Shown: positions 1-64,000 of the stretch, piece after piece
Position numbering within the stretch: position 1 is the first letter of the stretch
Layout: the number at the start of each line of letters is the position of its first letter
Source: Lachnospiraceae bacterium
Lineage (GTDB): Bacteria > Bacillota > Clostridia > Lachnospirales > Lachnospiraceae
Direction: 5' to 3'
Length of the DNA stretch: 64,000 nucleotides
NCBI GenBank assembly: GCA_910575255.1
Contig: CAJTEM010000025.1
Span: forward strand, 1-64,000
The notes under the pieces: model-generated
Seen by the model: only the letters and a program-made list of their open reading frames with translations
Database searches by the model: none
What the model was told of the DNA's origin: nothing
Translations under genes and position numbers: made by a program

Positions 1-783
1 TTTGACAGTGCAGCGACACGTTGTCGCATATAAACTCTGCGTGGGATTTTCCTGCAAAGAGGTAAAAGTGACGGAAAGGCTATAGCCTTTCTAACTGATA
101 TTCCGAGAAGTGGAATGGCGGGGTAACGCCCTGAAACGCTTCCCTTGATACTGCGTTGGAAGAAACGGGACGTATTTCCCGCGACTGACACAGCACGCTG
201 AAGTCGGCTGTCTGCACCCGCGACTGTCCCCTTTGGGGGATAAAGCAAAGCCGAGCCAGAGGTGGCCGGGGGTGTTAGGCCGGAGGTCTATAAAGTACCT
301 ATGTCCAGAATGCGGCTGACTACCGCTGACAAAAGCCCGAATGTACAGGTCTATAACGGGATATGGCAGAAATGCCATAGCCGTGAAAACGGCGTATGTG
401 GGGTAAAGTAAGATTTGTCGATATGAAATTCCCTATGGTGTTACAGGCACCATCAGGCATACAGGCCTAAAGGGCAGGGTTAAGGGTATTATGCAAAGAT
501 AGGAATATCGGAACGTGGAAAGCCCCGGATGTGGAGTGGATACGCATGATGAAGCAATGGGCGGGAAAATCGTGCCGCCTTTTATGGGAGGTGCGGTATA
601 ACCGTTCTTAATCCGGGAGGAAAGAGCAGCCATGCTACCTGTGAAGCCGTGAACAAAGTAAGCGGTGGAGGGACGGGCTGTAGTCAGGAACAGAAACAAA
701 ATCATATTCAATAAACACGCATAGGTTCGAGTAGGACTAAGAAAGGCGAAAATCCAAACGAAAGTGGGGATAAGTAACCGACT

Positions 784-2688
784 ATGGCAACAGGAAAGGC
801 AAAGAAGAAAGATAAGTTAAGGCACGCCGAGTATTATGACTTCCAGGCAATTCAAGATAAGCTGTATGCCGACAGCAATAAAGGCAAAGTTTTCAAACAT
901 CTGGTTGAAATCATTGCATTACCCGAAAACATACGGCTGGCATACCGCAACATCAAGAAGAACCACGGGAGTACGACGCCCGGCACAGATGGAAAAACAA
1001 TCACAGAATTATCAGCACTCTCTGATGAACAGCTTATATGCGCCATACAGCGCAAATTAAACTGGTATGTCCCACAAAGCGTCCGGCGGGTAGAAATTCC
1101 GAAAGGAAATGACCCAATGAAGAAGCGCCCGCTCGGAATACCGACGATTATGGACAGGCTGATACAACAGTGCGTATTGCAGGTCATGGAGCCGATATGT
1201 GAGGCGAAATTCCACGACCACAGTTATGGATTCCGCCCTAACCGAAACCAACAGCACGCAATCGCCCAGGTTCACAAAAATATGCAGAGAAGCAATCTCC
1301 ACTATGTCGTAGACATAGATGTTAAGGGGTTCTTTGACAACGTGAACCACGGAAAACTGCTGAAACAGCTCTGGACAATGGGAATCCAAGACAAGAAGCT
1401 GCTTAGTATTATATCAGCTATGCTAAAAGCGGAGGTGGCCGGGATAGGATTCCCGGAGGTGGGTACGCCGCAGGGAGGTATTATCTCTCCCCTGCTATCC
1501 AATGTAGTTCTAAACGAATTGGATTGGTGGCTTGCCAGCCAATGGGAAGAAATACCAACGGAGTTCCCTTACAAGGAATCGGTCAATTACAACGGAAGCG
1601 TGAGCAAGAGCCATAAATTTGCCGCACTGCGGAGGACAAGGCTGAAAGAAGTCACCTGCGTCCGATACGCTGATGATTTTAAGATATTCACGAACAGCTA
1701 TCAAAATGCGGTGAAGTTATTCCACGCAACCAAAAGCTGGCTCCATGAAAGGCTTTCTCTTGAAATCAGTCCTGAAAAATCGAAGGTGATTAACCTGAAA
1801 GAGCAGTATTCAGAGTTTCTTGGTTTCAAGTTAAAGGTTATCCCCCGTGGGAAACGGAGCAACGGACGCGCCAAATATGTAGTAGAGAGCCATATCAGAG
1901 AGAAATCTATTGCGAAAATAAAACCAAACTTAAAACGGCTGATTTACGACATTGAGTTCCCGTCACAAGGCAAACGTACTGAATATCAGGCGATTTGCCG
2001 CTACAACGTTTATGTAATGGGAATCCATGACTACTATCAATTAGCCACAAAGGTCTGCGACGACCTTACGCCATTCGCCTTATCTGTCCACAAGAGCCTG
2101 CGGGCAAGACTGAAAGAACGGGTTAAAACTGCAAAACAGGTCAGGAAAAGGAAACTTCCGTGTGAAGTCCCAAAAGTTATCAGGGAACGGTATGGGAAGA
2201 GCAAACAGCTCCGATATGTAGCCGGACACGCAGTTGTCCCGATAGGTTACATACGGCACAAGCCCCCAAAGTCCATGAACCGCAAAATCAATTCTTATAC
2301 GCCCGAGGGCAGGGCCGAAATCCATAAGAATCTGGACAGAATCGATATGACGGTTCTTCATTACCTGATGAGGAACCCGGTTCTATACCGTACTATCGAA
2401 TACAACGATAACAGGCTTTCACTATATTCGGCCCAAATGGGAAAATGTGCCGTATCTGGCAAAGTGCTTTCTATTGGCGATATTCATTGCCATCACAAAG
2501 TGCCACGGTATTTAGGCGGCAAGGACAACTATCAAAATCTGGTGTTGGTATGTGAAGATGTACATCATCTGATTCATGCCACAAACCCTGATATTATCAG
2601 AAAGTATATGGAAATCCTAGGCCTTGACCAAAAGCAGAAAGAAAAACTCAATAAGTTAAGAAGCCTTGTCCACGTTGAGAGTTATTGA
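784..2688 (+). CDS. ltrA: Group II intron reverse transcriptase/maturase with HNH endonuclease
   Basis: This 634-residue intron-encoded protein should bind the intron RNA, assist splicing and reverse-transcribe it into a new DNA site. Reverse-transcriptase blocks appear in order: YGFRPNR, DIDVKGFFD (first catalytic Asp region), GTPQGGIISPLLSN and RYADDF, with the YADD box at residues 295-298. A maturase (X) region follows at roughly 390-480. A C-terminal HNH-type zinc module at about 555-605 has paired cysteines, HCHHKVP and DVHHLIH. The ATG follows a long structured leader, as expected for a gene in domain IV, and the stop lies about 30 bases before domain V. All catalytic motifs look intact, so the intron may be mobile. 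The exact intron class was not determined. Confidence 0.95.
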   Translation: MATGKAKKKDKLRHAEYYDFQAIQDKLYADSNKGKVFKHLVEIIALPENIRLAYRNIKKNHGSTTPGTDGKTITELSALSDEQLICAIQRKLNWYVPQSVRRVEIPKGNDPMKKRPLGIPTIMDRLIQQCVLQVMEPICEAKFHDHSYGFRPNRNQQHAIAQVHKNMQRSNLHYVVDIDVKGFFDNVNHGKLLKQLWTMGIQDKKLLSIISAMLKAEVAGIGFPEVGTPQGGIISPLLSNVVLNELDWWLASQWEEIPTEFPYKESVNYNGSVSKSHKFAALRRTRLKEVTCVRYADDFKIFTNSYQNAVKLFHATKSWLHERLSLEISPEKSKVINLKEQYSEFLGFKLKVIPRGKRSNGRAKYVVESHIREKSIAKIKPNLKRLIYDIEFPSQGKRTEYQAICRYNVYVMGIHDYYQLATKVCDDLTPFALSVHKSLRARLKERVKTAKQVRKRKLPCEVPKVIRERYGKSKQLRYVAGHAVVPIGYIRHKPPKSMNRKINSYTPEGRAEIHKNLDRIDMTVLHYLMRNPVLYRTIEYNDNRLSLYSAQMGKCAVSGKVLSIGDIHCHHKVPRYLGGKDNYQNLVLVCEDVHHLIHATNPDIIRKYMEILGLDQKQKEKLNKLRSLVHVESY

Positions 2689-2715
2689 GATGAAATAAAA
2701 TCTGTTCCTGATGGC

Positions 2716-2751
2716 AAGCCGGGTGAGCTGAAAGGTTCACGCCCGGTTTAG
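2716..2751 (+). ncRNA. Group II intron domain V hairpin
   Basis: AAGCCGGGTGAGC, a GAAA-containing loop and GGTTCACGCCCGGTTT form a long stem with an AGC near its base, matching the catalytic domain V of group II introns. It lies just downstream of the maturase stop and about 50 bases before the 3' splice site. Confidence 0.75.
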
Positions 2752-2798
2752 GGCGGGGGAAAATCCGGAGATAACATCAAAGGATTACCTATCGCTAT

Positions 2799-3625
2799 TC
2801 CCCCAGCTCCGGGAGATTATGTCCTATGACGAACTGGAGCTTGACCGCATCGGGGATCGGAAAACGGCAGTGTTCTTCATTATCTCGGACACCACCCAGA
2901 CCTATAACTTCCTTGTGGCTCTGGCATTTTCCCAAATGTTCAACCTTTTGTGCGAGCGGGCCGACAATGTTCACGGCGGCCGCCTGCCCCATCATGTGCG
3001 GGTGCTATGGGACGAGGCGGCAAACACGGGGCAAGTGCCCCAGCTTGAAAAGATTGTGGCCGTGATCCGCTCCCGGGAGATCAGCTTAACCCTGTTCTAC
3101 CAGCAGTTGGCGCAGTGTAAGGCCATCTATGACAAACACGCCGAGACAATCCTCGGCAACATGGACAGCGTGGTATTCCTCGGAGGCCGGGAGGCCAGCA
3201 CCATCAAGGAAATATCGGAAAACTGGCTGGGAAAGGCCACCATCAGTATGCAGACCGACAGCCGCTCCCGTGGCCAGTCGGAAAGCTACAGCCAGAACAC
3301 CCAGCGGCTGGGCCGGGAACTTATGACCCCCAGCGAGCTGGCAACCATGCCCGGGGACAAGTGCATTTTGCAGCTTCGGGGCCTGCCCCCGTTCCTGTCC
3401 CCCAAGTATGATTTGAAAAAGCACCCCAACTACCGCTACACGGCTGAGGCCGATAAAACAGGAAATGCCTTTCAGCTCGACAGGCTCATTAACCGCAGAA
3501 GGCGGCCCAGGCCTAATGAGATATGCGAGGTGTATGAGGTATCCGTGCCGGACAATGGGCTCACAAGCGAGGACGAGGACATCCTCAACTATGACGATAT
3601 TGACGATCCGGATGCCTTTGCATAA
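2799..3625 (+). CDS. virD4: VirD4/TraG-type conjugal coupling protein, 3' exon
   Basis: This is the C-terminal part (about 275 residues) of the ATPase that links the relaxosome to the type IV secretion channel at the inner membrane. Visible are the Walker B-like segment VLWDEAANTG, the IRSREISLTLFYQQ stretch and FLGGREASTIKEIS, typical of Tn1549-like TraG proteins, then an acidic tail. The Walker A half lies off the left edge; bases 1-7 appear to be the last of the 5' exon. Splicing of the intervening intron would be needed to make the full protein. It is followed by a terminator-like hairpin and maff2, the usual order in these elements, but the next gene, virB6, is displaced to 53.5-54.4 kb on the other strand. 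Confidence 0.9.
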
Positions 3626-3664
3626 ATAGGGCTTTGGGACAAAGTGTCCCGAGGTTTGTTACCT

Positions 3665-3688
3665 GCCGCCAGAAATGGCGGCTTTTTT
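3665..3688 (+). terminator. Hairpin with T-run after virD4
   Basis: GCCGCCA-GAAA-TGGCGGC followed by six T residues lies between the virD4 stop and the maff2 ribosome site. It looks like a rho-independent terminator or attenuator that would limit read-through into the abundant small membrane-protein gene downstream. Confidence 0.7.
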
Positions 3689-3723
3689 CATGGCCGGGAA
3701 TATCCCGGAGAAATGGAGGCTAT

Positions 3724-3882
3724 ATGGAATTTTTCGCATCTGCTATCAGCACTTTACAGACCCTTGTTGTGGCTCTCGGCGCAGGTCTTGGCGTGTGGGG
3801 CGTGGTAAATCTCTTGGAGGGCTACGGCTCGGACAACCCTGGCTCAAAAAGTCAAGGCATGAAACAGGTCACGGCTAATTAA
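3724..3882 (+). pseudogene. maff2: Maff2 family small membrane protein, 5' half split by IME insertion
   Basis: The frame starts at an ATG behind GGAG and encodes MEFFASAISTLQTLVVALGA and onward through GVWGVVNLLEGYG and KSQGMKQ, the conserved N-terminus and first membrane segment of Maff2. These are small proteins encoded between virD4 and virB6 in many Firmicutes ICEs. After KQ the frame leaves the family (VTAN, stop) because foreign DNA begins. The missing C-terminal half (L-M-A-G-G-G onward) is present at 54452-54523 on the other strand. The truncated product keeps only one hydrophobic segment and is probably non-functional. Confidence 0.88.
3864..3867 (+). other. attL core of IME copy A in maff2
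   Basis: Comparing the two maff2 halves (ending ATGAAACAG here, starting ACAG-CTCATGGCG at the other end) gives a shared core of ACAG. Rejoining across it restores AAACAGCTCATGGCG and a full Maff2 frame. The crossover of the large serine recombinase is therefore within or next to ACAG, at the KQ/L codons. The element side begins GTCACGGCTAATTAAATG. Confidence 0.75.
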
Positions 3883-3947
3883 ATGTAATCAAAAGAGGGA
3901 AGGAAAAGCACAATCCAGACGGAACCGGCGGTACAGTCAAGAAATAT

Positions 3948-3976
3948 TTGTGAGTTAGCAAGAATCCTGATATAAT
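3948..3976 (+). promoter_or_regulatory. Sigma-70-type promoter for the left-end HTH gene
   Basis: TTGTGA, a 17-base spacer and TATAAT end 41 bases before the ATG at 4017. This is a near-consensus vegetative promoter, placed just inside the left end of the IME. Confidence 0.7.
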
Positions 3977-4016
3977 GGGTATAAACGCCCATCCGGGCAG
4001 AAAGGCAGGGAGAAAA

Positions 4017-4289
4017 ATGCACATCAGCTACAAACCGCTCTGGCACACACTGATAGAGCGCAACATGAGGAAAGAGGATTTAAGGCTTGCCGCTGGCCTG
4101 ACCACAAATATGATTGCCAACATGGGCAAAGAAGGGAAACACATCAGCATGGACACACTTGCACGTATTTGCGAAACACTGGATTGTGGCATTATGGACG
4201 TGATTGAGCTGGTCAGTGACGAGCCTTCCACCACAGGAGGGAACGACAATGGAAAAACTGAAAGAAAGAATCACAGAGAACGGCATTGA
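4017..4289 (+). CDS. XRE-like helix-turn-helix regulator
   Basis: This 90-residue protein starts MHISYKPLWHTLIERNM and carries a single lambda-repressor-type fold (MRKEDLRLAAGLTTNMIANM, then ISMDTLARICETLDCGIMDV). It matches the short Cro/CI-like regulators that sit upstream of tnpV in Firmicutes elements. The ATG after GGCAGGGAGAAAA was chosen over an upstream ATG because of the promoter position and family length. It overlaps the following tnpV start by about 40 bases, implying a two-gene transcript. It probably controls its own promoter; no direct evidence identifies the operator. Confidence 0.8.
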   Translation: MHISYKPLWHTLIERNMRKEDLRLAAGLTTNMIANMGKEGKHISMDTLARICETLDCGIMDVIELVSDEPSTTGGNDNGKTERKNHRERH

Positions 4290-4548
4290 TTATATTTTGG
4301 TAGGCGAGTACTATGTCCTAGACTTGAAACTGTCGGATGAAAGCCGCCCCATCGAACGCTATGGGCGACTGCACAGGGACTATCTCAAGCAGGAACACCC
4401 CATACGGTACAGCTCCCTTATCCTGACAGGGGAATTATGGACATACCCTGTAGCTTTGAATATTCTGAAAAGTTATTGTAGTATAATAGAGACATCCAAC
4501 ACTAGAGAACAAAAAATATCGGGAAAATTTAAGATTTTGCTTGTATAA
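4249..4548 (+). pseudogene. tnpV: TnpV family protein, truncated
   Basis: The first 65-70 residues (MEKLKERITENGIDYILVGE, then RYGRLHRDYLKQEHP and LILTGELWTYPV) match the N-terminal half of TnpV, a small protein of unknown role found in Tn4451-like and many other Firmicutes elements. After about base 4455 the frame becomes low-complexity and AT-rich and no longer resembles the family. The conserved C-terminal helix (E-L-K-A-like, W-x-G-x-M-N) is absent here. The break coincides with the start of the AraC cargo segment, suggesting that insertion of that segment removed the 3' part. Confidence 0.7.
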
Positions 4549-4584
4549 TATAATTACAGCGACACAGGAAGGAGAAGGATACCC

Positions 4585-5409
4585 ATGAATAGTTGGAATA
4601 GCGGTATACGTAATGCAATTTGTTACATTGAAGAGCATCTGACCGATGATATTGATGTAAATGAAATCGCAAGCAAAGCATTTGTGTCAAGTTTCTACTT
4701 TCAAAAAATATTTAATGTATTATGTGGATTTACAGTTGGGGAGTACATAAAAAACCGCCGTATGACTTTAGCTGCCCAAGAACTTTGTTCATCCGATATC
4801 AAGGTGCTTGATGTTGCACTGAAGTATGGATACAGTTCGCCTGACAGCTTTGCAAAAGCATTCACTAAATTTCATGGGATAACGCCTTCTCAGGCAAGAG
4901 AAAAGAATTGCAACTTAAATTCTGTTGCTCCGCTGAAAATAAAACTTACATTGGAGGGTGGTACTATGTTAGAGTATAAAATTGTGGAAAAAGAACAGTT
5001 CACAGTTATGGGAGTTTCTCGTAAACTCAATTCGGAAACTTCTTATCAAAAAATTCCTGAGTTTTGGCAGGAACATATGAAAAGCGAGAATGGGAAAATC
5101 GTATGTGGAATGTATGGGATATGCATGGACATTGAAGGTCAAAACTTTGAATATTTGATAGCTGATAATTACAGTCCGGCAAGCGAAGTTCCTGAGGGAT
5201 TGGAAACAAGAGTAATTCCAGCCGGGACATGGGCAGTATTTCCCTGTTATGGAGCATTGCCGAAATCTTTACAGGATGTGAATACAAAAATATGGAGCGA
5301 GTGGCTTCCCTCCTGTAAGGTATATAAGCTTGCAGGTAATTATAATATTGAGATGTATACGAAAGATATGAATTACAGCGAAATCTGGATACCTATAGAA
5401 AAAAATTGA
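4585..5409 (+). CDS. AraC-family activator with GyrI-like effector domain
   Basis: This 274-residue transcription regulator has an N-terminal AraC/XylS double helix-turn-helix (about 8-105; IEEHLTDDIDVNEIASKAFV and ALKYGYSSPDSFAKAFTKFHG). It is fused to a C-terminal GyrI-like small-molecule binding domain (about 125-274; EYKIVEKEQFTVMGVSRKL, GTWAVFPC). This is the Rob/SoxS-like layout used to sense hydrophobic drugs. The gene is AT-richer than its neighbours and lies between a broken tnpV and a terminator, so it looks like separately acquired cargo. A TATAAT near 4485 may be its promoter. No target gene is adjacent, so what it regulates is unknown; an efflux or stress gene elsewhere is possible. 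Confidence 0.88.
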   Translation: MNSWNSGIRNAICYIEEHLTDDIDVNEIASKAFVSSFYFQKIFNVLCGFTVGEYIKNRRMTLAAQELCSSDIKVLDVALKYGYSSPDSFAKAFTKFHGITPSQAREKNCNLNSVAPLKIKLTLEGGTMLEYKIVEKEQFTVMGVSRKLNSETSYQKIPEFWQEHMKSENGKIVCGMYGICMDIEGQNFEYLIADNYSPASEVPEGLETRVIPAGTWAVFPCYGALPKSLQDVNTKIWSEWLPSCKVYKLAGNYNIEMYTKDMNYSEIWIPIEKN

Positions 5410-5481
5410 TAACCAGAAATCTTGGTGAATCCTTTTCAATTTCTTGATAGTTCACTTCCCAACTGAATTAGAACTACCACA

Positions 5482-5522
5482 AAATGCCGTTGCATGGATA
5501 AAAAACCCAAGCAACGGCATTT
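5482..5522. terminator. Bidirectional hairpin between convergent genes
   Basis: AAATGCCGTTGC and GCAACGGCATTT form a perfect 12-bp stem with a 17-base A-rich loop. It separates the AraC gene (+) from the repressor gene (-). T-runs are weak on both sides, so efficiency is uncertain. Confidence 0.6.
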
Positions 5523-5524
5523 CC

Positions 5525-6334
5525 TTATCTTCGCTTCATCCTGCTCAACGGGGAATCCTTATATGCCGGAGTTTTCTTCATAACATTCTTCAAAACCGTG
5601 CGCTCCTGCTCCGACAGCTTCTCATACCGGATTTGTAGCTGCGTACACATCAGGGCAGTGAACACATCCAGATAGGAACCCGGCACGGCCAGCGCCTTCT
5701 TTGCGTCCCTGATTAGCTTCATGCCATTGGAGCCGTCCGGCGCACTGTCCGTATCGTCCTTGTGCGCTTCCCTTATGGCATGGAGGATAGTGTCCCAAGT
5801 CCGGTGCGTGACCTGACAGAAATAATCTTCTTCCTGTACCTGCATGGCTTCCAACGCCTTTAACGCAGCATCTTCCTCCGCCTGCTGATATTGGGAAAGG
5901 ACTTGCCCCCGCAGGACTTCCAGAAGGCTGTTGAAGTTTTGAAAGTGGGCGGTTGCCACACCATCCACATAAATCTCCGTGTCCGTCATCAGGGTAACAA
6001 AATCCTCATGTGTGGCAATCTCACACAGCAGCCGGTTGTTGATACGCCCGCTTTTCAACAGCTCCACCATGCTGTCACTCAAATGCAGCTCCGTAAGTTC
6101 CATGCCCGGATGGTTCCGGTTCTCTGTCAGGCAGAACAGGTAATCCGTTGACACGCTGTAAAATTTTGCCAGCTCCACAAGGTTTTTGTGGCTGATTTCC
6201 TTGAGTTCGTCATTCTCATAGCTTCCCAAGGCTGATTTGGAAATCTTTGTAGCCGCCGCCAGTTCCTCTAATTTTAAATGCCGCTCCGTCCTTAAATCCT
6301 TTAACCGCTCCTGAATCGTTATCCCCTGTTTCAT
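5525..6334 (-). CDS. XRE-family transcriptional regulator with C-terminal extension
   Basis: This 269-residue protein starts MKQGITIQERLKDLRTERHL. An N-terminal helix-turn-helix (about 8-65; LEELAAATKISKSALGSYEN) is followed by FYSVSTDYLFCLTENRNHP and a helical C-terminal region with no recognised enzyme motif. The start was chosen for the AGGAAGCC/AAGGAG site and because upstream residues fall in the intergenic region. It is divergent from the replication/mobilization operon, so it is the likely repressor of that operon. Copy B begins an allele of the same protein at 63944 (MKSRLTIQERLKDLRKEKD), confirming that the gene belongs to the IME. Two palindromic repeats at 6432-6482 are candidate operators. 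Confidence 0.85.
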   Translation of the reverse strand: MKQGITIQERLKDLRTERHLKLEELAAATKISKSALGSYENDELKEISHKNLVELAKFYSVSTDYLFCLTENRNHPGMELTELHLSDSMVELLKSGRINNRLLCEIATHEDFVTLMTDTEIYVDGVATAHFQNFNSLLEVLRGQVLSQYQQAEEDAALKALEAMQVQEEDYFCQVTHRTWDTILHAIREAHKDDTDSAPDGSNGMKLIRDAKKALAVPGSYLDVFTALMCTQLQIRYEKLSEQERTVLKNVMKKTPAYKDSPLSRMKRR

Positions 6335-6986
6335 GGCTTCCTGCTCCTTCCCTGCGGTCAGCTTTTGCCGCCATCCCCATTGTACCACATATCCATGCCG
6401 GGCGCATTTCCCTTTGTGATTCTTTTCAAAGGCGCAAAATGCGCTTTTGATTTGCCCGGATTTTCAGAAGTGCAAAATGCACATCTGATTTTGCACCCGT
6501 CCGGCAGAAAGCCTTTTCCGCAATCGTGGAATTTTTCAGATTTTGGGCTTTATTCCTGATTCGTGGACATACGGCACATGGTACAAAAATGTCATATGAT
6601 ATAGGCAGTTCATCGATGGATTATTCCAATCGAATGACCGGCCTGTATGGGATATGCTCCCCGGCGATGTAACGCAACGACTTCCGGCAGGGAAACGGAG
6701 GAACCCTGACCGGAACGAGCGTACCAAGGAGAGCGAAACGCCGCCAAAGACGGGGGCAGGAACAACGGCAGAAAGAACCGGCAAAAATGAACACCGAAAC
6801 GATACCGAAACACAACAATCTCACAGGGCATAGTCTGCCCTGCCCGTAATACCAAGGGGGATTTTGGGGCGGCTCTACGGCTGTATTTCCCCTGAAAATC
6901 GCCCCGAAACGATACACAAAAAATCACTGCCCGCCCATTCCGGCTGTACCTGCTGAATCGGGCGGTTTTTCTATGAAGGAGGCACC
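6335..6986. other. Conserved non-coding region between divergent regulator and rep operon
   Basis: No convincing gene lies here. From about 6580 the sequence matches the corresponding region of copy B (63.43-63.81 kb), though short frames differ, so it is conserved as DNA or RNA rather than protein. It contains two copies of CCGAAACGATAC (near 6801 and 6904). A stem CCGCCC...GGGCGG followed by TTTTT at about 6926-6970, immediately before the first gene, resembles an attenuator or terminator. Confidence 0.55.
6432..6482. promoter_or_regulatory. Paired palindromic operator candidates
   Basis: GCGCAAAATGCGC (6432-6444) and GTGCAAAATGCAC (6470-6482) are near-identical palindromes 38 bases apart, upstream of the divergent XRE regulator. 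Repeated short palindromes next to a repressor gene usually are its binding sites. They are not present at the corresponding place in copy B, whose regulator differs. Confidence 0.5.
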
Positions 6987-7178
6987 ATGCCGAGAATGTC
7001 AAAGAAGTTGAAGAAAGAGCTTGCTTTCTTCCTGAACGACCGGGGGCGCAGAAGCTACAACGGACTTTGCCGGAAATGCCAATATGGGTGCAAGCAGAGT
7101 TTCCGGGCTGTCATTATCGACTGCCCCCACTACCTATCCAAACGAGCCAAAAGGAGGACACAAATCAATGAATTGTGA
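6987..7178 (+). CDS. Small basic four-cysteine protein (putative zinc ribbon)
   Basis: The 63-residue product (MPRMSKKLKKELAFFLNDRG onward) has CRKCQYGCKQ and a later IDCP cysteine, which could bind zinc, and is very rich in Lys/Arg at both ends, suggesting nucleic-acid binding. It starts behind GAAGGAGG and overlaps the start of the Rep-like gene by 11 bases. Copy B has a close homologue at 63221-63412, which argues for a real gene. Function unknown; an accessory of replication or mobilization is plausible. Confidence 0.75.
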   Translation: MPRMSKKLKKELAFFLNDRGRRSYNGLCRKCQYGCKQSFRAVIIDCPHYLSKRAKRRTQINEL

Positions 7179-7506
7179 ATTTATGATAGCCAGTACGCCC
7201 CTGCCGCCCTGTATGCCGCTCCCAAAGGCGATGCTCCGGCTCCCGGTCAGCAACACGGCAAAGGTCATGTACGCCCGCCTGCTGGATGAAATCCTGACAA
7301 GGGGAACCGAGGACTGCAACGGGATTCTGTTTATCCGCTTCCCCGTCATGGAGATAGCGGCGGCACTCTCCCGAAGCCCCCAGACCTGCAAGCGTTCCCT
7401 GAACGAGCTGGAACAGGCCGGGATGATAATGCGTGTCCGTCAGGGAATCGGGGAGGTCAGCCACATGTATATCCTGCTCCCCAAGGAGGACGCTGCCCAT
7501 GAATGA
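7168..7506 (+). CDS. Replication-initiator-like winged-helix protein
   Basis: This 112-residue protein begins MNCEFMIASTPLPPCMPLP. Its core, LRLPVSNTAKVMYARLLDEI then IRFPVMEIAAALSRSPQTCKRSLNELEQAGMI, resembles the N-terminal winged helix of RepA-type initiators of Firmicutes elements, but it is far shorter than full-length initiators. It starts after AAAGGAGG and overlaps genes on both sides, so it is translationally coupled in the operon. It could bind the iteron block 1.1 kb downstream, or act as a regulator. Copy B homologue: 62893-63231. Confidence 0.75.
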   Translation: MNCEFMIASTPLPPCMPLPKAMLRLPVSNTAKVMYARLLDEILTRGTEDCNGILFIRFPVMEIAAALSRSPQTCKRSLNELEQAGMIMRVRQGIGEVSHMYILLPKEDAAHE

Positions 7507-7792
7507 AAAGCTGGAAAAACTGAATCAGGAAATTGAAAAGACCGAAGCAAGGCTGCGGCGGGCGCAGCATAAGGAGAAAATGCTGGAACACCAGATAAAG
7601 ACCCTGAACCGGAAGGAACGGACACACCGGCTCTGCACCAGAGGGGCTATGCTGGAAAGCTATCTCCCCCACCCGGAATCCGTGGCGGACGGGCAGGTCA
7701 GCACCATCTTAAAAGTATTGTTCCACCGGGGCGACACGAAGCGTCTTGTGGCACAGGTTCTAACCGAAAATCAGAAGGAGGACGCAGAATGA
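7499..7792 (+). CDS. DUF3847 family protein
   Basis: The 97-residue product is dominated by a coiled coil (about 1-40; KLEKLNQEIEKTEARLRRAQ, EKMLEHQIKTLNRKERTHR) followed by a small domain RLCTRGAMLESYLPHPE...VLFHRGDTKRLVAQVL. It matches DUF3847 proteins encoded next to MobA/MobL relaxases, where a MobC-like accessory role at oriT has been suggested by position only. The ATG overlaps the stop of the preceding gene, and its own stop (TGA) overlaps the next start as ATGA. Confidence 0.85.
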   Translation: MNEKLEKLNQEIEKTEARLRRAQHKEKMLEHQIKTLNRKERTHRLCTRGAMLESYLPHPESVADGQVSTILKVLFHRGDTKRLVAQVLTENQKEDAE

Positions 7793-8304
7793 AATTTTCA
7801 AAAAGTGAACTGGACATCATCTATCAATATGCCGGACCGACCAAGGCGGAAACCCTTGCGGGCATGAAAGAAACCGTGCCGGTGATAAAGGACTTACTGA
7901 CAAAGGCAATCGTGGAGAACGCCATCCGAAAACTGGAAAAGATACCGGAGCCGGAGTGCAGCCAGTTTGTTGCCGCAACAAAAGCCCGGTTCCTGACAGA
8001 GCGTGACAATTCCATCCGCCAGCGGCTTGCGGCGGCAAAGGCACAGGAGCCGATTATGCAGGGACATGACCTGTCAGGAAAAGAACGGTTCCACCCGGAA
8101 ACCCGGCACATGATTACGCTGGAAGTACAGAAGCAGTGCTTTGTCGGTTTTAAGAGGGAGCGGTTCCGCTTCTTCCTCTCCGATGAAGGCTACCGGAACG
8201 CAAAATGCAGCGAGCAGGAGGGGGAAATCAAAATAAAGAGCCATGCCGCCGTTGTCGCCGGAAAGCTCTATCCTGACAAGAAGCCCCGACAGCAGGAACG
8301 ATAA
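7789..8304 (+). CDS. Conserved IME protein of unknown function
   Basis: This 171-residue soluble protein (MKFSKSELDIIYQYAGPTKA onward) has helical segments (VIKDLLTKAIVENAIRKLEK), a conserved CSQF patch and a basic tail (KLYPDKKPRQQER). I do not recognise a domain with confidence. It is the last gene of the rep-side operon, overlapping the DUF3847 gene by four bases, and is over 95 percent identical to its copy B counterpart (62095-62610). A role in replication or relaxosome function is inferred from context only. Confidence 0.75.
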   Translation: MKFSKSELDIIYQYAGPTKAETLAGMKETVPVIKDLLTKAIVENAIRKLEKIPEPECSQFVAATKARFLTERDNSIRQRLAAAKAQEPIMQGHDLSGKERFHPETRHMITLEVQKQCFVGFKRERFRFFLSDEGYRNAKCSEQEGEIKIKSHAAVVAGKLYPDKKPRQQER

Positions 8305-8530
8305 AAAAGCCTGTTCCAGAATCAAAGCGCGCCGGGCGCGTCTTGATTTTTGCGGGAAGTCTTAACGTGGACGAGCCGGGCGCGCTCACATTGGCGGCTT
8401 GCCATGTGTGGAAAAATCAGAACGAGCCGGGCGCGTTCTGATTTATGCCGCCTATGGCACAATCGGTACGGCTGATTCCTGACTTCTGGATATTCCGCTT
8501 GCAAATTTAGCTTCCAAAGTGACAAGTTGG
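8305..8530 (+). repeat. Three GC-rich hairpins sharing a CCGGGCGCG core
   Basis: Three successive inverted repeats contain GCGCGCCGGGCGCG or CGAGCCGGGCGCG: about 8321-8351 (flanked by AATCAA/TTGATT and TTTTT, terminator-like), about 8370-8392, and 8412-8444 (stem AAATCAGAACG/CGTTCTGATTT). The cluster is absent from copy B at the matching place, so it was inserted here or lost there. No gene is visible. Confidence 0.6.
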
Positions 8531-8549
8531 AAAATCCCCCTCTGAAAGA

Positions 8550-8833
8550 GGGCGCATTATCCGAGATAAAAACTTATCCGAGGTAAATTGATTAAATCCG
8601 ATGAATACAGCATTTGAAAACGATTATCTCGGATAATTAACCCCGCTTTCAATTGTGGGTGATTTGTACTTATCCGAGATAATTGGGTAAATCACACCTT
8701 TGCCTCTGATAATTTTTGAAATGGCAGTTGCTCTTTTCATAAATAATTATCCGAGGTAATTTCTTTGAAAGCCTTTCATATCGGCAGCTTTGAGAGTTAC
8801 TTCGGATAATTGGAAATCTCGGATAATGCGCCC
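8550..8833 (+). repeat. Mirror-symmetric iteron block with terminal inverted repeats, copy A
   Basis: The 284-bp block is bounded by GGGCGCATTATCCGAGAT and its exact complement. Inside are 13-bp iterons of TTATCCGAGATAA: forward at 8557, 8574, 8670 and 8747; reverse at 8624, 8797 and 8814; and a degenerate reverse copy at 8700. The positions mirror each other about 8691.5 to the base for three pairs and within one base for the fourth, although the spacers differ in sequence. Such arrays normally bind an initiator or relaxosome protein. The block is identical in copy B but inverted relative to the element backbone. Confidence 0.9.
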
Positions 8834-8864
8834 TATCCAAGAACTCGGATAGGGCGCAATTATA

Positions 8865-8895
8865 CACCACTTTGGGAAGTGGTGCATTGCGCCCT
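8865..8895 (+). other. Candidate oriT (MOBQ-type hairpin and nic site), copy A
   Basis: CACCACTT-TGGG-AAGTGGTG is followed by CATTGCGCCCT. MOBQ relaxases (RSF1010 MobA, Nes/TraA of staphylococcal and pIP501 plasmids) recognise an inverted repeat followed by TAAGTGCG/CCCT-like DNA, with the nick in TGCG/CCCT. The hairpin and nic motif are conserved in copy B with only a loop change. The cognate MobA/MobL gene lies 0.9 kb downstream. Related TGCGCCC motifs also end the iteron block. Confidence 0.6.
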
Positions 8896-9106
8896 GCCGG
8901 GAGCGCCCTGCGGACAGCAGATGATTTCCGTAGATTTTCAATCTGCTCCAATCATCACAGGGGAAGCTACCCTTCCCCTGCGCTGGCTTCGCCAACTACC
9001 CCTTTATGGGCTTGCCACCCGAAAATCTTTCAGAAAAGGTATTCCATTTAGCAAGTTAAAGCTGTATAATAGAGCCAGCGACAAATCGGAATTGACGGAG
9101 GGAAAC

Positions 9107-9637
9107 ATGATTACGCCTAAGTTAGAAACAGATAGATTGATTTTAAGAGAAATCCATTCAGACGATACAGAAGCGATTTTTAGCTGTTGGATGCAAGATG
9201 AAAATGTATCAAAGTATATGTGGTGGAAAGCAAGTGATGACATAAACGAAGCAAAAGGCTTTGTGAAATTTGAACTTGGAAATTTGGAAAATGACAAGTG
9301 GAATAGATGGATTATCGTTTTGAAAAGTACAAACGAAATAATAGGAACTTGTTTGATTTTTTTCAATGATGAAGAGGGACATTGGGATATTTCTTACAAT
9401 TTGGGAAAGAAGTTTTGGAGTAACGGATATGCGACCGAAGCTATGAGTGCAGTTATGAAGTACGCAGTTAAAGTGATGAAAATAAAAGAAATCAGTACAA
9501 CGTATGCGATAGAAAATTCGGCATCAGGTTATGTTCTTCAAAAATTAGGGTTTGAATTTATAAAGGAAGTACCCTATGAATGTAATGGTGGAGATATAGT
9601 TACAATGGGAAGATATTGTAGATATGAAGCGAGATAA
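9107..9637 (+). CDS. GNAT-family N-acetyltransferase (RimJ/RimL-like), IME cargo
   Basis: The 176-residue enzyme should transfer acetyl from acetyl-CoA to an amine. LETDRLILREIHSDD at the N-terminus, the beta-strand WRIIV-like region, GTCLIFF and the acetyl-CoA loop region NGYATEAMSAVMKYA (about 120-135) are typical of the RimJ/RimL branch. The substrate (protein N-terminus, antibiotic or other) cannot be read from sequence. It is AT-rich compared with flanking IME genes. A TATAAT at 9065 and GGAGGG before the ATG drive it, and a terminator follows. In copy B the same slot holds a different gene, marking it as swappable cargo. Confidence 0.88.
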   Translation: MITPKLETDRLILREIHSDDTEAIFSCWMQDENVSKYMWWKASDDINEAKGFVKFELGNLENDKWNRWIIVLKSTNEIIGTCLIFFNDEEGHWDISYNLGKKFWSNGYATEAMSAVMKYAVKVMKIKEISTTYAIENSASGYVLQKLGFEFIKEVPYECNGGDIVTMGRYCRYEAR

Positions 9638-9706
9638 ATTCCGGTTTGACGAACTGACAGTCTATCAAAAAACTGAATAATTCACCGTCCATCAGCGGCA
9701 CACCCA

Positions 9707-9742
9707 AGCAGGAAATCTGAAAAGGTATCCTGCTCTTTTTTT
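9707..9742 (+). terminator. Terminator after cargo slot, copy A
   Basis: AGCAGG...CCTGCT with a 16-base loop is followed by CTTTTTTT. The structure is conserved in copy B (60411-60447), so it belongs to the IME backbone and insulates mobA from cargo transcription. Confidence 0.7.
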
Positions 9743-9774
9743 GCCCGGAATCCGGGAGAAAGGAGGGCGCACAC

Positions 9775-11364
9775 TTGCCATGCCCACATTGTAAAATCAC
9801 CATCATCAAACGGAGTAATAACGAATCCGCTGTTTCTGCCGCCGCCTACCAGAGCGGCGAGAAGCTGTTCTCTGAATACGACCAGGAGCAGAAATACTAT
9901 CCCTACAAAAACGAAGTTACCCATAAGGAAATCATGCTCCCGCCCCATGCGCCGCCGGAGTTTGCAGACCGCAACACCCTATGGAACTCTGCCGAAGCGC
10001 AGGAAAAACAATGGAACTCCCAGCTTGCCCGGAGGTTCGTGCTTGCCATCCCAAGGGAAATCCCGCCGGGACAGTACGCCGACCTTATCCGTGACTACTG
10101 CCGGGAGTTTTTTGTTTCCAAGGGCATGATTGCCGACTTTGCCATCCACGACAAGGGGGACGGCAACCCACACGCCCATATCCTGCTCACCATGCGGGCG
10201 ATGGACGAAAAAGGGAAATGGCTCCCCAAGAGCCGCAAGGTATACGACCTTGACGGGAACGGCGAAAGAATCCGGCTCCCGTCCGGCAGATGGAAAAGCC
10301 ACAAGGAGAACACCGTGGACTGGAACGACCGGAAGTATGCCGAAATCTGGCGGCAGGGATGGGCGGACACAGCGAACCGCTATCTGGAAGCAAATGGCCG
10401 CCCGGAACGCCTTGACCTGCGCTCCTATGCCCGACAGGGGATTGATAAAATCCCCACCGTCCACATGGGGCCAGCCGCCTGCCAGATGGAGAAGAAAGGA
10501 ATCCAGACCAACATCGGCAACCTGAACCGGGACATCAAATCCGCCAACTCCCTCATGCAGTCCATCCGCCAGATGGTGCGCCAACTGAAAGGCTGGATTG
10601 CCGATTTAAAGGAGAAAAAGGCCGTGCTGCTGGAAGCGTTGGAGCAGGCCAGGGAGCCGACACTCCCGGAGCTGCTTTTTCAGTATCTGGAACAGCGGAG
10701 CGGGGAACGTGCCGGTTGGACTTCCAGAGGGAAACTGAAAGGTACGGTTGCCGACTACAATAAAGTGCAGGCGACTATGGACTTCCTGCGGAAGAAAGGA
10801 ATCACCACCGTGGAGAGCCTTGACGCCCGGCTGGATGAAATCAGCCAGAACGCCGTTTCCGTCATGGGGAGCATGAAAAAAAGTGAGAAGCGCATAAAGG
10901 CCATCAACACCATGCTGTCCTACATTGACAAATATGAAGCCAACAAGCCAGTCCATGCGGAGTATGCCGCCATCGGCTGGAAAAAGAAAAAGGAGAAGTT
11001 TGCGGAGAGCCACCGGGAGGAACTGGACGCTTACAATGCCGCCATCCGGTATTTTAAGGCAAACCTGAAAGGCAACTCCTACTCCCGCAAAGATTTGGAA
11101 TCCGAACGAGAACAGCTTGCCGACGCCCTGACCGGACAGAGGAAGGAGCTGGAAGCGGTTCAGGCAGACGTGAAGGTACTCCGTGACGTGCGCCACTGGC
11201 TCAACCAAGTGCTGCCATCCGAGCAGTACCGCCAGACCGCCGATCCGGGGAGGAAACCGTCCGTACAGGAGAGCCTGAAAGGGCGGCAGGAACGCATCCG
11301 GCAGGAGCAGGCGGGGAAACAGAAGCCGCCCCGGACACAGAAACAACAGAATATGGAACTTTAA
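9775..11364 (+). CDS. MobA/MobL relaxase (MOBQ)
   Basis: This 529-residue relaxase should nick one strand at oriT and pilot it into a recipient through the mating pore of a helper element. The N-terminal HUH nuclease domain (about 1-230) has YQSGEKLFSEYD, WNSAEAQEKQWNSQLARRFV and the metal-binding motif HDKGDGNPHAHILLT (His125, His133, His135). The C-terminal half is largely coiled coil with a basic tail. The frame starts at TTG behind AAAGGAGG; the nearby ATG is out of frame. Copy B encodes a near-identical protein, also from TTG. It heads a mob-primase-helicase-recombinase run on the + strand. Confidence 0.95.
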   Translation: MPCPHCKITIIKRSNNESAVSAAAYQSGEKLFSEYDQEQKYYPYKNEVTHKEIMLPPHAPPEFADRNTLWNSAEAQEKQWNSQLARRFVLAIPREIPPGQYADLIRDYCREFFVSKGMIADFAIHDKGDGNPHAHILLTMRAMDEKGKWLPKSRKVYDLDGNGERIRLPSGRWKSHKENTVDWNDRKYAEIWRQGWADTANRYLEANGRPERLDLRSYARQGIDKIPTVHMGPAACQMEKKGIQTNIGNLNRDIKSANSLMQSIRQMVRQLKGWIADLKEKKAVLLEALEQAREPTLPELLFQYLEQRSGERAGWTSRGKLKGTVADYNKVQATMDFLRKKGITTVESLDARLDEISQNAVSVMGSMKKSEKRIKAINTMLSYIDKYEANKPVHAEYAAIGWKKKKEKFAESHREELDAYNAAIRYFKANLKGNSYSRKDLESEREQLADALTGQRKELEAVQADVKVLRDVRHWLNQVLPSEQYRQTADPGRKPSVQESLKGRQERIRQEQAGKQKPPRTQKQQNMEL

Positions 11365-11366
11365 AC

Positions 11367-11410
11367 AGGCACTTGTTTTGTGATTTGAAATCGCTGGCAG
11401 GTGCCTTTTT
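11367..11410 (+). terminator. Hairpin after mobA, copy A
   Basis: AGGCACTT and AGGTGCCT pair (one mismatch) around a 24-base loop, followed by TTTTT. The same structure follows mobA in copy B (about 58753-58793), so it may act as an attenuator before the primase gene. Confidence 0.55.
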
Positions 11411-11436
11411 ATTTGCAACAAGAGGGATTTACAGAC

Positions 11437-11467
11437 AACGTGAACGACATTGTGTCGCTCACGTTGG
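11437..11467 (+). repeat. Palindromic insert ahead of the primase gene, copy A only
   Basis: CAACGTGA-A-CGACA-TTG-TGTCG-C-TCACGTTG forms a long hairpin. Copy B passes directly from the T-run to ATTATCAGGAGGG, lacking about 55 bases around this palindrome. It therefore looks like a small REP-like insertion or a deletion in copy B. Confidence 0.6.
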
Positions 11468-11489
11468 GATTATCAGGAGGGAACGCCTA

Positions 11490-12137
11490 TTGAACGTATT
11501 TGAAGCCGTGAAGCAGTCCGTCACCACAAGGCAGGCTGCGGAGCGTTATGGAATGAAAGTAAACCGGAACGGGATGTGCGTCTGCCCGTTCCACAACGAT
11601 AAGAACCCAAGCATGAAGGTTGACCGCCGCTTTTACTGTTTCGGCTGCGGAGCCACCGGGGACGTGATTGACTTCGTTTCCCGGCTCCACGGTATCGGCA
11701 GTAAAGAAGCCGCCCTTATGCTGGCACAGGACTTCTCCATCCCCTACGAGGACGGGAGGAACGCTGGGAAGCAACCCATCCGGCCACGTCTGCGGCGGGA
11801 AACCGAGGAACAGAAATTCAAGCGGATGGAGCGGCACTGCTTCCGGGTGCTGTCCGACTATTACCATCTCCTGCGCCGCTGGAAGGAGGATTATGCCCCA
11901 CGACAGCCCGATGAAGCATGGAATCCCCGGTTTGTGGAAGCCCTGCAGAACATGAGCCGTCTGGAATACCTGATGGACGTGCTTCTCTCCGGGGACATCC
12001 GGGAGCGGGCAGCACTTATCACAGACTGCGGAAAGGAAGTGAGGAAGATTGAAAGACGAATGGCAGAGCTTGCCGCCCCAGATACGGCAGGAAATAGCGA
12101 ACATGGCAGACAGCGCCGAGCCGCCCCGGAGCGTTGA
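11490..12137 (+). CDS. CHC2 zinc-finger primase-like protein
   Basis: This 215-residue protein has a DnaG-type CHC2 zinc finger (about residues 28-55; CPFHNDKNPSMKV then CFGCGATGDVIDF), which in primases contacts template DNA, followed by a helical region. No TOPRIM catalytic core is visible, so it likely works with the overlapping VapE gene. The TTG at 11490 behind AGGAGGG, giving MNVFEAVKQSVTTRQAAERY, is the best start and is conserved in copy B. The N-terminal 60 residues closely resemble the N-terminus of the ICE primase at 42.4 kb. It overlaps VapE by 89 bases. Confidence 0.88.
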   Translation: MNVFEAVKQSVTTRQAAERYGMKVNRNGMCVCPFHNDKNPSMKVDRRFYCFGCGATGDVIDFVSRLHGIGSKEAALMLAQDFSIPYEDGRNAGKQPIRPRLRRETEEQKFKRMERHCFRVLSDYYHLLRRWKEDYAPRQPDEAWNPRFVEALQNMSRLEYLMDVLLSGDIRERAALITDCGKEVRKIERRMAELAAPDTAGNSEHGRQRRAAPER

Positions 12138-13446
12138 GGAAGTCAAGGCCATGCTGGAAACCACCGAGAAAGGCGGCTTCCGCAACAGCATGAGCAACTG
12201 CCTGACCGTGTTCCAGTGCGACCCGCTCCTTTCCGGGGCGGTTGCCTACAACCTGCTGACCGACCGCACCGATATTTTAAAGCCAATCGGCTACAAAAGA
12301 GCCGTCGGAAGCCCCATGACCGACACGGACATGAAATATATCCGGCTGTATCTGGAAAAGACCTATGGCCTGACAAGCGAAAAGAAGATACAGGACGCCG
12401 CCGACCTTGCCGCCAATGAGAACAGTTACCACCCTGTCCGGGATTATTTAAACAGCCTGACATGGGACGGAACCGGGCGGATACGTTCCTGCCTGCGGCA
12501 CTTTCTGGGAGCCGGTGAGGACGATTACACTTACCAATCCCTGCGCCTGTTCTTATTGGGAGCCATCCACCGGGCATTTTCCCCCGGCTGCAAGTTTGAA
12601 GTCATGCTCTGCCTTGTAGGAGGGCAGGGAGCCGGGAAGTCCACCTTCTTCCGCCTGCTGGCGGTCAAAGACGAGTGGTTCTCCGATGATTTACGGAAGC
12701 TGGACGATGATAACGTATACCGAAAGCTCCAAGGCCACTGGATAATCGAAATGTCGGAAATGATTGCCACCGCAAACGCCAAGAGCATAGAGGAAATCAA
12801 GTCCTTTTTGAGCCGCCAGAAGGAGGTCTACAAGATACCCTATGAAACCCACCCGGCAGACCGCCCAAGACAGTGCGTGTTCGGCGGCACGTCCAACGCC
12901 CTTGACTTCCTGCCCCTTGACCGCTCCGGCAACCGCCGCTTCATCCCCATACAGGTATGCCCGGAGCAGGCGGAAACACACATCTTAGAGGACGAAGCCG
13001 CTTCCAGAGCCTATATCAGCCAGGTATGGGCGGAAGCAATGGAGATTTACAGAAGCGGCAGATGGAAGCTGACGTTCAGCCCGGAAATGGTGCGCTACCT
13101 AAAGGAACACCAGCGGGACTTCATGCCGGAGGACACCAAGGCCGGGATGATTCAGGCTTTCCTTGACAGCTACCCCGGCGATACGGTCTGCTCCAAGCAG
13201 CTTTACAAAGAAGCCCTGAACCATGATTTTGACGAGCCGAAACAATGGGAAATCCGGGAAATCAACGAAATAATGAACCAGTGCGTCACCGGCTGGAATT
13301 ATTTCTCCAACCCCCGGATGTTCGCCGGGTACGGCAGACAGAAAGGATGGGAACGGGAGCAACCGGCAACGGACACTGGCAACGGGACAGAAAAAAACCC
13401 GGAGGGATTTACGCCAGTGCCGGAGCAGATGGAGCTTCCCTTCTGA
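12049..13446 (+). CDS. VapE-family replication helicase/ATPase
   Basis: This 465-residue virulence-associated-E-type protein belongs to a superfamily 3-like P-loop group that unwinds DNA with a primase in phages and islands. Visible are the N-terminal segment MTDTDMKYIRLYLEKTYGLT, the Walker A GGQGAGKST at about 190-198, a Walker B-like HWIIEMSEM, and the sensor region GTSNALDFLPLDRSGNRRF. The start is TTG (MKDEWQSLPPQ), also used in copy B. Its long overlap with the CHC2 gene suggests translational coupling and joint action in replicating the excised element. Confidence 0.9.
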   Translation: MKDEWQSLPPQIRQEIANMADSAEPPRSVEEVKAMLETTEKGGFRNSMSNCLTVFQCDPLLSGAVAYNLLTDRTDILKPIGYKRAVGSPMTDTDMKYIRLYLEKTYGLTSEKKIQDAADLAANENSYHPVRDYLNSLTWDGTGRIRSCLRHFLGAGEDDYTYQSLRLFLLGAIHRAFSPGCKFEVMLCLVGGQGAGKSTFFRLLAVKDEWFSDDLRKLDDDNVYRKLQGHWIIEMSEMIATANAKSIEEIKSFLSRQKEVYKIPYETHPADRPRQCVFGGTSNALDFLPLDRSGNRRFIPIQVCPEQAETHILEDEAASRAYISQVWAEAMEIYRSGRWKLTFSPEMVRYLKEHQRDFMPEDTKAGMIQAFLDSYPGDTVCSKQLYKEALNHDFDEPKQWEIREINEIMNQCVTGWNYFSNPRMFAGYGRQKGWEREQPATDTGNGTEKNPEGFTPVPEQMELPF

Positions 13447-13699
13447 AAAAATCTGGTCAGGGACAGCCCGTTGCACACTTCGTTGCTATCCCGTTGCCGA
13501 GCCGGTTGCCGGGCAAAATCCCATAACTACGGGCTTTTCTCCCCCTTTAACAACCAAAGCAACAGAAAAATAAAAGAAAAAGTATAAAATAACCCAACCA
13601 CCAGACAAGGATTAGTTTCAAGGTTTTCCCGCGCCCGTTGCCGGACTTCGTTGCCGACCTTCCCTGTCTGGCCTTTTCATGTATGGAGGACAACTGCCT

Positions 13700-13897
13700 A
13701 TGGCGAAAAATAAAACAGAGATTCATGTCACCACAGTATTTGACGGCGAGCTGGACGCTACGGACGTTTTCGTGAGCCTTATCGCACAGAAGCACAGCAG
13801 AAAAATAGATAAAGAATATCTTGCTAAAACACAAGAAATAAGATATAATAAAGACGAGGTTCAAAGTGACCGTGTTCCGTCTGGATTGTGCGGGTAA
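13700..13897 (+). CDS. Small recombinase-linked protein of unknown function
   Basis: The 65-residue product (MAKNKTEIHVTTVFDGELDA, then DVFVSLIAQKH) has a beta-strand-rich first half and a charged second half. It ends 6 bases before the large serine recombinase in both IME copies (copy B: 56301-56498). Its position resembles small TnpW-like genes next to recombinases, and a recombination directionality role is possible but untested. The ATG is preceded by a GGAGG-containing stretch. Confidence 0.7.
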   Translation: MAKNKTEIHVTTVFDGELDATDVFVSLIAQKHSRKIDKEYLAKTQEIRYNKDEVQSDRVPSGLCG

Positions 13898-13903
13898 ACG
13901 GTT

Positions 13904-14371
13904 ATGATGAACACTTTTGAATATGCAGGGATGGACACACTCCTTGCCGGGAGCTTCCGGGCAGCTATCTATTGCAGGCTGTCCAAGGACGACGACCTTG
14001 ACGGGACGAGCGCCAGTATCGAGAACCAGCGGGATATGCTGGAAAAGTTCTGCGAGAAGCAGGGATGGGAGGTTACGGCAGTCTATCAGGACGATGGCTT
14101 CACCGGCCTGAACATGGAACGCCCCGACCTGAAACGGATGTTGAAAGCCATTGAGCGGAAACAGGTAAACCTTGTGATTACAAAGGATTTATCAAGGCTA
14201 GGGAGAAACTACTTGCAGACCGGGCAGCTTATCGAGGACTTCTTCCCAAGAAACGGCGTGCGCTACATCGCCATGAATGACGGGATAGACACCATGCGGG
14301 ACAACAACGACATTGCGCCCTTCAAAAATATCCTGAAGAACACGAGGCATTTGGGAGGGGTAAACTGCTAA
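13904..14371 (+). pseudogene. Large serine recombinase, truncated by ICE end
   Basis: The first 145 residues form the serine-recombinase catalytic domain (FRAAIYCRLSKDDDLDGTSA with the nucleophile Ser in YCRLS; KDLSRLGRNYLQTG; FFPRNGVRYIAMNDG). They are about 95 percent identical to the intact recombinase of copy B. Identity stops abruptly after FKNIL at base 14337 (ATATCCTGAA); the next ten codons derive from the adjacent ICE. The zinc-ribbon and coiled-coil DNA-binding domains are missing, so this copy should be inactive. Confidence 0.92.
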
Positions 14372-14474
14372 TTTCTCTCCAATTCGACAAATCAGTGTGC
14401 AACAATCAAATATCGCTACTGTTACAGAATGTTTTCGTCTGGCTGCTGATGCGGTCAGGCGTTTTTTCGCCCGA
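14338..14474. other. ICE end and junction with the IME recombinase gene
   Basis: The IME recombinase sequence ends at ATATCCTGAA; copy B continues TGAGATGTAC, whereas here ICE sequence begins GAACACGAGGC. The ICE recombinase stop codon lies only 137 bases further. The crossover is therefore within or next to CCTGAA, perhaps at a GA dinucleotide as in TnpX/TndX-type elements. The partner ICE end is outside the window. Confidence 0.65.
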
Positions 14475-16112
14475 TCACACCAGCCCAACAAAGCGGTAGT
14501 AAATTTTAATGTCCTGGTGTCTTTGACCGTCAATAATGGTCCGTTCTCCAACTTCAATGCGGTCAATCAATTCCTCAATGGTTTCCCTGTTCAATTCCTG
14601 CAAGTCCAGATACTGCCGTATGGTTCCGGCCCACTGGTGGATATTGGCGATGTCCTGCTGGGCTTTCCGTTCCCTGGCTAACAGGCTGTCCAGGCGTTCC
14701 GATTTCTGGATGCGTTCCTGCTCGTTCTTTTGAATCAGAACCGAGAAGGAATCGCCGCTGATTGCCCCGCTTACCTTATCTTCATAAAGTTTTGCGGTGA
14801 TCTGTTCCAGCTCCTCCAAACGCCGCCGCAAACGGCTGATTTCCTGTCGGCAGTCCTCTTGTTGCGCGGCGCTTGCGGATTGTATGTGCTGTTTCAGCTT
14901 ATCCAGTACAGCGGCTTCATCGGCTGCAACCGCTTTGCCATGCGCCCGGATTTCACTCAGCACCAGGTTTTTCAGGCTGATCTCAAAAATCCGGTGCCAG
15001 GAGCAGATGCTGTGTCCGGTAGTGGCAAACCGGGAGCAGAAATAAGAAGTATAGTGCTTGACAGTGCCATTTTTCCGGCGCTGTGTTTCGCGGGCGGCAA
15101 CCAGAGGATGCCCGCAGTCCGCGCAGACCAGCTTTCCGGTAAACAGAGATGCTTGGGGCGGCGTATTGTTAGCGGAAATCTGTTTCGCCGCCTGATTGAT
15201 TTTCTGGACAGCCTCCCACAGCTCCGGCCCGATAATTGCCTCGTGCGCGCCCTCATGGGAAATCCATTCCGATTCCGGTTTCCTTATCATGGTCTTATCC
15301 TTATAGGAACGGGAACCGGTGCAGTTCTGTGTGAGCGTACCGGCATAAACATCATCGTTCAGAAGGCTTCGGACGGTTGCGTAAGCCCACAGCCGGGAAT
15401 ACTTGCAGCTGCCATTTCCGTAATGGACCGCCCAGTACCAGCGGGGAGGGAGAATCCCTTTCTCATTCAAAGCAGCGGCGATTTTCCCATAGGCCATGCC
15501 GGACTGACGCATCTGGAATATCTGCCGCACAACAGCGGCGGATTCCCCGTCAATGACCAGCTTGTGTCTGTCCTCCTCGCTCTTGCGGTATCCGTAGGGA
15601 GCGTAGGCGGCAAGATACTGGCCGCTTTTCTTCTTGGCATGAAGCACCGACTTGACCTTGCTGGACAGGTCCTTGAGATGGTAGTCATTCATCAGACTGC
15701 GGAAGTGCAGCATATCGGTGTTGTCCCCCTCGCTGTCCAGGCAGTCCAGAACCGATACGAACCGGCATCCGAGGGAGGGGAAAATGACATCCGTATAACG
15801 GCCCACCTCCACAAAATCCCTGCCCAGGCGGGAAAGGTCCTTTACCAGAATCAGGTTAATCAGGCCATGCCTTGCGTCCTCCAGCATTTCCAAAAATCCG
15901 GGCCGCTGGAAGTTGCCGCCGCTGTACCCATCGTCCTGATAGGTCTTGACCTCTATCCAGCCGTTGAGCATGACGAATTTGGAGAGGATTTCATATTGGT
16001 TCTCAATGCTCACCGATTCATCGCTGGGGATATAGCCCTTCGCTTTTGCGGAATTGGAGGCGTCATCCACACTCAGGCGGCAGTAGATACCGACTTTATA
16101 TTGCTTCGCCAT
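14475..16112 (-). CDS. Large serine recombinase (ICE integrase, second of pair)
   Basis: The 545-residue site-specific recombinase has an N-terminal resolvase domain (YKVGIYCRLSVDDASNSAKA; KDLSRLGRDFVEVGRYTD), a recombinase domain (APYGYRKSEEDRHKLVIDGE), a zinc ribbon (LVCADCGHPLVA with the partner FCSRF) and a C-terminal coiled coil. All expected catalytic motifs are present. It starts at an ATG (MAKQYKVGIY) behind GGGGGC and overlaps the upstream recombinase gene by 17 bases. Being the gene nearest the ICE end, it probably cuts at that end; how work is divided between the two recombinases is not known from sequence. Confidence 0.93.
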   Translation of the reverse strand: MAKQYKVGIYCRLSVDDASNSAKAKGYIPSDESVSIENQYEILSKFVMLNGWIEVKTYQDDGYSGGNFQRPGFLEMLEDARHGLINLILVKDLSRLGRDFVEVGRYTDVIFPSLGCRFVSVLDCLDSEGDNTDMLHFRSLMNDYHLKDLSSKVKSVLHAKKKSGQYLAAYAPYGYRKSEEDRHKLVIDGESAAVVRQIFQMRQSGMAYGKIAAALNEKGILPPRWYWAVHYGNGSCKYSRLWAYATVRSLLNDDVYAGTLTQNCTGSRSYKDKTMIRKPESEWISHEGAHEAIIGPELWEAVQKINQAAKQISANNTPPQASLFTGKLVCADCGHPLVAARETQRRKNGTVKHYTSYFCSRFATTGHSICSWHRIFEISLKNLVLSEIRAHGKAVAADEAAVLDKLKQHIQSASAAQQEDCRQEISRLRRRLEELEQITAKLYEDKVSGAISGDSFSVLIQKNEQERIQKSERLDSLLARERKAQQDIANIHQWAGTIRQYLDLQELNRETIEELIDRIEVGERTIIDGQRHQDIKIYYRFVGLV

Positions 16113-17760
16113 AATCCTGCCCCCTTTCCTGTGCCAGCGCCCCGTCCACATTCCCGACATAGCGGTAGTAGACCTTGACCTCACAAATCCGCTGCCCGTT
16201 GACCTTCTGGGTATCGCCAACCTCGATCCGGTCTACCAGTTCAAAGAGAATGGTTTCGTCCAGTTCCGAGATTTCGGTATAGCGCCGGATAATTTCCAGC
16301 CAGCGGTCGGTATCCACCTGGTTTTCCAGGTGCGCCCGGACTTTCCTTTCCAGTTCCGGGACTGCCTCCGCCTTTTCTGCCCGTTCCGCTTCATATTTCT
16401 GCATCAGGGTCTGAAATACCGTCTGGGGGATGGAGCCGGTGCATTTGTCCTCGTAGAGATTCTGCATCAGGCGCTCCAAATCGGAAATACGGGCTAAGGA
16501 GGATTTTAATTCCTGCTCATAGGAGAAAAGCCGGGTGTGGGATTCCTTCTCCTTCAGCCGGAGAATCTCGCCCATCAGCCGGTCCGGGTCATATTCCGCA
16601 AAGCGGGCCTTTTCCCGGATGTCCTCCAATACCAGCTGGGTCAGCACTGTTTCATAGATGGTGTGGATGGTACACGCGCCCCTTCCGCTGCGGGAGTAGT
16701 TGCCGCAGATGAAAGAGCTGTACCGTCCCGGTCTGCCATCCTTATAGGTGAATTTTTCGATGTGGTTCCGCATTTTGAAACCGCAGTCGGCGCAGTACAC
16801 AAGTCCGGTGAAGATGCTCTTGCAGCCATCGGACGGGGCGCTTTTCCGCACCTTCTTTTTGCCGATGCTGGCTACGGTATCCCACAGCTCCCGCGAAATA
16901 ATAGCTTCGTGGGTCCCCTCCACCCGAATCCACTCGTCCTCCGATTTATTGACGAGCTTGCGGGATTTATAGGAAAGAGTGCCGCTTTTGCCCTGTACCA
17001 TGTTCCCGATGTAGACCTCGTTGCGGACCATGTTTTTTACCGTCTGGTCAGCCCATTTGTGGTTGACCCTGCGGGGGTCGCTCTGGCCCTTGCGCTGGTA
17101 GTACAGCACACCGGGCGGCTGAATCCCTTCTTCATTGAGCGCCACCGCGATGGCGTGAAATCCCATGCCTGATGCTCGCATTTCAAAGATACGGCGCACA
17201 ACCGGCGCGGTTTCCTCGTCAATCACCAGATGATGCTTATCCAGCGGGTCGCGCCGGTAGCCATAGGCGGGGTAGGTCCCCATAAATTTTCCGTTTTCGG
17301 CACAGGCTTTCTTGACCGCCTTGACCTTCTTGCTGGTGTCCCGGCTGTAAAATTCATTAAATAAGTTCAAAAAACACATGACATCGGTGCTTCCGTTGTC
17401 GCTCATGGTGTCAATTCCGTTGTTCAGCGCGATGAACCGGCACCCAAGAGAGGGGAACAGGTAATCCGTATATTGTCCAAATTCGATGTAGTTGCGGCCA
17501 AAACGGGAAAGGTCCTTCACCAGAATCACATTGATCCGCTTTGCCTTTGCGTCCTCGATTAACCGCCTGACGCCTGGGCGGTTGAAGTTCGTGCCGGAGT
17601 ATCCGTCGTCGATATAGACATCGACCTCATTCCAGCCGCGCTGCCTGACATAGTTTTGAAGCAGCAGCTTCTGGTTCTCAATGCTGACCGATTCCCCGTC
17701 ACGTTCATCGTCGTTACTTAACCGGCAGTAGATGCCCACGTTGTATGTTGTATCCATCAT
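16096..17760 (-). CDS. Large serine recombinase (ICE integrase, first of pair)
   Basis: This 554-residue protein has the same domain order as its downstream neighbour: resolvase catalytic domain (NVGIYCRLSNDDERDGESVS; KDLSRFGRNYIEFGQYTDYL), recombinase domain (YPAYGYRRDPLDKHHLVIDE), zinc ribbon (YCADCGFKMRN, CGNYSRSGRG) and coiled coil. It starts at the first of two adjacent ATGs behind GGGAGG. The two proteins are clearly paralogous but diverged, so this is an old tandem pair, possibly needed together as with CcrA/CcrB. Preceded by the tnpW-like gene. Confidence 0.93.
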   Translation of the reverse strand: MMDTTYNVGIYCRLSNDDERDGESVSIENQKLLLQNYVRQRGWNEVDVYIDDGYSGTNFNRPGVRRLIEDAKAKRINVILVKDLSRFGRNYIEFGQYTDYLFPSLGCRFIALNNGIDTMSDNGSTDVMCFLNLFNEFYSRDTSKKVKAVKKACAENGKFMGTYPAYGYRRDPLDKHHLVIDEETAPVVRRIFEMRASGMGFHAIAVALNEEGIQPPGVLYYQRKGQSDPRRVNHKWADQTVKNMVRNEVYIGNMVQGKSGTLSYKSRKLVNKSEDEWIRVEGTHEAIISRELWDTVASIGKKKVRKSAPSDGCKSIFTGLVYCADCGFKMRNHIEKFTYKDGRPGRYSSFICGNYSRSGRGACTIHTIYETVLTQLVLEDIREKARFAEYDPDRLMGEILRLKEKESHTRLFSYEQELKSSLARISDLERLMQNLYEDKCTGSIPQTVFQTLMQKYEAERAEKAEAVPELERKVRAHLENQVDTDRWLEIIRRYTEISELDETILFELVDRIEVGDTQKVNGQRICEVKVYYRYVGNVDGALAQERGQDYGEAI

Positions 17761-17895
17761 CTTTCTTTTACCTCCCGACCATCTCAGAATCCATACCTCG
17801 TGCGGCAAAATGGCTCCGCAGGTTTTACCCTGCATGAATATCTTACCGGAGAATCCACCGCCGCGCAATGATACGGCAGGCCGCGAGGCTTTCTG

Positions 17896-18069
17896 TTATT
17901 TGGAACCGCTGGCAGCTGGAATGGCTTCCGACATGGCGCGTCTGACTGCCAGCTGTTCCAGCGTCTTTCCCAGGTCCTTTTCTCCCGAAAAAAAGCTGGT
18001 GACACGATAAATGGTTTTCCCGATCCGCACCTCTTTGTAGGAGCTTGTCGGGGTTGTCTGTTTGGTCAT
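17896..18069 (-). CDS. tnpW: TnpW-like small protein
   Basis: The 57-residue product contains EVRIGKTIYRVTSFFSGEKD and LGKTLEQLAVRRA, matching the short GKTTY/F-x-F signature of TnpW proteins found beside TnpX-type recombinases. It starts behind CGGAGGTG. The function of TnpW is unknown; proximity to recombinases suggests a role in excision or regulation. Confidence 0.75.
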   Translation of the reverse strand: MTKQTTPTSSYKEVRIGKTIYRVTSFFSGEKDLGKTLEQLAVRRAMSEAIPAASGSK

Positions 18070-18570
18070 AAAGACGCACCTCCGTTCAAAAATTGTTTTT
18101 GCTCTATGGTTAAAAAGCAGCCGTATCGAAAGATAAGGGCGGCGGTTGCCGCTGGATACCGTCCGGTACGGCTGCTGCAATTCTGTTTGGATGGTTCGTC
18201 ATATTTGCCACGCCCCCTGACGATAGGGACATAACAGGCCGCTCCCGGCAGAGCTGTCATAACTCCGTAGCGCCGTTTTACTCGTGCGCCGCAGGGTTCC
18301 CCCCAAGTCTTTGGCGGGCCGTGAGGAAGTATCTTTAAGCCCCCGCACCATCATCGCGCCCGGAACGCCATCTCCGGGTTTAAGGCTGGACGTAGATCGC
18401 TCGGATTGCCTGTCTGTCATCACCTCCTGCAAGCAACCGTCCTGGCGGCGCGCCTTTTCCGCTTCGATACGGGTTATGTACCTGTTATGCCGTATATTCA
18501 GTTGTCAAGCTGCAATGAGGGGCAAGAGGACTTGTCCCTTCAATGTGTAGGCATTGGGAAAGGCGATTTG
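18070..18570. other. Intergenic region between sigma-like gene and tnpW
   Basis: About 500 bases separate these two - strand genes. A possible frame at 18199-18432 lacks a well-spaced ribosome site and has no recognisable domain, so I do not call it. The sequence is GC-rich with several short inverted repeats, and may be a long leader or a non-coding RNA. Confidence 0.4.
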
Positions 18571-19041
18571 TTAAGCCTTTTTCAAAAAAATCTTGATTTT
18601 ATTTATTCGCTGTGTGATTGCACTCCGGGAACAGTTCCACAGCCTTGCGACATCGGCCTGCCGGTATCCGTCCACAATGAGCAGGGTCAGCAGTTCCAGA
18701 TCGTCCTCCGGCAATTTGCAGAGCCGCCGGTACAGCAGTTCATCCTCCAGGGAGGACAGCCAGCCAAACCGCCGGGAATCCACATCGCCGGTGTCCCAGG
18801 TGCAGGACAGGGATTCAAATTTTCGGAACAGGCAGGACTGCTCGCTCTCGTCCTCACACTGTTCGCTGGGAAGGGCCTGTACGCGGTTCTGGTAGGTCCG
18901 CTGGCTGCAAAACCAGGTCCAGTCATATTCCTTCATGGCCGCGATCTGCCTATCGTCCATACCGGCTACGCGGTATTCCTGTTCCAGCCGGGTCCATTCT
19001 GCATCAAACTTCCTTTTCTCATATCCATAGTGAAAGCCCAT
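18571..19041 (-). CDS. Sigma-70 region-4-like regulatory protein
   Basis: This 156-residue protein starts MGFHYGYEKRKFDAEWTRLE and ends in a helix-turn-helix, LLTLLIVDGYRQADVARLWN-CSRSAITQRINKIKIFLKK (about 115-155), resembling sigma region 4 that reads -35 boxes. No region 2 (core binding, -10) is seen, so it is probably a sigma-like regulator rather than a full sigma factor. Such genes commonly sit next to the recombinases of Firmicutes ICEs and are presumed to control excision genes. The start was chosen for family length and GAGG upstream. Confidence 0.78.
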   Translation of the reverse strand: MGFHYGYEKRKFDAEWTRLEQEYRVAGMDDRQIAAMKEYDWTWFCSQRTYQNRVQALPSEQCEDESEQSCLFRKFESLSCTWDTGDVDSRRFGWLSSLEDELLYRRLCKLPEDDLELLTLLIVDGYRQADVARLWNCSRSAITQRINKIKIFLKKA

Positions 19042-19520
19042 AGTTTTCCTCCATTTCGATTCAGGCGTGGTTGACGGGTGAATCGAATGGAGGTGGGGAC
19101 CGGCAGCGGTACACATCGGGAGGTTTCCCTAAAAATCGACAATAAGAAACGCCAGCTTCTCGCAATGAGAAACTGGCGCAACAAAAAACACCATGATTAT
19201 GCTGATTTATATGGATTGATAATACTGATAGATAACTATAATATCCCGGAGGAGGGCCTATGCTTTTTTTAATTGATATATGTCATAGCTATTACAAATG
19301 AATATTGCAGACATGGCGGTATCCTCCTATACACCGCCCATGCTGATTGCTGAGGGTCATCTGGAGGTCTGCTTTTTAGCAAAAAGAAACGGCGGCCTTG
19401 ATCTACTCAAAACCGCCGTATCCGTCAATGATACAGGAAAGCGCAAGAAATCCTCTGCCCGTCAGCGGTTTTTTTCTTTTCCCCGCTGTGGAGGCAGATG
19501 TTTGGATATGTAGGCTCGTT
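19042..19520. other. Non-coding gap upstream of the sigma-like gene
   Basis: No convincing gene lies here. It contains the minus-strand terminator at 19141-19178 and a weak inverted repeat ACGGCGG...CCGCCGT (about 19389-19419). The AT-rich stretch near 19200-19310 is the likely promoter region for the sigma-like gene. Confidence 0.45.
19141..19178 (-). terminator. Terminator downstream of the tandem-receiver gene
   Basis: CGCCAG-TTTCTC pairs with GAGAAG-CTGGCG (19150-19161 with 19167-19178), and on the - strand the stem is followed by TTTCTTATT. It would end transcripts coming from the tandem-receiver gene. Confidence 0.6.
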
Positions 19521-20291
19521 TCATTCCACAAAGAACAGAACCCGCCGGGCCAGCTCCGGGATATTTACCGGGGCGGTTATATAGTCGTTCACGCCCTCAT
19601 GCCGGTATTCATATTCCGTGGCAAGGTCGTTGTTCTCGGTGAGGATAAAGAACGGCAGAAGCCGGACAGGGGGATTCTTCATTTGGAACATCCCTGCCAC
19701 CCGCCGCAGCGTATGAAACAGCTCCATTGCTGTGCCATCCGGCAGTTCCAGATCGCACAAGATCAGGTCTATTTCCTCATCCTCAAAAATCCGGCACTTG
19801 GCCTCCCCAATCGAGGAAACCAGAATCAGGTCAAGGCCCTTTTGCAGCATAGCAGCCCGCAGCACTCCGGCGCTGGTATCTTCCGCATGGACAAAGAGCA
19901 GCTTATGAAAAGTTGAATCTGGTTCGCCGGATAACTGCCGGTAGGCGTATTCCACCAGCTTATCTTGCAGCAGCAGTCCTTTCATTTTGTCCATGCACAG
20001 CGTCGCGCCCCGGCGCATAGCCTCTTGTTCGTAGTCGTCCTTGTCATGGCAGGACGCCAGAATAAAAGGCAGCTCCTTATCTGCGGCCCGCACCTCGTTC
20101 AGAAAGTCCATGCCGGAACCATCCGGCAGATCGAGATTACAGCAGACCACCAGCGGCATTTCCTCTTGGATGGCGGCCCGCGCTTCTTTCAGTGTACAAG
20201 CCGTTTTCACCGGGTAGCCCCGGTGCTGTAAGTATTTTTGCAGACACCATGTATAGGTGTCGCTGTCGTCGATCAGCAGTATCTTTTTCAT
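19521..20291 (-). CDS. Tandem receiver-domain protein without output domain
   Basis: The 256-residue product is two CheY-like receiver domains (about 1-120 and 128-256) with no DNA-binding or enzymatic output. In the first, the acidic pocket Asp8-Asp9 and Lys102 are present, but the phospho-acceptor position is Asn52 (VVCCNLDLPDGSG). In the second, Asp180 is present (LILCDLELPDGT), but the conserved lysine is replaced by Ala (YITAP). Each half is thus degenerate in a different way, suggesting a phosphate sink, an adaptor or a phosphorylation-independent binding protein. Its promoter has the same operator layout as the ABC and two-component genes at 23.6 and 26.2 kb, so it probably belongs to that system. 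Confidence 0.88.
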   Translation of the reverse strand: MKKILLIDDSDTYTWCLQKYLQHRGYPVKTACTLKEARAAIQEEMPLVVCCNLDLPDGSGMDFLNEVRAADKELPFILASCHDKDDYEQEAMRRGATLCMDKMKGLLLQDKLVEYAYRQLSGEPDSTFHKLLFVHAEDTSAGVLRAAMLQKGLDLILVSSIGEAKCRIFEDEEIDLILCDLELPDGTAMELFHTLRRVAGMFQMKNPPVRLLPFFILTENNDLATEYEYRHEGVNDYITAPVNIPELARRVLFFVE

Positions 20292-20322
20292 GTGTCCTCA
20301 CCCCCAATATTGATTTACCACA

Positions 20323-20412
20323 AGCATAAACTACAAATGTTACACAAATGTCCGAGGTGCCTTTGATTTCGACAAAAAAACAGGCTGAATTGTTACAACG
20401 CTCGGACATTTC
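20323..20412 (-). promoter_or_regulatory. Response-regulator-type promoter of the tandem-receiver gene
   Basis: On the - strand, ACATTT half-sites 11 bases apart (20335-20344 and 20346-20354) lie exactly 6 bases upstream of a TATGCT -10 box (20323-20328). A second, inverted pair (TGTTACA/CGGACATTT) lies at 20391-20412. The layout matches those at 23580-23669 and 26217-26249. Confidence 0.7.
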
Positions 20413-20478
20413 AAAAATTTTTTTGAGAAAAGGCGAAAAAGGCGGAGCAGCACACGCCGCCCCGCCGATCCCATACTA

Positions 20479-22857
20479 TTATTCCATCGCCCGCATTTGT
20501 TCAATCAGGGATTGCTTTTTCTGTCTGCGAATTGTCCATACAGACAAGATTATCTCCATTCCGAACAACACCAGAATGAACAGGCCCATTTCCAAAACAG
20601 GGAATTTATAAGGTACTACATTTCCTGCAAAAGCACCTATGCTCATTTTTCTGCAAGCAAAGATGGAAGCCGGAAGCCCAACGATCAGCGTCGCCAATGT
20701 TGCAAAGAGCGCATAGCACAGCCCCTCGCAGATGTTCATTTTACATAGCTGCTTTTGGGTCAGACCGATGGAACGCAAAACACTGTTTTCTTGCTTTCGG
20801 GCTATCTGGTTAGAGAGTGTCGTGTTAATCAGGTTGATAACGCCAAAGAGGAATACCAGCCATGAAAGTACCTCCATGCTGCCAAATGCAAAGGAATTTG
20901 TCATTTCTTCATATTCAATCACTGTATTGATTTCATCTAAGGCAATATTACTATGGCTGGCAACAATATTTTTCAATTCAGCCCCCACATAGTCCGTTTT
21001 TTTCGGGTCGTTCACGATGCTCCATGAATAATCGAAAGAAGCGATTTCCGGGTGCAGTTCATGGAACAACGCTTCTGGTGCAAAAAAAGTCGCTCCATCT
21101 AAGTGCATCCTGCCATGTCCTGAATATGCCTTTGCGGGAGCATATAACCCCGATATAGTAACAGAAACAGATGGCTGTCCCTCTCCAAAAGAAATTTCAA
21201 CCATTGAGCCAACCCCCATATCTTCATTCTTCTTTACCACATTATAGTCAATTACAATACTACGAGAATCTGTTGGCATGGTTCCCGCTGTCAGAGCTGC
21301 TTCAACGGTCGCATAATTCTGGTCGGTCAGCATATCACACATACCACCAGCTTGATGAATCTCCGTTTTATAAGTTGCATGGAGAGATTGCCTGCTTGGA
21401 ATTATATCAGTAATGCCATCAATAGATAAGATTTCCTGCTTTAATTCCTCATTCAAAGGATTTCCCGCTGCCATAGTTTTTTCTTCTGTTACTTCGGAAT
21501 CCAAATAAATTTTATAGTCACCGTCTGGGAAAAACTGTCTTGCAAGCGTCTCTGGGGAGCGCAGCAAAACAACGGAGGATACCACAAGCAGGATAATTCC
21601 ACCCAAACTCAAAGACGCTATAATAGAGATTGTCTTTTTGCGGTCACGCTTAAAATTCGCAATTCCCATTGAAACAGGATTGAGCTTAATATTCTTTTTC
21701 CGACTGCGGATGTCCTTTTGCGCCGGGGTAAAACGGACGGCTTCAATCGGGGAAATCCCTGCTGCAATCTTTACTGGCTTACGGATGGAAACAGATACCA
21801 TGATCCAACTGCTTATGAGTGTCAAAATAACCGTTGTCACATAGGAAACAGCGTTAAATCCCTTGGAAAACAGGAGAAAACCGCCGCATACGCCCAGCAC
21901 TGTACCAATCAAAATTCCGATACTGCCGAGTTTGCGTCCCTCCCGCTTTACAATCCGCTTGATCTGCTTTGGCGTTGCACCAATCGTCCGAAGCTGCCCG
22001 TAACTCTGGATTTTGTCATTGATGGAGATGCGGAAGATACTCTGGATCACAATATAGCCGCCGATCAGAACAATGGCAATCACGCCAGCCATCAGTGCAA
22101 AATTAAAGGACTTAGAAACATAAGTAAAATACCTGTTGTTCATGCGGAGATTAGGAAGCTGATATTCCTCTGTAATCTCCCTGCAATAAGAAGTTATCAG
22201 TTCTTCGCCCAACTGGTCGCTGTTTTTGAAATGGACATAGGCGCGATAGCCAGTCGGGTCAAACCCTTTCCATTCTGTCAGGGCAGCGTTGGAAAGAATG
22301 ATAGCGCAGGTATTCGCTTCTTTTTCATTTACGCTGTCCATAATGCCGGTAACGACATAATCACCATGAAAACTCTCGGTATCTAAGGTCACAGTATCCC
22401 CGATCTTGGCATTGTTTCCATAGGTGGAAAGAAAGTATTCGCTTACGACAACTTCATTTGCTTTTTCAGGAACCCGGCCCTCTAACAACTTCATCTGTGC
22501 CTTGGTAATCTCCATCATTTGCGCGTCGCAATACACATAGGACGCATGATAGCCTTGTTCCGAAAGTTCCTCACCCAGCATATAGTAGCCGCCTACGCGC
22601 TCAAACTCCGGCAGTCCTTTCAGGGTTTCAATGTCGTTTTCCTCTACGCCCAGCCAGACCGCCTCATAAGTATCGACAACCTGATTACGCTGCATTTGTG
22701 TCAGGGAAGTAGATACAATTCCCGTAAAGCAGATCAGAAATGCCGCCAGCGCAACGGCGATCACCACCATCAGATTCCGGCGCTTCTCGCTTTGTAAACT
22801 TTTCTTTGCCAGCTTCTTTGTAATGGCGCTGGTATCATTTTCAAAAGGCCATGTCAT
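20479..22857 (-). CDS. ABC transporter permease (FtsX/MacB-type)
   Basis: This 792-residue integral membrane protein has an N-terminal membrane segment ([19 protein letters not shown]), a large extracytoplasmic domain (about 55-260), a block of three helices ending near residue 350 with the FtsX motif [10 protein letters not shown], then a second copy: a helix ([20 protein letters not shown]), a second soluble domain, and three helices with [10 protein letters not shown]. Two FtsX domains in one chain is typical of exporters that move or detoxify peptides or lipids. It follows its ATPase by 14 bases. With the two-component system upstream, peptide-antibiotic sensing or resistance is plausible; substrate unknown. 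Confidence 0.92.
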
Positions 22858-22871
22858 AGCCTGCCACCTCC

Positions 22872-23537
22872 TTATTCCACAATCTTGCCATCCTCAATGC
22901 GGATAATCCGATCTGCAAGGCGGGCAATGTCATTGTTGTGGGTAATCATTACGACAGTTTGCCGGAACTCCGCACTGGTGCGTTTGATAAGCCCCAGCAC
23001 CTCGGCGCTGGTCTTACTGTCAAGGTTGCCGGTCGGCTCGTCGGCCAGCACAATGGCCGGTTTGGTAATCAGGGCGCGGGCAATCGCCACACGCTGCTGC
23101 TGTCCGCCGGAAAGATTGTTTGGCATATTTTTCAGTTTATCTTCCAGCCCCAGCAGGTGAACGATCTCGTCCAAAAACTTCTGATCCACCGTGTCCCCGT
23201 CCAGCTCCACCGGCAGGACGATATTCTCATACACATTCAGGATGGGAACAAGGTTATAGTTCTGGAAGATAAAGCCGATGTTGCGGCGACGGAAGATGGT
23301 AAGCTGTTCGTCGTTCTTCTTTGCCAGTTCTTCGCCCCGGACAGTCACGGTTCCGCTGGTGGGGGTGTCCAGCCCGCCCATCATGTGAAGCAGGGTGGAC
23401 TTGCCGCTGCCGGAAGTTCCCACAACGGCCACAAACGCGCCCTCGTTCACAGAGAAGTTCACGCCATCAAGGGCGCGGGTAATGTTCGGCTCTGTGCCGT
23501 AATACTTTTTCAGATCAATCGTCTGTAAAATGCTCAT
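22872..23537 (-). CDS. ABC transporter ATP-binding protein (MacB/LolD-type)
   Basis: The 221-residue cytoplasmic ATPase powers the adjacent permease. Walker [10 protein letters not shown] (40-48), Q-loop [12 protein letters not shown], signature [15 protein letters not shown], Walker [12 protein letters not shown] and H-loop MITHNNDIA are all intact. The start [14 protein letters not shown] was chosen because upstream codons fall in the promoter, which carries the shared operator at 23592-23612 and a TACAAT -10 box. It is the first gene of a two-gene operon. Confidence 0.95.
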
Positions 23538-23579
23538 ACTCAAAACCCCTTTCAAGGCTTTCTGCCTGTTGATAAGGTT

Positions 23580-23669
23580 ATTGTAAAACCCAAATGTCCG
23601 CGAAATGTTACAGCGGCCAAAAAATTTCATTGAAAATCTGGGTGAAATGTTACAATACTCGGACATTTC
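23580..23669 (-). promoter_or_regulatory. Response-regulator-type promoter of the ABC operon
   Basis: Half-sites AAATGTCCG (23592-23600) and AAATGTTACA (23603-23612), 11 bases apart, are separated by 6 bases from TACAAT on the - strand (23580-23585). A distal inverted pair, GAAATGTTACA...CGGACATTTC, is at 23644-23669. The 21-base core is identical to that before the response-regulator gene. Confidence 0.75.
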
Positions 23670-23717
23670 AAAAAAATTTTCGGCGGGCAGCCGGGAATGG
23701 CCGTCCGCCGCATTCTA

Positions 23718-23921
23718 TTATACTGAACTTGAAAGACAGCAGCAGTTCAAGGCAAGCTGCCTTCCAACCCCTTTTTGAAAACAATACGGTTTTTCTGTGC
23801 CCCAAAACAATATTGTAACAAGCCGATAACTTTGTTTTTCCATTTCCTCTATTTTTGTGTTGATTCTCTTAATTACATTTTTAACGGTAATTTTTTCTAA
23901 TGATTCTGTACGATACATCAT
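23718..23921 (-). CDS. Short hypothetical protein, possibly a remnant
   Basis: A 67-residue frame (MMYRTESLEKITVKNVIKRI onward) starts 12 bases after the SnoaL-like gene in the same AT-rich island and ends with a Cys-rich low-complexity tail just where the GC content changes. No domain is recognised. The tail may come from sequence fused by a rearrangement, so the gene could be the 5' remnant of a longer one. Confidence 0.3.
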   Translation of the reverse strand: MMYRTESLEKITVKNVIKRINTKIEEMEKQSYRLVTILFWGTEKPYCFQKGVGRQLALNCCCLSSSV

Positions 23922-23933
23922 ATTTTTACGTCC

Positions 23934-24344
23934 TTATACGGGCCTAATTAAGTCATGCTCAAGCAATGTTTCAAATGTATTAACGGAGCCGCCATGCTCT
24001 ACTATTTTGCCGTTTATTACTTTGTCAATATTAACACCAGTAAATACCAGTTTTTTATGTGTCGGCTTTATTCCCATCCATTCCCCTTCATGTGTACCTT
24101 CCATAAGAATTTCAGATATTACATAATCGCCATCAGAAAATTGCCGTAATATTTTTATCGTATAATCCGGGTAAGTCTTTTTTATAGCAACAAGATGTTC
24201 TCTCATACCTTCTAATCCAAATGGTATTTTTTCATTACCAATATTAAGGCGGCAGTCTTTCGATATATACTGGTAGAGTTCTTGCAACGAGTTTTTTGAT
24301 ACAACCAATTCATAGAAATTCTTTACAATTTGTTTGTTTTCCAT
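23934..24344 (-). CDS. SnoaL/NTF2-like protein
   Basis: The 136-residue protein (MENKQIVKNFYELVVSKNSL onward) shows the SnoaL-like polyketide-cyclase or NTF2 fold pattern: an N-terminal helix, FGLEGMREHLVAIKKTYPDY, then strands including VISEILMEGTHEGEWMGI, KKLVFTGVNI and the final IVEHGGSVNTFETL. Members are small cyclases, isomerases or plain ligand-binding proteins, so no reaction can be assigned. It is AT-rich and sits between the histidine kinase and the ABC genes, unlike its GC-richer neighbours, so it looks recently inserted. Confidence 0.78.
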   Translation of the reverse strand: MENKQIVKNFYELVVSKNSLQELYQYISKDCRLNIGNEKIPFGLEGMREHLVAIKKTYPDYTIKILRQFSDGDYVISEILMEGTHEGEWMGIKPTHKKLVFTGVNIDKVINGKIVEHGGSVNTFETLLEHDLIRPV

Positions 24345-24351
24345 CTATATC

Positions 24352-24441
24352 CTAATCCTCCATTTTTGAATTGCAGTGCATCTTCTGTAAAAATATTATC
24401 AATTCAAACCACAGTTGGATTGCTTTTTCTCGTTTATTCAT
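24352..24441 (-). pseudogene. N-terminal remnant of a second NTF2-like gene
   Basis: A 29-codon frame, MNKREKAIQLWFELIIFLQK followed by nine codons and a stop, resembles the start of nuclear-transport-factor-2-like proteins (KAIQLWF-type helix) but ends almost at once. It directly precedes the SnoaL-like gene and probably is a decayed duplicate or leader frame. Confidence 0.35.
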
Positions 24442-24467
24442 AATACAGACACCTCGCTCATTTACTT

Positions 24468-25499
24468 TCATTTTGTAGGCAACATAATGGAAAATTCCGA
24501 ACCTCTGCCTGGCTCCGAAACCACTTTGATATAGCCGCCCTGCCGCGTTATGATCTCGCGGGCCAGATAAAGGCCAATGCCAACCCCCTGTTGTTCGTGT
24601 ACTTCTTCCTCACGATAGAAGCGCCGGAAGATGGCGGCCTGATTGCTTTCCGAAATGCCCTTGCCGGTGTCGGCCACTTTGATCTCCACATACATTTCCC
24701 ACAGTACCACCGACACAGCGATTTCCCCGCCTGCCGGGGTGTACTTCACCGCATTGTCCAGCAAGTTAAAGAGGGCTTCGGATGTCCACTTACTGTCATG
24801 GGAAACGGTCAAATCCTCCGGGCAGTCTACGGACACGGCGATTTCCTTTTTCTCGGCCGCATACACGATCCCACTCATGGCCTGTGCCACGGTATCAAAG
24901 AGGCGTCCCGGTTTCTTATCCAACTGGATCACGCCCGTTTCCAGCCGGGAGGTTTTCACAAGAGCTTGAAAGAGAAAGTCCAGCTTATCCGTCTGGCTGC
25001 GGATTCCCCGGATAAAGTCTGTGCGCTCTGCCTCTGTCATGGGCTTTTCCAGCAGGGTGTCCGTCGCCATTTTCAGATTGCTTACCGGCGTTTTTACCTG
25101 ATGGGAAATATCCGATACAAGGGTCTGTAACTCCTGCCGTTCCTCGTCCACCTTGCGACGGTTCTCCTGCATGATCTGGTAAAGTCTTGCCAGCCGGTGT
25201 CCGATTCTGGCAAGCTGGGTTTCGCTGTCCTCCGGGCGCTTTGGCGCTTCATTCCCAGCAATCATGTGGTCTAAGGTTTGGCACAGGTCTGTGGTAAACT
25301 GCGACAGCCGTTTTCCAAACGCCTGCGTCAGTACAAAAATCCCCACAAGGGCGCACAGCAGCAGCGCCCCGCCCGTTAGCAGCACCGCCGTCTGTTTTGT
25401 TACAAGAGACATGGCTATGGTGATCCCGGACATGGAGAGGACAAGTCCTATTGCAACCCGGTCAAACAGCCGCTTTACCGAAAGGTTTTGAAACTTCAT
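24468..25499 (-). CDS. Sensor histidine kinase with short sensor region
   Basis: This 343-residue membrane kinase has two adjacent membrane segments (about 14-34 and 38-60) separated by only a few residues, then a linker helix, a dimerisation/phosphoacceptor domain with His133 (SDISHQVKTPVSNL) and an ATPase domain (N-box LFNLLDNAVKYTP, G1 VADTGKGIS, G2 GVGIGLYLAREI). The near-absent outer loop resembles intramembrane-sensing kinases that take their signal from an ABC transporter. The ATG overlaps the response-regulator stop (ATGA), so the two are co-translated. An AT-rich insert now separates it from the ABC genes. Confidence 0.93.
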   Translation of the reverse strand: MKFQNLSVKRLFDRVAIGLVLSMSGITIAMSLVTKQTAVLLTGGALLLCALVGIFVLTQAFGKRLSQFTTDLCQTLDHMIAGNEAPKRPEDSETQLARIGHRLARLYQIMQENRRKVDEERQELQTLVSDISHQVKTPVSNLKMATDTLLEKPMTEAERTDFIRGIRSQTDKLDFLFQALVKTSRLETGVIQLDKKPGRLFDTVAQAMSGIVYAAEKKEIAVSVDCPEDLTVSHDSKWTSEALFNLLDNAVKYTPAGGEIAVSVVLWEMYVEIKVADTGKGISESNQAAIFRRFYREEEVHEQQGVGIGLYLAREIITRQGGYIKVVSEPGRGSEFSIMLPTK

Positions 25500-26188
25500 T
25501 TTGCCTCGCCTCCCGTCCATTGATAGCCCATACCGTAAACAGTCTTGATGTAGGGGGCGCCGCCGCCGGATTCGATCTTGCTGCGAATCCGGCTGATGGA
25601 GGTTGTCAGGGTGTGTTCGTCCACAAACCTTTCGTCTATATCCCACAGCTTTTCCAAAAGCTGCCCACGGGTCAGCACTTGCCGGGGATTTTTACGGAAC
25701 AGGTTCAGCATTTTATACTCCATCGGGGATAGGGTCAGGGGCTTGCCGTTTAGGGAAGCCGTCTGCTCCGAGAAGTCCAGAAACAGCCGCCCGTCGTCGT
25801 AAATGTCCTTGGCCGGTTTGTGGTGTTCCAGCATGGCAAACATGGCTTTGATTTTCCGCTGCAAGGCCCCGATCACAAAGGGCTTTGTGATGTAGTCCAC
25901 CGCGCCCACCTCATAGCCCCGTATCTGGTCGCTCTCCTGATCGTTGGCGGTCAGGAAAATCACGATGGTGTCCGGGTGCTGGGGCTTTATCAGTTTGCAC
26001 AGCTCAAAACCGTTCCCGTCTGGCAGGTTGATGTCCAGCAGCACTAAGTCAAATTCCCGCTGGCGGATGGCGTTGGCTGCGGTTCTGGCGTTTAGGGCAG
26101 CGGTCACGCCGTAGCCGTCTGCGGTCAGGTTATAGTCTAACATCTTATTCAAAAAACTGTCGTCCTCGACAATTAAAATCTGCTTCAT
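25496..26188 (-). CDS. OmpR/PhoB-family response regulator
   Basis: This 230-residue regulator has a receiver domain (Asp9, Asp10, phospho-acceptor Asp52 in LLDINLPDGNG, Lys in DYITKPF) and a C-terminal winged helix (FRKNPRQVLTRGQLLEKLWD; VDEHTLTTSISRIRSKIE). It should be phosphorylated by the overlapping kinase and bind tandem half-sites. Identical half-sites 11 bases apart lie before this gene, the ABC operon and the tandem-receiver gene, implying autoregulation and a three-promoter regulon. The start MKQILIVEDDSFLNK follows GAGGAT and matches family length. Confidence 0.95.
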   Translation of the reverse strand: MKQILIVEDDSFLNKMLDYNLTADGYGVTAALNARTAANAIRQREFDLVLLDINLPDGNGFELCKLIKPQHPDTIVIFLTANDQESDQIRGYEVGAVDYITKPFVIGALQRKIKAMFAMLEHHKPAKDIYDDGRLFLDFSEQTASLNGKPLTLSPMEYKMLNLFRKNPRQVLTRGQLLEKLWDIDERFVDEHTLTTSISRIRSKIESGGGAPYIKTVYGMGYQWTGGEAK

Positions 26189-26216
26189 ATCCTCACTTCC
26201 TTTGCTTTTTGCAGAT

Positions 26217-26249
26217 AGTATAACAGGCAAATGTCCGCGAAATGTTACA
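26217..26249 (-). promoter_or_regulatory. Autoregulated promoter of the two-component genes
   Basis: AAATGTCCG (26229-26237) and AAATGTTACA (26240-26249) repeat with an 11-base period and end 6 bases upstream of TATACT (- strand, 26217-26222). The distance places the bound regulator over the -35 position, as expected for an OmpR-type activator. Confidence 0.75.
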
Positions 26250-26383
26250 GCGGACGGATTTTTTCAAAAAAATATCCACCTCTATTATAATTTGATTTGG
26301 TTAGTGATACAAGGATAGCGTTTATATCTCACTAAAAAAACAGCATAATCATACCTGTTAGTCGGCATAATAAGGTTATTCCT

Positions 26384-26412
26384 TTGTGTAAATCGGCACG
26401 ATAGAATATATT
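26384..26412 (+). promoter_or_regulatory. Promoter of the XRE gene at 26.4 kb
   Basis: TTGTGT, a 17-base spacer and TATATT precede the ATG at 26427 by 14 bases. The flanking inverted repeat GTCGGCATAAT (26361-26371) and ATTATGCCGAT (about 26423-26433) could be an operator or an RNA hairpin hiding the start codon. Confidence 0.6.
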
Positions 26413-26426
26413 CGAGGTGAATGATT

Positions 26427-26783
26427 ATGCCGATTGATGATTTAACCGCTTTAGGGCAAAAAATGCGGGAAGCCCGAAAAGGAAAAAGCCTGACACAGCA
26501 GGAGCTTTCTGATTTGAGCCATGTATCTGTCAAGCAGATTGCCAAGATTGAAAAAGGGCAGATGAATCCGTCCTTTTTGATTTTGAAGGCACTGGCAAAG
26601 GTACTGCCGATTTCTCTGGATTCTTTAATCAATCCGGATGTTTCCCCGGAAGATGAGGGAGCCGGTCAGATGAAGATGCTGTATTGCAGCTGCCCGTCAG
26701 AAATGCGTGAAACCCTCTTGCACCATACGCAGGAAACCATGAAAGAACTAACCGAACTATCCGAGAAATTTGAAACGAATTGA
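26427..26783 (+). CDS. XRE-family helix-turn-helix regulator
   Basis: This 118-residue protein has an N-terminal Cro/CI-type domain (LGQKMREARKGKSLTQQELS; VSVKQIAKIEKGQMNPSFLI) and a helical tail (ETLLHHTQETMKELTELSEK), possibly for dimerisation. It is the only + strand gene in the ICE body, divergent from the two-component genes and facing the relaxase gene, and ends at a strong terminator. It is likely to repress transfer or the divergent promoter. The ATG at 26427 is favoured over 26421 by spacing from GAGGTG. Confidence 0.88.
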   Translation: MPIDDLTALGQKMREARKGKSLTQQELSDLSHVSVKQIAKIEKGQMNPSFLILKALAKVLPISLDSLINPDVSPEDEGAGQMKMLYCSCPSEMRETLLHHTQETMKELTELSEKFETN

Positions 26784-26829
26784 GCCGGTGAGTGAATTTA
26801 ACAAATTCCTCACCGGCTTTGTTCTTTTT
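26784..26829 (+). terminator. Terminator of the XRE gene
   Basis: GCCGGTGAG and CTCACCGGC form a perfect 9-bp stem followed by TTTGTTCTTTTT, overlapping the stop codon region of the XRE gene. Confidence 0.85.
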
Positions 26830-26841
26830 CGAGAAAAAGAA

Positions 26842-26984
26842 GGTTATCCCGTTCCGGGATAACCGTGGCAAGCAATGCCCCAGGATAGCCATCCGGCTCC
26901 TGGCGCTGCTTGTTGGGGATTCCCCAAGCCCCTTTGAACACAGAATTTCATTCTGTGGCTGCGCGTTCCTGCGGAACGCTTTTT
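26842..26984. repeat. Cluster of four hairpins beside the ICE relaxase gene
   Basis: Four inverted repeats follow each other: GGTTATCCCG-TTC-CGGGATAACC (26842-26864), TTGGGGATTCCCCAA (26913-26927), CACAGAAT-TTC-ATTCTGTG (26939-26957) and GCGTTCC-TGC-GGAACGC with TTTTT (26963-26984). The last could be a terminator. As a set next to the relaxase 3' end they are a candidate oriT or regulatory DNA; no nic motif is recognised. Confidence 0.55.
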
Positions 26985-27025
26985 ACCGGCCTGCGGCGGT
27001 GAGAAAATGCGAAAAAACAGGCGCG

Positions 27026-28444
27026 TCAGCGATCCTGCCCCTGTTCCTTTTCCCGGTCATTCTGGCGTTCCTCCCCATATCCCATCAGCCGGTCCACGTT
27101 GGCTTTTGCGGCCAGCAGTTCCCGCATTTCCTCGCGGGAACGCCGGTACTCGGCATAGTCTTTTTTCTTTCCTTCCAACAATGTTGCGTACTCGGCCTGC
27201 AAGCTCTTGACGGTGGGCAGCTTCTTGATACCCAAATCGTCAAATGCCTGTTTTGCCGCCTTGTGGAGCAGAATATCCGCTTCATGTTCCGCTAAAAATT
27301 TCTTGGAATATCCCGCCTTGCGGTAGGCCGCATAGACCTCGCGGGTCTTGGCGTAATTGATGATGTGGGTCCGCAGTGTGGCAATCTCCGCCATGCGGGT
27401 TTCCGCCGCCTTGATCTGCGCCGACAGCTCATTGTGGCGGGTGGTAGCAGCAGCCGCTTTTTCTTCCAAGACTGCATATTCCAGCAGGCCATGCTCGGTG
27501 AGGTAGTTCATCGTCTGCGCCATCTGTTTCAGATTGAATACCTTTGCCCAGCGCGCATAGCCAGCGCCTTTTCCGGCCTGCAATTTTGCCTGAATATCCA
27601 CCAGAAGATTGACCTTGGGAGTGGGAGTTGAAACCGCGTCTTTTCTGCGGGGCGTATGCTGCTTTTCTCCGGCAAGGACCGCCCGGATTTCATCTTCGCT
27701 GTACCCTTGTCCCAGCTTTTCATCCATGCGGGCAACATTCTTCCAGCCGGGGGCTTTGAGCCGGATTGCCTGTCCCCGGCGTGACACCTCACAACCCATT
27801 TCCGCAAGCAGCTTTAACAGAGCGTCAAAGTCAGCCGGTTTCTGTTCCAGCGCCTGGTCGATCATCATGCGGAGCTGTTCCCGGTGGGAGGGCTTTGCCT
27901 GATCCCCCAGCCATTTGTTGTAGCTTTTTCCATGCGGTTTTGGGTCCTCTACAATGGAATAGCCATTCTCAACGCAGATGGTATCATTCAGCCGCCGGAC
28001 CGCGCGGGTGCTGCCCCAGAAGTTTCGGAATTTCCGGTCACAGTTCACATTGACTGCGTTCCAGATGATGTGGTTATGGATATGGGATTTGTCGATATGG
28101 GTGCAGACCACAAAGGCGTGATTTCCCTTGGTGAACCGTTTGGCAAATTCCACGCCCAGCCGGTTGGCTTCTTCCGGGGTGATCTCACCGGGGACAAAGG
28201 ACTGCCGGACATGGTAGGCCAGCACATCGTCCGCGCCCCGTACCCGTCCAGTGGTGGAAATGTACTCACGTTTTGCCAGCAGAAACTCGGCGTCGGCTAC
28301 TCGGCTGTCACACGCAAAGCCGGTGACGAGCCTGCCGTTGTCTGTCTTTTGTGGGTTGGCTACATAGTCGATAATGTCACTGACCGCCTGGCTTTCGGTG
28401 CGGCCTTTGCCGGTGTGCAGCGGCATGATGCGTGTGGTTGCCAT
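27026..28444 (-). CDS. ICE relaxase (VirD2/MobA-type mobilization nuclease)
   Basis: This 472-residue relaxase should nick the ICE oriT and stay bound to the transferred strand. The N-terminal relaxase domain shows RTESQAVSDIIDYVANPQKT, a YISTTGR tyrosine region and the His-rich motif HIDKSHIHNHIIWNAVN (about 130-145). The rest is helical with a long coiled region and a charged tail. The start MATTRIMPLHTGKG lies behind GGAGGGAGG; longer upstream frames run through a hairpin. MobC and the helicase lie upstream on the same strand, the usual Tn1549-type order. Confidence 0.93.
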   Translation of the reverse strand: MATTRIMPLHTGKGRTESQAVSDIIDYVANPQKTDNGRLVTGFACDSRVADAEFLLAKREYISTTGRVRGADDVLAYHVRQSFVPGEITPEEANRLGVEFAKRFTKGNHAFVVCTHIDKSHIHNHIIWNAVNVNCDRKFRNFWGSTRAVRRLNDTICVENGYSIVEDPKPHGKSYNKWLGDQAKPSHREQLRMMIDQALEQKPADFDALLKLLAEMGCEVSRRGQAIRLKAPGWKNVARMDEKLGQGYSEDEIRAVLAGEKQHTPRRKDAVSTPTPKVNLLVDIQAKLQAGKGAGYARWAKVFNLKQMAQTMNYLTEHGLLEYAVLEEKAAAATTRHNELSAQIKAAETRMAEIATLRTHIINYAKTREVYAAYRKAGYSKKFLAEHEADILLHKAAKQAFDDLGIKKLPTVKSLQAEYATLLEGKKKDYAEYRRSREEMRELLAAKANVDRLMGYGEERQNDREKEQGQDR

Positions 28445-28470
28445 GATGGAATCCTCCCTCCATAACAAAA

Positions 28471-28490
28471 CGGTCTGCATACGCAGACCG
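28471..28490 (-). terminator. Hairpin ahead of the relaxase gene
   Basis: CGGTCTGC and GCAGACCG form a perfect 8-bp stem, followed on the - strand by TTTTGTT and then the relaxase ribosome site. It may end the upstream small-gene transcript or attenuate relaxase expression. Confidence 0.55.
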
Positions 28491-28560
28491 CTTGTTTCTT
28501 TTTATTCAACATTTTTATATCGGATTATCCTGTTTCATGCCAAAAGTAAATCACCCAAAG

Positions 28561-28875
28561 CTATCTGGCGTTTCCTTTTTCCCACTTCTCCAAACGGGAT
28601 TGACACAGTGCGGTAATTTCGTTTTTATCTTCCTCCGTCACATCTCTGCGTCCTTTTGTCCGCTGGATTTCCAGATAGCTTTCATAATCGGAAAGCAGAA
28701 GGTCAAAAAGCTCCTTTGGGGTATGGCAGACCATGCCGCTGCAATAGCCGGGTAATTCCCCTGTCCCATGAAACTCCACCCGGATATACCCATACCGGCT
28801 TTTGCAGACTTCCATTTCTGTATCCAATGCCAGATAGTCCCCAAAAATGTCTATCACCTGTTCAAATGACATCAT
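28561..28875 (-). CDS. Conserved hypothetical protein near the relaxase
   Basis: The 104-residue product (MMSFEQVIDIFGDYLALDTE onward) is acidic and soluble, with YIRVEFHGTGELPGYCSGMV and a C-terminal helix ending LCQSRLEKWEKGNAR. I recognise it only as a type of small protein seen between MobC and the relaxase in these ICEs. It starts behind AAAGGAG, has its own gap on both sides, and is flanked by hairpins, so it may be a separate transcription unit. Confidence 0.6.
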   Translation of the reverse strand: MMSFEQVIDIFGDYLALDTEMEVCKSRYGYIRVEFHGTGELPGYCSGMVCHTPKELFDLLLSDYESYLEIQRTKGRRDVTEEDKNEITALCQSRLEKWEKGNAR

Positions 28876-28949
28876 AGCAGTCCACTCCTTTCGTAAAACC
28901 CTGTTCTGCCGCTATTATCCATGATTCCGGCACATCCGGCAAGTTTACC

Positions 28950-29004
28950 GTCAAAAAGAAAAAGCGGAGGAAGGCGCGGCGAAGAACGCCGTTCCTCCCT
29001 CCGC
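28950..29004 (-). terminator. Terminator after mobC
   Basis: GCGGAGGGAGGAA-CGGCG pairs with CGCC-TTCCTCCGC across 28964-29004, and on the - strand the stem is followed by TTTTTCTTTTT. It closes the long transfer operon 20 bases after the mobC stop. Confidence 0.8.
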
Positions 29005-29024
29005 AGATGGAGCAAACTATCCGG

Positions 29025-29369
29025 TCAGGAGAGCTTGGAAAGCTGGGCCAGTATCTTCTGCACACCCTCCCAAAGCTGTTCCTGCCGCTGGGATATATCT
29101 TCCAAATCAGCGTCATAAACCCGCCCGGTTTCATGCACTTTACGGGTCAGCTGGTTTAAGTTGTTGCTGGAATAGCGCATCAGGGACACCAGCTCCTTCA
29201 GTTCCGGCAAATCCAGCTTTACCACATACCCGTCCAGCGCCATTTTCCGCAGATAGGCTTCCCGGTTGACGGTTCCAAGCTGGGCCATTTTCTGCTCAAT
29301 CAGGGCCAGCTCCTCCGGGGAAACCCGGAAATTCACCTGCACCTCCCGTTTCCGCTTTGCCGCGCTCAT
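29025..29369 (-). CDS. mobC: MobC-like relaxosome accessory protein
   Basis: This 114-residue DNA-binding protein should help the relaxase melt and nick oriT. The N-terminus (KREVQVNFRVSPEELALIEQ) reads as a ribbon-helix-helix motif, and the C-terminal part (LMRYSSNNLNQLTRKVHETG; DLEDISQRQEQLWEGVQKIL) is the MobC signature helix pair. It overlaps the upstream gene by four bases (ATGA) and is the last gene before a terminator. Confidence 0.92.
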   Translation of the reverse strand: MSAAKRKREVQVNFRVSPEELALIEQKMAQLGTVNREAYLRKMALDGYVVKLDLPELKELVSLMRYSSNNLNQLTRKVHETGRVYDADLEDISQRQEQLWEGVQKILAQLSKLS

Positions 29370-30172
29370 CGTTCCGGTTCCCGTTTCTTAGGGGCGGCGG
29401 GTCTGCGTTCCGGCGGCTCCTGTTTGAGTTTTTCCAGGACGGAGCCTTTCTCCGGGGCTTGAAGGACTTTCCGCGCCTGCTTCAAAAACAGGTCGGTCAG
29501 GCCGGGGTTGACCTTATCCACCACCAGGACATAACTGTGGCGGGGATCGCCGCCATCCTCCGGCATGGGGATTGTTTTCGCCCAGGCTTTGTTATCGCGG
29601 GAGATACGCCCGTCATGCTCCTTTTTCAGCACCGTATTGGCAAGGATAACCTGCATACGCTCCGGCCCGAACTGTTCCAGCACTTCTTTGACAGCGGCCT
29701 CGGTATTCAGGCGGTTATCCCCATAGTGGGCGCTGATGGCCTGCTCAATGGCTTCTTTGCAGGCAAGACTGGCTTGCAGGGAGGCGCGGTACTGCGCCAT
29801 CTCCCCATGCTCGGACGCATAGGCGGCGGAGTGGGGATAGATCGGGACGGCTCTCTGTTCCTCTTTTGCCCTGTGCATCTCATTTGCCCGTTCCTCAATG
29901 CTGTCCCGGATCACATCCATATAGCCGGTTTCCAGCTTTTCAAAATGGCGGTACACATCAGCCAGCGGCGAGGGGGAATCCAGAAGCGCCTGTGCCTGGT
30001 TATCGGAGAGTTCCAGTTCCTCCATCGCCAGCACAATGTCCTCCCGGACGGTGTACTCATAGGCATGGTTTAAGACCTCCTCCGGGGACTGGCTTTTCAG
30101 CCAATCCCGGAAGGTATCCTGTTCAGCGGCCATCTTCTCATAAAGGGCCGTATTCTTTTCGTTGCTGTTCAT
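29366..30172 (-). CDS. DUF3848/DUF3849-type ICE protein
   Basis: This 268-residue soluble protein has an N-terminal DUF3848-like helical domain (about 1-95; LYEKMAAEQDTFRDWLKSQ, HAYEYTVREDIVLAMEELEL) and a DUF3849-like region (about 100-180; PIYPHSAAYASEHGEMAQYR, AIEQAISAHYGDNRLN), ending in a proline- and lysine-rich tail. These domains occur beside ICE helicases and relaxases; their biochemical role is unknown. It begins one base after the helicase stop and overlaps mobC. Confidence 0.82.
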   Translation of the reverse strand: MNSNEKNTALYEKMAAEQDTFRDWLKSQSPEEVLNHAYEYTVREDIVLAMEELELSDNQAQALLDSPSPLADVYRHFEKLETGYMDVIRDSIEERANEMHRAKEEQRAVPIYPHSAAYASEHGEMAQYRASLQASLACKEAIEQAISAHYGDNRLNTEAAVKEVLEQFGPERMQVILANTVLKKEHDGRISRDNKAWAKTIPMPEDGGDPRHSYVLVVDKVNPGLTDLFLKQARKVLQAPEKGSVLEKLKQEPPERRPAAPKKREPER

Positions 30173-30173
30173 A

Positions 30174-33100
30174 TTATCTTGCCTCCTGTTCCTGTTGTCT
30201 GGGTTTCTTTTCCATGCTGCGGGGCGGGATGGGGCGTTTCAGCCCTTCCAGCACCGAGGGCCTTTCGCGTTTGGCAATCGCCGCTTCTGGACGGGACTGT
30301 CCCTTGCTGTCCATGTTCAGCTCCATATCCAGCTCCACCAGACGGGCGTTCTTGACCCGCAATTCCTCCTCATAGGGGAAGGCTTTGCCCACTTCCTCCT
30401 TCGCGGCGGCCTGCTGCTGGTAAAGGTTATCCAGCTGGACTTTTACGCTTTCCAACCGCTGGGGCATCTGGGAAAGCGCGTTGTCAATCCGGGTCAGGTT
30501 GCCGCGCGGGTCCGCGCCCAGGGCGGTACGGTGGGTCATGCGGCCTTTCAGTTGGAGCATATATTCCTTCTGAAAAGCGTCAAAGGTTACAAACATAGCA
30601 AATCCCCGGTAGCTGCCGACCTGCACCGGCTCGGAGCCTTTAACCTCCTTGCAGGCGTCCAGAAGGGCGGCTCCGGCGTTCTCTTTGTCGGTGAGCGTAT
30701 CGCCCCGGACTTCCATGCCGGTAAATCCGTCTGTTGGGTGTGGGTGCGCCGCCAGGGTTTCCATATCTGTTTCCAGGCCCTGGATAAAGCCTTTGTGTTT
30801 CTCGATCTCCTCCGGGAAGTGCTTTAACAGCTGATCTTCCAGCCGGTACTGCTTGCTCTGGTGGTCGGCCTTCATCAGCTTTAAGCGGGATACCTCCACA
30901 TCCAAATCCATACGCTCCTTGATGCGGGGGTCCCCGGCACACAGGGCCTTGATCTCCGCAAAGGACAGGGCGGTTTCGTCCACATCGTCACAGCTGCGGA
31001 CCGGGGATTTTGAAGTCATAATCTGCGAAATGAATTTCTGCTTGTTCTCCACCGTCTGCCAGAGGTATGCGTCGAAGGTCCCTTCGGTCACATAGCGGTA
31101 AACATGGACCAGCGGGTTCTGGTTGCCCTGGCGCTCGATCCGCCCTTTTCGCTGTGCCAGATCTCCGGGCCTCCAGGGGCAGTCCAGATCGTGAAGGGCC
31201 ACCAGCAAATCCTGCACGTTGGTCCCGGCCCCCATCTTCTGGGTGGAGCCTAACAGGACGCGCACCTGGCCGGAGCGGACTTTGGAGAACAGCTCCTTTT
31301 TGCGGACTTCGGTATTGGCTTCATGGATAAAAGCGATCTGGCTGGCGGGCATACCCTGTGCGATGAGTTTCTGCCGGATGTCCTCATAGACCGTAAAGGC
31401 CAGCGGTTTCTCCGGCTCTGGAACTGCCTGTTCCAGAGCGTGAAGTATCGGGTTATCCAGCGTCTTGGCCACCTTTTTGGAGCCAGCCGCCTGGGGTGTG
31501 GAAATGTCGCAAAACACCAGCTGGGTCAGCTTTTCCGGCTGTCCGTCCCGCCAGATTTGCAGGATATTGTCCACGCACTGGTTGACTTTTGTGCCGGGTT
31601 CGTCCGGCAGCATGGGGTTGATGATGCGCTGGTCCAGCCCCAGCTTGCGGCCATCCGAGGTGATTTTCAGCATATTGTCGGTTGATGGGTCAACGGTCCC
31701 CGAATGGACTTTGGCGGCGCGCTCGGAGAGGGCCTTCACCATATCCTGCTGGTGTCCGGTGGGCTTTGCCACGATGTTGTGGTATTCCACCTCCGGGGTG
31801 GGCAGGTCCAGCTGGTCGGCGGTCTTGATGTCCGCCACCTCTTTGAACAGGTTCATCAGCTCCGGCAGGTTAAAGAACTTGGAAAATCTTGTCCGCGCCC
31901 GGTAGCCCGTCCCCTCCGGGGCCAGTTCCAGGGCTGTCACCGTTTCCCCGAAGCGGCTGGCCCAGCAGTCGAAATGGGTCATGTTCAATTCCTGGAGCCG
32001 CTCATACTGGAGGTAGCGTTGGATGGTGTAAAGTTCGGTCATACTGTTGCTGACCGGCGTTCCGGTGGCGAACACAACGCCCCTGCTGCCGGTGATCTCG
32101 TCCATGTAGCGGCATTTGGCAAACATATCGGAGGATTTCTGCGCGTCTGTGGTGGAAAGCCCCGCCACATTCCGCATTTTGGTGTATAAAAAGAGGTTTT
32201 TATAATTGTGGCTCTCGTCCACAAACAGCCGGTCCACGCCCAGCTGCTCAAAGGTAATCACATCGTCCTTGCGGCCCTCGGCCTGCAATTTTTCCAGCCT
32301 TGCCTCCAACGATTTTTTGGTGCGTTCCAGCTGCTTGACGGTAAAGCGTTCCCCGCCGCTGGCCTCCACCTCGGCAATCCCGTCGGTGATCTCGTTGATC
32401 TGCTCCCGCAGCAGGCGCTCCTGCCGTTCCCGGCTGATGGGAATACGCTCAAACTGGCTGTGTCCGATAATCACCGCGTCATAGTCCCCGGTGGCGATTC
32501 TGGCGCAGAATTTCTTGCGGTTGTGGCTTTCAAAATCCTTTTTGGTGGTGACAAGGATATTCGCGGAAGGGTAGAGCCGTAAAAACTCGGAGGCCCACTG
32601 CTCGGTCAGGTGGTTCGGCACCACAAAGAGGGATTTCTGGCACAGGCCCAGCCGCTTGGATTCCATCGCGGCGGCTACCATTTCAAAGGTCTTGCCCGCG
32701 CCCACCTCATGGGCCAGCAGGGTATTCCCGCCGTACAGCACATGGGCGATGGCGTTTTTCTGGTGTTCCCGTAACGTAATTTCCGGGTTCATGCCCGCAA
32801 ACCGGATATGCTGCCCGTCATACTCGCGGGGGCGGATGCTGTTCATTTCCTCGTTGTACTGGCGCACCAGCGTCTGCCGCCGCTGTGGGTCCTTCCAAAT
32901 CCAGTCCCGGAAGGCTTCCCGGATCGCCATCTGCTTCTGGGCGGCAAGGGTGGTTTCTTTGGCGTTGAGTACCCGGCGCTCCCGCCCCTCGGCGTCCTCA
33001 ACGGTGTCATAGATGCGGACATCCCGCAGGTTTAAGCTGTCCTCCAGAATCTTGTAGGCGTTGGCCCGGTCGGTTCCGTAGGTGGTATTGGCGGCTACAT

Positions 33101-36100
33101 CGCCGTACCCAACGGCGTTTTTGCTGGTGATCTGCCACTCGGCGGTGTAGGGGACATACTTGACCTCAATCTTCCCTTGCAGATAGTACGGGGTGTGGAA
33201 GGTTTCGTACATGAATTGCTGGATATAGTCTTTGTCAATCCAGGTAGCCCCCAGGCGCACCTCGATTTCCGATGCGTCCAAATCCTTGGGCTGGGCGGCG
33301 GTCAGTGCCTCCACATTGACAGAAAAGGCGGGGTCTTTGTCCGCCGCCCGCTGTGCCTGCCGCAGTTTCCGGCGCACGTTGCCGGAGAGGTATTCATCCG
33401 CTGTCACATAACGGGGCGATTCCCCCTCCGCCAGTGGTCCGGGCAGACGGAAGATCACGCCCCGCAGCTCCTGCGCCAATTCCTCCTGGGTTTTGCCGCT
33501 CAGTTCGGCCATGTACGCCATATCCACCTCGGCCTTTTCCGCGATGGAAACAGCCAGGGCTTCACTGGCGGTGTCCACCGCAGTAACGGCCTGATGGGGC
33601 TTGATGGTGCGCTTGGTGAACATATCCGCCTTTTGCTTCAGATGTCCGTCATCGTCAATGACTTCCAGCGCGCAGAGCAGATAATAGCTGGAATCATCGG
33701 CAAAGGCCAGCCGGTTCCCCCGGTCATTGATAAGCCCGTACTTTGCGGAAAATGCGTCATAGAGCCGGTTCAATTCGGCCTGGGTTTCACGGATTGCCGT
33801 ATCCGAAACAAAGCTGTCCATCTGCTGTGCGATGAGCTTCTGCACACAGTCCCGCAGTTCCACCAGCCCTTTTACGCGGGCCTCGGCGGTGGCGTTTAAG
33901 TCAGGGCGCACCATGCGGCTGTTTTCCCGATAGTACACCGCACCGTCCACAACGGTATAGGAATAGTTTTTTACATCAGGGTCAGCGGGGATAGAAGTAT
34001 CAATTTCTTCCCCCTCGCCCAGCTCCGGCAGTTCGGCCTCCTGGTAGGTCCCGCGAATGTACTTAACCGCATCGTGCAGCTGGTCGGAAAGTTCCAATCC
34101 CTCAATAGGAGCCACTGTATAATCCTGTTTTCCGTATTGGGTGCTTTGCGCGGTAGTGCGGCCCAGCACCATTTCCGGGTGGTCCAGAAAATAGCGGTTG
34201 ATGGTAAAATCATCTTCGGTCTGTCCGGTCTGCGTCCAATCCGGTGTAATGTCGATAGGACGGTCCCGTTTTTGCAGGAATATAATGTCGGATACCACTT
34301 CCGTTCCGGCATTGGCACGAAACGCATTGTTGGGCAGACGGATCGCGCCTAACAGCTCCGCCCGCTGCGCCAGATACCGGCGCACCGTAGAATCCTTGGA
34401 ATCCATCGTGTAGCGGCTGGTGACAAAGGCCACGACGCCGCCTGGACGCACCTGGTCCAATGATTTAGCGAAAAAGTAGTTATGAATGTTGAAGTTCAGC
34501 TTGTTATAGGCCCGGTCATTGACGGAATACTGGCCAAACGGCACATTTCCTACGGCTATATCATAGAAATCACGCCGGTCGGTGGTTTGAAAGCCTGCGA
34601 TGGTGATGTCTGCTTTGGGATAGAGCTGTTTTGCAATGCGCCCGGTGATGGAATCCAGCTCCACGCCGTACAGTTTGCTGCCCTGCATTTCCTCCGGCAG
34701 CATACCGAAGAAATTGCCCACACCGCAGGAGGGTTCCAGGATGTTGCCGGTCTGGAATCCCATTTTACCCACCGCTTCATAAATGGCCTGGATAACGGTA
34801 GGGCTGGTGTAATGGGCGTTTAAGGTAGTCCCTTTGGCGGCTTCATATTCCTCCGGGGACAGCGTTGCATAGAGTTCCGCAAACTCCTTGGCCCAGGCGG
34901 GCTTGCTCTCGTCAAAAGCGTCTGCCAGACCGCCCCAGCCCACATACCGGGAAAGGGTTTCCTGTTCTTCCGGCGTGGCCTGCCGGTTTTCAAACTCCAA
35001 TTCTTTCAGGAGATTGATTGCGTCCATGTTGGCCCGAAACTTTGCTTTTGGTCCTCCTTCGCCCAGGTGAATGTCGGTGATACGGAAGTTCCCGGCAGTC
35101 GGCTGGGAAGGGGTGGGTTCCGGTTCATCAAAGTGCAGCGTATGAATCTCTATATCGTAGGGCAGATGGTTCTGTTCGCCCGGATAACGGGTGACGGGGG
35201 TAATGGTGATCTGCGGCTCCGGCTCTGGCGCAGGGGGATTCCCAAAATCCGGCTGTTCCTCTGCCAGCTGTTCTTTTGGCTGTGCCGGTTCGTGGGAGAA
35301 TCCGTCCAGCTCCTGCTGGTAGAGGGCGCGCAGGGCAGCGGCAAGCGGCTCCCAGCTTTCATACATCGCTGCCAGCACCGTTTCATCTTCCCGCAGAATC
35401 TCCACTTCCATGCCGTTTGCGGAGGCCCGGTAATCCGCCGTATCTCCGGTTTCCAGCTGCATGGTTTCCACTGTACCGGAAAACCGCTGGGAAAGATGCT
35501 GGGCGACAGCCGGATTGCCTGCGCCGCTTCGGAGCAGCGCCGCTATATCCTCCTTTGCAGCCGTATCCAGCAAACCGCCATCCCCGGTCAGGACTTCCCG
35601 CAAATCCGGGGAAAACTGGTCCAGATCGGCGGGGAGATAGTCGGTGATGGCGCTGTTGCGCGGGTCCTGCCGGATGGCGCGTTCAAACTGTTCTTTACTT
35701 TCCGTCCGGTAAATAGGGTAAGCCAGCGCGGGGTCATTCAGCTGGACATAGCCCCGCTGCAAATCGGTGATGCGGTACTCGGTATCTTCCAGAAAAACAA
35801 AATCCCCTACACCATAGGCCGATGTCAGCGGGTCGCGGGGAAATGTTCCCGGTTCGTCCGCAGCGGGTGCGGCTGTTTCCTGTGCTGGTTCCTCTTGCCG
35901 GTCCGCCTTTATCTCTTGTGGTTCCAGCCCGGCCAGGAATTGCTCCGCAGCTTCTTCTCTTGAAAATGTCCGTACCGTTCCATCAGAGGCGGTATAGTAA
36001 TCATTGGTCTGATTATCCCAGACAGCAAACGCATCTTCCGGGTCGGGAAACGCATCGCTGGTCATAACAACGGAAAAGCGCGGTTCTGCTTCATCGGCGG

Positions 36101-39080
36101 CAATCTGTTCCACATCAGCCATGACCTGCTGAATAAAGGGGTCATTGTCCAGCTTTTCCGGTTCCACTACCTGCCCGTTTACAATGCCGCGCTGGGCCAG
36201 ATTTTCCCGGATTGCGATAGGGTCTATATCGTCCAGATTGTCCCGTTCAGCCTCTGTAAAAAAGCGGTCCTCTTTGATAAGCTGGGCGATCCGGCGCTGT
36301 ACCTTGGGCCAGGGCAGTTCCATTTCTTCGGGGCTTCCGGCGCGGACAATGAACAGGTTTGTATGTTCAGGACCGCCGTACTCCCTGGACAGCCATGCGG
36401 CGGTGTCTTTTTCCCTCCCATGCTCTTTCATATAGCGGACTACGGCCCGTTTGCTGTCCATATCGCCGTTCCATGCACAGAGGGCTTTGTCAATATCGTC
36501 CTGGGAGAGAGGGCGCAGAAGCTCATGGAGCTTTGGATAGGTTTCGGCAATCACCTCTTGATGCAGGCGGTGGCGGAACTCCGGCACATCCGAATACTGT
36601 TTGAGAAGCTGCATATTACCGGAGCCAAGAACCGCGCGGCGCACAGCGGCGTTGCCCTCAATCACAGCGTTTTCATGGTCAGTATGGCCGCAGGCGTTGC
36701 GGTATGCCGTATCCTCCATGATGGCGGCGGTCACAACCGGCTTGTACTGTTCCAGCACATCTTCCAGTGCGGGCTGGGGCGGTTCTGTTTCGGTTTCATG
36801 GACAGGAGCAGGCTGGCTCTGTGATTCTACAATGCCCGCCTCTGCCAGTTCCTTTTCTGCCTGGATTTTCTCATACTGTTCCCGTTCTGCTTCGGTCAGA
36901 TAACGGTCCTTTTGGATCAGGCCAGCAACCAGCTTCACGACCTTATCCCAGGTCAGGCGTACATCGTCACAGCCGTTTTTCTGGTAGCGCAGGCCCTTTC
37001 CATCGTGATCTTCGCCACTGTGCGTTGCACCGGACAGTGCGTGGGAGCGTCCGCCGGTTCCGTATTCCTGCCGGAGAAACGCGGTTTTTTCCTTGTCGGT
37101 ATGGGGCTGCTGGAAAAAGGCATAAATGCGCCCTTTGCCCCCGGCAAAACCGCTGCCGCCAGAAAGGGCCGCGCCGATCTCATCCTCCGTAATAAACTGC
37201 TTAACCGCAGGAACCTCTGCCATTTCAGATGAAAAGGCTTTGTGGGACAGTGACAGGTCTTTCAGGTTCTCCCAAATCTCCTTTGGCTTGTGGTAATGGA
37301 AACGCAGCAAGTTACGGTCTTGCGTATAGGCAGTCCAAAAGGCGGCATATTCTTCTGTGAGGGGCTGGCGGAAAGCCGGGTCACGCAGCTGCTCAGTGAG
37401 CCATGCGGATTCTTCTGGAAACCCGTTGCCCTTGATTTCTGACAGACTGGGTAAATATCCGGCTTCTCTGGCTTCATCGCTCAAATCGTGATACAGGTTC
37501 CAGAGCTTGTTGGCAAGGAGGGAGCGTTCATAACCCTCCGCCTCGGCAAGCTCCACATTGGAAGCAAATTGACCGGATTCCAGCAGCTCGCCAATTCGTT
37601 CCGCCGCGCCCTCCCAGGAAATGACCTGCGCGGATTTATCATAACGGGCGGATTTTCCATAAGAGAGATGGATTCCGTCCTCACCATACCAGACTGTGAT
37701 ACGGCCTGCATCGGTGGTAAAACCGTTACCGCCATGATAGAGGGATTGCAGGGCGGCGGCAATCTCCGGGACCGGCTTCTGCTTTTCAAATTCAGCTGTC
37801 ACGCGCTCCCGCAGACGGTCGGTATTGCCGCCCAGCCGCAGCACATGGTCGATGTCCTTTTGGGCAAAAGAAAAAGCAGAGGACGCTTTCACATTCTCTG
37901 CTTCATCAATATTCTGAATCTGTTCCGTTTCGGAAAGAAACAGGTTTAAGGTCAGCTGTTGATAAGTTCCGCCAGCAGAATCTCCTCCGCCTGGGCCTTG
38001 CAGCTGTTCATCAGGCCCACCCACTGCATCATGTCGCGGGCTTTCAGTTCCTCGGTCACGCCCGCCGCCTGCGCCAGTTTTGGCATCAGCTGCTCCAATC
38101 GGCTGTTCGCGGTCCGGTCGATCTCCAACAGGTGCGGGTACAGCTTCTCGCTCATCAGCAGACGGTTGTAAAGGATGGGCCGGTGTTCCTTCAAGTAGGT
38201 TTTCCGCATCCTGCCGTACTTGCCCAGGGGCGTTTCGGGCTGTTCTGTCAGTTGCAGGTTGGGAATCAGATAATCCCCGTTCTGAATGTAAGTTAAGGTG
38301 TTGTTCATTTTGCTGGCTCCTTTCTTTGTTGGCCTCTCGTTCCGCGTTTAGAATGGTTACGCCGATCTGCCGCAGCACCTGCTGGTTGATCTGGCTGACC
38401 GCCGTTCCCAGCGCCCCAACGGTGGCCGGTGTGTTGAAATCGAAAACCGGCATGAAATCCTCGTGGGTGAAATACTGCTCCGGGGCCAGCCCACAGCGGG
38501 ACATCAGGGAATAGGCGATGCTGACGGTGGCGGCGGCTTTGAATTGGACTTCGATGTTAAGTTCATCGTACTCCTCCAAAAAGGAATCGTCAACGATGTA
38601 GAGGAAGTCACGCCCGTTGTCCGCCCAGTATTCCCCGGCCAGCCTGCGGGCGATCTCGGTCAGCTGCCCGCCTAAATCATCGCCGCCCACCCCATACCGG
38701 TTTTCCAGCATGGCGGAGATGGAATCTATATGCCGTTCCTCCATCTTCCAGAGCCAGGGAGTGCGGGAGTGCGGGCGGGTTCCGGTGTCGGAGATGTCAA
38801 AGACATACCGCAGCCGGGTCCGGTCCCCGGAATCGTCCACCAGGGCGATGCCCTTGGAGCCGCGCCGGACATAGCGGCCCATCTTGTCATTCCACAGGTC
38901 ATACTCCGCACAGGCGGTAGCGTCCGGGCGCTGGGCGTAGATCATCAGCTGGTCATGGAACGGGTATTTGTAAAGCCTGGAGGCTGTGTCCAGAAACCGC
39001 ATCCACTCATTCCAGCTGGAAGTGAGCTGCACCGCCGCATGGTCGGCCATCTGTGCGTACATCTGCGCTTTGGTTGCCAT
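30174..39080 (-). CDS. Giant DNA methylase-SNF2 helicase fusion
   Basis: This 2968-residue DNA-processing protein starts with an ArdC-like ssDNA-binding region (SSWNEWMRFLDTASRLYKYP; MIYAQRPDATACAEYDLW), followed by a charged linker, ICE-specific LPD-type domains, an adenine-methylase-like fold near 1445-1515 (LEPSCGVGNFFG and NVPFG in place of NPPY/F), and an SNF2/DEAD-like helicase: HEVGAGKT near 2122, VDESHNYKNLF near 2286, GTPVSNSM, GSTQKMGAGTN and QRKGRIERQGN near 2640. A coiled coil closes the protein. The start MATKAQMYAQMADH lies behind GGAGGG. The NVPFG motif may mean an inactive methylase used for DNA binding. An intact tnpV gene lies within its linker in another frame. It is likely to protect or remodel transferred DNA. 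Confidence 0.93.
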   Translation of the reverse strand: MATKAQMYAQMADHAAVQLTSSWNEWMRFLDTASRLYKYPFHDQLMIYAQRPDATACAEYDLWNDKMGRYVRRGSKGIALVDDSGDRTRLRYVFDISDTGTRPHSRTPWLWKMEERHIDSISAMLENRYGVGGDDLGGQLTEIARRLAGEYWADNGRDFLYIVDDSFLEEYDELNIEVQFKAAATVSIAYSLMSRCGLAPEQYFTHEDFMPVFDFNTPATVGALGTAVSQINQQVLRQIGVTILNAEREANKERSQQNEQHLNLHSERGLSDSQPATDRTARNAPGQVRQDAENLLEGTPAHPLQPSADEREAVPAPVGDRPDREQPIGAADAKTGAGGGRDRGTESPRHDAVGGPDEQLQGPGGGDSAGGTYQQLTLNLFLSETEQIQNIDEAENVKASSAFSFAQKDIDHVLRLGGNTDRLRERVTAEFEKQKPVPEIAAALQSLYHGGNGFTTDAGRITVWYGEDGIHLSYGKSARYDKSAQVISWEGAAERIGELLESGQFASNVELAEAEGYERSLLANKLWNLYHDLSDEAREAGYLPSLSEIKGNGFPEESAWLTEQLRDPAFRQPLTEEYAAFWTAYTQDRNLLRFHYHKPKEIWENLKDLSLSHKAFSSEMAEVPAVKQFITEDEIGAALSGGSGFAGGKGRIYAFFQQPHTDKEKTAFLRQEYGTGGRSHALSGATHSGEDHDGKGLRYQKNGCDDVRLTWDKVVKLVAGLIQKDRYLTEAEREQYEKIQAEKELAEAGIVESQSQPAPVHETETEPPQPALEDVLEQYKPVVTAAIMEDTAYRNACGHTDHENAVIEGNAAVRRAVLGSGNMQLLKQYSDVPEFRHRLHQEVIAETYPKLHELLRPLSQDDIDKALCAWNGDMDSKRAVVRYMKEHGREKDTAAWLSREYGGPEHTNLFIVRAGSPEEMELPWPKVQRRIAQLIKEDRFFTEAERDNLDDIDPIAIRENLAQRGIVNGQVVEPEKLDNDPFIQQVMADVEQIAADEAEPRFSVVMTSDAFPDPEDAFAVWDNQTNDYYTASDGTVRTFSREEAAEQFLAGLEPQEIKADRQEEPAQETAAPAADEPGTFPRDPLTSAYGVGDFVFLEDTEYRITDLQRGYVQLNDPALAYPIYRTESKEQFERAIRQDPRNSAITDYLPADLDQFSPDLREVLTGDGGLLDTAAKEDIAALLRSGAGNPAVAQHLSQRFSGTVETMQLETGDTADYRASANGMEVEILREDETVLAAMYESWEPLAAALRALYQQELDGFSHEPAQPKEQLAEEQPDFGNPPAPEPEPQITITPVTRYPGEQNHLPYDIEIHTLHFDEPEPTPSQPTAGNFRITDIHLGEGGPKAKFRANMDAINLLKELEFENRQATPEEQETLSRYVGWGGLADAFDESKPAWAKEFAELYATLSPEEYEAAKGTTLNAHYTSPTVIQAIYEAVGKMGFQTGNILEPSCGVGNFFGMLPEEMQGSKLYGVELDSITGRIAKQLYPKADITIAGFQTTDRRDFYDIAVGNVPFGQYSVNDRAYNKLNFNIHNYFFAKSLDQVRPGGVVAFVTSRYTMDSKDSTVRRYLAQRAELLGAIRLPNNAFRANAGTEVVSDIIFLQKRDRPIDITPDWTQTGQTEDDFTINRYFLDHPEMVLGRTTAQSTQYGKQDYTVAPIEGLELSDQLHDAVKYIRGTYQEAELPELGEGEEIDTSIPADPDVKNYSYTVVDGAVYYRENSRMVRPDLNATAEARVKGLVELRDCVQKLIAQQMDSFVSDTAIRETQAELNRLYDAFSAKYGLINDRGNRLAFADDSSYYLLCALEVIDDDGHLKQKADMFTKRTIKPHQAVTAVDTASEALAVSIAEKAEVDMAYMAELSGKTQEELAQELRGVIFRLPGPLAEGESPRYVTADEYLSGNVRRKLRQAQRAADKDPAFSVNVEALTAAQPKDLDASEIEVRLGATWIDKDYIQQFMYETFHTPYYLQGKIEVKYVPYTAEWQITSKNAVGYGDVAANTTYGTDRANAYKILEDSLNLRDVRIYDTVEDAEGRERRVLNAKETTLAAQKQMAIREAFRDWIWKDPQRRQTLVRQYNEEMNSIRPREYDGQHIRFAGMNPEITLREHQKNAIAHVLYGGNTLLAHEVGAGKTFEMVAAAMESKRLGLCQKSLFVVPNHLTEQWASEFLRLYPSANILVTTKKDFESHNRKKFCARIATGDYDAVIIGHSQFERIPISRERQERLLREQINEITDGIAEVEASGGERFTVKQLERTKKSLEARLEKLQAEGRKDDVITFEQLGVDRLFVDESHNYKNLFLYTKMRNVAGLSTTDAQKSSDMFAKCRYMDEITGSRGVVFATGTPVSNSMTELYTIQRYLQYERLQELNMTHFDCWASRFGETVTALELAPEGTGYRARTRFSKFFNLPELMNLFKEVADIKTADQLDLPTPEVEYHNIVAKPTGHQQDMVKALSERAAKVHSGTVDPSTDNMLKITSDGRKLGLDQRIINPMLPDEPGTKVNQCVDNILQIWRDGQPEKLTQLVFCDISTPQAAGSKKVAKTLDNPILHALEQAVPEPEKPLAFTVYEDIRQKLIAQGMPASQIAFIHEANTEVRKKELFSKVRSGQVRVLLGSTQKMGAGTNVQDLLVALHDLDCPWRPGDLAQRKGRIERQGNQNPLVHVYRYVTEGTFDAYLWQTVENKQKFISQIMTSKSPVRSCDDVDETALSFAEIKALCAGDPRIKERMDLDVEVSRLKLMKADHQSKQYRLEDQLLKHFPEEIEKHKGFIQGLETDMETLAAHPHPTDGFTGMEVRGDTLTDKENAGAALLDACKEVKGSEPVQVGSYRGFAMFVTFDAFQKEYMLQLKGRMTHRTALGADPRGNLTRIDNALSQMPQRLESVKVQLDNLYQQQAAAKEEVGKAFPYEEELRVKNARLVELDMELNMDSKGQSRPEAAIAKRERPSVLEGLKRPIPPRSMEKKPRQQEQEAR
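37952..38308 (-). CDS. tnpV: TnpV protein overprinted within the helicase gene
   Basis: The complete 118-residue TnpV homologue includes YIQNGDYLIPNLQL, GKYGRMRKTYLKEHRPILYN, the helix LLEIDRTANSRLEQLMPKLA and AAGVTEELKARDMMQWVGLM. It lies on the same strand as the giant helicase but in a different frame, entirely inside it. A strong ribosome site, AAAGGAG, is 8 bases before its ATG. The helicase residues it overlaps (about 258-377) are a low-complexity Gly/Pro/Asp-rich linker, just what an overprinted frame would leave. Homology in both frames indicates both are translated. The function of TnpV is unknown. Confidence 0.82.
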   Translation of the reverse strand: MNNTLTYIQNGDYLIPNLQLTEQPETPLGKYGRMRKTYLKEHRPILYNRLLMSEKLYPHLLEIDRTANSRLEQLMPKLAQAAGVTEELKARDMMQWVGLMNSCKAQAEEILLAELINS

Positions 39081-39156
39081 TGTTTTCGGCCCTCCTTTCG
39101 GGTTTTGGATAAAAGGAAGGGGCGGCACAGCGCCAGCCCCTCCGGTCTGTTGGTTC

Positions 39157-39372
39157 CTATTCGTCAAAGTCCGGGTACAGTTCCAGACTGTCAAACTCCG
39201 CGTCCGTCATGGCGCGCAGCTTATGAAGGGCGCTGTCGGTCAGTTCCATCAGCTCCGTTTCCTCCGGCGAGAGATAGCCGCGCATCTCGGTCAGGCTCTC
39301 CATCAGTCCGGCGCGGGTTCCGGTGTTGTAAATGCACATCAGATTCATTTCTTCAAAGGTAAAGTGTCCCAT
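39157..39372 (-). CDS. Transposon-transfer-assisting (TTRAP) family small protein
   Basis: The 71-residue protein (MGHFTFEEMNLMCIYNTGTR onward) has the TTRAP pattern: FTxEExNLMCIYxTG at the N-terminus and LHKLRAMTDAEFDSLELYPD at the C-terminus, predicted all-helical. The family name comes from its presence in conjugative elements and no mechanism is known. It starts one base after the primase stop, behind GGGAGC. Confidence 0.85.
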   Translation of the reverse strand: MGHFTFEEMNLMCIYNTGTRAGLMESLTEMRGYLSPEETELMELTDSALHKLRAMTDAEFDSLELYPDFDE

Positions 39373-39373
39373 A

Positions 39374-42300
39374 TCAAAGCTCCCTTTCCGCGCTCTTTTT
39401 CGGCGCTGTCTTTTTGCTTTCCTGCTTCGGCTGCTGGTGGAGCTGTTCCACCACCGATTTCCGCTTGTCCCGTTCCTCCCGGTGGACCGCATCCGCCAAA
39501 TCCATCAGGGAGATCGGCTGGCCGCTTCTGGCCTGCTGTTCCAGCTGGGCTACGGTCGGCTCTTTGGGGCCGTTGTTGATGATCCCGTCAATCATGCCGT
39601 AATCGTCCTCCATAGACATTTCCGCATTTTTCAGCGGGTTCGCGTCAAGAAAACCGGTGATCTGCTGAAAGCCAAAGCTGTCGCAGTAATGACAGGATAA
39701 CGCGCCGTCCCTGCGGATGGCAACGATGTCGCTGACGCTCATGGAGGGGCTGTGATAGTCCCTGGGGTGTTCGTTGTTGAAGCGGTAGAACAGCTGCTCC
39801 GCCACAACCTCCGGCGTATCTTTGCCGGAAAGGGGCGCGGTGTAGATCAGGTTGTAATTCTCACGCTCCACCTCGCGCCCGATGGATTGGAGCCAGTCCA
39901 GCCCCTCAAAGCGGATTTCCCGCAGGCTGTCATCATCCTTTACCTGATAGATGGCAAAGCAGTCCCCCTCATGGGAGAGAAACGCCTGCTCCCGTTCCTG
40001 CTGGCGGTTCAGCCGGTCCTGCACCAGCGCGTCAAAGGCTGGGCTTTCCTCCCATTCCTCGCGGGAAAGGGCGAACACCGTACCGGGCAGCTGGGATTCA
40101 AATTCCTCCCGGTCAAAGAGCATTTCCGCGCCGCCCCCGTCCACCACCGCGTACACCGTCAAATCCTGCTCAAACAGTTCCAGCGCCCGCTCTTTGGAGA
40201 GGGGCAGCAAGTCCCCGTCCTGATAGCCGCAGTTTTTCAGATCGTCCTCCCGCATCGCCGGGTCTGGCATGGGGTATTCATCCAGCGTCTGCTCCGGCGC
40301 GTCGGGCAGCTGGGCGGCTTCTGCGGCATGGCCGATGGAATCCAGCGCCCGCGGGTTTTGGCTGGCGGGCAAAAGGGCGTATTCCCGTTCCTGCTCGGCG
40401 GTCAGCGGCTGGGGGTAGTCGATACAGCCAAAAACGGTGAGAGAATCCTGTTCCACCTTTACCGGCGCGGCAAGTTCAGTGATGGTTTTCCCGTCCATCA
40501 AAGGATAGGTTCCTACATTCAGAGATTCCTGGGTAATGTAATAGCGGAACATGGAGGGGTCCTGCTCCGGCAGTTCGGCGGGGATTTTCCAGGAGGGTTC
40601 CGGTTCAGGGCAAACCTCTTGATTCTCCGTATCGGCCTGCGGGCTTTCCGTCTGTATGGTTTCTTTTCCGGCGTCCTGCTCCGGCCCGGATTCCAGATCA
40701 ATGCCGCGCTCCTTGCAGACCTCCTGAAAATGGCGGTCAATATCGGCAATCAGAGTACCGGCGGTCTTGTTGATGGTTTCCAGGCTGGCCCGCAGTTCCT
40801 TCAGCTCCTTGCCCTGGCTCCAGTTCGCAATGTACCCAAAGCTGTTTGCGCCGGTCTGAATCCCAAAATATTGGCAGACCGCGTAGGAGATGCTCTCGGC
40901 CTCCACCTCCTCGGTGCGCCGGTCCTTTTTATGGTCCTGCAAAAACCGCTGGGCGGTCTTTTCGCCGCCGTTAAAGTCCAGGCCGGATTCATCGGTCAGC
41001 GGGAGATGCCCTTCCTCCGGCAGTTCCAGCGGCTTTGCGGTTATGACGGAACCGGCATGGTTGACCATAACCCGTTCCTCTACCGCAACCGGCGCACCGG
41101 GGTCATCGTCGGAACCGCGCAGGTCATAACAAAACAGTCCGTCCGGCAGATCGTCTGCGGCAATCCGCTCATTGGAGAACAGGGCTGGCTGTCCAAACAG
41201 CTCCACTTCCTGATACAAGGGCGCATCCGGGTTGTCCGGCACATCAAAGTTGTGCAGCTTGCTGTGGGCGATCTCATGGACAGCGGCGGAAACCGTCTGC
41301 ACCTCGCTCATGCCCTGGCGGATGGCGATGCGCTGCTCAATGGAAGAAAAATATCCGTCCGTATCCGCGTCCATTTCCTCAAACGCAAGGGGAACCGGGG
41401 CGGAGCGTTTCAGCGCCTCCATAAACGCCTCAAAGTGCCGGACATTCCCGAACAGGTCCGCCGCCAGGGAGGGCAGGGGCTTTCCGTCCGTCTGGCTCAC
41501 ATCAAAGACCTTGACCGGACGGAACAGCGGGATTTCCACCTCTTTTTCCTCCATGACCACCCTGCCGTTTGCGTCCAGCATTGGCGCGTGGGTGTCCGGG
41601 TCCAGCTTCTGCTCCTCGATTTTCTTCTTATAGGGGGTGGGCGCGATGATGGTGATGCCGCGCTCGCCCTTCTTCACATGGCGCTCAAACTGGTTCTTCC
41701 ACTTGTTATAGCCAGCCACAAGGGTTGCGTCCGGCTTCTGCATATAGATCAGCATGGTATTATTGACCGAGTAGCGGTGGAACCGGGACATCACCGACAG
41801 ATAGCGCATATACTTTTCGCTCTCAAACAGTTCCTTGATGTTCTGCTCAATGCCCTCGGTGATTTCCCGCAATCGCTCCCGGTTGGTAGGTTTCTCTGCC
41901 ATTTCCTTGTTTCTCCTTTCCAAATCCATGATTTTTGTTAGGTGTTCTGCAATCCATGTTTTTTGTTCCTCGATGCCATCCTCCATCAGAAAGTCCAGAA
42001 GATACTCCACATAGTCCTTTTGGTGCAGCGCCTCCACAAAAAGGGGGTGCGGTTCATCCTCCGGGGTCAGGGGCGCAAGGCCGGTTTCCCAGCCCCGCAG
42101 CAGATGAGCGTAGTCTGCCAGAGCGCGGAAACACCGCTGTTTTGATTCCCGGAATTTCTGCGCTTCTGACTTTTGACGGACATAGGTTTTCTTCGGGGGC
42201 GCCTGGCTGTCATAGAGCAGGCCAAAATCCTGGGCCAGTTTTTCCGCCGCCTCTTTGGGAGAAAGATTATAGAGCTTGGCGGCAAAGTCGATCACATCAC

Positions 42301-42475
42301 CGTCCGCCCCGCAGCCGAAACAGTGAAAGCGGCGGTCTAATTTCATGCTGGGCGTCCTGTCATCGTGAAAGGGACAGCAGGCCATGCCGTTCCGCTTTAC
42401 CTCGATTCCATAGTGTTCCGCCGCTTCTCTGGTGGTGATGGACTGCTTTACCGTTTCAAAGACATTCCCGCCCAT
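39374..42475 (-). CDS. LtrC-like multidomain primase/antirestriction protein
   Basis: This 1033-residue fusion has a CHC2 zinc finger at 1-65 (CCPFHDDRTPSMKL, CFGCGADGDVIDF), a helical spacer, an ArdC-type ssDNA-binding domain from about 185 (SRFHRYSVNNTMLIYMQKPD, AGYNKWKNQFERHVKKGERG), a zincin-like metallopeptidase motif (VSAAVHEIAHSKLH, HExxH) near 400, then YodL- and DUF4316-like C-terminal domains. Such proteins are thought to coat or prime incoming single strands and counter restriction. The CHC2 part is strikingly similar to the IME primase protein. It is a central gene of the DNA-processing operon, one base from its neighbours on both sides. Confidence 0.9.
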   Translation of the reverse strand: MGGNVFETVKQSITTREAAEHYGIEVKRNGMACCPFHDDRTPSMKLDRRFHCFGCGADGDVIDFAAKLYNLSPKEAAEKLAQDFGLLYDSQAPPKKTYVRQKSEAQKFRESKQRCFRALADYAHLLRGWETGLAPLTPEDEPHPLFVEALHQKDYVEYLLDFLMEDGIEEQKTWIAEHLTKIMDLERRNKEMAEKPTNRERLREITEGIEQNIKELFESEKYMRYLSVMSRFHRYSVNNTMLIYMQKPDATLVAGYNKWKNQFERHVKKGERGITIIAPTPYKKKIEEQKLDPDTHAPMLDANGRVVMEEKEVEIPLFRPVKVFDVSQTDGKPLPSLAADLFGNVRHFEAFMEALKRSAPVPLAFEEMDADTDGYFSSIEQRIAIRQGMSEVQTVSAAVHEIAHSKLHNFDVPDNPDAPLYQEVELFGQPALFSNERIAADDLPDGLFCYDLRGSDDDPGAPVAVEERVMVNHAGSVITAKPLELPEEGHLPLTDESGLDFNGGEKTAQRFLQDHKKDRRTEEVEAESISYAVCQYFGIQTGANSFGYIANWSQGKELKELRASLETINKTAGTLIADIDRHFQEVCKERGIDLESGPEQDAGKETIQTESPQADTENQEVCPEPEPSWKIPAELPEQDPSMFRYYITQESLNVGTYPLMDGKTITELAAPVKVEQDSLTVFGCIDYPQPLTAEQEREYALLPASQNPRALDSIGHAAEAAQLPDAPEQTLDEYPMPDPAMREDDLKNCGYQDGDLLPLSKERALELFEQDLTVYAVVDGGGAEMLFDREEFESQLPGTVFALSREEWEESPAFDALVQDRLNRQQEREQAFLSHEGDCFAIYQVKDDDSLREIRFEGLDWLQSIGREVERENYNLIYTAPLSGKDTPEVVAEQLFYRFNNEHPRDYHSPSMSVSDIVAIRRDGALSCHYCDSFGFQQITGFLDANPLKNAEMSMEDDYGMIDGIINNGPKEPTVAQLEQQARSGQPISLMDLADAVHREERDKRKSVVEQLHQQPKQESKKTAPKKSAEREL

Positions 42476-42477
42476 GC

Positions 42478-42768
42478 TTATTGACCGGAGGAGGATTTCA
42501 ACGGCGGCTTATAGCCTGCGGCCCTGGCGCGTTCACTGGCGGCTTTGCGCCGCTTTTCGCTGTACGGCTCCCGGACCGATACGCAGCGTTTGGGGACAAT
42601 GAAGTTGTGGTCGTCCTTCTTGATGATCTGCTCCGGGTGTTTACCGGCAAGGCAGTTCAGTTTTTTCATCAGCTTTGGGTCATGGGTATAGACCTGGGCG
42701 GCAGGCTCTGCCTGGTTGTAGAGGAGGATGGTTTCCTGTTCCACTAACAATAATTTTTGATGGCTCAT
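42478..42768 (-). CDS. Conserved small basic ICE protein
   Basis: The 96-residue product (MSHQKLLLVEQETILLYNQA onward) contains VPKRCVSVREPYSEKRRKAA and a basic tail. It overlaps the methylase stop by four bases and ends two bases before the primase start, so it is clearly part of the operon. I do not recognise a domain; a nucleic-acid-binding or regulatory role is only a guess from charge. Confidence 0.65.
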   Translation of the reverse strand: MSHQKLLLVEQETILLYNQAEPAAQVYTHDPKLMKKLNCLAGKHPEQIIKKDDHNFIVPKRCVSVREPYSEKRRKAASERARAAGYKPPLKSSSGQ

Positions 42769-44594
42769 AGCTTTTTCCCTCCTTTTTCACACGCCTGATT
42801 AACGGCGTCTGTAATGCCCTGCATAATATACGCAACACAGGGGACAGCGATAGAATTGCCTAACATCTGGTAACGCTTTGTGTCACTGATGGGGCTGCCA
42901 TCTGCGCCGGCCTCCGTCCACCCGTCCGGGTAGCCCTGCAAACGCTCCGCCTCGGTGGGGGTGAGCCTTCTCACGCAAAGCCCGGTGCGGACGGGATTCT
43001 GGTAATTCAGCGAGTAGCCGCCGGAGGCCGCTTTTGCCAGCAGCGTGCCGCTGACCTCATCGGTTTCCCGGAGGTTGCGGCAGTCAACGGCGGCGGTCTG
43101 GGCCTCCATCACAGCCGCGCCGCCAATCAAACAGGCTTTCATCACGGCGCTTTGCTGGCCCGCCAGAAGGGTGGGAGCAGTTTCTTCCTGGAAACCGATG
43201 CTCCCGGACTGGCTGCCGGCCTTGTGCTTGAAGCCTGCGCTCATCACGCAGAAGTCCAGCTCGTTCCCCTGTCCGGCAGGGCGGGAAAGCCCCGCGCCGG
43301 AGGCACAGAGCGTCCCGGCAATCTGCGGGTGGGTCACGATGGGCTGCTCCTGCTCCGAGCCATCGGGCCGGACAATATAGGGCTGTTCACTGGCACAGTT
43401 GAGCGTGGGCGACAGCTCCCGCAAAATTTCCGCATGGCTCTGGCCGCTTGAAGCGCACAGCACCACATCCCGCTCCTGTCCGCACCGCATCCCTGTTCCC
43501 TTGTAGTAGCTGGCAAGCAGCGTCCCGGCAAGATTGCCGTTGATCCCGACCATAGCATCGGGCGGGAATTGGGCCATACATCCCGAAGCGGTGACAGCGT
43601 GGGGGCTGTCCTCCCCGCCGATCATGGAGCCTTGGATGGCGTATGCGGTGATTGGCAGATTTCCGTGGGTCTGGCTGCGGAGGGTAGGAGATACGCCGCC
43701 TTTCTCCACGCAGAGGGAATCGCCGCCCTGGTCGTTGAGTATCTCTACCGCGTCCTTCGGCGCAAAGAGATACTGGTCATTTCCGGTTGCCAGAGTGCCG
43801 CTTTTTTCTATCTGGAGCAGCGGCCCCTTGCCGCCGCCCTCACAGCCGCAGCGGATACGCATGGAGATGGCGGGGATCACATCCCCCGCGCCTGCTGTTC
43901 CAGTGCCGCTTTGAGCATAGGCGGCAGGTCCTTGCCGCGGCGTTCCGCCCGCCGCAAAATACCCTGACAGGCTTTTGGGGACAAAAAGTATTTCTCCGCT
44001 GCGTTGGCCTCTAAAATCTGCGATAAGAAAGATACGCCTGCGCCGCTGTGCCGTTCCGAAATATTGGGCGTCGTACACGCACCAAGCGAGGTCAGCTCCT
44101 CGGCCTCGTACCATTCCGGCGTTTGCCCACCGTCCAGAACCAGGCATTGGAACTTCGGCCTCTGTGAACGCTTCCAGCACAGCCTTAAAGTCACGCCGGG
44201 AAGAACTTGACAAGGCTCCGGGGACATTTTCCCAGAGCGCGAATTTCGGGTATTCTCCATTGGTTGCCTCCTGCATTTCTCTGATAATCCTGACAGCCTC
44301 CAGAAAGAGGCCGCTCCGCTCCCCGGCAAGGCCGAGCCGCTTGCCTGATGCCACACTCAGGTCCTGGCAAGGGGAGCCGAAGGTGATGATGTCCACGGGC
44401 GGCAGTGTGCCGCCATAAAGTTTCGTAATGTCGCCAACGTGTTCCATTTCAGGAAAGTGCTTCTGTGTCACAGAAATACATTCCGGTATGATTTCGCTGG
44501 CCCACAAAGGTCTGATTCCATAAAAAGAGGCGGCATAGGGAAAACCTCCTATGCCGTCGAATAAGGAACCAAGCGTAAGCTGCTCTTTATTCAA
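42765..44594 (-). CDS. DNA cytosine-5 methyltransferase
   Basis: This 609-residue C5 methylase carries motif I (LGSLFDGIGGFPYA), catalytic PCQ motif IV (GSPCQDLS, Cys76), ENV motif VI (ALWENVPGAL), QRR motif VIII (AQRRRRIFLIA) and motifs IX-X near the end (RRLTPTEAERLQGYPDGW, MLGNSIAVPCVAYI). The span between motifs VIII and IX (about 195-540) is unusually long and must hold the target-recognition region. No restriction enzyme is adjacent, so it is an orphan, probably protecting the ICE from host restriction. It overlaps topB by four bases. Confidence 0.94.
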   Translation of the reverse strand: MNKEQLTLGSLFDGIGGFPYAASFYGIRPLWASEIIPECISVTQKHFPEMEHVGDITKLYGGTLPPVDIITFGSPCQDLSVASGKRLGLAGERSGLFLEAVRIIREMQEATNGEYPKFALWENVPGALSSSSRRDFKAVLEAFTEAEVPMPGSGRWANAGMVRGRGADLAWCVYDAQYFGTAQRRRRIFLIADFRGQRSGEILFVPKSLSGYFAAGGTPRQGPAAYAQSGTGTAGAGDVIPAISMRIRCGCEGGGKGPLLQIEKSGTLATGNDQYLFAPKDAVEILNDQGGDSLCVEKGGVSPTLRSQTHGNLPITAYAIQGSMIGGEDSPHAVTASGCMAQFPPDAMVGINGNLAGTLLASYYKGTGMRCGQERDVVLCASSGQSHAEILRELSPTLNCASEQPYIVRPDGSEQEQPIVTHPQIAGTLCASGAGLSRPAGQGNELDFCVMSAGFKHKAGSQSGSIGFQEETAPTLLAGQQSAVMKACLIGGAAVMEAQTAAVDCRNLRETDEVSGTLLAKAASGGYSLNYQNPVRTGLCVRRLTPTEAERLQGYPDGWTEAGADGSPISDTKRYQMLGNSIAVPCVAYIMQGITDAVNQACEKGGKKL

Positions 44595-46705
44595 TTTTTC
44601 TTTCCTCCGTTGCTTTTCTCTTTGCCGCCAAAGTCCAGCTTGAAGTTTACATACTCGCCGGTATCCTCCAAAAGCACATCCGCGTCATAGGTTTTTCCGG
44701 TTTTTTCCGAGTAGCAGCCGGTGAGCCTTGCGCGCCCGTCTTTTAAGAGGGCCGCGACAATGGCCTTGGTGGGCTGTTTCTTCTTGGCGCTCCACCACTT
44801 GCTGTCTTTCCAGATGGCAAATCTGCAAGTTTCGCTTTGGCAGAAAAATCCCTTTTGCGATTCTGTAACCTCACCGCCGCACCGGGGGCATCTGCCTACT
44901 GCTTCGCGGGGCGGGGAGAACAGATACTCGGTTCCCTTGACCACCTGATAGGTTGCCGCCAGCTCCCGCAGCATGGCGTAAATCCCGGACAGAAACTCCT
45001 CCGGGGAAAGCTCGCCGCGCTCAATCTCGCCCAGCCGGTACTCCCACTCGGCGGTGAGCAGCGGGGATTGCAGCTGCTCCGGCAGAACCGTAATGAGGGA
45101 ACGCGCGTCGCGGGAGGGCATCAGCTGGACCGTCTTTTTGCTCTTTTTCCGTTCCAGAAAACCGGTGGAGGCCAGCTTTTCCAGAATCCCGGCGCGGGTG
45201 GCAGGCGTACCCAATCCCTTGCGCTCGGCGGTATCCGGCATATCCTCTTTACCGGCGTTCTCCATAGCCGACAGCAGGGTATCTTCGGTGAAATGCTTTG
45301 GCGGGCTGGTTTTCCCCTCCTTGACGGAGGCATTGGAAACGGACAAAGATTGTCCCTCAGAGAGTTCCGGCAGCGTCTTTTCCTCTGGTCTTTCCTCCGG
45401 CTCCGGGGCATTTTTCAGACCGGCGTGATAAGCGGCATCCAGCTTGCGCCAGCCGGGGTGTTTCACCGTTTTGCCCTTTACAGCAAATTCCGTACCGGCA
45501 CATTCCACAGTAACAGAAGTTTCTTCATAACAATAAGGTTCCGCCACCGCACACAACAACCTTGCGGCCACCAGCTCCAATACCGCTTTCTCACCAGCAG
45601 GCAGGCCGGAGAGGTCCGCCCCCTGAAGATTGCGGGTGGGGATCACCGCATGGTGGTCGGTCACTTTCTTATCGTTGATGACCGCCTCCGGGTTGCAGGT
45701 AATGCCGATCCCCTTTCGGAACGGCATGGCATTGGCGGTGAGGTTGACCAGCACCGGCAGGCCCTCCGCCATATCCGAGGTCAGATACCGGCTGTCCGTC
45801 CGGGGATAAGTACACAACTTTTTCTCATAGAGGTTTTGCAGATAGTCCAGCGTTTGCTGGGCGGTAAACCCCAGCAGGCGGTTGGCGTCCCGCTGTAAGG
45901 TGGTCAGGTCATAAAGGGCGGGCGGCTTTTCGGACTTCTCTTTCCGCTGCGCCTGTTTCACCACCGCAGAACCTCCCCGGCAGGCGGTTTGCAGCTCTTT
46001 CGCGGCGGTTTTGTCTTTCATCCGCGCCCCCACAGCGGTAAATCCGGGCAGCTCCAGCGCCACCGTATAGAACGGCTCCGGCTGGAAGGCTTCAATCTCT
46101 GCTTCCCGCTGGACGATAAGGGCCAGTGTCGGGGACATGACCCGACCGATGTTGAGGGTCCGGCGGTACAGCACTGAAAACAGCCGGGTGGCGTTGATGC
46201 CCACCAGCCAGTCAGCCTTGGCGCGGCAGAGCGCCGCTTGATGCAGACCGTCATAGTCCGCGCCGGGGCGGAGGTTTTCAAAGCCCTCCCGGATTGCCGA
46301 ATCCTCCATGCTGGAAATCCAGAGCCGCTTCATGGGCTTTTTGCAGCCCGCCAGCTCATAGACGTTGCGGAAAATCAGTTCGCCCTCCCGTCCCGCGTCA
46401 CAGGCGTTTACCACCTCGGTCACATCCGGGGCGCACAGCAGCTTTTTGAGAATATCAAACTGTTTCTTCTTGTCCCGCCCCACGCTCATTTTCCAGTCCG
46501 AGGGCAGGATCGGCAGATCGTCATAGCGCCACTTGGCGTATTTAGGGTCATAGCTGTCTGCATCGGCAAGCCCGGCCAGATGCCCCACGCACCAGCTGAC
46601 CCGCCAGCCGTTCCCTTCCAGATACCCGTCCTTGCGGGCATTGGCCCCGATTACAGCGGACAGGCTTTGGGCCACCGACGGTTTTTCAGCAATCACAAGG
46701 CGCAT
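44591..46705 (-). CDS. topB: DNA topoisomerase III
   Basis: This type IA topoisomerase (704 residues) relaxes or decatenates DNA through a transient tyrosine-DNA link. It has a TOPRIM start MRLVIAEKPSVAQSLSAVIG with CDAGREGELIFRNVY, the active-site box TYPRTDSRYLTS (Tyr near 299), and a C-terminal zinc ribbon (CPRCGGEVTESQKGFFC). The start was placed at the ATG 9 bases after GGGAGG; it overlaps the end of the upstream gene. TopB is a hallmark of Tn1549-type DNA-processing modules and probably resolves replication or transfer intermediates. Confidence 0.95.
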   Translation of the reverse strand: MRLVIAEKPSVAQSLSAVIGANARKDGYLEGNGWRVSWCVGHLAGLADADSYDPKYAKWRYDDLPILPSDWKMSVGRDKKKQFDILKKLLCAPDVTEVVNACDAGREGELIFRNVYELAGCKKPMKRLWISSMEDSAIREGFENLRPGADYDGLHQAALCRAKADWLVGINATRLFSVLYRRTLNIGRVMSPTLALIVQREAEIEAFQPEPFYTVALELPGFTAVGARMKDKTAAKELQTACRGGSAVVKQAQRKEKSEKPPALYDLTTLQRDANRLLGFTAQQTLDYLQNLYEKKLCTYPRTDSRYLTSDMAEGLPVLVNLTANAMPFRKGIGITCNPEAVINDKKVTDHHAVIPTRNLQGADLSGLPAGEKAVLELVAARLLCAVAEPYCYEETSVTVECAGTEFAVKGKTVKHPGWRKLDAAYHAGLKNAPEPEERPEEKTLPELSEGQSLSVSNASVKEGKTSPPKHFTEDTLLSAMENAGKEDMPDTAERKGLGTPATRAGILEKLASTGFLERKKSKKTVQLMPSRDARSLITVLPEQLQSPLLTAEWEYRLGEIERGELSPEEFLSGIYAMLRELAATYQVVKGTEYLFSPPREAVGRCPRCGGEVTESQKGFFCQSETCRFAIWKDSKWWSAKKKQPTKAIVAALLKDGRARLTGCYSEKTGKTYDADVLLEDTGEYVNFKLDFGGKEKSNGGKKN

Positions 46706-47384
46706 AATCTTCATCCTCCCATTCTTCCCGCATAGATGTACGCAGTTTTTCCTCAATGCTGTTATCCTCTGTCAGCATCAGTTCATAGCCAAACCGGTAA
46801 TCATATCGGTACAGTTTTCCTACCAGATCATTGATGAGGATGCGGCAGGCCAGAATGACACGTTTTTTATCCACCTGCATCAGCTGGTAGCGTTGATAAT
46901 CGCTGTAATAGGACTCATGCCGGTGCGCGCGGCTGTTGGCGTCCTCCAGCAGCCAGTCCACCGGGTCTTGGCAGCCTTCCTCTTTTTCCCCCTCCATATA
47001 TTTCAGCAGTTCCATCACCATCGGAAAACTCTGCTCGTCCATGCGGGCTTCTTCTTTCAGATAGCCGATCAGGGCGCATAAAAGCAGGCGGGCCGCTGTC
47101 TGTTCCCGTTCCGTTAAAGCCTCCATTGTCTTTGCGGCCTCCGGCAGAAGCCTTTCTTCTACAAAAGTTTCCACATCGCCGGAGTACAGCTGGCGGATGG
47201 AATCTATGGACAGCGGGGCAGTTGTGTCGCCATCCATAGAAAAGTCATAGAAGTCATCGCTCTGTGCAGGCTTTTTCCGAAGTTTGCGTATCAGGGCAGA
47301 AACAATGTCGCCGCCCAGATACACCGCCAGACAGCACAGGTCAAAAACAGCGATGCCTTTTATCAATAAAATAAGATACTTCAT
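46686..47384 (-). CDS. Conserved ICE protein with N-terminal membrane anchor
   Basis: The 232-residue protein starts with a hydrophobic segment (MKYLILLIKGIAVFDLCCLA), which should anchor it in the membrane, followed by a basic stretch and an acidic helical cytoplasmic domain (EERLLPEAAKTMEALTEREQ; YYSDYQRYQLMQVDKKRVIL). No catalytic motif is recognised. It overlaps the genes on both sides. Membrane position and operon context suggest it helps connect the DNA-processing and mating-pore parts, but this is inference. Confidence 0.7.
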   Translation of the reverse strand: MKYLILLIKGIAVFDLCCLAVYLGGDIVSALIRKLRKKPAQSDDFYDFSMDGDTTAPLSIDSIRQLYSGDVETFVEERLLPEAAKTMEALTEREQTAARLLLCALIGYLKEEARMDEQSFPMVMELLKYMEGEKEEGCQDPVDWLLEDANSRAHRHESYYSDYQRYQLMQVDKKRVILACRILINDLVGKLYRYDYRFGYELMLTEDNSIEEKLRTSMREEWEDEDYAPCDC

Positions 47385-47575
47385 TTCCGATCTCTCCTTT
47401 CTTTCAGCTGCTTTTCCAGTTCCCGGTGGCAGAATCCCACACAGGGCCTTCCGTAGTTGCCGCAGCCATAGCAGGGGTGGCTTTTGGGTAAAGAAGGAGG
47501 GCGGGAAGTTTTCTTCCTGCCCTCCGGTTTCTGTGTCATCATGCGCTCAAAGGGGCTGTCGGTGAAGCGGGTCAT
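47381..47575 (-). CDS. Small Cys-rich ICE protein
   Basis: The 64-residue product has a compact C-x2-C-x6-C-x3-C pattern (CYGCGNYGRPCVGFCHREL) within a basic chain, consistent with a small zinc-binding module. Overlapping starts and stops (four bases each side) show it is translated within the operon. No function is known. Confidence 0.65.
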   Translation of the reverse strand: MTRFTDSPFERMMTQKPEGRKKTSRPPSLPKSHPCYGCGNYGRPCVGFCHRELEKQLKERRDRK

Positions 47576-48294
47576 TCCGGTTCTTCCTCACTTTCCTCCG
47601 GTTCCTCCTCCGCGCCCTCCTCGGATTCCCACAGCTCATCTTCCTCATCGCCGTAGTCATAATCGTCCAGATTGTCTGTGCCTTTGGTTTTCGGCTTGTT
47701 CTTCATAAACTTGAAGTAGTAGAGCGCGCCCCCGCCGCCTAACAGGGCCACAACCAAAAGCAGGACAGCCGGATTCATGCCGGACTTTTTCTCCGGTTCC
47801 GGCTCCATTGCAGGCGGCTCCTCCGGTTCCGCCGCCTTGCCGGTGCAGCTTGTCATGGTAAAGGCGCAGACCGGGCAGTTCCGGTTGATTGCGCCTGCCT
47901 GACATTTCTCGGTGCAGCTGCAAACAGCGGGAGGCTCCTCGCTGTCCCCGTCCTCCATCAGCGCCATCAGGTCAGCTTCGTCTACCTGGTTGAGAAAATG
48001 GACGGTGTTTTCTCCCTCGTCATCCCGGTCCACTAGGATGTAAAAGTAGTTGCCGTTTTTGGTGGTAACGGTAATCAGCTGCTTGTTTCCGCCGTAATCG
48101 TCCACCAGGGTGGCGTTGCCATCCGGGGTGAGGGGAGGCGTTTCCTCCGGCTGCTCCACCTGTACGTTGGAATCGTTGGTTCCATCAGCCGGTTCCTCGC
48201 CGCCGCCCGCATAGGCAGGGACAGAAAAACCGCCCATGAGGACCAGGGCGGTGCAAAATGCGGCCAGTGTCCGCAATAACTGTTTAGATTTCAT
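47572..48294 (-). CDS. DUF4366 secreted, membrane-anchored ICE protein
   Basis: This 240-residue protein has a signal peptide (LLRTLAAFCTALVLMGGFSV, cut near AYAGG), an extracellular domain including YFYILVDRDDEGENTVHFLN, then a Cys cluster (CSCTEKCQ, CPVCAF), a Pro/Glu linker, a transmembrane helix (AVLLLVVALLGGGGALYYF) and a very acidic cytoplasmic tail. This is the DUF4366 layout, always found by the CHAP hydrolase in these ICEs, and probably part of the cell-envelope mating structure. The six or so cysteines outside the cell could form disulfides or bind metal. Confidence 0.88.
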   Translation of the reverse strand: MKSKQLLRTLAAFCTALVLMGGFSVPAYAGGGEEPADGTNDSNVQVEQPEETPPLTPDGNATLVDDYGGNKQLITVTTKNGNYFYILVDRDDEGENTVHFLNQVDEADLMALMEDGDSEEPPAVCSCTEKCQAGAINRNCPVCAFTMTSCTGKAAEPEEPPAMEPEPEKKSGMNPAVLLLVVALLGGGGALYYFKFMKNKPKTKGTDNLDDYDYGDEEDELWESEEGAEEEPEESEEEPE

Positions 48295-48541
48295 CGTGAT
48301 TTTCCTCCTTTTCCTGGATATCGGGTGCAGGCGTTCCCACGCCGGGAATCCCGCCGCTGGACAGCAGCGCGTTCAGTTCCTGCGGGGTCATGCGGACCGC
48401 CCGCACCAGCTGGACGATTTGCAGGTTCTCCGCCTCGGTTTTCTGCGCCTCCAATTCCCGCAGCCGGTTCTGGTATTCCGCCAGCTTTTCACGGGTCTTT
48501 GCGATCTCCCGGTCAATCCGGTCGATTTTGTTCGATGCCAT
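48284..48541 (-). CDS. DUF4315 family small protein
   Basis: The 85-residue protein (MASNKIDRIDREIAKTREKL onward) starts with a coiled coil of about 45 residues, then VRAVRMTPQELNALLSSGGI and a short acidic tail. It matches DUF4315 proteins located between the CHAP hydrolase and DUF4366 genes. The start MASNK was taken over one three codons upstream because of spacing to GGAG. It overlaps the next gene by 11 bases. Confidence 0.85.
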   Translation of the reverse strand: MASNKIDRIDREIAKTREKLAEYQNRLRELEAQKTEAENLQIVQLVRAVRMTPQELNALLSSGGIPGVGTPAPDIQEKEENHDEI

Positions 48542-48566
48542 CTGTAACACTCCTCTCCAATATAAT

Positions 48567-50327
48567 TTAGTTCCAGTTCATCAGGCCGTAGCCCTTGATG
48601 CACTGGTAATTCAGGTCATAGCTTTTGATTTTGCAGGCGTCGCCGGAATTGCCCTCCACCGTATAGACCCGGCTCCCGTCTGTGCCGATCACAATGCCGA
48701 CATGGTCGGCGGAACCGTCCAAATCCCAGTCAAAGAAAATGGCGTCGCCGGGGGCGATGTTGGCATATCCGCGCCCGCCCCATTGTCCATGCGACTGGAA
48801 CCAGGGTACGCCCTGGGACTGGCAGCCAGCAAAGCGCGGTTCGCTTTTCCCGGCCTGGTTATAGCACCAGCTCACGAAGCAGGCGCACCATTCCACCCGG
48901 CTGTTAAAGCCGTACCAGCTCCAATACGGATAGCCGCCCACGTTTCCCACCTGACGCTTCGCCAGATCCACCAGGCCCGGATTGCCGGGGCGGGTCCCGT
49001 TTATAAACTCCACGCCGCTCAAATCCTCGGAATTTCCCATATCCGGGGAACCGCCGCCAAACAGCAGCGGCTTGTTGCCCCTGGTGGCGATATAGACCTG
49101 GTACATCTCATATTCGTCCGGGGTGAGCAGTTCCGGCGCAAGGGCGGAAATCTGGGTGTTCACAAGCTCCACATGGAGGATGTAGTATTCATAAGGGACT
49201 TCCTCGCTGGTCGTTTCCCCGGTTTCCGGGTCGGTGCTGGTTTCGGTGCGGTAGCGGATTTCCACCTCCTCGGTCAGTGTCAGGACATATTGGAGGTCAA
49301 AGACCCGCTGTAACTGTGCCGCCGCGCTCTGGGGCGTGTACTCATGGAGCAGGGCGCTTAAATAAGCCGCCAGCTCATGGGGATTGTGGCCGATAGGGTC
49401 CAGATTGTACCGGTACTCGTCATAGCCTGGGTGCAGGCTCTCCATGTTGTCCAGTTCGGTTTGCAGTTGTGCCTCCTTTGCGGCATAGTCCGCTTCGGCC
49501 CCCAGCATATCCTCGTCTTTGGAGGGATAGGTGGAGCCGGACACCGCCGAGCCGATGCTCTGGGCCAGCATGGAGCAGGAGGACAGGGTATTCATCAGCA
49601 GGCAGACCAGCAGAAACAGCGCCAGCGCAATCAGGAATCCCTTCTTGTGCCGCATGACAAAGCGGCCTGCCTGTTCCGCTTTTTCTTTGACGGACTTTGC
49701 CGCCTTGCCGGTCTTGTGCGCGGTCTTGGCAGTATGGCCTGCGGCCTGCGCCGTATGCCCAGCCGTTTGACCGGCGCGCTTGGCGGCGGCATATTCCTTT
49801 TTGATGGCCTGCTTTTGCTGCCAGCGGGAAAGGGGGTTGCTGGCAAGCTGGGGGTTCTCCGCCAGGGACTTTTGGTACAGGGCGTTGATGTTTGCTTTTT
49901 CCAGCTTTTGCTCCGCCCTTGCCGCTTCGCGGTAGGGTTTCAGCTTATGGCTGCGGTATCCCTCCCGCACCAGCCGCGCGCTGACTTCAACAGCCTGCTC
50001 AGTCTTGTGCGCCCCCTCCACGCCCACATTGTCCTGTTCGGACTTGCGGATTTCCTTATGCGCCCCGGCAAGCAGCGCGTTGGCCGGAGCGCCCCGTACC
50101 GCATGGGACAGCTTGGAGGGCGGCTTTGCCTGTTCCTCAAAGGTCAGTTTCGTTGTTTTCTTTCCGGTATCGGGGTCAATAACGGTCTGACGGACCTTCT
50201 TTTTGGGTATCCTGGCCTGCGCCTTGTCTGCCCGGACAGCTGCTTTCTGTGCGCGGCGGATCGGCTTTTCCAGCGCCGGGTCGGTCTGTTCCTCCCTCGT
50301 AAAGCGCAGGCGCGGCTCCTTAATCAA
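48567..50327 (-). CDS. CHAP/NlpC-type cell-wall hydrolase of the mating apparatus
   Basis: This 586-residue protein has a long basic, repeat-rich cytoplasmic N-terminus (GHTAQAAGHTAKTAHKTGKA), one membrane helix near 235-255 (GFLIALALFLLVCLLMNTLS), and an extracellular region ending in a CHAP amidase domain (about 460-586; VEWCACFVSWCYNQAG with the catalytic Cys, and DHVGIVIGTDGSRVYTVEGN with the His). It should locally open peptidoglycan for the transfer channel, like VirB1 or Tn916 Orf14. It overlaps the upstream gene by 8 bases. Confidence 0.93.
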   Translation of the reverse strand: MIKEPRLRFTREEQTDPALEKPIRRAQKAAVRADKAQARIPKKKVRQTVIDPDTGKKTTKLTFEEQAKPPSKLSHAVRGAPANALLAGAHKEIRKSEQDNVGVEGAHKTEQAVEVSARLVREGYRSHKLKPYREAARAEQKLEKANINALYQKSLAENPQLASNPLSRWQQKQAIKKEYAAAKRAGQTAGHTAQAAGHTAKTAHKTGKAAKSVKEKAEQAGRFVMRHKKGFLIALALFLLVCLLMNTLSSCSMLAQSIGSAVSGSTYPSKDEDMLGAEADYAAKEAQLQTELDNMESLHPGYDEYRYNLDPIGHNPHELAAYLSALLHEYTPQSAAAQLQRVFDLQYVLTLTEEVEIRYRTETSTDPETGETTSEEVPYEYYILHVELVNTQISALAPELLTPDEYEMYQVYIATRGNKPLLFGGGSPDMGNSEDLSGVEFINGTRPGNPGLVDLAKRQVGNVGGYPYWSWYGFNSRVEWCACFVSWCYNQAGKSEPRFAGCQSQGVPWFQSHGQWGGRGYANIAPGDAIFFDWDLDGSADHVGIVIGTDGSRVYTVEGNSGDACKIKSYDLNYQCIKGYGLMNWN

Positions 50328-50691
50328 ACCATTCCCCCAGCATCAGCGCCTCCATCATATAGAGCAGTTCCACATAGAGGCCCATGCCAGCCGGGGTGTG
50401 TAAAGGACGGAGGATCAGGCAGGCATAGACCTGTGCCAGCACATCGGCCAGAAGCTCCGCGCCCCGGCCCTCCATAATCCTGCCGCCGGTGCCGGGGGAG
50501 AGGCAGCACCAGATTTCCGCAAGGCGGAGCAGGCCCGTTTCCCCGTCACGGTTCAATTCTGCCGCCATGCTCTCCGCAGTACGGCACTCGCTTACCGCGT
50601 CCGCCATCGCCAGAAGCAGCTGGCGGCGCTGAATCTCCATCGCCCGCTGCAAAAACAGCCGGGGATTGTGTTTGATTTTCTGTGCAGTCAT
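50320..50691 (-). CDS. Conserved ICE protein of unknown function
   Basis: The 123-residue, mostly helical protein (MTAQKIKHNPRLFLQRAMEI onward) contains a glycine-rich ISPGTGGR-like patch (CLSPGTGGRIMEGRG) and hydrophobic helices near the end (LYVELLYMMEALMLGEWF). It lies between virB4 and the CHAP gene with overlaps on both sides. I do not recognise a family function; a structural mating-pore accessory is the contextual guess. Confidence 0.65.
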   Translation of the reverse strand: MTAQKIKHNPRLFLQRAMEIQRRQLLLAMADAVSECRTAESMAAELNRDGETGLLRLAEIWCCLSPGTGGRIMEGRGAELLADVLAQVYACLILRPLHTPAGMGLYVELLYMMEALMLGEWFD

Positions 50692-53081
50692 GATTGCTTT
50701 CCCTCCTTTAATTCCTGTAATTTCGTGGTCATTATGCGGTATAGCTCGGTATCCTTGGGGAACCGGTCGATAAAGGGCAGGATGATGTTGCCGTAGAACA
50801 GCAGCCCTTCGCCCTCGCCGGAGTGGGTCACATAGGACAGCTGGTGCGGGGAGATGCCCAGCTGCCTTGCCAGAATCTGCCGGTCGCCGCTTGCCTGGTT
50901 GAGCATATATACAAAGTCCGAGTTCTCAAAGATGTTCTCGATTTCCCGGCTGGCAAGCAGGTCCTTGATGTTCTGTGTGATGCCGGTGGGAATCCCGCCC
51001 CATTTCCGAAAGCGTTTCCAGATTTCAATGGTATAGGCGGCGGTCTGGTCCTCTTTGAGCAGAAGGTGCATCTCGTCAATGTAGTAACGGGTGGACTTGT
51101 GGGCGGCGCGGTTGATGGTGACGCGGTTCCATACCTGGTCCTGTACCACCAGCATACCGATTTTTTTCAGCTGCTTGCCTAACTCCTTGATGTCATAGCA
51201 GACAATGCGGTTGTCGATGTTTACATTGGTCCGGTGGTTGAACACATTCAGGGAGCCGGAAACATAGATTTCCAGTGCCGTAGCGATGTACTGCGCCTCT
51301 TTTTCCTCCTGGGTCAGCAGGAGGTTATACAAATCCTCCAATACCGGCATATTCTCCGGCCTGGGGTCGTTCAGGTAATCATGGTAGACCAGCCGTACAC
51401 AACGGTCGATGATGGTTTTCTGGACCGGCTGCAAGCCCTCCTTGCCGCCCACGATCAGCTCGCACAGCGACAGAATGAAGTCGGATTTCAAAGACAGCGG
51501 GCTTTCATCGTCCGAGTAGTCCAGGTTTAGGTCCATCGGGTTAATGTAGTCCCCGGAGGTGGGCGAAATCTTGATAACCTGCCCATGCAGCCGCTCCACA
51601 AGGGGCGCGTACTCTGCCTCCGGGTCGCACACGATGATGTCATCGGTGGTGAGCAGAAAACAGTTGGCAATTTCCCGCTTGGCGGAAAAGGACTTGCCGG
51701 AGCCGGGAGTGCCTAAAATCAGGCCGTTGGGGTTTTTCAGCTTCTTGCGGTCCACCATGATAAGGTTGTTGGACAGGGCGTTGATGCCGTAGTACAGCGC
51801 CTCTTTCCCGTTCTGGAAAAGCTCCTGGGTGGTAAAGGGGATAAAGATGGCGGTGCTGGAAGTAGTCAGCCCCCGCTGGATTTCCACCTGGTTTTGTCCC
51901 AAAGGCAGGCAGCTCATCAGCCCCTCCTCCTGCTGGAAGTCCAGCCTTGCCAGCTGGCAGTTGTACTTCTGCGCGATGCTGGACGCCTGAAACACGTTGT
52001 TGCCCAGCTGTCTGGCGGTGTCCGCCGTATTCAGCACCAGAAAGGTCACAAGGAACATCCGCTCGTTGCGGCTCTGCAAATCCTGCAACAGCTTTTTGGC
52101 CTCGTTCCCGTAGGTAGCCAGATCACTGGGAATGATGTCCATATCGTACCCTGCCCGGACCGCCTTTTTCTGTTCCTCGATCTTGGCCCGGTCCAGGTCG
52201 GTGATTTTGCGCTTGACCGTCTTGATGGCCTTTACCTGGTCTAAGGACTGCACATGGAGGCTGACAATCAGGGAGCTTTCCATATCCAGAAAATCCGCCA
52301 GCATCCGGTCGTTCAATTCCGGCGCGAGAATCTGCACAAAGCTGACCGCGCCGTACTTTTTCCCCATGCGGAACTGCCTGCCGGTGCGGAACTCAAAGGA
52401 AGTGGGGGCGATGAAGTCCTTGGTGGAAAGGCCGGAGGGGGCCAGCCAGTCCCACGAAAAGGAAAAGGGAACCTGTTCGTCCATGTGGAATACGCCATGC
52501 AGCTGGGACAGCCGCGCCCGCCCGTCCAGCGGCTCCGCCACTACGCCCAGCCTCTTGAAGTTGTTGAGCAGGTCGGTTTCAATCCGTTCCAGCCGGGGCT
52601 TTGCCGCCCGGATGCTGTCCGCGTCAATGCCAAAAGTCAGGTACTTTGTCTTAATCAGGCCGTTGTTCCCCTTTGCCAGCTGGTTTTGCAGCATCTGGGT
52701 GTACTCGCCGCGGATGTTGTCAAAATCATCCCCCTGGGGCGGGATGGTGATGGACCGGGCAAAGGTTTCCTGGGACGCGGCCAGGTTGAGGAAGGACAGC
52801 TGGAACCGGATGGAGCTGTCAAAGTAGTTGAGGAAATCGCACCAGCCCTCGAAGATGGCGGTCTTATCCTCGTTTTGGGACAGCTGGTAATTGATGTCCT
52901 GAAACTGAATGGTCTTGGTATAGTAGCAGCCGGTCACGCGGCAGATGCCGTCCGGCCACATCCGTTCATAGGGGATGCTGTCCTGCGCGGAAATCCCCTT
53001 CTGGTCAGTGCGGTTGGCGCGGGAAATGGCGGCTTCGATCTGCTTCCGATCCGCGCGGGAGAGCTTCTTTTTCACCGGCAT
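50688..53081 (-). CDS. virB4: VirB4-type conjugation ATPase
   Basis: This 797-residue hexameric ATPase energises the mating pore. The N-terminal VirB4 region (IRFQLSFLNLAASQETF; FRTGRQFRMGKKYGAVSF) precedes the ATPase core with Walker A LGTPGSGKSFSAKREI, DPEAEYAPLV and Walker B YYIDEMHLLL, then GGIPTGITQNIKDLL. The start at MPVKKKLSRADRKQIEAA is favoured by GGAGGGCGAAGG at good spacing; a longer start at 53144 is possible. It overlaps the prgI reading frame by 77 bases in another frame, an unusually long overlap. Confidence 0.95.
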   Translation of the reverse strand: MPVKKKLSRADRKQIEAAISRANRTDQKGISAQDSIPYERMWPDGICRVTGCYYTKTIQFQDINYQLSQNEDKTAIFEGWCDFLNYFDSSIRFQLSFLNLAASQETFARSITIPPQGDDFDNIRGEYTQMLQNQLAKGNNGLIKTKYLTFGIDADSIRAAKPRLERIETDLLNNFKRLGVVAEPLDGRARLSQLHGVFHMDEQVPFSFSWDWLAPSGLSTKDFIAPTSFEFRTGRQFRMGKKYGAVSFVQILAPELNDRMLADFLDMESSLIVSLHVQSLDQVKAIKTVKRKITDLDRAKIEEQKKAVRAGYDMDIIPSDLATYGNEAKKLLQDLQSRNERMFLVTFLVLNTADTARQLGNNVFQASSIAQKYNCQLARLDFQQEEGLMSCLPLGQNQVEIQRGLTTSSTAIFIPFTTQELFQNGKEALYYGINALSNNLIMVDRKKLKNPNGLILGTPGSGKSFSAKREIANCFLLTTDDIIVCDPEAEYAPLVERLHGQVIKISPTSGDYINPMDLNLDYSDDESPLSLKSDFILSLCELIVGGKEGLQPVQKTIIDRCVRLVYHDYLNDPRPENMPVLEDLYNLLLTQEEKEAQYIATALEIYVSGSLNVFNHRTNVNIDNRIVCYDIKELGKQLKKIGMLVVQDQVWNRVTINRAAHKSTRYYIDEMHLLLKEDQTAAYTIEIWKRFRKWGGIPTGITQNIKDLLASREIENIFENSDFVYMLNQASGDRQILARQLGISPHQLSYVTHSGEGEGLLFYGNIILPFIDRFPKDTELYRIMTTKLQELKEGKQS

Positions 53082-53490
53082 TGGCCCTTCGCCCTCCGGC
53101 GCTCTGCCGTTTGTCCGGTTTTTCTTTGCCGTAAACAATGTCATACACCTCCTTGTCGAGTTTGTCCTGCCGCTCCAATACGGCATAGAAGTTGTTGGTC
53201 TGGTAGGGGCGCTGCCGGGGCCGGAGAAAGGATACCCGGATCATGTTGCCGATGATCTTTTCCAGCGGCTGGCCGTTCTTCTCGTACATCGCCAGCAGGA
53301 AAAAGGGCAGCATAACGAGCATCATGCACAGGGCGGCGGCGCTGTTTCCGGCTGGCCCCCGAAGCAGAAAGAAAAGCGGTACGCCAATCAGCGCCCCGCT
53401 GCCAAAGCAGACTAACTGCCGCTTGGTGAGGTTGAAGGCCACCTTTGTCTTGACCTTCGTTAAGTCTTTGGGTACTGGTACATAAGCCAT
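53005..53490 (-). CDS. prgI: PrgI-family membrane protein (VirB3-like)
   Basis: This 161-residue protein has the typical N-terminus VPVPKDLTKVKTKVAFNLTK, two membrane helices (VCFGSGALIGVPLFFLLRG; ALCMMLVMLPFFLLAMYEKN) and a cytoplasmic segment (YQTNNFYAVLERQDKLDKEV). PrgI proteins take the VirB3 place beside VirB4 in Gram-positive mating pores. The C-terminal 25 or so residues are read from DNA that also encodes the VirB4 N-terminus and show low complexity, so the useful part probably ends near GKEKPDKR. Confidence 0.9.
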   Translation of the reverse strand: MAYVPVPKDLTKVKTKVAFNLTKRQLVCFGSGALIGVPLFFLLRGPAGNSAAALCMMLVMLPFFLLAMYEKNGQPLEKIIGNMIRVSFLRPRQRPYQTNNFYAVLERQDKLDKEVYDIVYGKEKPDKRQSAGGRRANAGEKEALPRGSEADRSRHFPRQPH

Positions 53491-53508
53491 TTTTGCACAC
53501 TCCTTTCG

Positions 53509-54378
53509 TTAGTGGGCCTGGAAGATTGCCTTGGCCATGCTGCCGCTCTTAAAGAGGGTCAGGCAGAGCAGGACTGTATATCCCACACAGGACCAGATGG
53601 CAGCAATCGTATCCTCGTCGGTGGCGATGTTCTGCACCAGGACCGCGTAGATTGCCACGCAGACCATGATGAGGAACGCCTGAAAGCCTAACGCCATCAG
53701 GGAGCGCAGGTAATTCTGCCCCATGCCGCCCCATTCCCTGCCCATCATAGCGGCCATCGGGACCGGCGCGACCGAGGTGACGAGATATATTTCCAGCATA
53801 CGGCCATAAATGACGATAAAAATACAGATGGTCAGCGCCCACATGGTAAGGCCGATAAACAGGGACTGGAACCACAGCCCGAACAGCGGCCCCAAATCCA
53901 TCTCCATGAGCCTTGGCTCCAAATCCGCCATCGCGGAGGAAATGTCGATGGAAGCATCCGCGCCGATGACGCCGGAAGCCTGGGCCACGATGCCCTGGGC
54001 CACATCAAATACGCCCATCACGATATTCCAGGTGTTGGTGACAATGAGGATGGCACAGGCGGTCTTGAAAATCCACTTGAAAAACACAGCGGTTTCAATG
54101 TCGTGGAAGTTGTTCTTGTCGGTGATGATCTGAATCAGTTCCAGCGTCATCACAAAGGCCAGGATCACGCCTGCTATGGGGAGAATGACCGTTTCCGAAA
54201 GGCTTTGTACCATGCTGAAAATACCCGCGTTCCAGCCCTGGGGCGTCTGCCCAATCTGCCCCGATATGTCCGCCACCTGGTTGTTGACCGAATCGAACAT
54301 ACTGGAAAGGTTGCTCATAATGCCGCCCACCAGCATTTCTTTCAGCCAGGTGGTGATTGCATCCAGCAGAAAATCCAT
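53509..54378 (-). CDS. virB6: VirB6/TrbL-type mating-channel membrane protein
   Basis: This 289-residue polytopic protein starts MDFLLDAITTWLKEMLVGGI and has about six membrane helices (VILPIAGVILAFVMTLELI; CAILIVTNTWNIVMGVF; GLTMWALTICIFIVIYGRML; LMALGFQAFLIMVCVAIYAVL; AAIWSCVGYTVLLCLTLF). It matches the VirB6-like channel component encoded directly after maff2 in Tn1549-type ICEs. The maff2 3' half is 73 bases upstream, confirming that this end was once continuous with virD4-maff2 at 3.9 kb. Confidence 0.9.
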   Translation of the reverse strand: MDFLLDAITTWLKEMLVGGIMSNLSSMFDSVNNQVADISGQIGQTPQGWNAGIFSMVQSLSETVILPIAGVILAFVMTLELIQIITDKNNFHDIETAVFFKWIFKTACAILIVTNTWNIVMGVFDVAQGIVAQASGVIGADASIDISSAMADLEPRLMEMDLGPLFGLWFQSLFIGLTMWALTICIFIVIYGRMLEIYLVTSVAPVPMAAMMGREWGGMGQNYLRSLMALGFQAFLIMVCVAIYAVLVQNIATDEDTIAAIWSCVGYTVLLCLTLFKSGSMAKAIFQAH

Positions 54379-54451
54379 ACAGTGCTACCTCCTTTCCGCC
54401 CCTCCCGCGTCTGCGGGAGGGGCAAAGGTATGGGTGTTTCTGGTGCGGGGA

Positions 54452-54523
54452 TTAGCCGAACAGACCGGAGAGCAGGGGTACAAGCACCATGCCGATCAGG
54501 GCAACGCCGCCGCCCGCCATGAG
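54452..54523 (-). pseudogene. maff2: Maff2 3' half (C-terminal 23 codons)
   Basis: On the - strand the frame reads LMAGGGVALIGMVLVPLLSG-LFG and stops, exactly the missing C-terminus (second membrane segment) of the Maff2 protein truncated at 3.87 kb. It has no start codon of its own except the internal ATG. Joined to the 5' half at the ACAG core it restores a complete maff2 gene directly upstream of virB6. Confidence 0.88.
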
Positions 54524-54529
54524 CTGTGT
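54524..54529 (-). other. attR of IME copy B in maff2
   Basis: The element end reads (- strand) CTAATTGGGGATAAC then ACAG, followed by the maff2 3' half CTCATGGCG. ACAG is the core shared with attL at 3864-3867. The recombinase stop is about 100 bases inside the element. Confidence 0.75.
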
Positions 54530-54629
54530 TATCCCCAATTAGTAGGAACAATACAGCTTTCTGGCGGGCGGCGGCACGTCAAGAAATATATATGGAGTTT
54601 TTAAAGAACCTCCCCGGAGCGGGGAGCGG

Positions 54630-56294
54630 TCAGCCTGTGACCTGCTCCACTTCCGGTATGGGTTTGAGATTAAAATGAATTTCGATAGAAATGTGTCTTG
54701 TCTTATCGCTGCCTATGGTTTCATGGACAACGATTTCTTTAATCAGGCGGTTTAAGGTGGAAGCGTCCAGTTCGGTGATGTCCCGGTATTCCTGTATGGA
54801 TTCCACCCACTGCCTTGCGTCCACGGCAAGCCGGATTTCATCGGCAAGGTGCTTCCTGCCTTTCTCGACTTTTGCCTTTAATTCCGCCTGTTCCTTCTGC
54901 GTCTTTTCCAGCAGGAGATTGAAGTTTGCGTCTGTGATTCGTCCGGCAACCATGTCCTCATAGAGCCGCAGCACCATCTTTTCCAACACTTCAATCCGTT
55001 CCTCGTCTTTGGCAAGGGTGCGCTCCATCGCTTCCCTCTGGCCTTTCTGCTCGGCTTCGCAGGTGTCGGTCAGCCGCCCGGCCACCGCTTCACTGTCGGT
55101 CAGGGCAGCGGCGGCGCACTCCCGGATTTTATTCAGCACAAGGGCATAGAGCGTGTCATAATCAATCCGGTGCTGGGTGCAGTGCTGTTTCCCAAAGGCA
55201 TTGTAAGTCTTGCAGGAATAAATCCTCTGGGGGTGCTTGGCATTGGTGTAGCGGACAGTCAGGGACTTTCCGCACTCACCACATTTGAGAAGTCCGGCAA
55301 ACAGGCTCGGCTCCCCGGACTGCCCCGGCCGCTGGCGGGATTTCAGCTTCTCCTGCACGATGGCAAAACTCTTTTTGTCCACCAGCGGCTCATGCGTCCC
55401 TTCCACCACAATCCAGTCCTCCGGCTTCTTGTCCCGGATAGTGCCGATTTTAAAGCGGTACTCGGTCTTTTGGGAAGCGATTGCGCCGGTGTAGACGGGG
55501 TTCATCAGGATTTCCTTAATCACTGTAAAATCCCAGATGTACCGCCCATTCTCCGGGTCTTTCTTCTCCCATTTGGTGCGGATGTTCCTGTGCCCACGCT
55601 GCCGGTTCCACCATGTGGGGCAGGGGTGCTTTTCTTCCTCCAGCCTGCGCCGGATGTAGTTGGGGCCGTGCCCGTCCAGCGCATACCCGAAAATCAGCCG
55701 GACAACCGGGGCGGTTTCCTCGTCTACCAGCAGGCGGTTCCTGTCCTCCGGGTCTTTTTTGTAGCCGAAGGGGGCAAGGCAGCCGGTGAACTGGCCTTTC
55801 TGGGCTTTCAGCACATAGGAAGAATGGACTTTCTTGGAAATATCCTTGCTGTACATCTCATTCAGGATATTTTTGAAGGGCGCAATGTCGTTGTTGTCCC
55901 GCATGGTGTCGATACCGTCATTCATGGCGATATAGCGCACGCCGTTCCTTGGGAAGAAGTCCTCGATAAGCTGCCCGGTCTGCAAGTAGTTCCGCCCTAA
56001 CCTTGATAAATCTTTCGTAATGACAAGGTTTATCTGCTTCCGCTCAATGGCCTTCAACATCCGTTTCAGGTCGGGGCGTTCCATGTTCAAGCCGGTGAAG
56101 CCGTCGTCCTGATAGACTGCCGCAACCTCCCATCCCTGCTTTTCACAGAACTTTTCCAGCATATCCCGCTGGTTTGCGATGCTGGCACTCTCGCCCTGAA
56201 GGTCATCGTCTTTCGAGAGCCTGCAATAGATAGCTGCCCGGAATCCCCCGGCAAGCGCCGTGCCAATCACGTCATAATCTAATCCGTTCATCAT
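54630..56294 (-). CDS. Large serine recombinase targeting maff2
   Basis: This 554-residue integrase/excisionase has a resolvase domain (FRAAIYCRLSKDDDLQGESA; KDLSRLGRNYLQTG), a recombinase domain (APFGYKKDPEDRNRLLVDEE), a zinc ribbon (LKCGECGKSLTVRY and a later C-x4-C pair) and a coiled-coil C-terminus (EERIEVLEKMVLRLYEDMVA). Its gene ends beside attR, as usual for such integrases, so it is the likely enzyme for insertion at the ACAG core of maff2. It starts at ATGATG; the 65-residue small gene ends 6 bases upstream. Compared with copy A it is full length. Confidence 0.95.
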   Translation of the reverse strand: MMNGLDYDVIGTALAGGFRAAIYCRLSKDDDLQGESASIANQRDMLEKFCEKQGWEVAAVYQDDGFTGLNMERPDLKRMLKAIERKQINLVITKDLSRLGRNYLQTGQLIEDFFPRNGVRYIAMNDGIDTMRDNNDIAPFKNILNEMYSKDISKKVHSSYVLKAQKGQFTGCLAPFGYKKDPEDRNRLLVDEETAPVVRLIFGYALDGHGPNYIRRRLEEEKHPCPTWWNRQRGHRNIRTKWEKKDPENGRYIWDFTVIKEILMNPVYTGAIASQKTEYRFKIGTIRDKKPEDWIVVEGTHEPLVDKKSFAIVQEKLKSRQRPGQSGEPSLFAGLLKCGECGKSLTVRYTNAKHPQRIYSCKTYNAFGKQHCTQHRIDYDTLYALVLNKIRECAAAALTDSEAVAGRLTDTCEAEQKGQREAMERTLAKDEERIEVLEKMVLRLYEDMVAGRITDANFNLLLEKTQKEQAELKAKVEKGRKHLADEIRLAVDARQWVESIQEYRDITELDASTLNRLIKEIVVHETIGSDKTRHISIEIHFNLKPIPEVEQVTG

Positions 56295-56300
56295 AACCGT

Positions 56301-56498
56301 TTACCCACACAATCCAGACGGAACACGGTCACTTTGAACCTCGTCTTTATTATATCTCATTTCTTGCGTTTTAGCAAGATATTCTTTATCTGTTTTTCTG
56401 GTGTGTTTCTGTGCGATAAGGCTCACGAAAACGTCCGTAGCGTCCAGTTCGCCGTCAAATACTGTGGTGACATGAATCTCTGTTTTATTTTTCGCCAT
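56301..56498 (-). CDS. Small recombinase-linked protein, copy B
   Basis: The 65-residue homologue of the protein at 13700-13897 (MAKNKTEIHVTTVFDGELDA; three or four substitutions in the charged second half such as KHTRKTDKEY) keeps the same 6-base gap to the recombinase. Conservation in both copies supports it as a true gene; role unknown. Confidence 0.72.
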   Translation of the reverse strand: MAKNKTEIHVTTVFDGELDATDVFVSLIAQKHTRKTDKEYLAKTQEMRYNKDEVQSDRVPSGLCG

Positions 56499-56751
56499 AG
56501 GCAGTTGTCCTCCATACATGAAATAAGCCAGACAGGGGATAGCGGCAACGAAGTCCGGCAACGGGCTTCAAAAAACCTTGGAGCTAATCCTTGTCTGGCA
56601 GTTGGGTTATTTTATACTTTTTCTTTTATTTTTCTGTTGCTTTGGTTGTTAAAGGGGAGAAAAGCCCGCAGTTACGGGATTTTTCCCGGCAACCGGGTCG
56701 GCAACGGGATAGCAACGGAGTGTGCAACGGGCTGTCCCTGCCCGGATTTTT

Positions 56752-58161
56752 TCAGAATGGAAGCTCCATCTGTTCCGGCACCGGCGTAAATCCTTCCGGG
56801 ATTTTTTCCGTCCCGTTGCCGCTGTCCGTTGCCGGTTCTGTCCGTGCGTTTTCCCGTTCCCATCCTTTCTGCCTGCCGTACCCGGCAAACATCCGGGGGT
56901 TGGAGAAATAATTCCAGCCAGTGATGCACTGGTTCATTATCTCGTTGATTTCCCGTATCTCCCATTGTTTCGGCTCGTCAAAGTCATGGTTCAGGGCTTC
57001 TTTGTAAAGCTGTTTGGAGCAGACGGTATCGCCGGGGTAGCTGTCAAGGAAAGCCTGTATCATACCGGCCTTGGTGTCCTCCGGCATGAAGTCCCGCTGG
57101 TGTTCCTTTAAATGGCGCACCATTTCCGGGCTGAATGTCAGCTTCCACCTGCCGCTCCTGTAAATCTCCATCGCTTCCGCCCATACCTGATTCAGATAGG
57201 CTCTGGAAGCGGCTTCGTCCTCTAAAATGTGTGTTTCCGCCTGTTCCGGGCATACCTGTATAGGAATGAAGCGGCGGTTTCCTGAACGGTCAAGGGGCAG
57301 GAAGTCAAGGGCATTGGATGTCCCGCCGAACACGCACTGCCTTGGACGGTCTGCCGGGTGGGTTTCATAGGGTATCTTGTAGACTTCCTTCTGGCGGCTC
57401 AAAAATGACTTGATTTCCTCTATGCTCCTGGCGTTTGCGGTGGCAATCATCTCCGACATCTCGATTATCCAGTGGCCTTGGAGTTTGCGGTATACGTTGT
57501 CATCGTCCAGCTTCCGCAGGTCATCGGAGAACCACTCGTCTTTGACTGCCAGCAGGCGGAAGAAGGTGGACTTCCCGGCTCCCTGCCCGCCCACCAGACA
57601 GAGCATGACTTCAAACTTGCAGCCGGGGGAAAATGCCCGGTGGATGGCTCCCAACAAAAACAGGCGCAGGGATTGGAAAGTATACTCGTCCTCACCGGCT
57701 CCCAGAAAGTGACGCAGGCAGGAGCGTATCCGTTCGGTTCCGTCCCATGTCAGGCCGTTTAAATAATCCCGGACAGGGTGGTAGCTGTTCTCATCGGCGG
57801 CAAGGGCGGCGGCGTCCTGTATCTTTTTCTCGCTTGTCAGGCCATAGGTCTTTTCCAGATACAGCCGGATATATTTCATGTCCGTGTCGGTCATGGGGCT
57901 TCCGGCAGTTCTTTTGTAGCCGATTGGCTTTAAAATATCGGTGCGGTCGGTCAGCAGGTTGTAGGCAACCGCCCCGGAAAGGAGCGGGTCGCACTGGAAC
58001 ACGGTCAGGCAGTTGCTCATGCTGTTGCGGAAGCCGCCTTTTTCGGTGGTTTCCAGCATGGCCTTCACTTCCTCAACGCTCCGGGGCGGCTCTGCGCTGT
58101 CTGCCATGTTCGCTGTTTCCTGCCGTATCTGGGGCGGTAAATTCTGCCATCCGTCTTTCAA
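56752..58161 (-). CDS. VapE-family replication helicase/ATPase, copy B
   Basis: The 469-residue counterpart of the copy A protein has the same Walker A GGQGAGKST and GTSNALDFLPLDRSGNRRF. It carries a short extra segment near the C-terminus (EREN-ARTEPATDSG), where copy A has EREQPATDTG, so the tail is a slippage-prone region. It starts at TTG and overlaps the CHC2 gene by 89 bases. Confidence 0.9.
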   Translation of the reverse strand: MKDGWQNLPPQIRQETANMADSAEPPRSVEEVKAMLETTEKGGFRNSMSNCLTVFQCDPLLSGAVAYNLLTDRTDILKPIGYKRTAGSPMTDTDMKYIRLYLEKTYGLTSEKKIQDAAALAADENSYHPVRDYLNGLTWDGTERIRSCLRHFLGAGEDEYTFQSLRLFLLGAIHRAFSPGCKFEVMLCLVGGQGAGKSTFFRLLAVKDEWFSDDLRKLDDDNVYRKLQGHWIIEMSEMIATANARSIEEIKSFLSRQKEVYKIPYETHPADRPRQCVFGGTSNALDFLPLDRSGNRRFIPIQVCPEQAETHILEDEAASRAYLNQVWAEAMEIYRSGRWKLTFSPEMVRHLKEHQRDFMPEDTKAGMIQAFLDSYPGDTVCSKQLYKEALNHDFDEPKQWEIREINEIMNQCITGWNYFSNPRMFAGYGRQKGWERENARTEPATDSGNGTEKIPEGFTPVPEQMELPF

Positions 58162-58720
58162 GGTTCCTCACTTCCTTTCCGTGTCCTGTGATAAGGGCTG
58201 CCCGCTCCTGAATGTCCCCGGAGAGAAGCACGTCCATCAGGTATTCCACCCGGCTCATGTTCTGCAGGGCTTCCACAAACCGGGGGTTCCACGCTTCATC
58301 CGGCTGGCGTGGGGCGTATTCCTCCTTCCAGCGGCGCAGGAGATGGTAATAGTCGGACAGCACCCGGAAGCAGTGCCGCTCCATGTGCCTGAATTTCTGT
58401 TCCTCCGTTTCTTTTCGCAAGCGTGGCCTTATGGGCTGCTTTTTGCCGTTCCTCCCATCCTCATAAGGGATAGAGAAGTCCTGTGCCAGCATAAGGGCGG
58501 CTTCTTTGCTGCTGATACCATGGAGCCGGGAAACAAAATCTATCACGTCCCCGGTGGCTCCGCAGCCGAAACAGTAAAAGCGGCGGTCAACCTTCATGCT
58601 TGGGTTCTTATCGTTGTGGAACGGGCAGACGCACATCCCGTTCCGGTTTACTTTGATTCCATAACGCTCCGCAGCCTGCCTTGTGGTGACGGACTGCTTC
58701 ACGGCTTCAAATACGTTCAA
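58073..58720 (-). CDS. CHC2 zinc-finger primase-like protein, copy B
   Basis: The 215-residue homologue of the copy A gene has CPFHNDKNPSMKV and CFGCGATGDVIDF intact, with substitutions clustered in the helical C-terminal half. It starts at TTG behind GGAGGG. The preceding leader is about 55 bases shorter than in copy A because the palindrome is absent. Confidence 0.88.
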   Translation of the reverse strand: MNVFEAVKQSVTTRQAAERYGIKVNRNGMCVCPFHNDKNPSMKVDRRFYCFGCGATGDVIDFVSRLHGISSKEAALMLAQDFSIPYEDGRNGKKQPIRPRLRKETEEQKFRHMERHCFRVLSDYYHLLRRWKEEYAPRQPDEAWNPRFVEALQNMSRVEYLMDVLLSGDIQERAALITGHGKEVRNLERRMAEFTAPDTAGNSEHGRQRRAAPER

Positions 58721-58788
58721 TAGGCGTTCCCTCCTGATAATGAAAAAGGCACCTGCCAGCGATTTCAAATCACAAAACAAGTGCCTGT

Positions 58789-60378
58789 TTAAAGTTCCAT
58801 ATTCTGTTGTTTCTGTGTCCGGGGCGGCTTCTGTTTCCCTGCCTGCTCCTGCCGGATGCGTTCCTGCCGCCCTTTCAGGCTCTCCTGTACGGATGGTTTC
58901 TTCCCCGGCTCGGCGGTCTGGCGGTACTGCTCGGATGGCAAAACCTGATTCAGCCAGTGGCGCACGTCACGCAGCACCTTCACATCTGCCTGAACCGCTT
59001 CCAGTTCCTTCTTTTGTCCGGGCAGGGCGGCGGCAAGCTGTTCCCGTTCCGCTTCCAAATCTTTGCGGGAGTAGGAATTGCCTTTCAGGTTGGCTTTCAA
59101 ATACCGGATGGCGGCATTATAAGCGTCCAGTTCCTCCCGGTGGCTCTCCGCAAACTTCTCCTTTTTCTTCTTCCAGCCGATGGCGGCATACTCCGCATGG
59201 ACTGGCTTGGCGGCTTCGTATTTGTCAATGTAGGAGAGCATGGTATTGATGGCTTTTATCCGCTTCTCGCTTTTTTTCATGCTCCCCATGACGGAAACAG
59301 CGGTCTGGCCGATTTCATCCAGCCGGGTGTCAAGGCTCTCCACGGTGGAGATTCCCTTTTTCCGCAGGAAGTCCATCGCCGCCTGCACTTTATTGTAATC
59401 GGCAACGGTTCCTTTCAGCTTCCCTCTGGAAGTCCAGTCGGCACGTTCCCCACTCCGCTGTTCCAGATACCGGAATAACAGTTCCGGGAGTGTCGGCTCC
59501 TTCGCCTGCTCCAATGCTTCCAGTAATACAGCCTTTTTCTCTTTTAAGTCAGACAGCCATCCCTTTAGGCTCCGTACCATCTGCCGGATGGACTGCATGA
59601 GCCGGTTGGCGGTTTTGATGTCCCGGTTCAGATTGCCGATGTTGGTCTGGATTCCTTTCTTCTCCATCTGGCAGGCGGCCGCTCCCATGTGGACGGTAGG
59701 GATTTGGTCAATCCCCTGTCGGGCATAGGAGCGCAGGTCAAGCCGTTCCGGGCGGTCATTGGCTTCCAGATAGCGGTTGGCCGTGTCCGCCCATCCCTGC
59801 CGCCAGATTTCGGCGTACTTCCGGTTGTTCCAGTCTACTGTGTTCTCCTTATGGCTTTTCCATCTGCCGGACGCAAGCCGGATGCGCTCCCCGTTCTTGT
59901 CAAGGTCGTACACTTTACGGCTCTTGGGGAGCCATTTGCCTTTTTCGTCCATCGCCCGCATGGTGAGCAGGATATGGGCGTGTGGGTTGCCGTCCCCCTT
60001 GTCATGGATGGCAAAGTCGGCAATCATGCCTTTGGAAACAAAAAACTCCCGGCAGTAGTCACGGATAAGGTCGGCGTACTGTCCCGGCGGGATTTCCCTT
60101 GGGATGGCAAGCACGAATCTCCGGGCAAGCTGGGAGTTCCATTGTTTTTCCTGCGCTTCGGCTGAGTTCCATAAAGTATTGCGGTCTGCAAACTCCGGCG
60201 GCACATGGGGCGGGAGCATGATTTCTTTGTGGGTGACTTCGTTCTTGTAGGGATAGTATTTCTGTTCCTGGTCATATTCAGAGAACAGCTTCTCGCCGCT
60301 CTGGTAGGCGGCGGCAGAAACAGCGGATTCATTGTTGCTCCGCTTGATGATGGTGATTTTACAATGCGGGCATGGCAA
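58789..60378 (-). CDS. MobA/MobL relaxase (MOBQ), copy B
   Basis: This 529-residue relaxase is the same length as the copy A protein and about 95 percent identical, with HDKGDGNPHAHILLT conserved and changes mostly in the coiled-coil half. It uses a TTG start behind GGAGGACG. It presumably recognises the conserved hairpin at 61705-61735; because the two relaxases are so alike, either could act on both oriT copies. Confidence 0.95.
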   Translation of the reverse strand: MPCPHCKITIIKRSNNESAVSAAAYQSGEKLFSEYDQEQKYYPYKNEVTHKEIMLPPHVPPEFADRNTLWNSAEAQEKQWNSQLARRFVLAIPREIPPGQYADLIRDYCREFFVSKGMIADFAIHDKGDGNPHAHILLTMRAMDEKGKWLPKSRKVYDLDKNGERIRLASGRWKSHKENTVDWNNRKYAEIWRQGWADTANRYLEANDRPERLDLRSYARQGIDQIPTVHMGAAACQMEKKGIQTNIGNLNRDIKTANRLMQSIRQMVRSLKGWLSDLKEKKAVLLEALEQAKEPTLPELLFRYLEQRSGERADWTSRGKLKGTVADYNKVQAAMDFLRKKGISTVESLDTRLDEIGQTAVSVMGSMKKSEKRIKAINTMLSYIDKYEAAKPVHAEYAAIGWKKKKEKFAESHREELDAYNAAIRYLKANLKGNSYSRKDLEAEREQLAAALPGQKKELEAVQADVKVLRDVRHWLNQVLPSEQYRQTAEPGKKPSVQESLKGRQERIRQEQAGKQKPPRTQKQQNMEL

Positions 60379-60410
60379 GAGTACGTCCTCCTTTCTCCCG
60401 GATTCGGGGC

Positions 60411-60447
60411 AAAAAAATAGCAGGATACCTTTTCAGATTTCCTGCTT
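60411..60447 (-). terminator. Terminator after cargo slot, copy B
   Basis: AGCAGG...CCTGCT followed by ATTTTTTT on the - strand is the counterpart of 9707-9742. It separates the rRNA methyltransferase from mobA. Confidence 0.7.
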
Positions 60448-60520
60448 GGGTGTGCCGTTGATGGGCGGCGGGTTATTTAATTTTTTAATAGTTTGTCAAT
60501 TCGACAAATTGAAATTGAAT

Positions 60521-61354
60521 TTATAATTTCCCTGCAAATATCTCTGCATCAATAGTGATTTCTTTTGTTTTTTTTAAATCTATTCCATCTTTATTTACAC
60601 AAAACAGTAGTGGAGTCATATCCGCAAAGGTTTTTATTTCCTCGGATGTCATTGTATACGTTGCTGAAACTTTCTTGTGATAAACAACGGAATACTTCTT
60701 TTGGAAATAATCTACGACAGCCGCATTAGAATATTGATTGCTTTTCAATTGTTCTTTTGCCGTCTCTCGAAGCTCCTTAAGATGAGCATTTCCCGGAATT
60801 ACCTTAATTACATAACCGCCTTCTTTCAAAACTCTGTTAAATTCGGAATAGTTAGCAGGAGTAAAAATATCTAATATGCAATCTATCCTTTTGTCTTTTA
60901 TGGGCATTTCTTCCAAATTTCCCACAAACCATTTGATAGAATTACTGAAATCACTTTTTGCTGCAAGCTGAACAGCATCTTTAGAAATATCAAATGCAAT
61001 AATTTCTTTATCACCTGATACTTCTTTTATCTGCTTTGAATAATATCCTTCACCGCAGCCAATATCAAGTATTGTATCAATGCTGCTAAAGCTTTTTATA
61101 AGCTGCACCACTTCATTCAGGATATGTGAATAATAGCCTTTTTCTAAAACCTCCCGCCTAATTTGAAAAGTCTCTCTGCTATAATGTTTTGAAGATTTTG
61201 TTCCTACAGCAAAGTTCACATAACCCGTTTTTGAAATATCGAAACAATGATGATTAGAACAAAATAAACTTTTTTGTTTCAATTTTAAATCTGTTTTACA
61301 TATAGGACATTGAAAAACTTTTTCACTGTCACTAAATCTAAGTATTTTATTCAT
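60521..61354 (-). CDS. RlmA-like 23S rRNA (guanine-N1) methyltransferase, IME cargo
   Basis: This 277-residue SAM-dependent methylase has an N-terminal zinc finger with Cys16, Cys19, Cys32 and His36, the same 3-13-4 spacing as in RlmA. SAM motif I is ILDIGCGEGYY (about 95-105), followed by AFDISKDAVQLAAK, and the catalytic-domain segment CILDIFTPANYSEFNRVLKE. RlmA-type enzymes methylate G745 or G748 in helix 35 of 23S rRNA; the G748 enzyme TlrB gives resistance to tylosin-type macrolides. Here the gene is AT-rich cargo behind an MTAHMRLR leader peptide, which points to macrolide-induced expression. Whether it targets G745 or G748, or gives resistance, cannot be told from sequence. Confidence 0.87.
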   Translation of the reverse strand: MNKILRFSDSEKVFQCPICKTDLKLKQKSLFCSNHHCFDISKTGYVNFAVGTKSSKHYSRETFQIRREVLEKGYYSHILNEVVQLIKSFSSIDTILDIGCGEGYYSKQIKEVSGDKEIIAFDISKDAVQLAAKSDFSNSIKWFVGNLEEMPIKDKRIDCILDIFTPANYSEFNRVLKEGGYVIKVIPGNAHLKELRETAKEQLKSNQYSNAAVVDYFQKKYSVVYHKKVSATYTMTSEEIKTFADMTPLLFCVNKDGIDLKKTKEITIDAEIFAGKL

Positions 61355-61500
61355 TATTCCCTCCGTTATTAAATTACTTGCCCAATAAGCGAGCTATGCA
61401 ATACGGATTCACCGCAACATAACCCGCGGTGTTATCTTAATCTCATATGCGCTGTCATATTCTCACCTCCAAACTCCGATTTGTCACCGGCTCCATTATA
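61355..61500 (-). promoter_or_regulatory. Attenuator leader of the rRNA methyltransferase
   Basis: On the - strand a TATAAT box (near 61500) is followed by a GGAGGTG ribosome site, the MRLR leader peptide, a hairpin CACCGC...GCGGTG directly after the leader stop (about 61413-61436), a second weaker stem, and GGAGG before the methylase ATG. This order matches drug-induced leader-peptide attenuators. No long T-run follows the hairpin, so translational control is as likely as transcriptional. Confidence 0.6.
61432..61458 (-). CDS. Macrolide-responsive-type leader peptide MTAHMRLR
   Basis: An eight-codon frame, M-T-A-H-M-R-L-R-stop, begins 7 bases after GGAGGTG. It is almost the same as the mef(E)/mel leader peptide MTASMRLR and the ErmD leader MTHSMRLR. 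In those, the M-R-L-R (+x+) motif makes erythromycin-bound ribosomes stall and switches on the resistance gene downstream. It lies 77 bases before the methyltransferase ATG. Confidence 0.78.
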   Translation of the reverse strand: MTAHMRLR

Positions 61501-61704
61501 CGCTATCTCATAAAAAAAGTATAGCCGAATTTCAGCAAACTTGTCAGATGGAAACAACTTGCAACGCAAGATAATTCCGGGCGGCAAGTCCACAAAGGGG
61601 TAGCTGGCGTAAGCCAGCGCAGGGGAAGGGTAACTTCCCCTGTGATGATTGGAGCAGATTGAAAATCTACGGAAATCATCTGCTGTCCGCAGGACGCCTC
61701 CGGC

Positions 61705-61735
61705 AGGGCGCAATGCACCACTTCCCGAAGTGGTG
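61705..61735 (-). other. Candidate oriT (MOBQ-type hairpin and nic site), copy B
   Basis: On the - strand CACCACTT-CGGG-AAGTGGTG is followed by CATTGCGCCCT. It is the counterpart of 8865-8895; the stem and nic motif are unchanged while the loop differs by one base, consistent with selection for structure and nicking site. Confidence 0.6.
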
Positions 61736-61766
61736 TATAATTGCGCCCTATCCAAGAACTCGGATA

Positions 61767-62050
61767 GGGCGCATTATCCGAGATAAAAACTTATCCGAGG
61801 TAAATTGATTAAATCCGATGAATACAGCATTTGAAAACGATTATCTCGGATAATTAACCCCGCTTTCAATTGTGGGTGATTTGTACTTATCCGAGATAAT
61901 TGGGTAAATCACACCTTTGCCTCTGATAATTTTTGAAATGGCAGTTGCTCTTTTCATAAATAATTATCCGAGGTAATTTCTTTGAAAGCCTTTCATATCG
62001 GCAGCTTTGAGAGTTACTTCGGATAATTGGAAATCTCGGATAATGCGCCC
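61767..62050 (+). repeat. Mirror-symmetric iteron block, copy B (flipped relative to backbone)
   Basis: The 284-bp block reads identically, on the + strand, to 8550-8833, although the rest of copy B is on the opposite strand to copy A. Its immediate flanks (TCTTCCAGAGGGG on the rep side, an 18-base TATCC...GGATA linker then GGGCGCAATTAT on the cargo side) keep the backbone order, with the small linker loop also reversed. Confidence 0.9.
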
Positions 62051-62094
62051 TCTTCCAGAGGGGGATTTTCCGGCTTTCCGTTTTTCTGCTGTTT

Positions 62095-62610
62095 TTACCG
62101 TTCCTGCTGTCTGGGCTTTTTGTCAGGATAGAGCTTCCCGGCAACAACGGCGGCATGGCTCTTTATCTTGATTTCCCCCTCCTGTTCGCTGCGCTTTGCG
62201 TTCCGGTAGCCTTCATCGGAGAGGAAGAAACGGAACCGCTCCCCCTTAAAACCGACAAAGCATTGCTTCTGTACTTCCAGCGTAATCATGTGCCGGGTTT
62301 CTGGGTGGAACCGTTCTATCCCTGACAGGTCATGCCCCTGCAAAATCGGCTCCTGTGCCTTTGCCGCCGCAAGCCGCTGGCGGATGGAATTGTCACGCTC
62401 CGCAAGGAACCGGGCTTTTGTGGCGGCGACAAACTGGCTGCACTCCGGCTCCGGTATCTTTTCCAGTTTTCGGATGGCGTTCTCCACGATTGCCTTTGTC
62501 AGTAAGTCCTTTATCATCGGCACGATTTCTTTCATGCCCGCAAGGGTTTCCGCCTTGGTCGGTGCGGCATACTGATAGATAATGTCCAGCTCGCTTTTTG
62601 AAAATTTCAT
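62095..62610 (-). CDS. Conserved IME protein of unknown function, copy B
   Basis: The 171-residue counterpart of 7789-8304 has about eight scattered substitutions (for example ILQGHDLSGIERFHPE). The conserved length and coupled start (ATGA overlap with DUF3847) support a functional protein of the rep-side operon; no domain recognised. Confidence 0.75.
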   Translation of the reverse strand: MKFSKSELDIIYQYAAPTKAETLAGMKEIVPMIKDLLTKAIVENAIRKLEKIPEPECSQFVAATKARFLAERDNSIRQRLAAAKAQEPILQGHDLSGIERFHPETRHMITLEVQKQCFVGFKGERFRFFLSDEGYRNAKRSEQEGEIKIKSHAAVVAGKLYPDKKPRQQER

Positions 62611-62900
62611 TCTGCGTCCTCCTTCCGGTTTTCGGTAAGAACCTGTGCCACAAGACGCTTCGTGTCGCCCCGGTGGAACAGTACCTTCAAGATGGTGTTT
62701 ACCTGTTCGTCTGTCACGGATTCCGGGTGGGGGAGATGGCTTTCCAGCATTGCCCCTCTGGTGCAGAGCCGGTGCGTCCGTTCCTTCCGGTTCAGGGTCT
62801 TTATCTGGTGTTCCAGCATTTTCTCCTTATGCTGCGCCCGCCGCAGCCTTGCTTCGGTCTTTTCAATCTCCTGATTCAGTTTTTCCAGTTTCTCATTCAT
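62607..62900 (-). CDS. DUF3847 family protein, copy B
   Basis: The 97-residue coiled-coil protein is identical to the copy A protein at all but about five positions (for example SHLPHPESVTDEQVNTI). It overlaps both neighbours. An accessory role with the MobA/MobL relaxase is suggested by context. Confidence 0.85.
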   Translation of the reverse strand: MNEKLEKLNQEIEKTEARLRRAQHKEKMLEHQIKTLNRKERTHRLCTRGAMLESHLPHPESVTDEQVNTILKVLFHRGDTKRLVAQVLTENRKEDAE

Positions 62901-63231
62901 GGGCGGTGTCCTCCTTGGGGAGCAGGATATAGATGTGGCTGACCTCCCCGATTCCCTGACGGACACGCATAATCATCCCGGCCTGTTCCAGCTCGTTCAG
63001 GGAACGCTTGCAGGTCTGGGGGCTTCGGGAGAGTGCCGCCGCTATCTCCATGACGGGGAAGCGGATAAACAGAATCCCGTTGCTGTCCTCGGTTCCCCTT
63101 GTCAGGATTTCATCCAGCAGGCGGGCGTACATGACCTTTGCCGTGTTGCTGACCGGAAGCCGGAGCATTGCCTTTGGGAGCGGCATACAGGGCGGCAGGG
63201 GCGTGCTGGCTATCATAAATTCACAATTCAT
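62893..63231 (-). CDS. Replication-initiator-like winged-helix protein, copy B
   Basis: The 112-residue counterpart of 7168-7506 has only a few substitutions, and the core IRFPVMEIAAALSRSPQTCK is unchanged. It starts behind GGAGG. The almost invariant helix-turn-helix suggests it binds the same DNA in both copies, possibly the identical iteron block. Confidence 0.75.
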   Translation of the reverse strand: MNCEFMIASTPLPPCMPLPKAMLRLPVSNTAKVMYARLLDEILTRGTEDSNGILFIRFPVMEIAAALSRSPQTCKRSLNELEQAGMIMRVRQGIGEVSHIYILLPKEDTAHE

Positions 63232-63412
63232 TAGGTGGTGTCCTCCTTTTGGCTCGTTTGGATTGGTAACGGGGGCAGTCGATAATAACAGCCCGGAAAC
63301 TCTGCTTACACTCATGCTGGCATTTCCGGCAGAGTCCATTGTAGCTTCTGCGCCCCCGGTCGTTCAGGAAGAAAGCAAGCTCTTTCTTCCGCTTTTTTGA
63401 CATTCTCGGCAT
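63221..63412 (-). CDS. Small basic four-cysteine protein, copy B
   Basis: The 63-residue counterpart of 6987-7178 has the CRKCQHECKQ cluster and IDCP conserved. It overlaps the Rep-like gene by 11 bases and is the first gene of the - strand operon. Confidence 0.75.
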   Translation of the reverse strand: MPRMSKKRKKELAFFLNDRGRRSYNGLCRKCQHECKQSFRAVIIDCPRYQSKRAKRRTPPNEL

Positions 63413-63943
63413 AGTGCCTCCTTCATAGAAAAACCGCCCGATTCAGCGGTAACAGCCGGAATGGGCGGGTAGTGGTTTTTTGTGTAGCATTTCGGGGCGA
63501 TTTTCAGGGGAAATACAGCCGTAGAGCCGCCCCAAAATCTCCCTTGGTATTACGGACAGGGCAGACTATGCCCCGTGAAATTGTTGTGTTTCGGTATCGT
63601 TTCGGTGTTCATTTTTGCCGGTTCCCTCTGCTGTCGTTCCTGCCCCCGTCTTTGGCGGCGTTTCGCTCCGCTTGGTACGCTCGTTCCGGTCAGGGTTCCT
63701 CCGTTTCCCTGCCGGAAGTCGTTGCGTTACATCGCCGGGGAGCATATCCCATACAGGCCGGTCATTCGATTGGAATAATCCATCGATGAACTGCCTATAT
63801 CATAGGACATTTTTGTACCCTGTGCCGTATATCCACAAAGTAGGAATCACGCCTGAAATCCGAAAATTTCCACGATTGCGGAATGGATGTGGTATAATGG
63901 CTTTATTGCGGCAGGCTGGCCGCAAGGAAGGAGTGTTGCGCTT
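63413..63943. other. Conserved non-coding region, copy B
   Basis: This is the counterpart of 6335-6986. Homology to copy A runs to about 63810 and then fades into a distinct promoter region for the divergent regulator (TATAAT near 63892). No gene is supported. One of the two CCGAAACGATAC repeats is altered here. Confidence 0.55.
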
Positions 63944-64000
63944 ATGAAATCACGACTTACTATACAGGAACGTCTAAAAGATTTACGCAAGGAAAAAGAC
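63944..64000 (+). CDS. XRE-family regulator, 5' end only
   Basis: Nineteen codons (MKSRLTIQERLKDLRKEKD) after an AAGGAAGGAG site begin a helix-turn-helix regulator allelic to the protein at 5525-6334 (MKQGITIQERLKDLRTERH). The gene runs off the right edge. It is divergent from the rep-side operon, as in copy A. Confidence 0.8.
   Translation, partial: MKSRLTIQERLKDLRKEKD

What the first reader, a model, noticed from the sequence alone, without database searches (positions are those of the whole stretch)
60521..61500. Macrolide-type MRLR leader peptide in front of an RlmA-like rRNA methyltransferase on a mobilizable element
Seen: an 8-codon frame MTAHMRLR with its own GGAGGTG site, a hairpin after its stop, then a methyltransferase with the RlmA zinc-finger spacing. 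Known: MTASMRLR (mef/mel) and MTHSMRLR (ermD) leaders stall ribosomes carrying macrolides; TlrB, a G748 RlmA enzyme, gives tylosin resistance. Inference: this is an inducible macrolide-response cassette using helix-35 methylation rather than Erm or efflux. I am not aware of a mobile RlmA gene under MRLR control being a standard resistance determinant.
Basis: partly seen in the sequence, partly recalled or inferred. Interest (0 to 1): 0.82.

Follow-up and report, generated by a model that had tools for sequence, protein, structure and literature searches.

The report
Mobile tylosin-type rRNA methylase with drug-sensing leader
A small promoterless gene cassette that moves between related bacteria, often near other resistance genes, appears to switch on a ribosome-methylating enzyme when macrolides stall a tiny leader peptide; the principle is known from a soil bacterium, but the mobile form, and a hint about which drug it senses, look new.

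Summary
On the minus strand MTAHMRLR (61458..61432), with a GGAGGTG site, lies 77 nt before an intact RlmA-type methyltransferase gene (60521..61354).

The unit recurs: ten fetched loci have the same protein (two with one substitution each), and 64% (leader MTAYMRLR) and 45% (MVTFMRLR) relatives keep the same 15-nt MRLR-stop core and a near-identical attenuator. In the window's bacterial family 18 of the 19 genomes (of 378) with a clear RlmA homologue carry it so. It moves as a cassette of about 976 bp and lies within 4 kb of mef(A), lnu(C), aac(6')-Im, ant(6), ACI beta-lactamase or a Cfr/RlmN-like gene in some loci.

Best reading: a mobile, macrolide-inducible RlmA(II) resistance cassette under leader-peptide attenuation. 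It works like B. subtilis tlrB/yxjB (leader MIIQFIRYR, tylosin, G748), published with 180 predicted leaders, so this is a variant of a known kind.

New and testable: the residue two before the +X+ motif is H/Y/F in 7 of 7 plausible RlmA leaders but Ser/Ala in the tabulated mef/msr/erm leaders; there only Ser/Ala/Gly supports erythromycin stalling. This predicts sensing of macrolides without cladinose, such as tylosin.

Not shown: stalling, methylation site, phenotype. Folding did not settle the switch.

The parts
60521..61354 (-). RlmA-type 23S rRNA methyltransferase gene, 277 aa (P0001)
   Evidence: Zn_ribbon_RlmA 50.7/27 bits, E. coli RlmA structure 1p91 at E 1.4e-29, intact frame; placed with most Firmicutes homologues in the tree
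61432..61458 (-). leader ORF MTAHMRLR
   Evidence: leader present in 21 of 21 related loci with upstream DNA; ATGAGATTAAGATAA identical in groups A, B, C
61464..61470 (-). leader ribosome-binding site GGAGGTG
   Evidence: Read directly
61359..61364 (-). methyltransferase ribosome-binding site GGAGGG
   Evidence: Read directly; GGAGG invariant in the 5 rows of A, B, C
61389..61427 (-). conformation S1: long hairpin (61427-61418 with 61398-61389; inner 61415-61412 with 61406-61403); leaves the gene's ribosome site free
   Evidence: 14 of 14 pairs formed in 6 of 6 rows (3 groups), 3 pairs vary on one side, none on both; slid controls 31-54% paired
61362..61431 (-). conformation S2, exclusive with S1: 61431-61426 with 61415-61410, and 61407-61399 with 61371-61362, which covers part of the gene's ribosome site
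   Evidence: 98.9% of cells paired, slid controls 28-63%; outermost pair C-G in A, U-A in B and A-U in C by eye, one column off in the alignment; energy close to S1
60509..61484 (-). minimal mobile cassette: leader, attenuator, gene; only 26 nt upstream of the leader ATG, so no room for a promoter
   Evidence: The only stretch that L007 and L076 share with the window (99.8 and 99.9%)
54630..60378 (-). mobilizable element genes: serine recombinase 54630-56294, VapE-like 56752-58161, CHC2 zinc protein 58073-58780, MobA/MobL relaxase 58789-60378
   Evidence: Pfam; the same element around the cassette in L003, L004, L006, L009-L012, and in part in L008
8851..14337 (+). part of a sister element in the same window (about 91-93% identical to these elements), whose cargo slot (9030-9636) holds another frame instead of the cassette
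   Evidence: the frame (inside 8810-9637) had no NCBIfam hit at E 1e-15; its acetyltransferase likeness is by eye

Best explanation
A horizontally mobile, drug-inducible resistance cassette. Shown by sequence: a leader ORF with its own ribosome site, two mutually exclusive conserved RNA folds, and an intact RlmA-type methyltransferase, moving as one promoterless unit between elements and hosts, some copies lying in resistance clusters. Inferred mechanism: a macrolide in the exit tunnel stalls the ribosome on ...MRL|R; the stalled ribosome covers the 5' arm right after the leader stop, so fold S2 (which covers the gene's ribosome site) gives way to fold S1 (which frees it), and the methyltransferase is translated. 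It then methylates helix 35 of 23S rRNA, most likely N1 of G748, which weakens binding of tylosin-type macrolides. Because residue 4 is His (Tyr, Phe in relatives) rather than Ser/Ala, the leader is probably tuned to macrolides without a C3 cladinose, such as tylosin, rather than to erythromycin.
For: Leader present in 21 of 21 related loci with upstream DNA while the protein diverges to 64%, and again at 45%. Leader-attenuator DNA nearly identical among A, B, C. The attenuator model matches 19 of 397 genomes of the family, in 19 genera; of the 20 loci from both model searches 19 show an RlmA gene next and one ends inside its start. Of 378 family genomes 19 have an RlmA homologue at E up to 1e-30, and 18 of these are in the list of the attenuator model. 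Neighbours over curated cut-offs in some loci: Mef(A), Lnu(C), AAC(6')-Im, ANT(6), ACI beta-lactamase. The host assembly (96.7% complete) has no second RlmA, only a 26% match over residues 89-251, and its one 23S copy found has G745, U747, G748, A752 and A2058. The protein scores 177 bits against the G745 model's cut-off of 303 (E. coli RlmA 476) and sits with most Firmicutes homologues, apart from E. coli RlmA. Functional precedent: B. subtilis tlrB.
Against: Equilibrium folding does not settle the switch. The cost of opening the gene's ribosome site (kcal/mol; leader released, then RNA starting at P+14, P+17, P+20) is 1.3, 0.5, 1.1, 1.2 in A; 1.0, 0.9, 1.9, 4.3 in B; 3.5, 0.6, 3.0, 4.3 in C: a clear drop only in A and C and only for the shortest footprint. 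The released-minus-stalled difference at P+17 is reached by 124, 241 and 96 of 300 shuffles (A, B, C). In the released state the site is less covered than in most shuffles in A and B (277 and 296 of 300 shuffles at least as covered; C 129). The untranslated leader folds with the site open in A and B. Covariation rests on three groups: shuffles reach the S2 score in 40 of 500, and S1 gives no test (500 of 500). No sequence test here separates G745 from G748. The nearest leader peptides (MTASMRLR, MTHSMRLR) sense erythromycin, while RlmAII resistance is to tylosin, unless residue 4 changes the sensor. Two neighbours (mef-like 542/675, APH(2'')-IIa 590/625) are below their cut-offs, and no other resistance gene was recognised in the window's own element in the part read.
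Confidence: 0.7

Rival explanations
1. Same cassette, but the leader acts by transcription attenuation (as in mef(E), and in part in B. subtilis tlrB): the long hairpin is a terminator and stalling prevents it.
For: mef(E) and B. subtilis tlrB use terminators; the hairpin is strong and is followed by CUUAUU in A and C.
Against: No good U-tract; the terminator scan lists no minus-strand site between leader and gene; 77 nt lie between leader and gene, against a 327-bp 5' region in mef(E); S2 pairs part of the gene's ribosome site in all three groups.
Confidence: 0.2
2. The leader senses erythromycin-type macrolides like MefL/ErmDL, and the RlmA gene helps other macrolide genes (mef, msr, erm) rather than acting as a tylosin gene of its own.
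For: Same MRLR core as erythromycin-sensing leaders; mef-type genes lie upstream in L005, L007, L014, L016 and L019; a P. megaterium RlmA gene is followed by an msr-type gene.
Against: Residue 4 is H/Y/F, where all substitutions of ErmDL Ser4 except Ala/Gly reduced erythromycin stalling; the B. subtilis leader with Phe at the matching place does not respond to erythromycin; G748 methylation is described as specific to tylosin resistance.
Confidence: 0.25
3. An ordinary RlmA gene that was mobilised by chance; the leader is incidental and expression is constitutive.
For: 86 of 144 RlmA upstream stretches (repeats and a few truncated ones included) show no such leader; a 54% homologue in G624 lacks the attenuator.
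Against: In the window's family only 19 of 378 genomes have a clear RlmA, and 18 carry the leader-attenuator unit; leader and attenuator are better conserved than the gene; some copies lie in resistance clusters.
Confidence: 0.07
4. The enzyme methylates another site (G745 as in Gram-negatives, or another loop) and does not confer macrolide resistance.
For: Its best NCBIfam hit is the G745 model, though below the cut-off.
Against: The six other Firmicutes-type homologues scanned score alike (154-180) against that model; the tree puts it outside the E. coli clade; PMC6851288 states that Gram-positives carry the G748 type.
Confidence: 0.2

Closest known systems
Bacillus subtilis yxjB/tlrB (RlmAII) with leader MIIQFIRYR (PMC6851288; passages and section 10 seen)
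   Same: RlmA-type enzyme; leader ending in a +X+ motif; attenuation that includes covering of the gene's ribosome site; bulky residue two before the first Arg
   Different: B. subtilis gene with leader RYR, terminator and polymerase pausing; here a mobile promoterless cassette with an MRLR leader, no terminator found, some copies in resistance clusters. YxjB itself was not compared; Bacillaceae homologues on plasmids are 33-36% identical
mef(E)/mel leader MTASMRLR (PMC4335068, passages with Table 3 seen)
   Same: 8-codon MTA-x-MRLR leader before a mobile macrolide gene
   Different: Efflux genes, terminator-based, Ser at position 4; by eye no DNA likeness beyond the leader
ermD/ermK leader MTHSMRLR... 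(PMC8298421 and PMC4335068, passages)
   Same: MRLR stall motif, stalled with Leu in the P site and Arg in the A site
   Different: Controls an erm gene; Ser/Ala at position 4. A P. megaterium plasmid RlmA gene has this leader with Phe at position 4 (L099)
TlrB (Erm32), MyrA, ChrB models of NCBIfam
   Same: RlmA fold, annotated as G748 enzymes
   Different: 84, 62 and 90 bits against cut-offs of 550, 625 and 620
RlmA(II) listed as shared by Gram-positive and Gram-negative gut bacteria (PMC10782964, Table 4 in the passages seen)
   Same: An RlmA(II)-named gene moving among chicken and pig gut bacteria
   Different: Identity with our gene not checked; no leader or regulation in the passages seen

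Membership tests
RlmA methyltransferase family | N-terminal RlmA zinc ribbon with C-x2-C-x12-C-x3-H | tested here: met
   Pfam PF21302 50.7/27 bits; spacing equal to E. coli RlmA
RlmA methyltransferase family | class I SAM-dependent methyltransferase domain, overall homology to a proven RlmA | tested here: met
   PF13847 52.5/27 bits; 1p91 E 1.4e-29
RlmA(I), G745 (NCBIfam NF008300 equivalog) | score at or above 303 bits | tested here: not met
   177.2 bits; E. coli RlmA 476
RlmA(II)/TlrB, G748 | grouping with Gram-positive homologues rather than E. coli RlmA | tested here: met
   36-row group of Firmicutes homologues, SH-aLRT 99; two Firmicutes rows (L054, L100) fall outside it, L100 beside the E. 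coli group, and no proven G748 enzyme was among the rows
RlmA(II)/TlrB, G748 | N1-methylation of G748 | not testable with these tools
   Host target bases present; no enzymology
RlmA(II)/TlrB, G748 | curated TlrB/ChrB/MyrA model cut-offs | tested here: not met
   84, 90, 62 bits against 550, 620, 625; these are models of kind 'exception', so a miss says little
+X+ leader-peptide controlled macrolide resistance genes | short leader ORF with ribosome site and Arg/Lys-X-Arg/Lys motif upstream of the gene | tested here: met
+X+ leader-peptide controlled macrolide resistance genes | alternative RNA folds switched by the stalled ribosome | tested here: inconclusive
   Two exclusive conserved folds; accessibility calculation not robust
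+X+ leader-peptide controlled macrolide resistance genes | drug-dependent stalling and induction | not testable with these tools
   none
acquired resistance gene | near-identical copies in different genera, some near other resistance genes | tested here: met
acquired resistance gene | raises an MIC | not testable with these tools
   none

The most novel reading that the evidence does not exclude
One residue, two before the first Arg of the +X+ motif, is a natural specificity switch of macrolide-sensing leaders. Ser/Ala there (mef, msr, erm leaders) senses cladinose macrolides; His/Tyr/Phe there (7 of 7 plausible RlmA leaders found here, differing from MefL as S4H/S4Y and from ErmDL as S4F) spoils erythromycin sensing and tunes the leader to macrolides without cladinose such as tylosin, matching the drug that the RlmA enzyme defeats. 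This would answer which of the first six residues of MIIQFIRYR gives tylosin specificity, which its authors leave open.
Probability: 0.4. Interest if true: 0.75.

Novelty: new variant of a known kind. Interest (0 to 1): 0.62.

Why it matters
If right, clostridial bacteria share a mobile tylosin-type resistance cassette that the NCBIfam models used here do not call (every RlmA-type model scores below its cut-off), and that travels in part with mef, lnu and aminoglycoside genes. It also offers a natural set of near-identical leaders that differ at one residue and control genes against different macrolides, which makes the question of how a nascent peptide tells macrolides apart directly testable with unmodified natural sequences.

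Tried and rejected
Single-sequence hairpin significance: z -1.06, not informative. Ribosome-site accessibility with a ribosome mask: inconclusive, footprint-dependent, partly against the model. Sigma-70 scan: 5 sites against 4.2 expected, uninformative. Rfam: no hit at the locus, two group II intron hits elsewhere in the window. Leader DNA taken from a mef cassette: by eye nothing alike beyond the leader. Proven G748 enzymes (S. fradiae TlrB, S. pneumoniae RlmAII, B. subtilis YxjB) were not put in the tree, as no copy known by name was reached; NCBIfam scores were used instead. No look-ups in supplementary files were allowed, so whether MTAHMRLR is among the 180 leaders of PMC6851288 is unknown. 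Eight literature searches listed no paper on a mobile RlmA gene under an MRLR leader besides the two named; only listings, and passages of a few papers, were looked at, and the library holds open-licence papers only. PMC8133835 and PMC8116656 (passages) and PMC9178857 (outline and abstract: 16-membered macrolides induce ermB by a mechanism other than erythromycin's) added nothing decisive. Looser scans for +X+ frames list further short frames upstream of RlmA homologues (for example L032, L034, L037, L047, L074, L090, L091, L093), taken as chance by eye. Structure prediction was not run. Rows left out of the tree: L029, L030 and L048. A quick comparison of group C proteins was out of register by one residue and is not used.

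Full report
What is there. On the minus strand, reading 5' to 3': GGAGGTG (61470-61464), ATG ACA GCG CAT ATG AGA TTA AGA TAA (MTAHMRLR, 61458-61432), a 77-nt gap, and the gene at 61354-60521 with its own GGAGGG site. The product has the RlmA zinc ribbon (Pfam PF21302, 50.7 bits, cut-off 27) and a SAM-methyltransferase domain; the best match among solved structures is E. coli RlmA, 1p91, E 1.4e-29. Zinc-ligand spacing equals that of E. coli RlmA.

Is it more than chance. The pattern GGAGG, 3-10 nt, ATGAC, 7 nt, ATG-[RK]-L-[RK] was sought in 391 Clostridia genomes: 5 matched, 1 matched the reversed control. The five are this locus, three MTASMRLR leaders before a mef-type transporter frame, and one unrelated frame. 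In viral contigs 11 stretches matched: 7 MTASMRLR (a mef-type frame printed in 4), one copy of this cassette, and 3 unrelated.

Relatives. A scan of one genome per species listed 23 loci: 22 real relatives and one unrelated methyltransferase match (L025). Ten have the window's protein, eight of them exactly and two (L007, L010) with one substitution each; their records name several Lachnospiraceae genera and a Veillonellaceae bin. Twelve are 64-65% identical. All 21 loci that hold upstream DNA carry the leader, MTAHMRLR in the first group (A) and MTAYMRLR in the second (B); L021 begins 42 nt before the gene. Whole-genome searches gave a third group (C, 45% identical) with MVTFMRLR. ATGAGATTAAGATAA is identical in A, B and C and the stretch after it nearly so, whereas B and C proteins are 64 and 45% identical to A.

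How specific the link is. A covariance model of the leader-attenuator (R1) matches 19 of 397 genomes of the window's family, in 19 genera, and 2 of 398 in the phylum draw, the window's own included in both. Of the 20 loci of both searches 19 show an RlmA gene behind the leader and L111 ends inside what reads as its start. The reverse search found RlmA homologues (E up to 1e-30) in 19 of 378 family genomes; 18 of these are also in the model's list. The nineteenth, G624 (54%), has an MRLR-coding stretch overlapping the gene's start and no attenuator. So in this family RlmA looks like an acquired gene, nearly always under this leader. The window's own assembly shows no second RlmA.

Mobility. In 7 of the 10 group A loci (and in part in L008) the cassette lies in one element type with a serine recombinase, VapE-like and CHC2 proteins and a MobA/MobL relaxase, the aligned stretches being 95-99.9% identical. 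In L007 and L076 only window 60509-61484 is shared. Group B cores run from about 20 nt before the leader ATG to about 20 nt after the gene's stop between unlike contexts (L014, L024, the L015 type); in L019 the break upstream is an inserted pair of frames that look like mobile-element genes, also present downstream at 99.95% identity. The unit therefore starts just before the leader's ribosome site and brings no promoter. A sister element at 5.4-14.4 kb of the same window carries another frame, acetyltransferase-like by eye, in the same slot.

Company. Neighbours over NCBIfam cut-offs: Mef(A) 888/675 and Lnu(C) 343/300 in L014; AAC(6')-Im 371/350 in L005; ANT(6) 450/420 just upstream in L024; ACI beta-lactamase 675/640 downstream in L007. 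Below cut-off: a mef-like transporter (542/675), APH(2'')-IIa (590/625) and a Cfr/RlmN-like radical-SAM methyltransferase (RlmN model 261/290). Two of the ten proteins had no hit. The ten were picked by eye from the frames and one window frame, so this is a list of cases, not a rate; in the window's own element no other resistance gene was recognised in the part read.

RNA. Two exclusive folds are kept. S1 pairs GCGGGUUAUG with CAUAGCUCGC: 14 of 14 pairs in 6 of 6 rows, 3 pairs varying on one side. S2 pairs CACCGC with GCGGUG, whose outer pair is C-G in A, U-A in B and A-U in C (the last by eye), and UCCGUAUUG with UAAUAACGGA over part of the gene's ribosome site: 98.9% of cells. Best energies with each fold, counted from the leader stop, are close: S1 -22.8, -25.5, -24.4 and S2 -24.0, -24.1, -27.6 kcal/mol for A, B, C. 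A ribosome stalled with Leu7 in the P site would cover CACCGC and so disfavour S2. But the calculated opening of the ribosome site drops clearly only in A and C and only for the shortest footprint tried, rises in B at P+17 and in B and C at P+20, is no better than shuffles, and in A and B the released RNA covers the site less than most shuffles do; the untranslated leaders of A and B fold with the site open. Translational attenuation is the best guess, not a result.

Target and enzyme type. The host 23S rRNA aligned to E. coli has G745, U746, U747, G748, A752 and A2058. In the tree (49 rows, quick method) the protein falls in a 36-row group of Firmicutes homologues (SH-aLRT 99) apart from E. 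coli RlmA; two Firmicutes rows, L054 and L100, fall outside it. It scores 177 bits where the G745 equivalog needs 303; six other Firmicutes-type homologues score 154-180, Pseudomonas 239 and E. coli 476. That fits RlmA(II)/G748 by kinship, as PMC6851288 states for Gram-positives (passages), but no proven G748 enzyme was in the tree and nothing here measures methylation.

Precedent. PMC6851288 (passages and section 10) shows that B. subtilis yxjB is RlmAII, methylates G748, gives tylosin resistance, and is induced by tylosin but not erythromycin through the leader MIIQFIRYR; its authors aligned 180 predicted leaders before tlrB homologues. The principle is therefore published. PMC10782964 lists RlmA(II) among genes shared by Gram-positive and Gram-negative gut bacteria, in one table with lnuC and tet genes (passages).

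The residue -2 idea. PMC8298421 (passages): for ErmDL with erythromycin all substitutions of Ser4 reduced stalling except Ala or Gly, Ser4 sitting in a cleft between cladinose and desosamine; with telithromycin (no cladinose) Arg-Leu-Arg dominates. In Table 3 of PMC4335068 the ten listed leaders of mef, msr and erm, six of them distinct, have Ser or Ala there. Among 144 RlmA upstream stretches (repeats of one place included) seven plausible leader types appear: MTAHMRLR, MTAYMRLR, MVTFMRLR, MGISFRRLR, MIIQFIRYR, MTHFMRLRFPTLNQ, MQWNGVYFYVRKR. Two more hits (MRRRTNE, MRKYRE) look like chance and were set aside by eye, 86 stretches have none, and the reverse strand gives 5 control hits in 123 distinct stretches. 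The residue two before the +X+ motif is, in the order given, H, Y, F, F, F, F, Y. Seven of seven against none of six gives 6e-4 by exact count, but the leaders are not independent, A to C are kin, and the pattern was noticed on six of them; the seventh had been printed and was counted later. The P. megaterium plasmid leader (L099) matches the ermDL codons printed over the first eight codons except codon 4 (TCA to TTT; compared by eye), and precedes an RlmA gene followed by an msr-type gene. That tylosin has no C3 cladinose is recalled; PMC10314930 (passages) contrasts the tested macrolides by that sugar and notes tylosin's C5 disaccharide, which reaches the peptidyl transferase centre, so tylosin may act differently from telithromycin. 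That tylosin stalls ribosomes on MRLR leaders is not shown.

Verdict. Real, conserved, mobile, and probably a macrolide-inducible RlmA(II) resistance cassette; a new variant of the tlrB kind. The most valuable lead is the residue -2 switch, testable with natural sequences alone.

Noticed in passing
window 5438-14337: Sister mobilizable element, backbone about 91-93% identical to the fetched copies, with another frame (acetyltransferase-like by eye) in the slot where the RlmA cassette sits; suggests a cargo-exchange site upstream of mobA.
   Followed up: partly
L016 4659-5774; similar frames in L018, L019 and L076: A Cfr/RlmN-like radical-SAM methyltransferase (RlmN model 261 of 290 needed; CfrAB 172 of 530) lies between a mef-like transporter and the RlmA cassette; possibly another mobile rRNA methylase.
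   Followed up: partly
L099 (NZ_CP009919.1, P. megaterium plasmid pBMV_1): RlmA-type gene followed by an msr-type ABC-F gene, with an ErmD-type leader that has Phe instead of Ser at position 4.
   Followed up: yes
L026 and L027 (staphylococcal plasmids): Many small (about 3 kb) staphylococcal plasmids carry an RlmA homologue (about 36% identical); in the two read no +X+ leader was recognised. In pSA-01 it lies by erm(T), aadD and tet(L).
   Followed up: partly
L096 (NZ_CP047205.1, Corynebacterium faecale plasmid): An actinobacterial-type RlmA homologue lies between an IS6-like transposase region and tet(Z).
   Followed up: no
L122 (G624:C5): A 54% identical homologue has an MRLR-coding stretch overlapping the gene's start codon and no attenuator, beside what looks like an ABC-F gene; perhaps a deletion form.
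   Followed up: partly
L041 and L040: Clostridial RlmA homologues with possible leaders MGISFRRLR and MQWNGVYFYVRKR.
   Followed up: no
window 90-2798: A group II intron with a reverse-transcriptase-like frame (784-2688), followed by a frame (2819-3625) that looks like the end of a conjugation coupling-protein gene.
   Followed up: no
L007 and L076: The cassette followed by an ACI-type beta-lactamase in a Veillonellaceae bin, and the same downstream stretch in a contig filed as viral (IMG/VR), which may be a mobile element rather than a phage.
   Followed up: no
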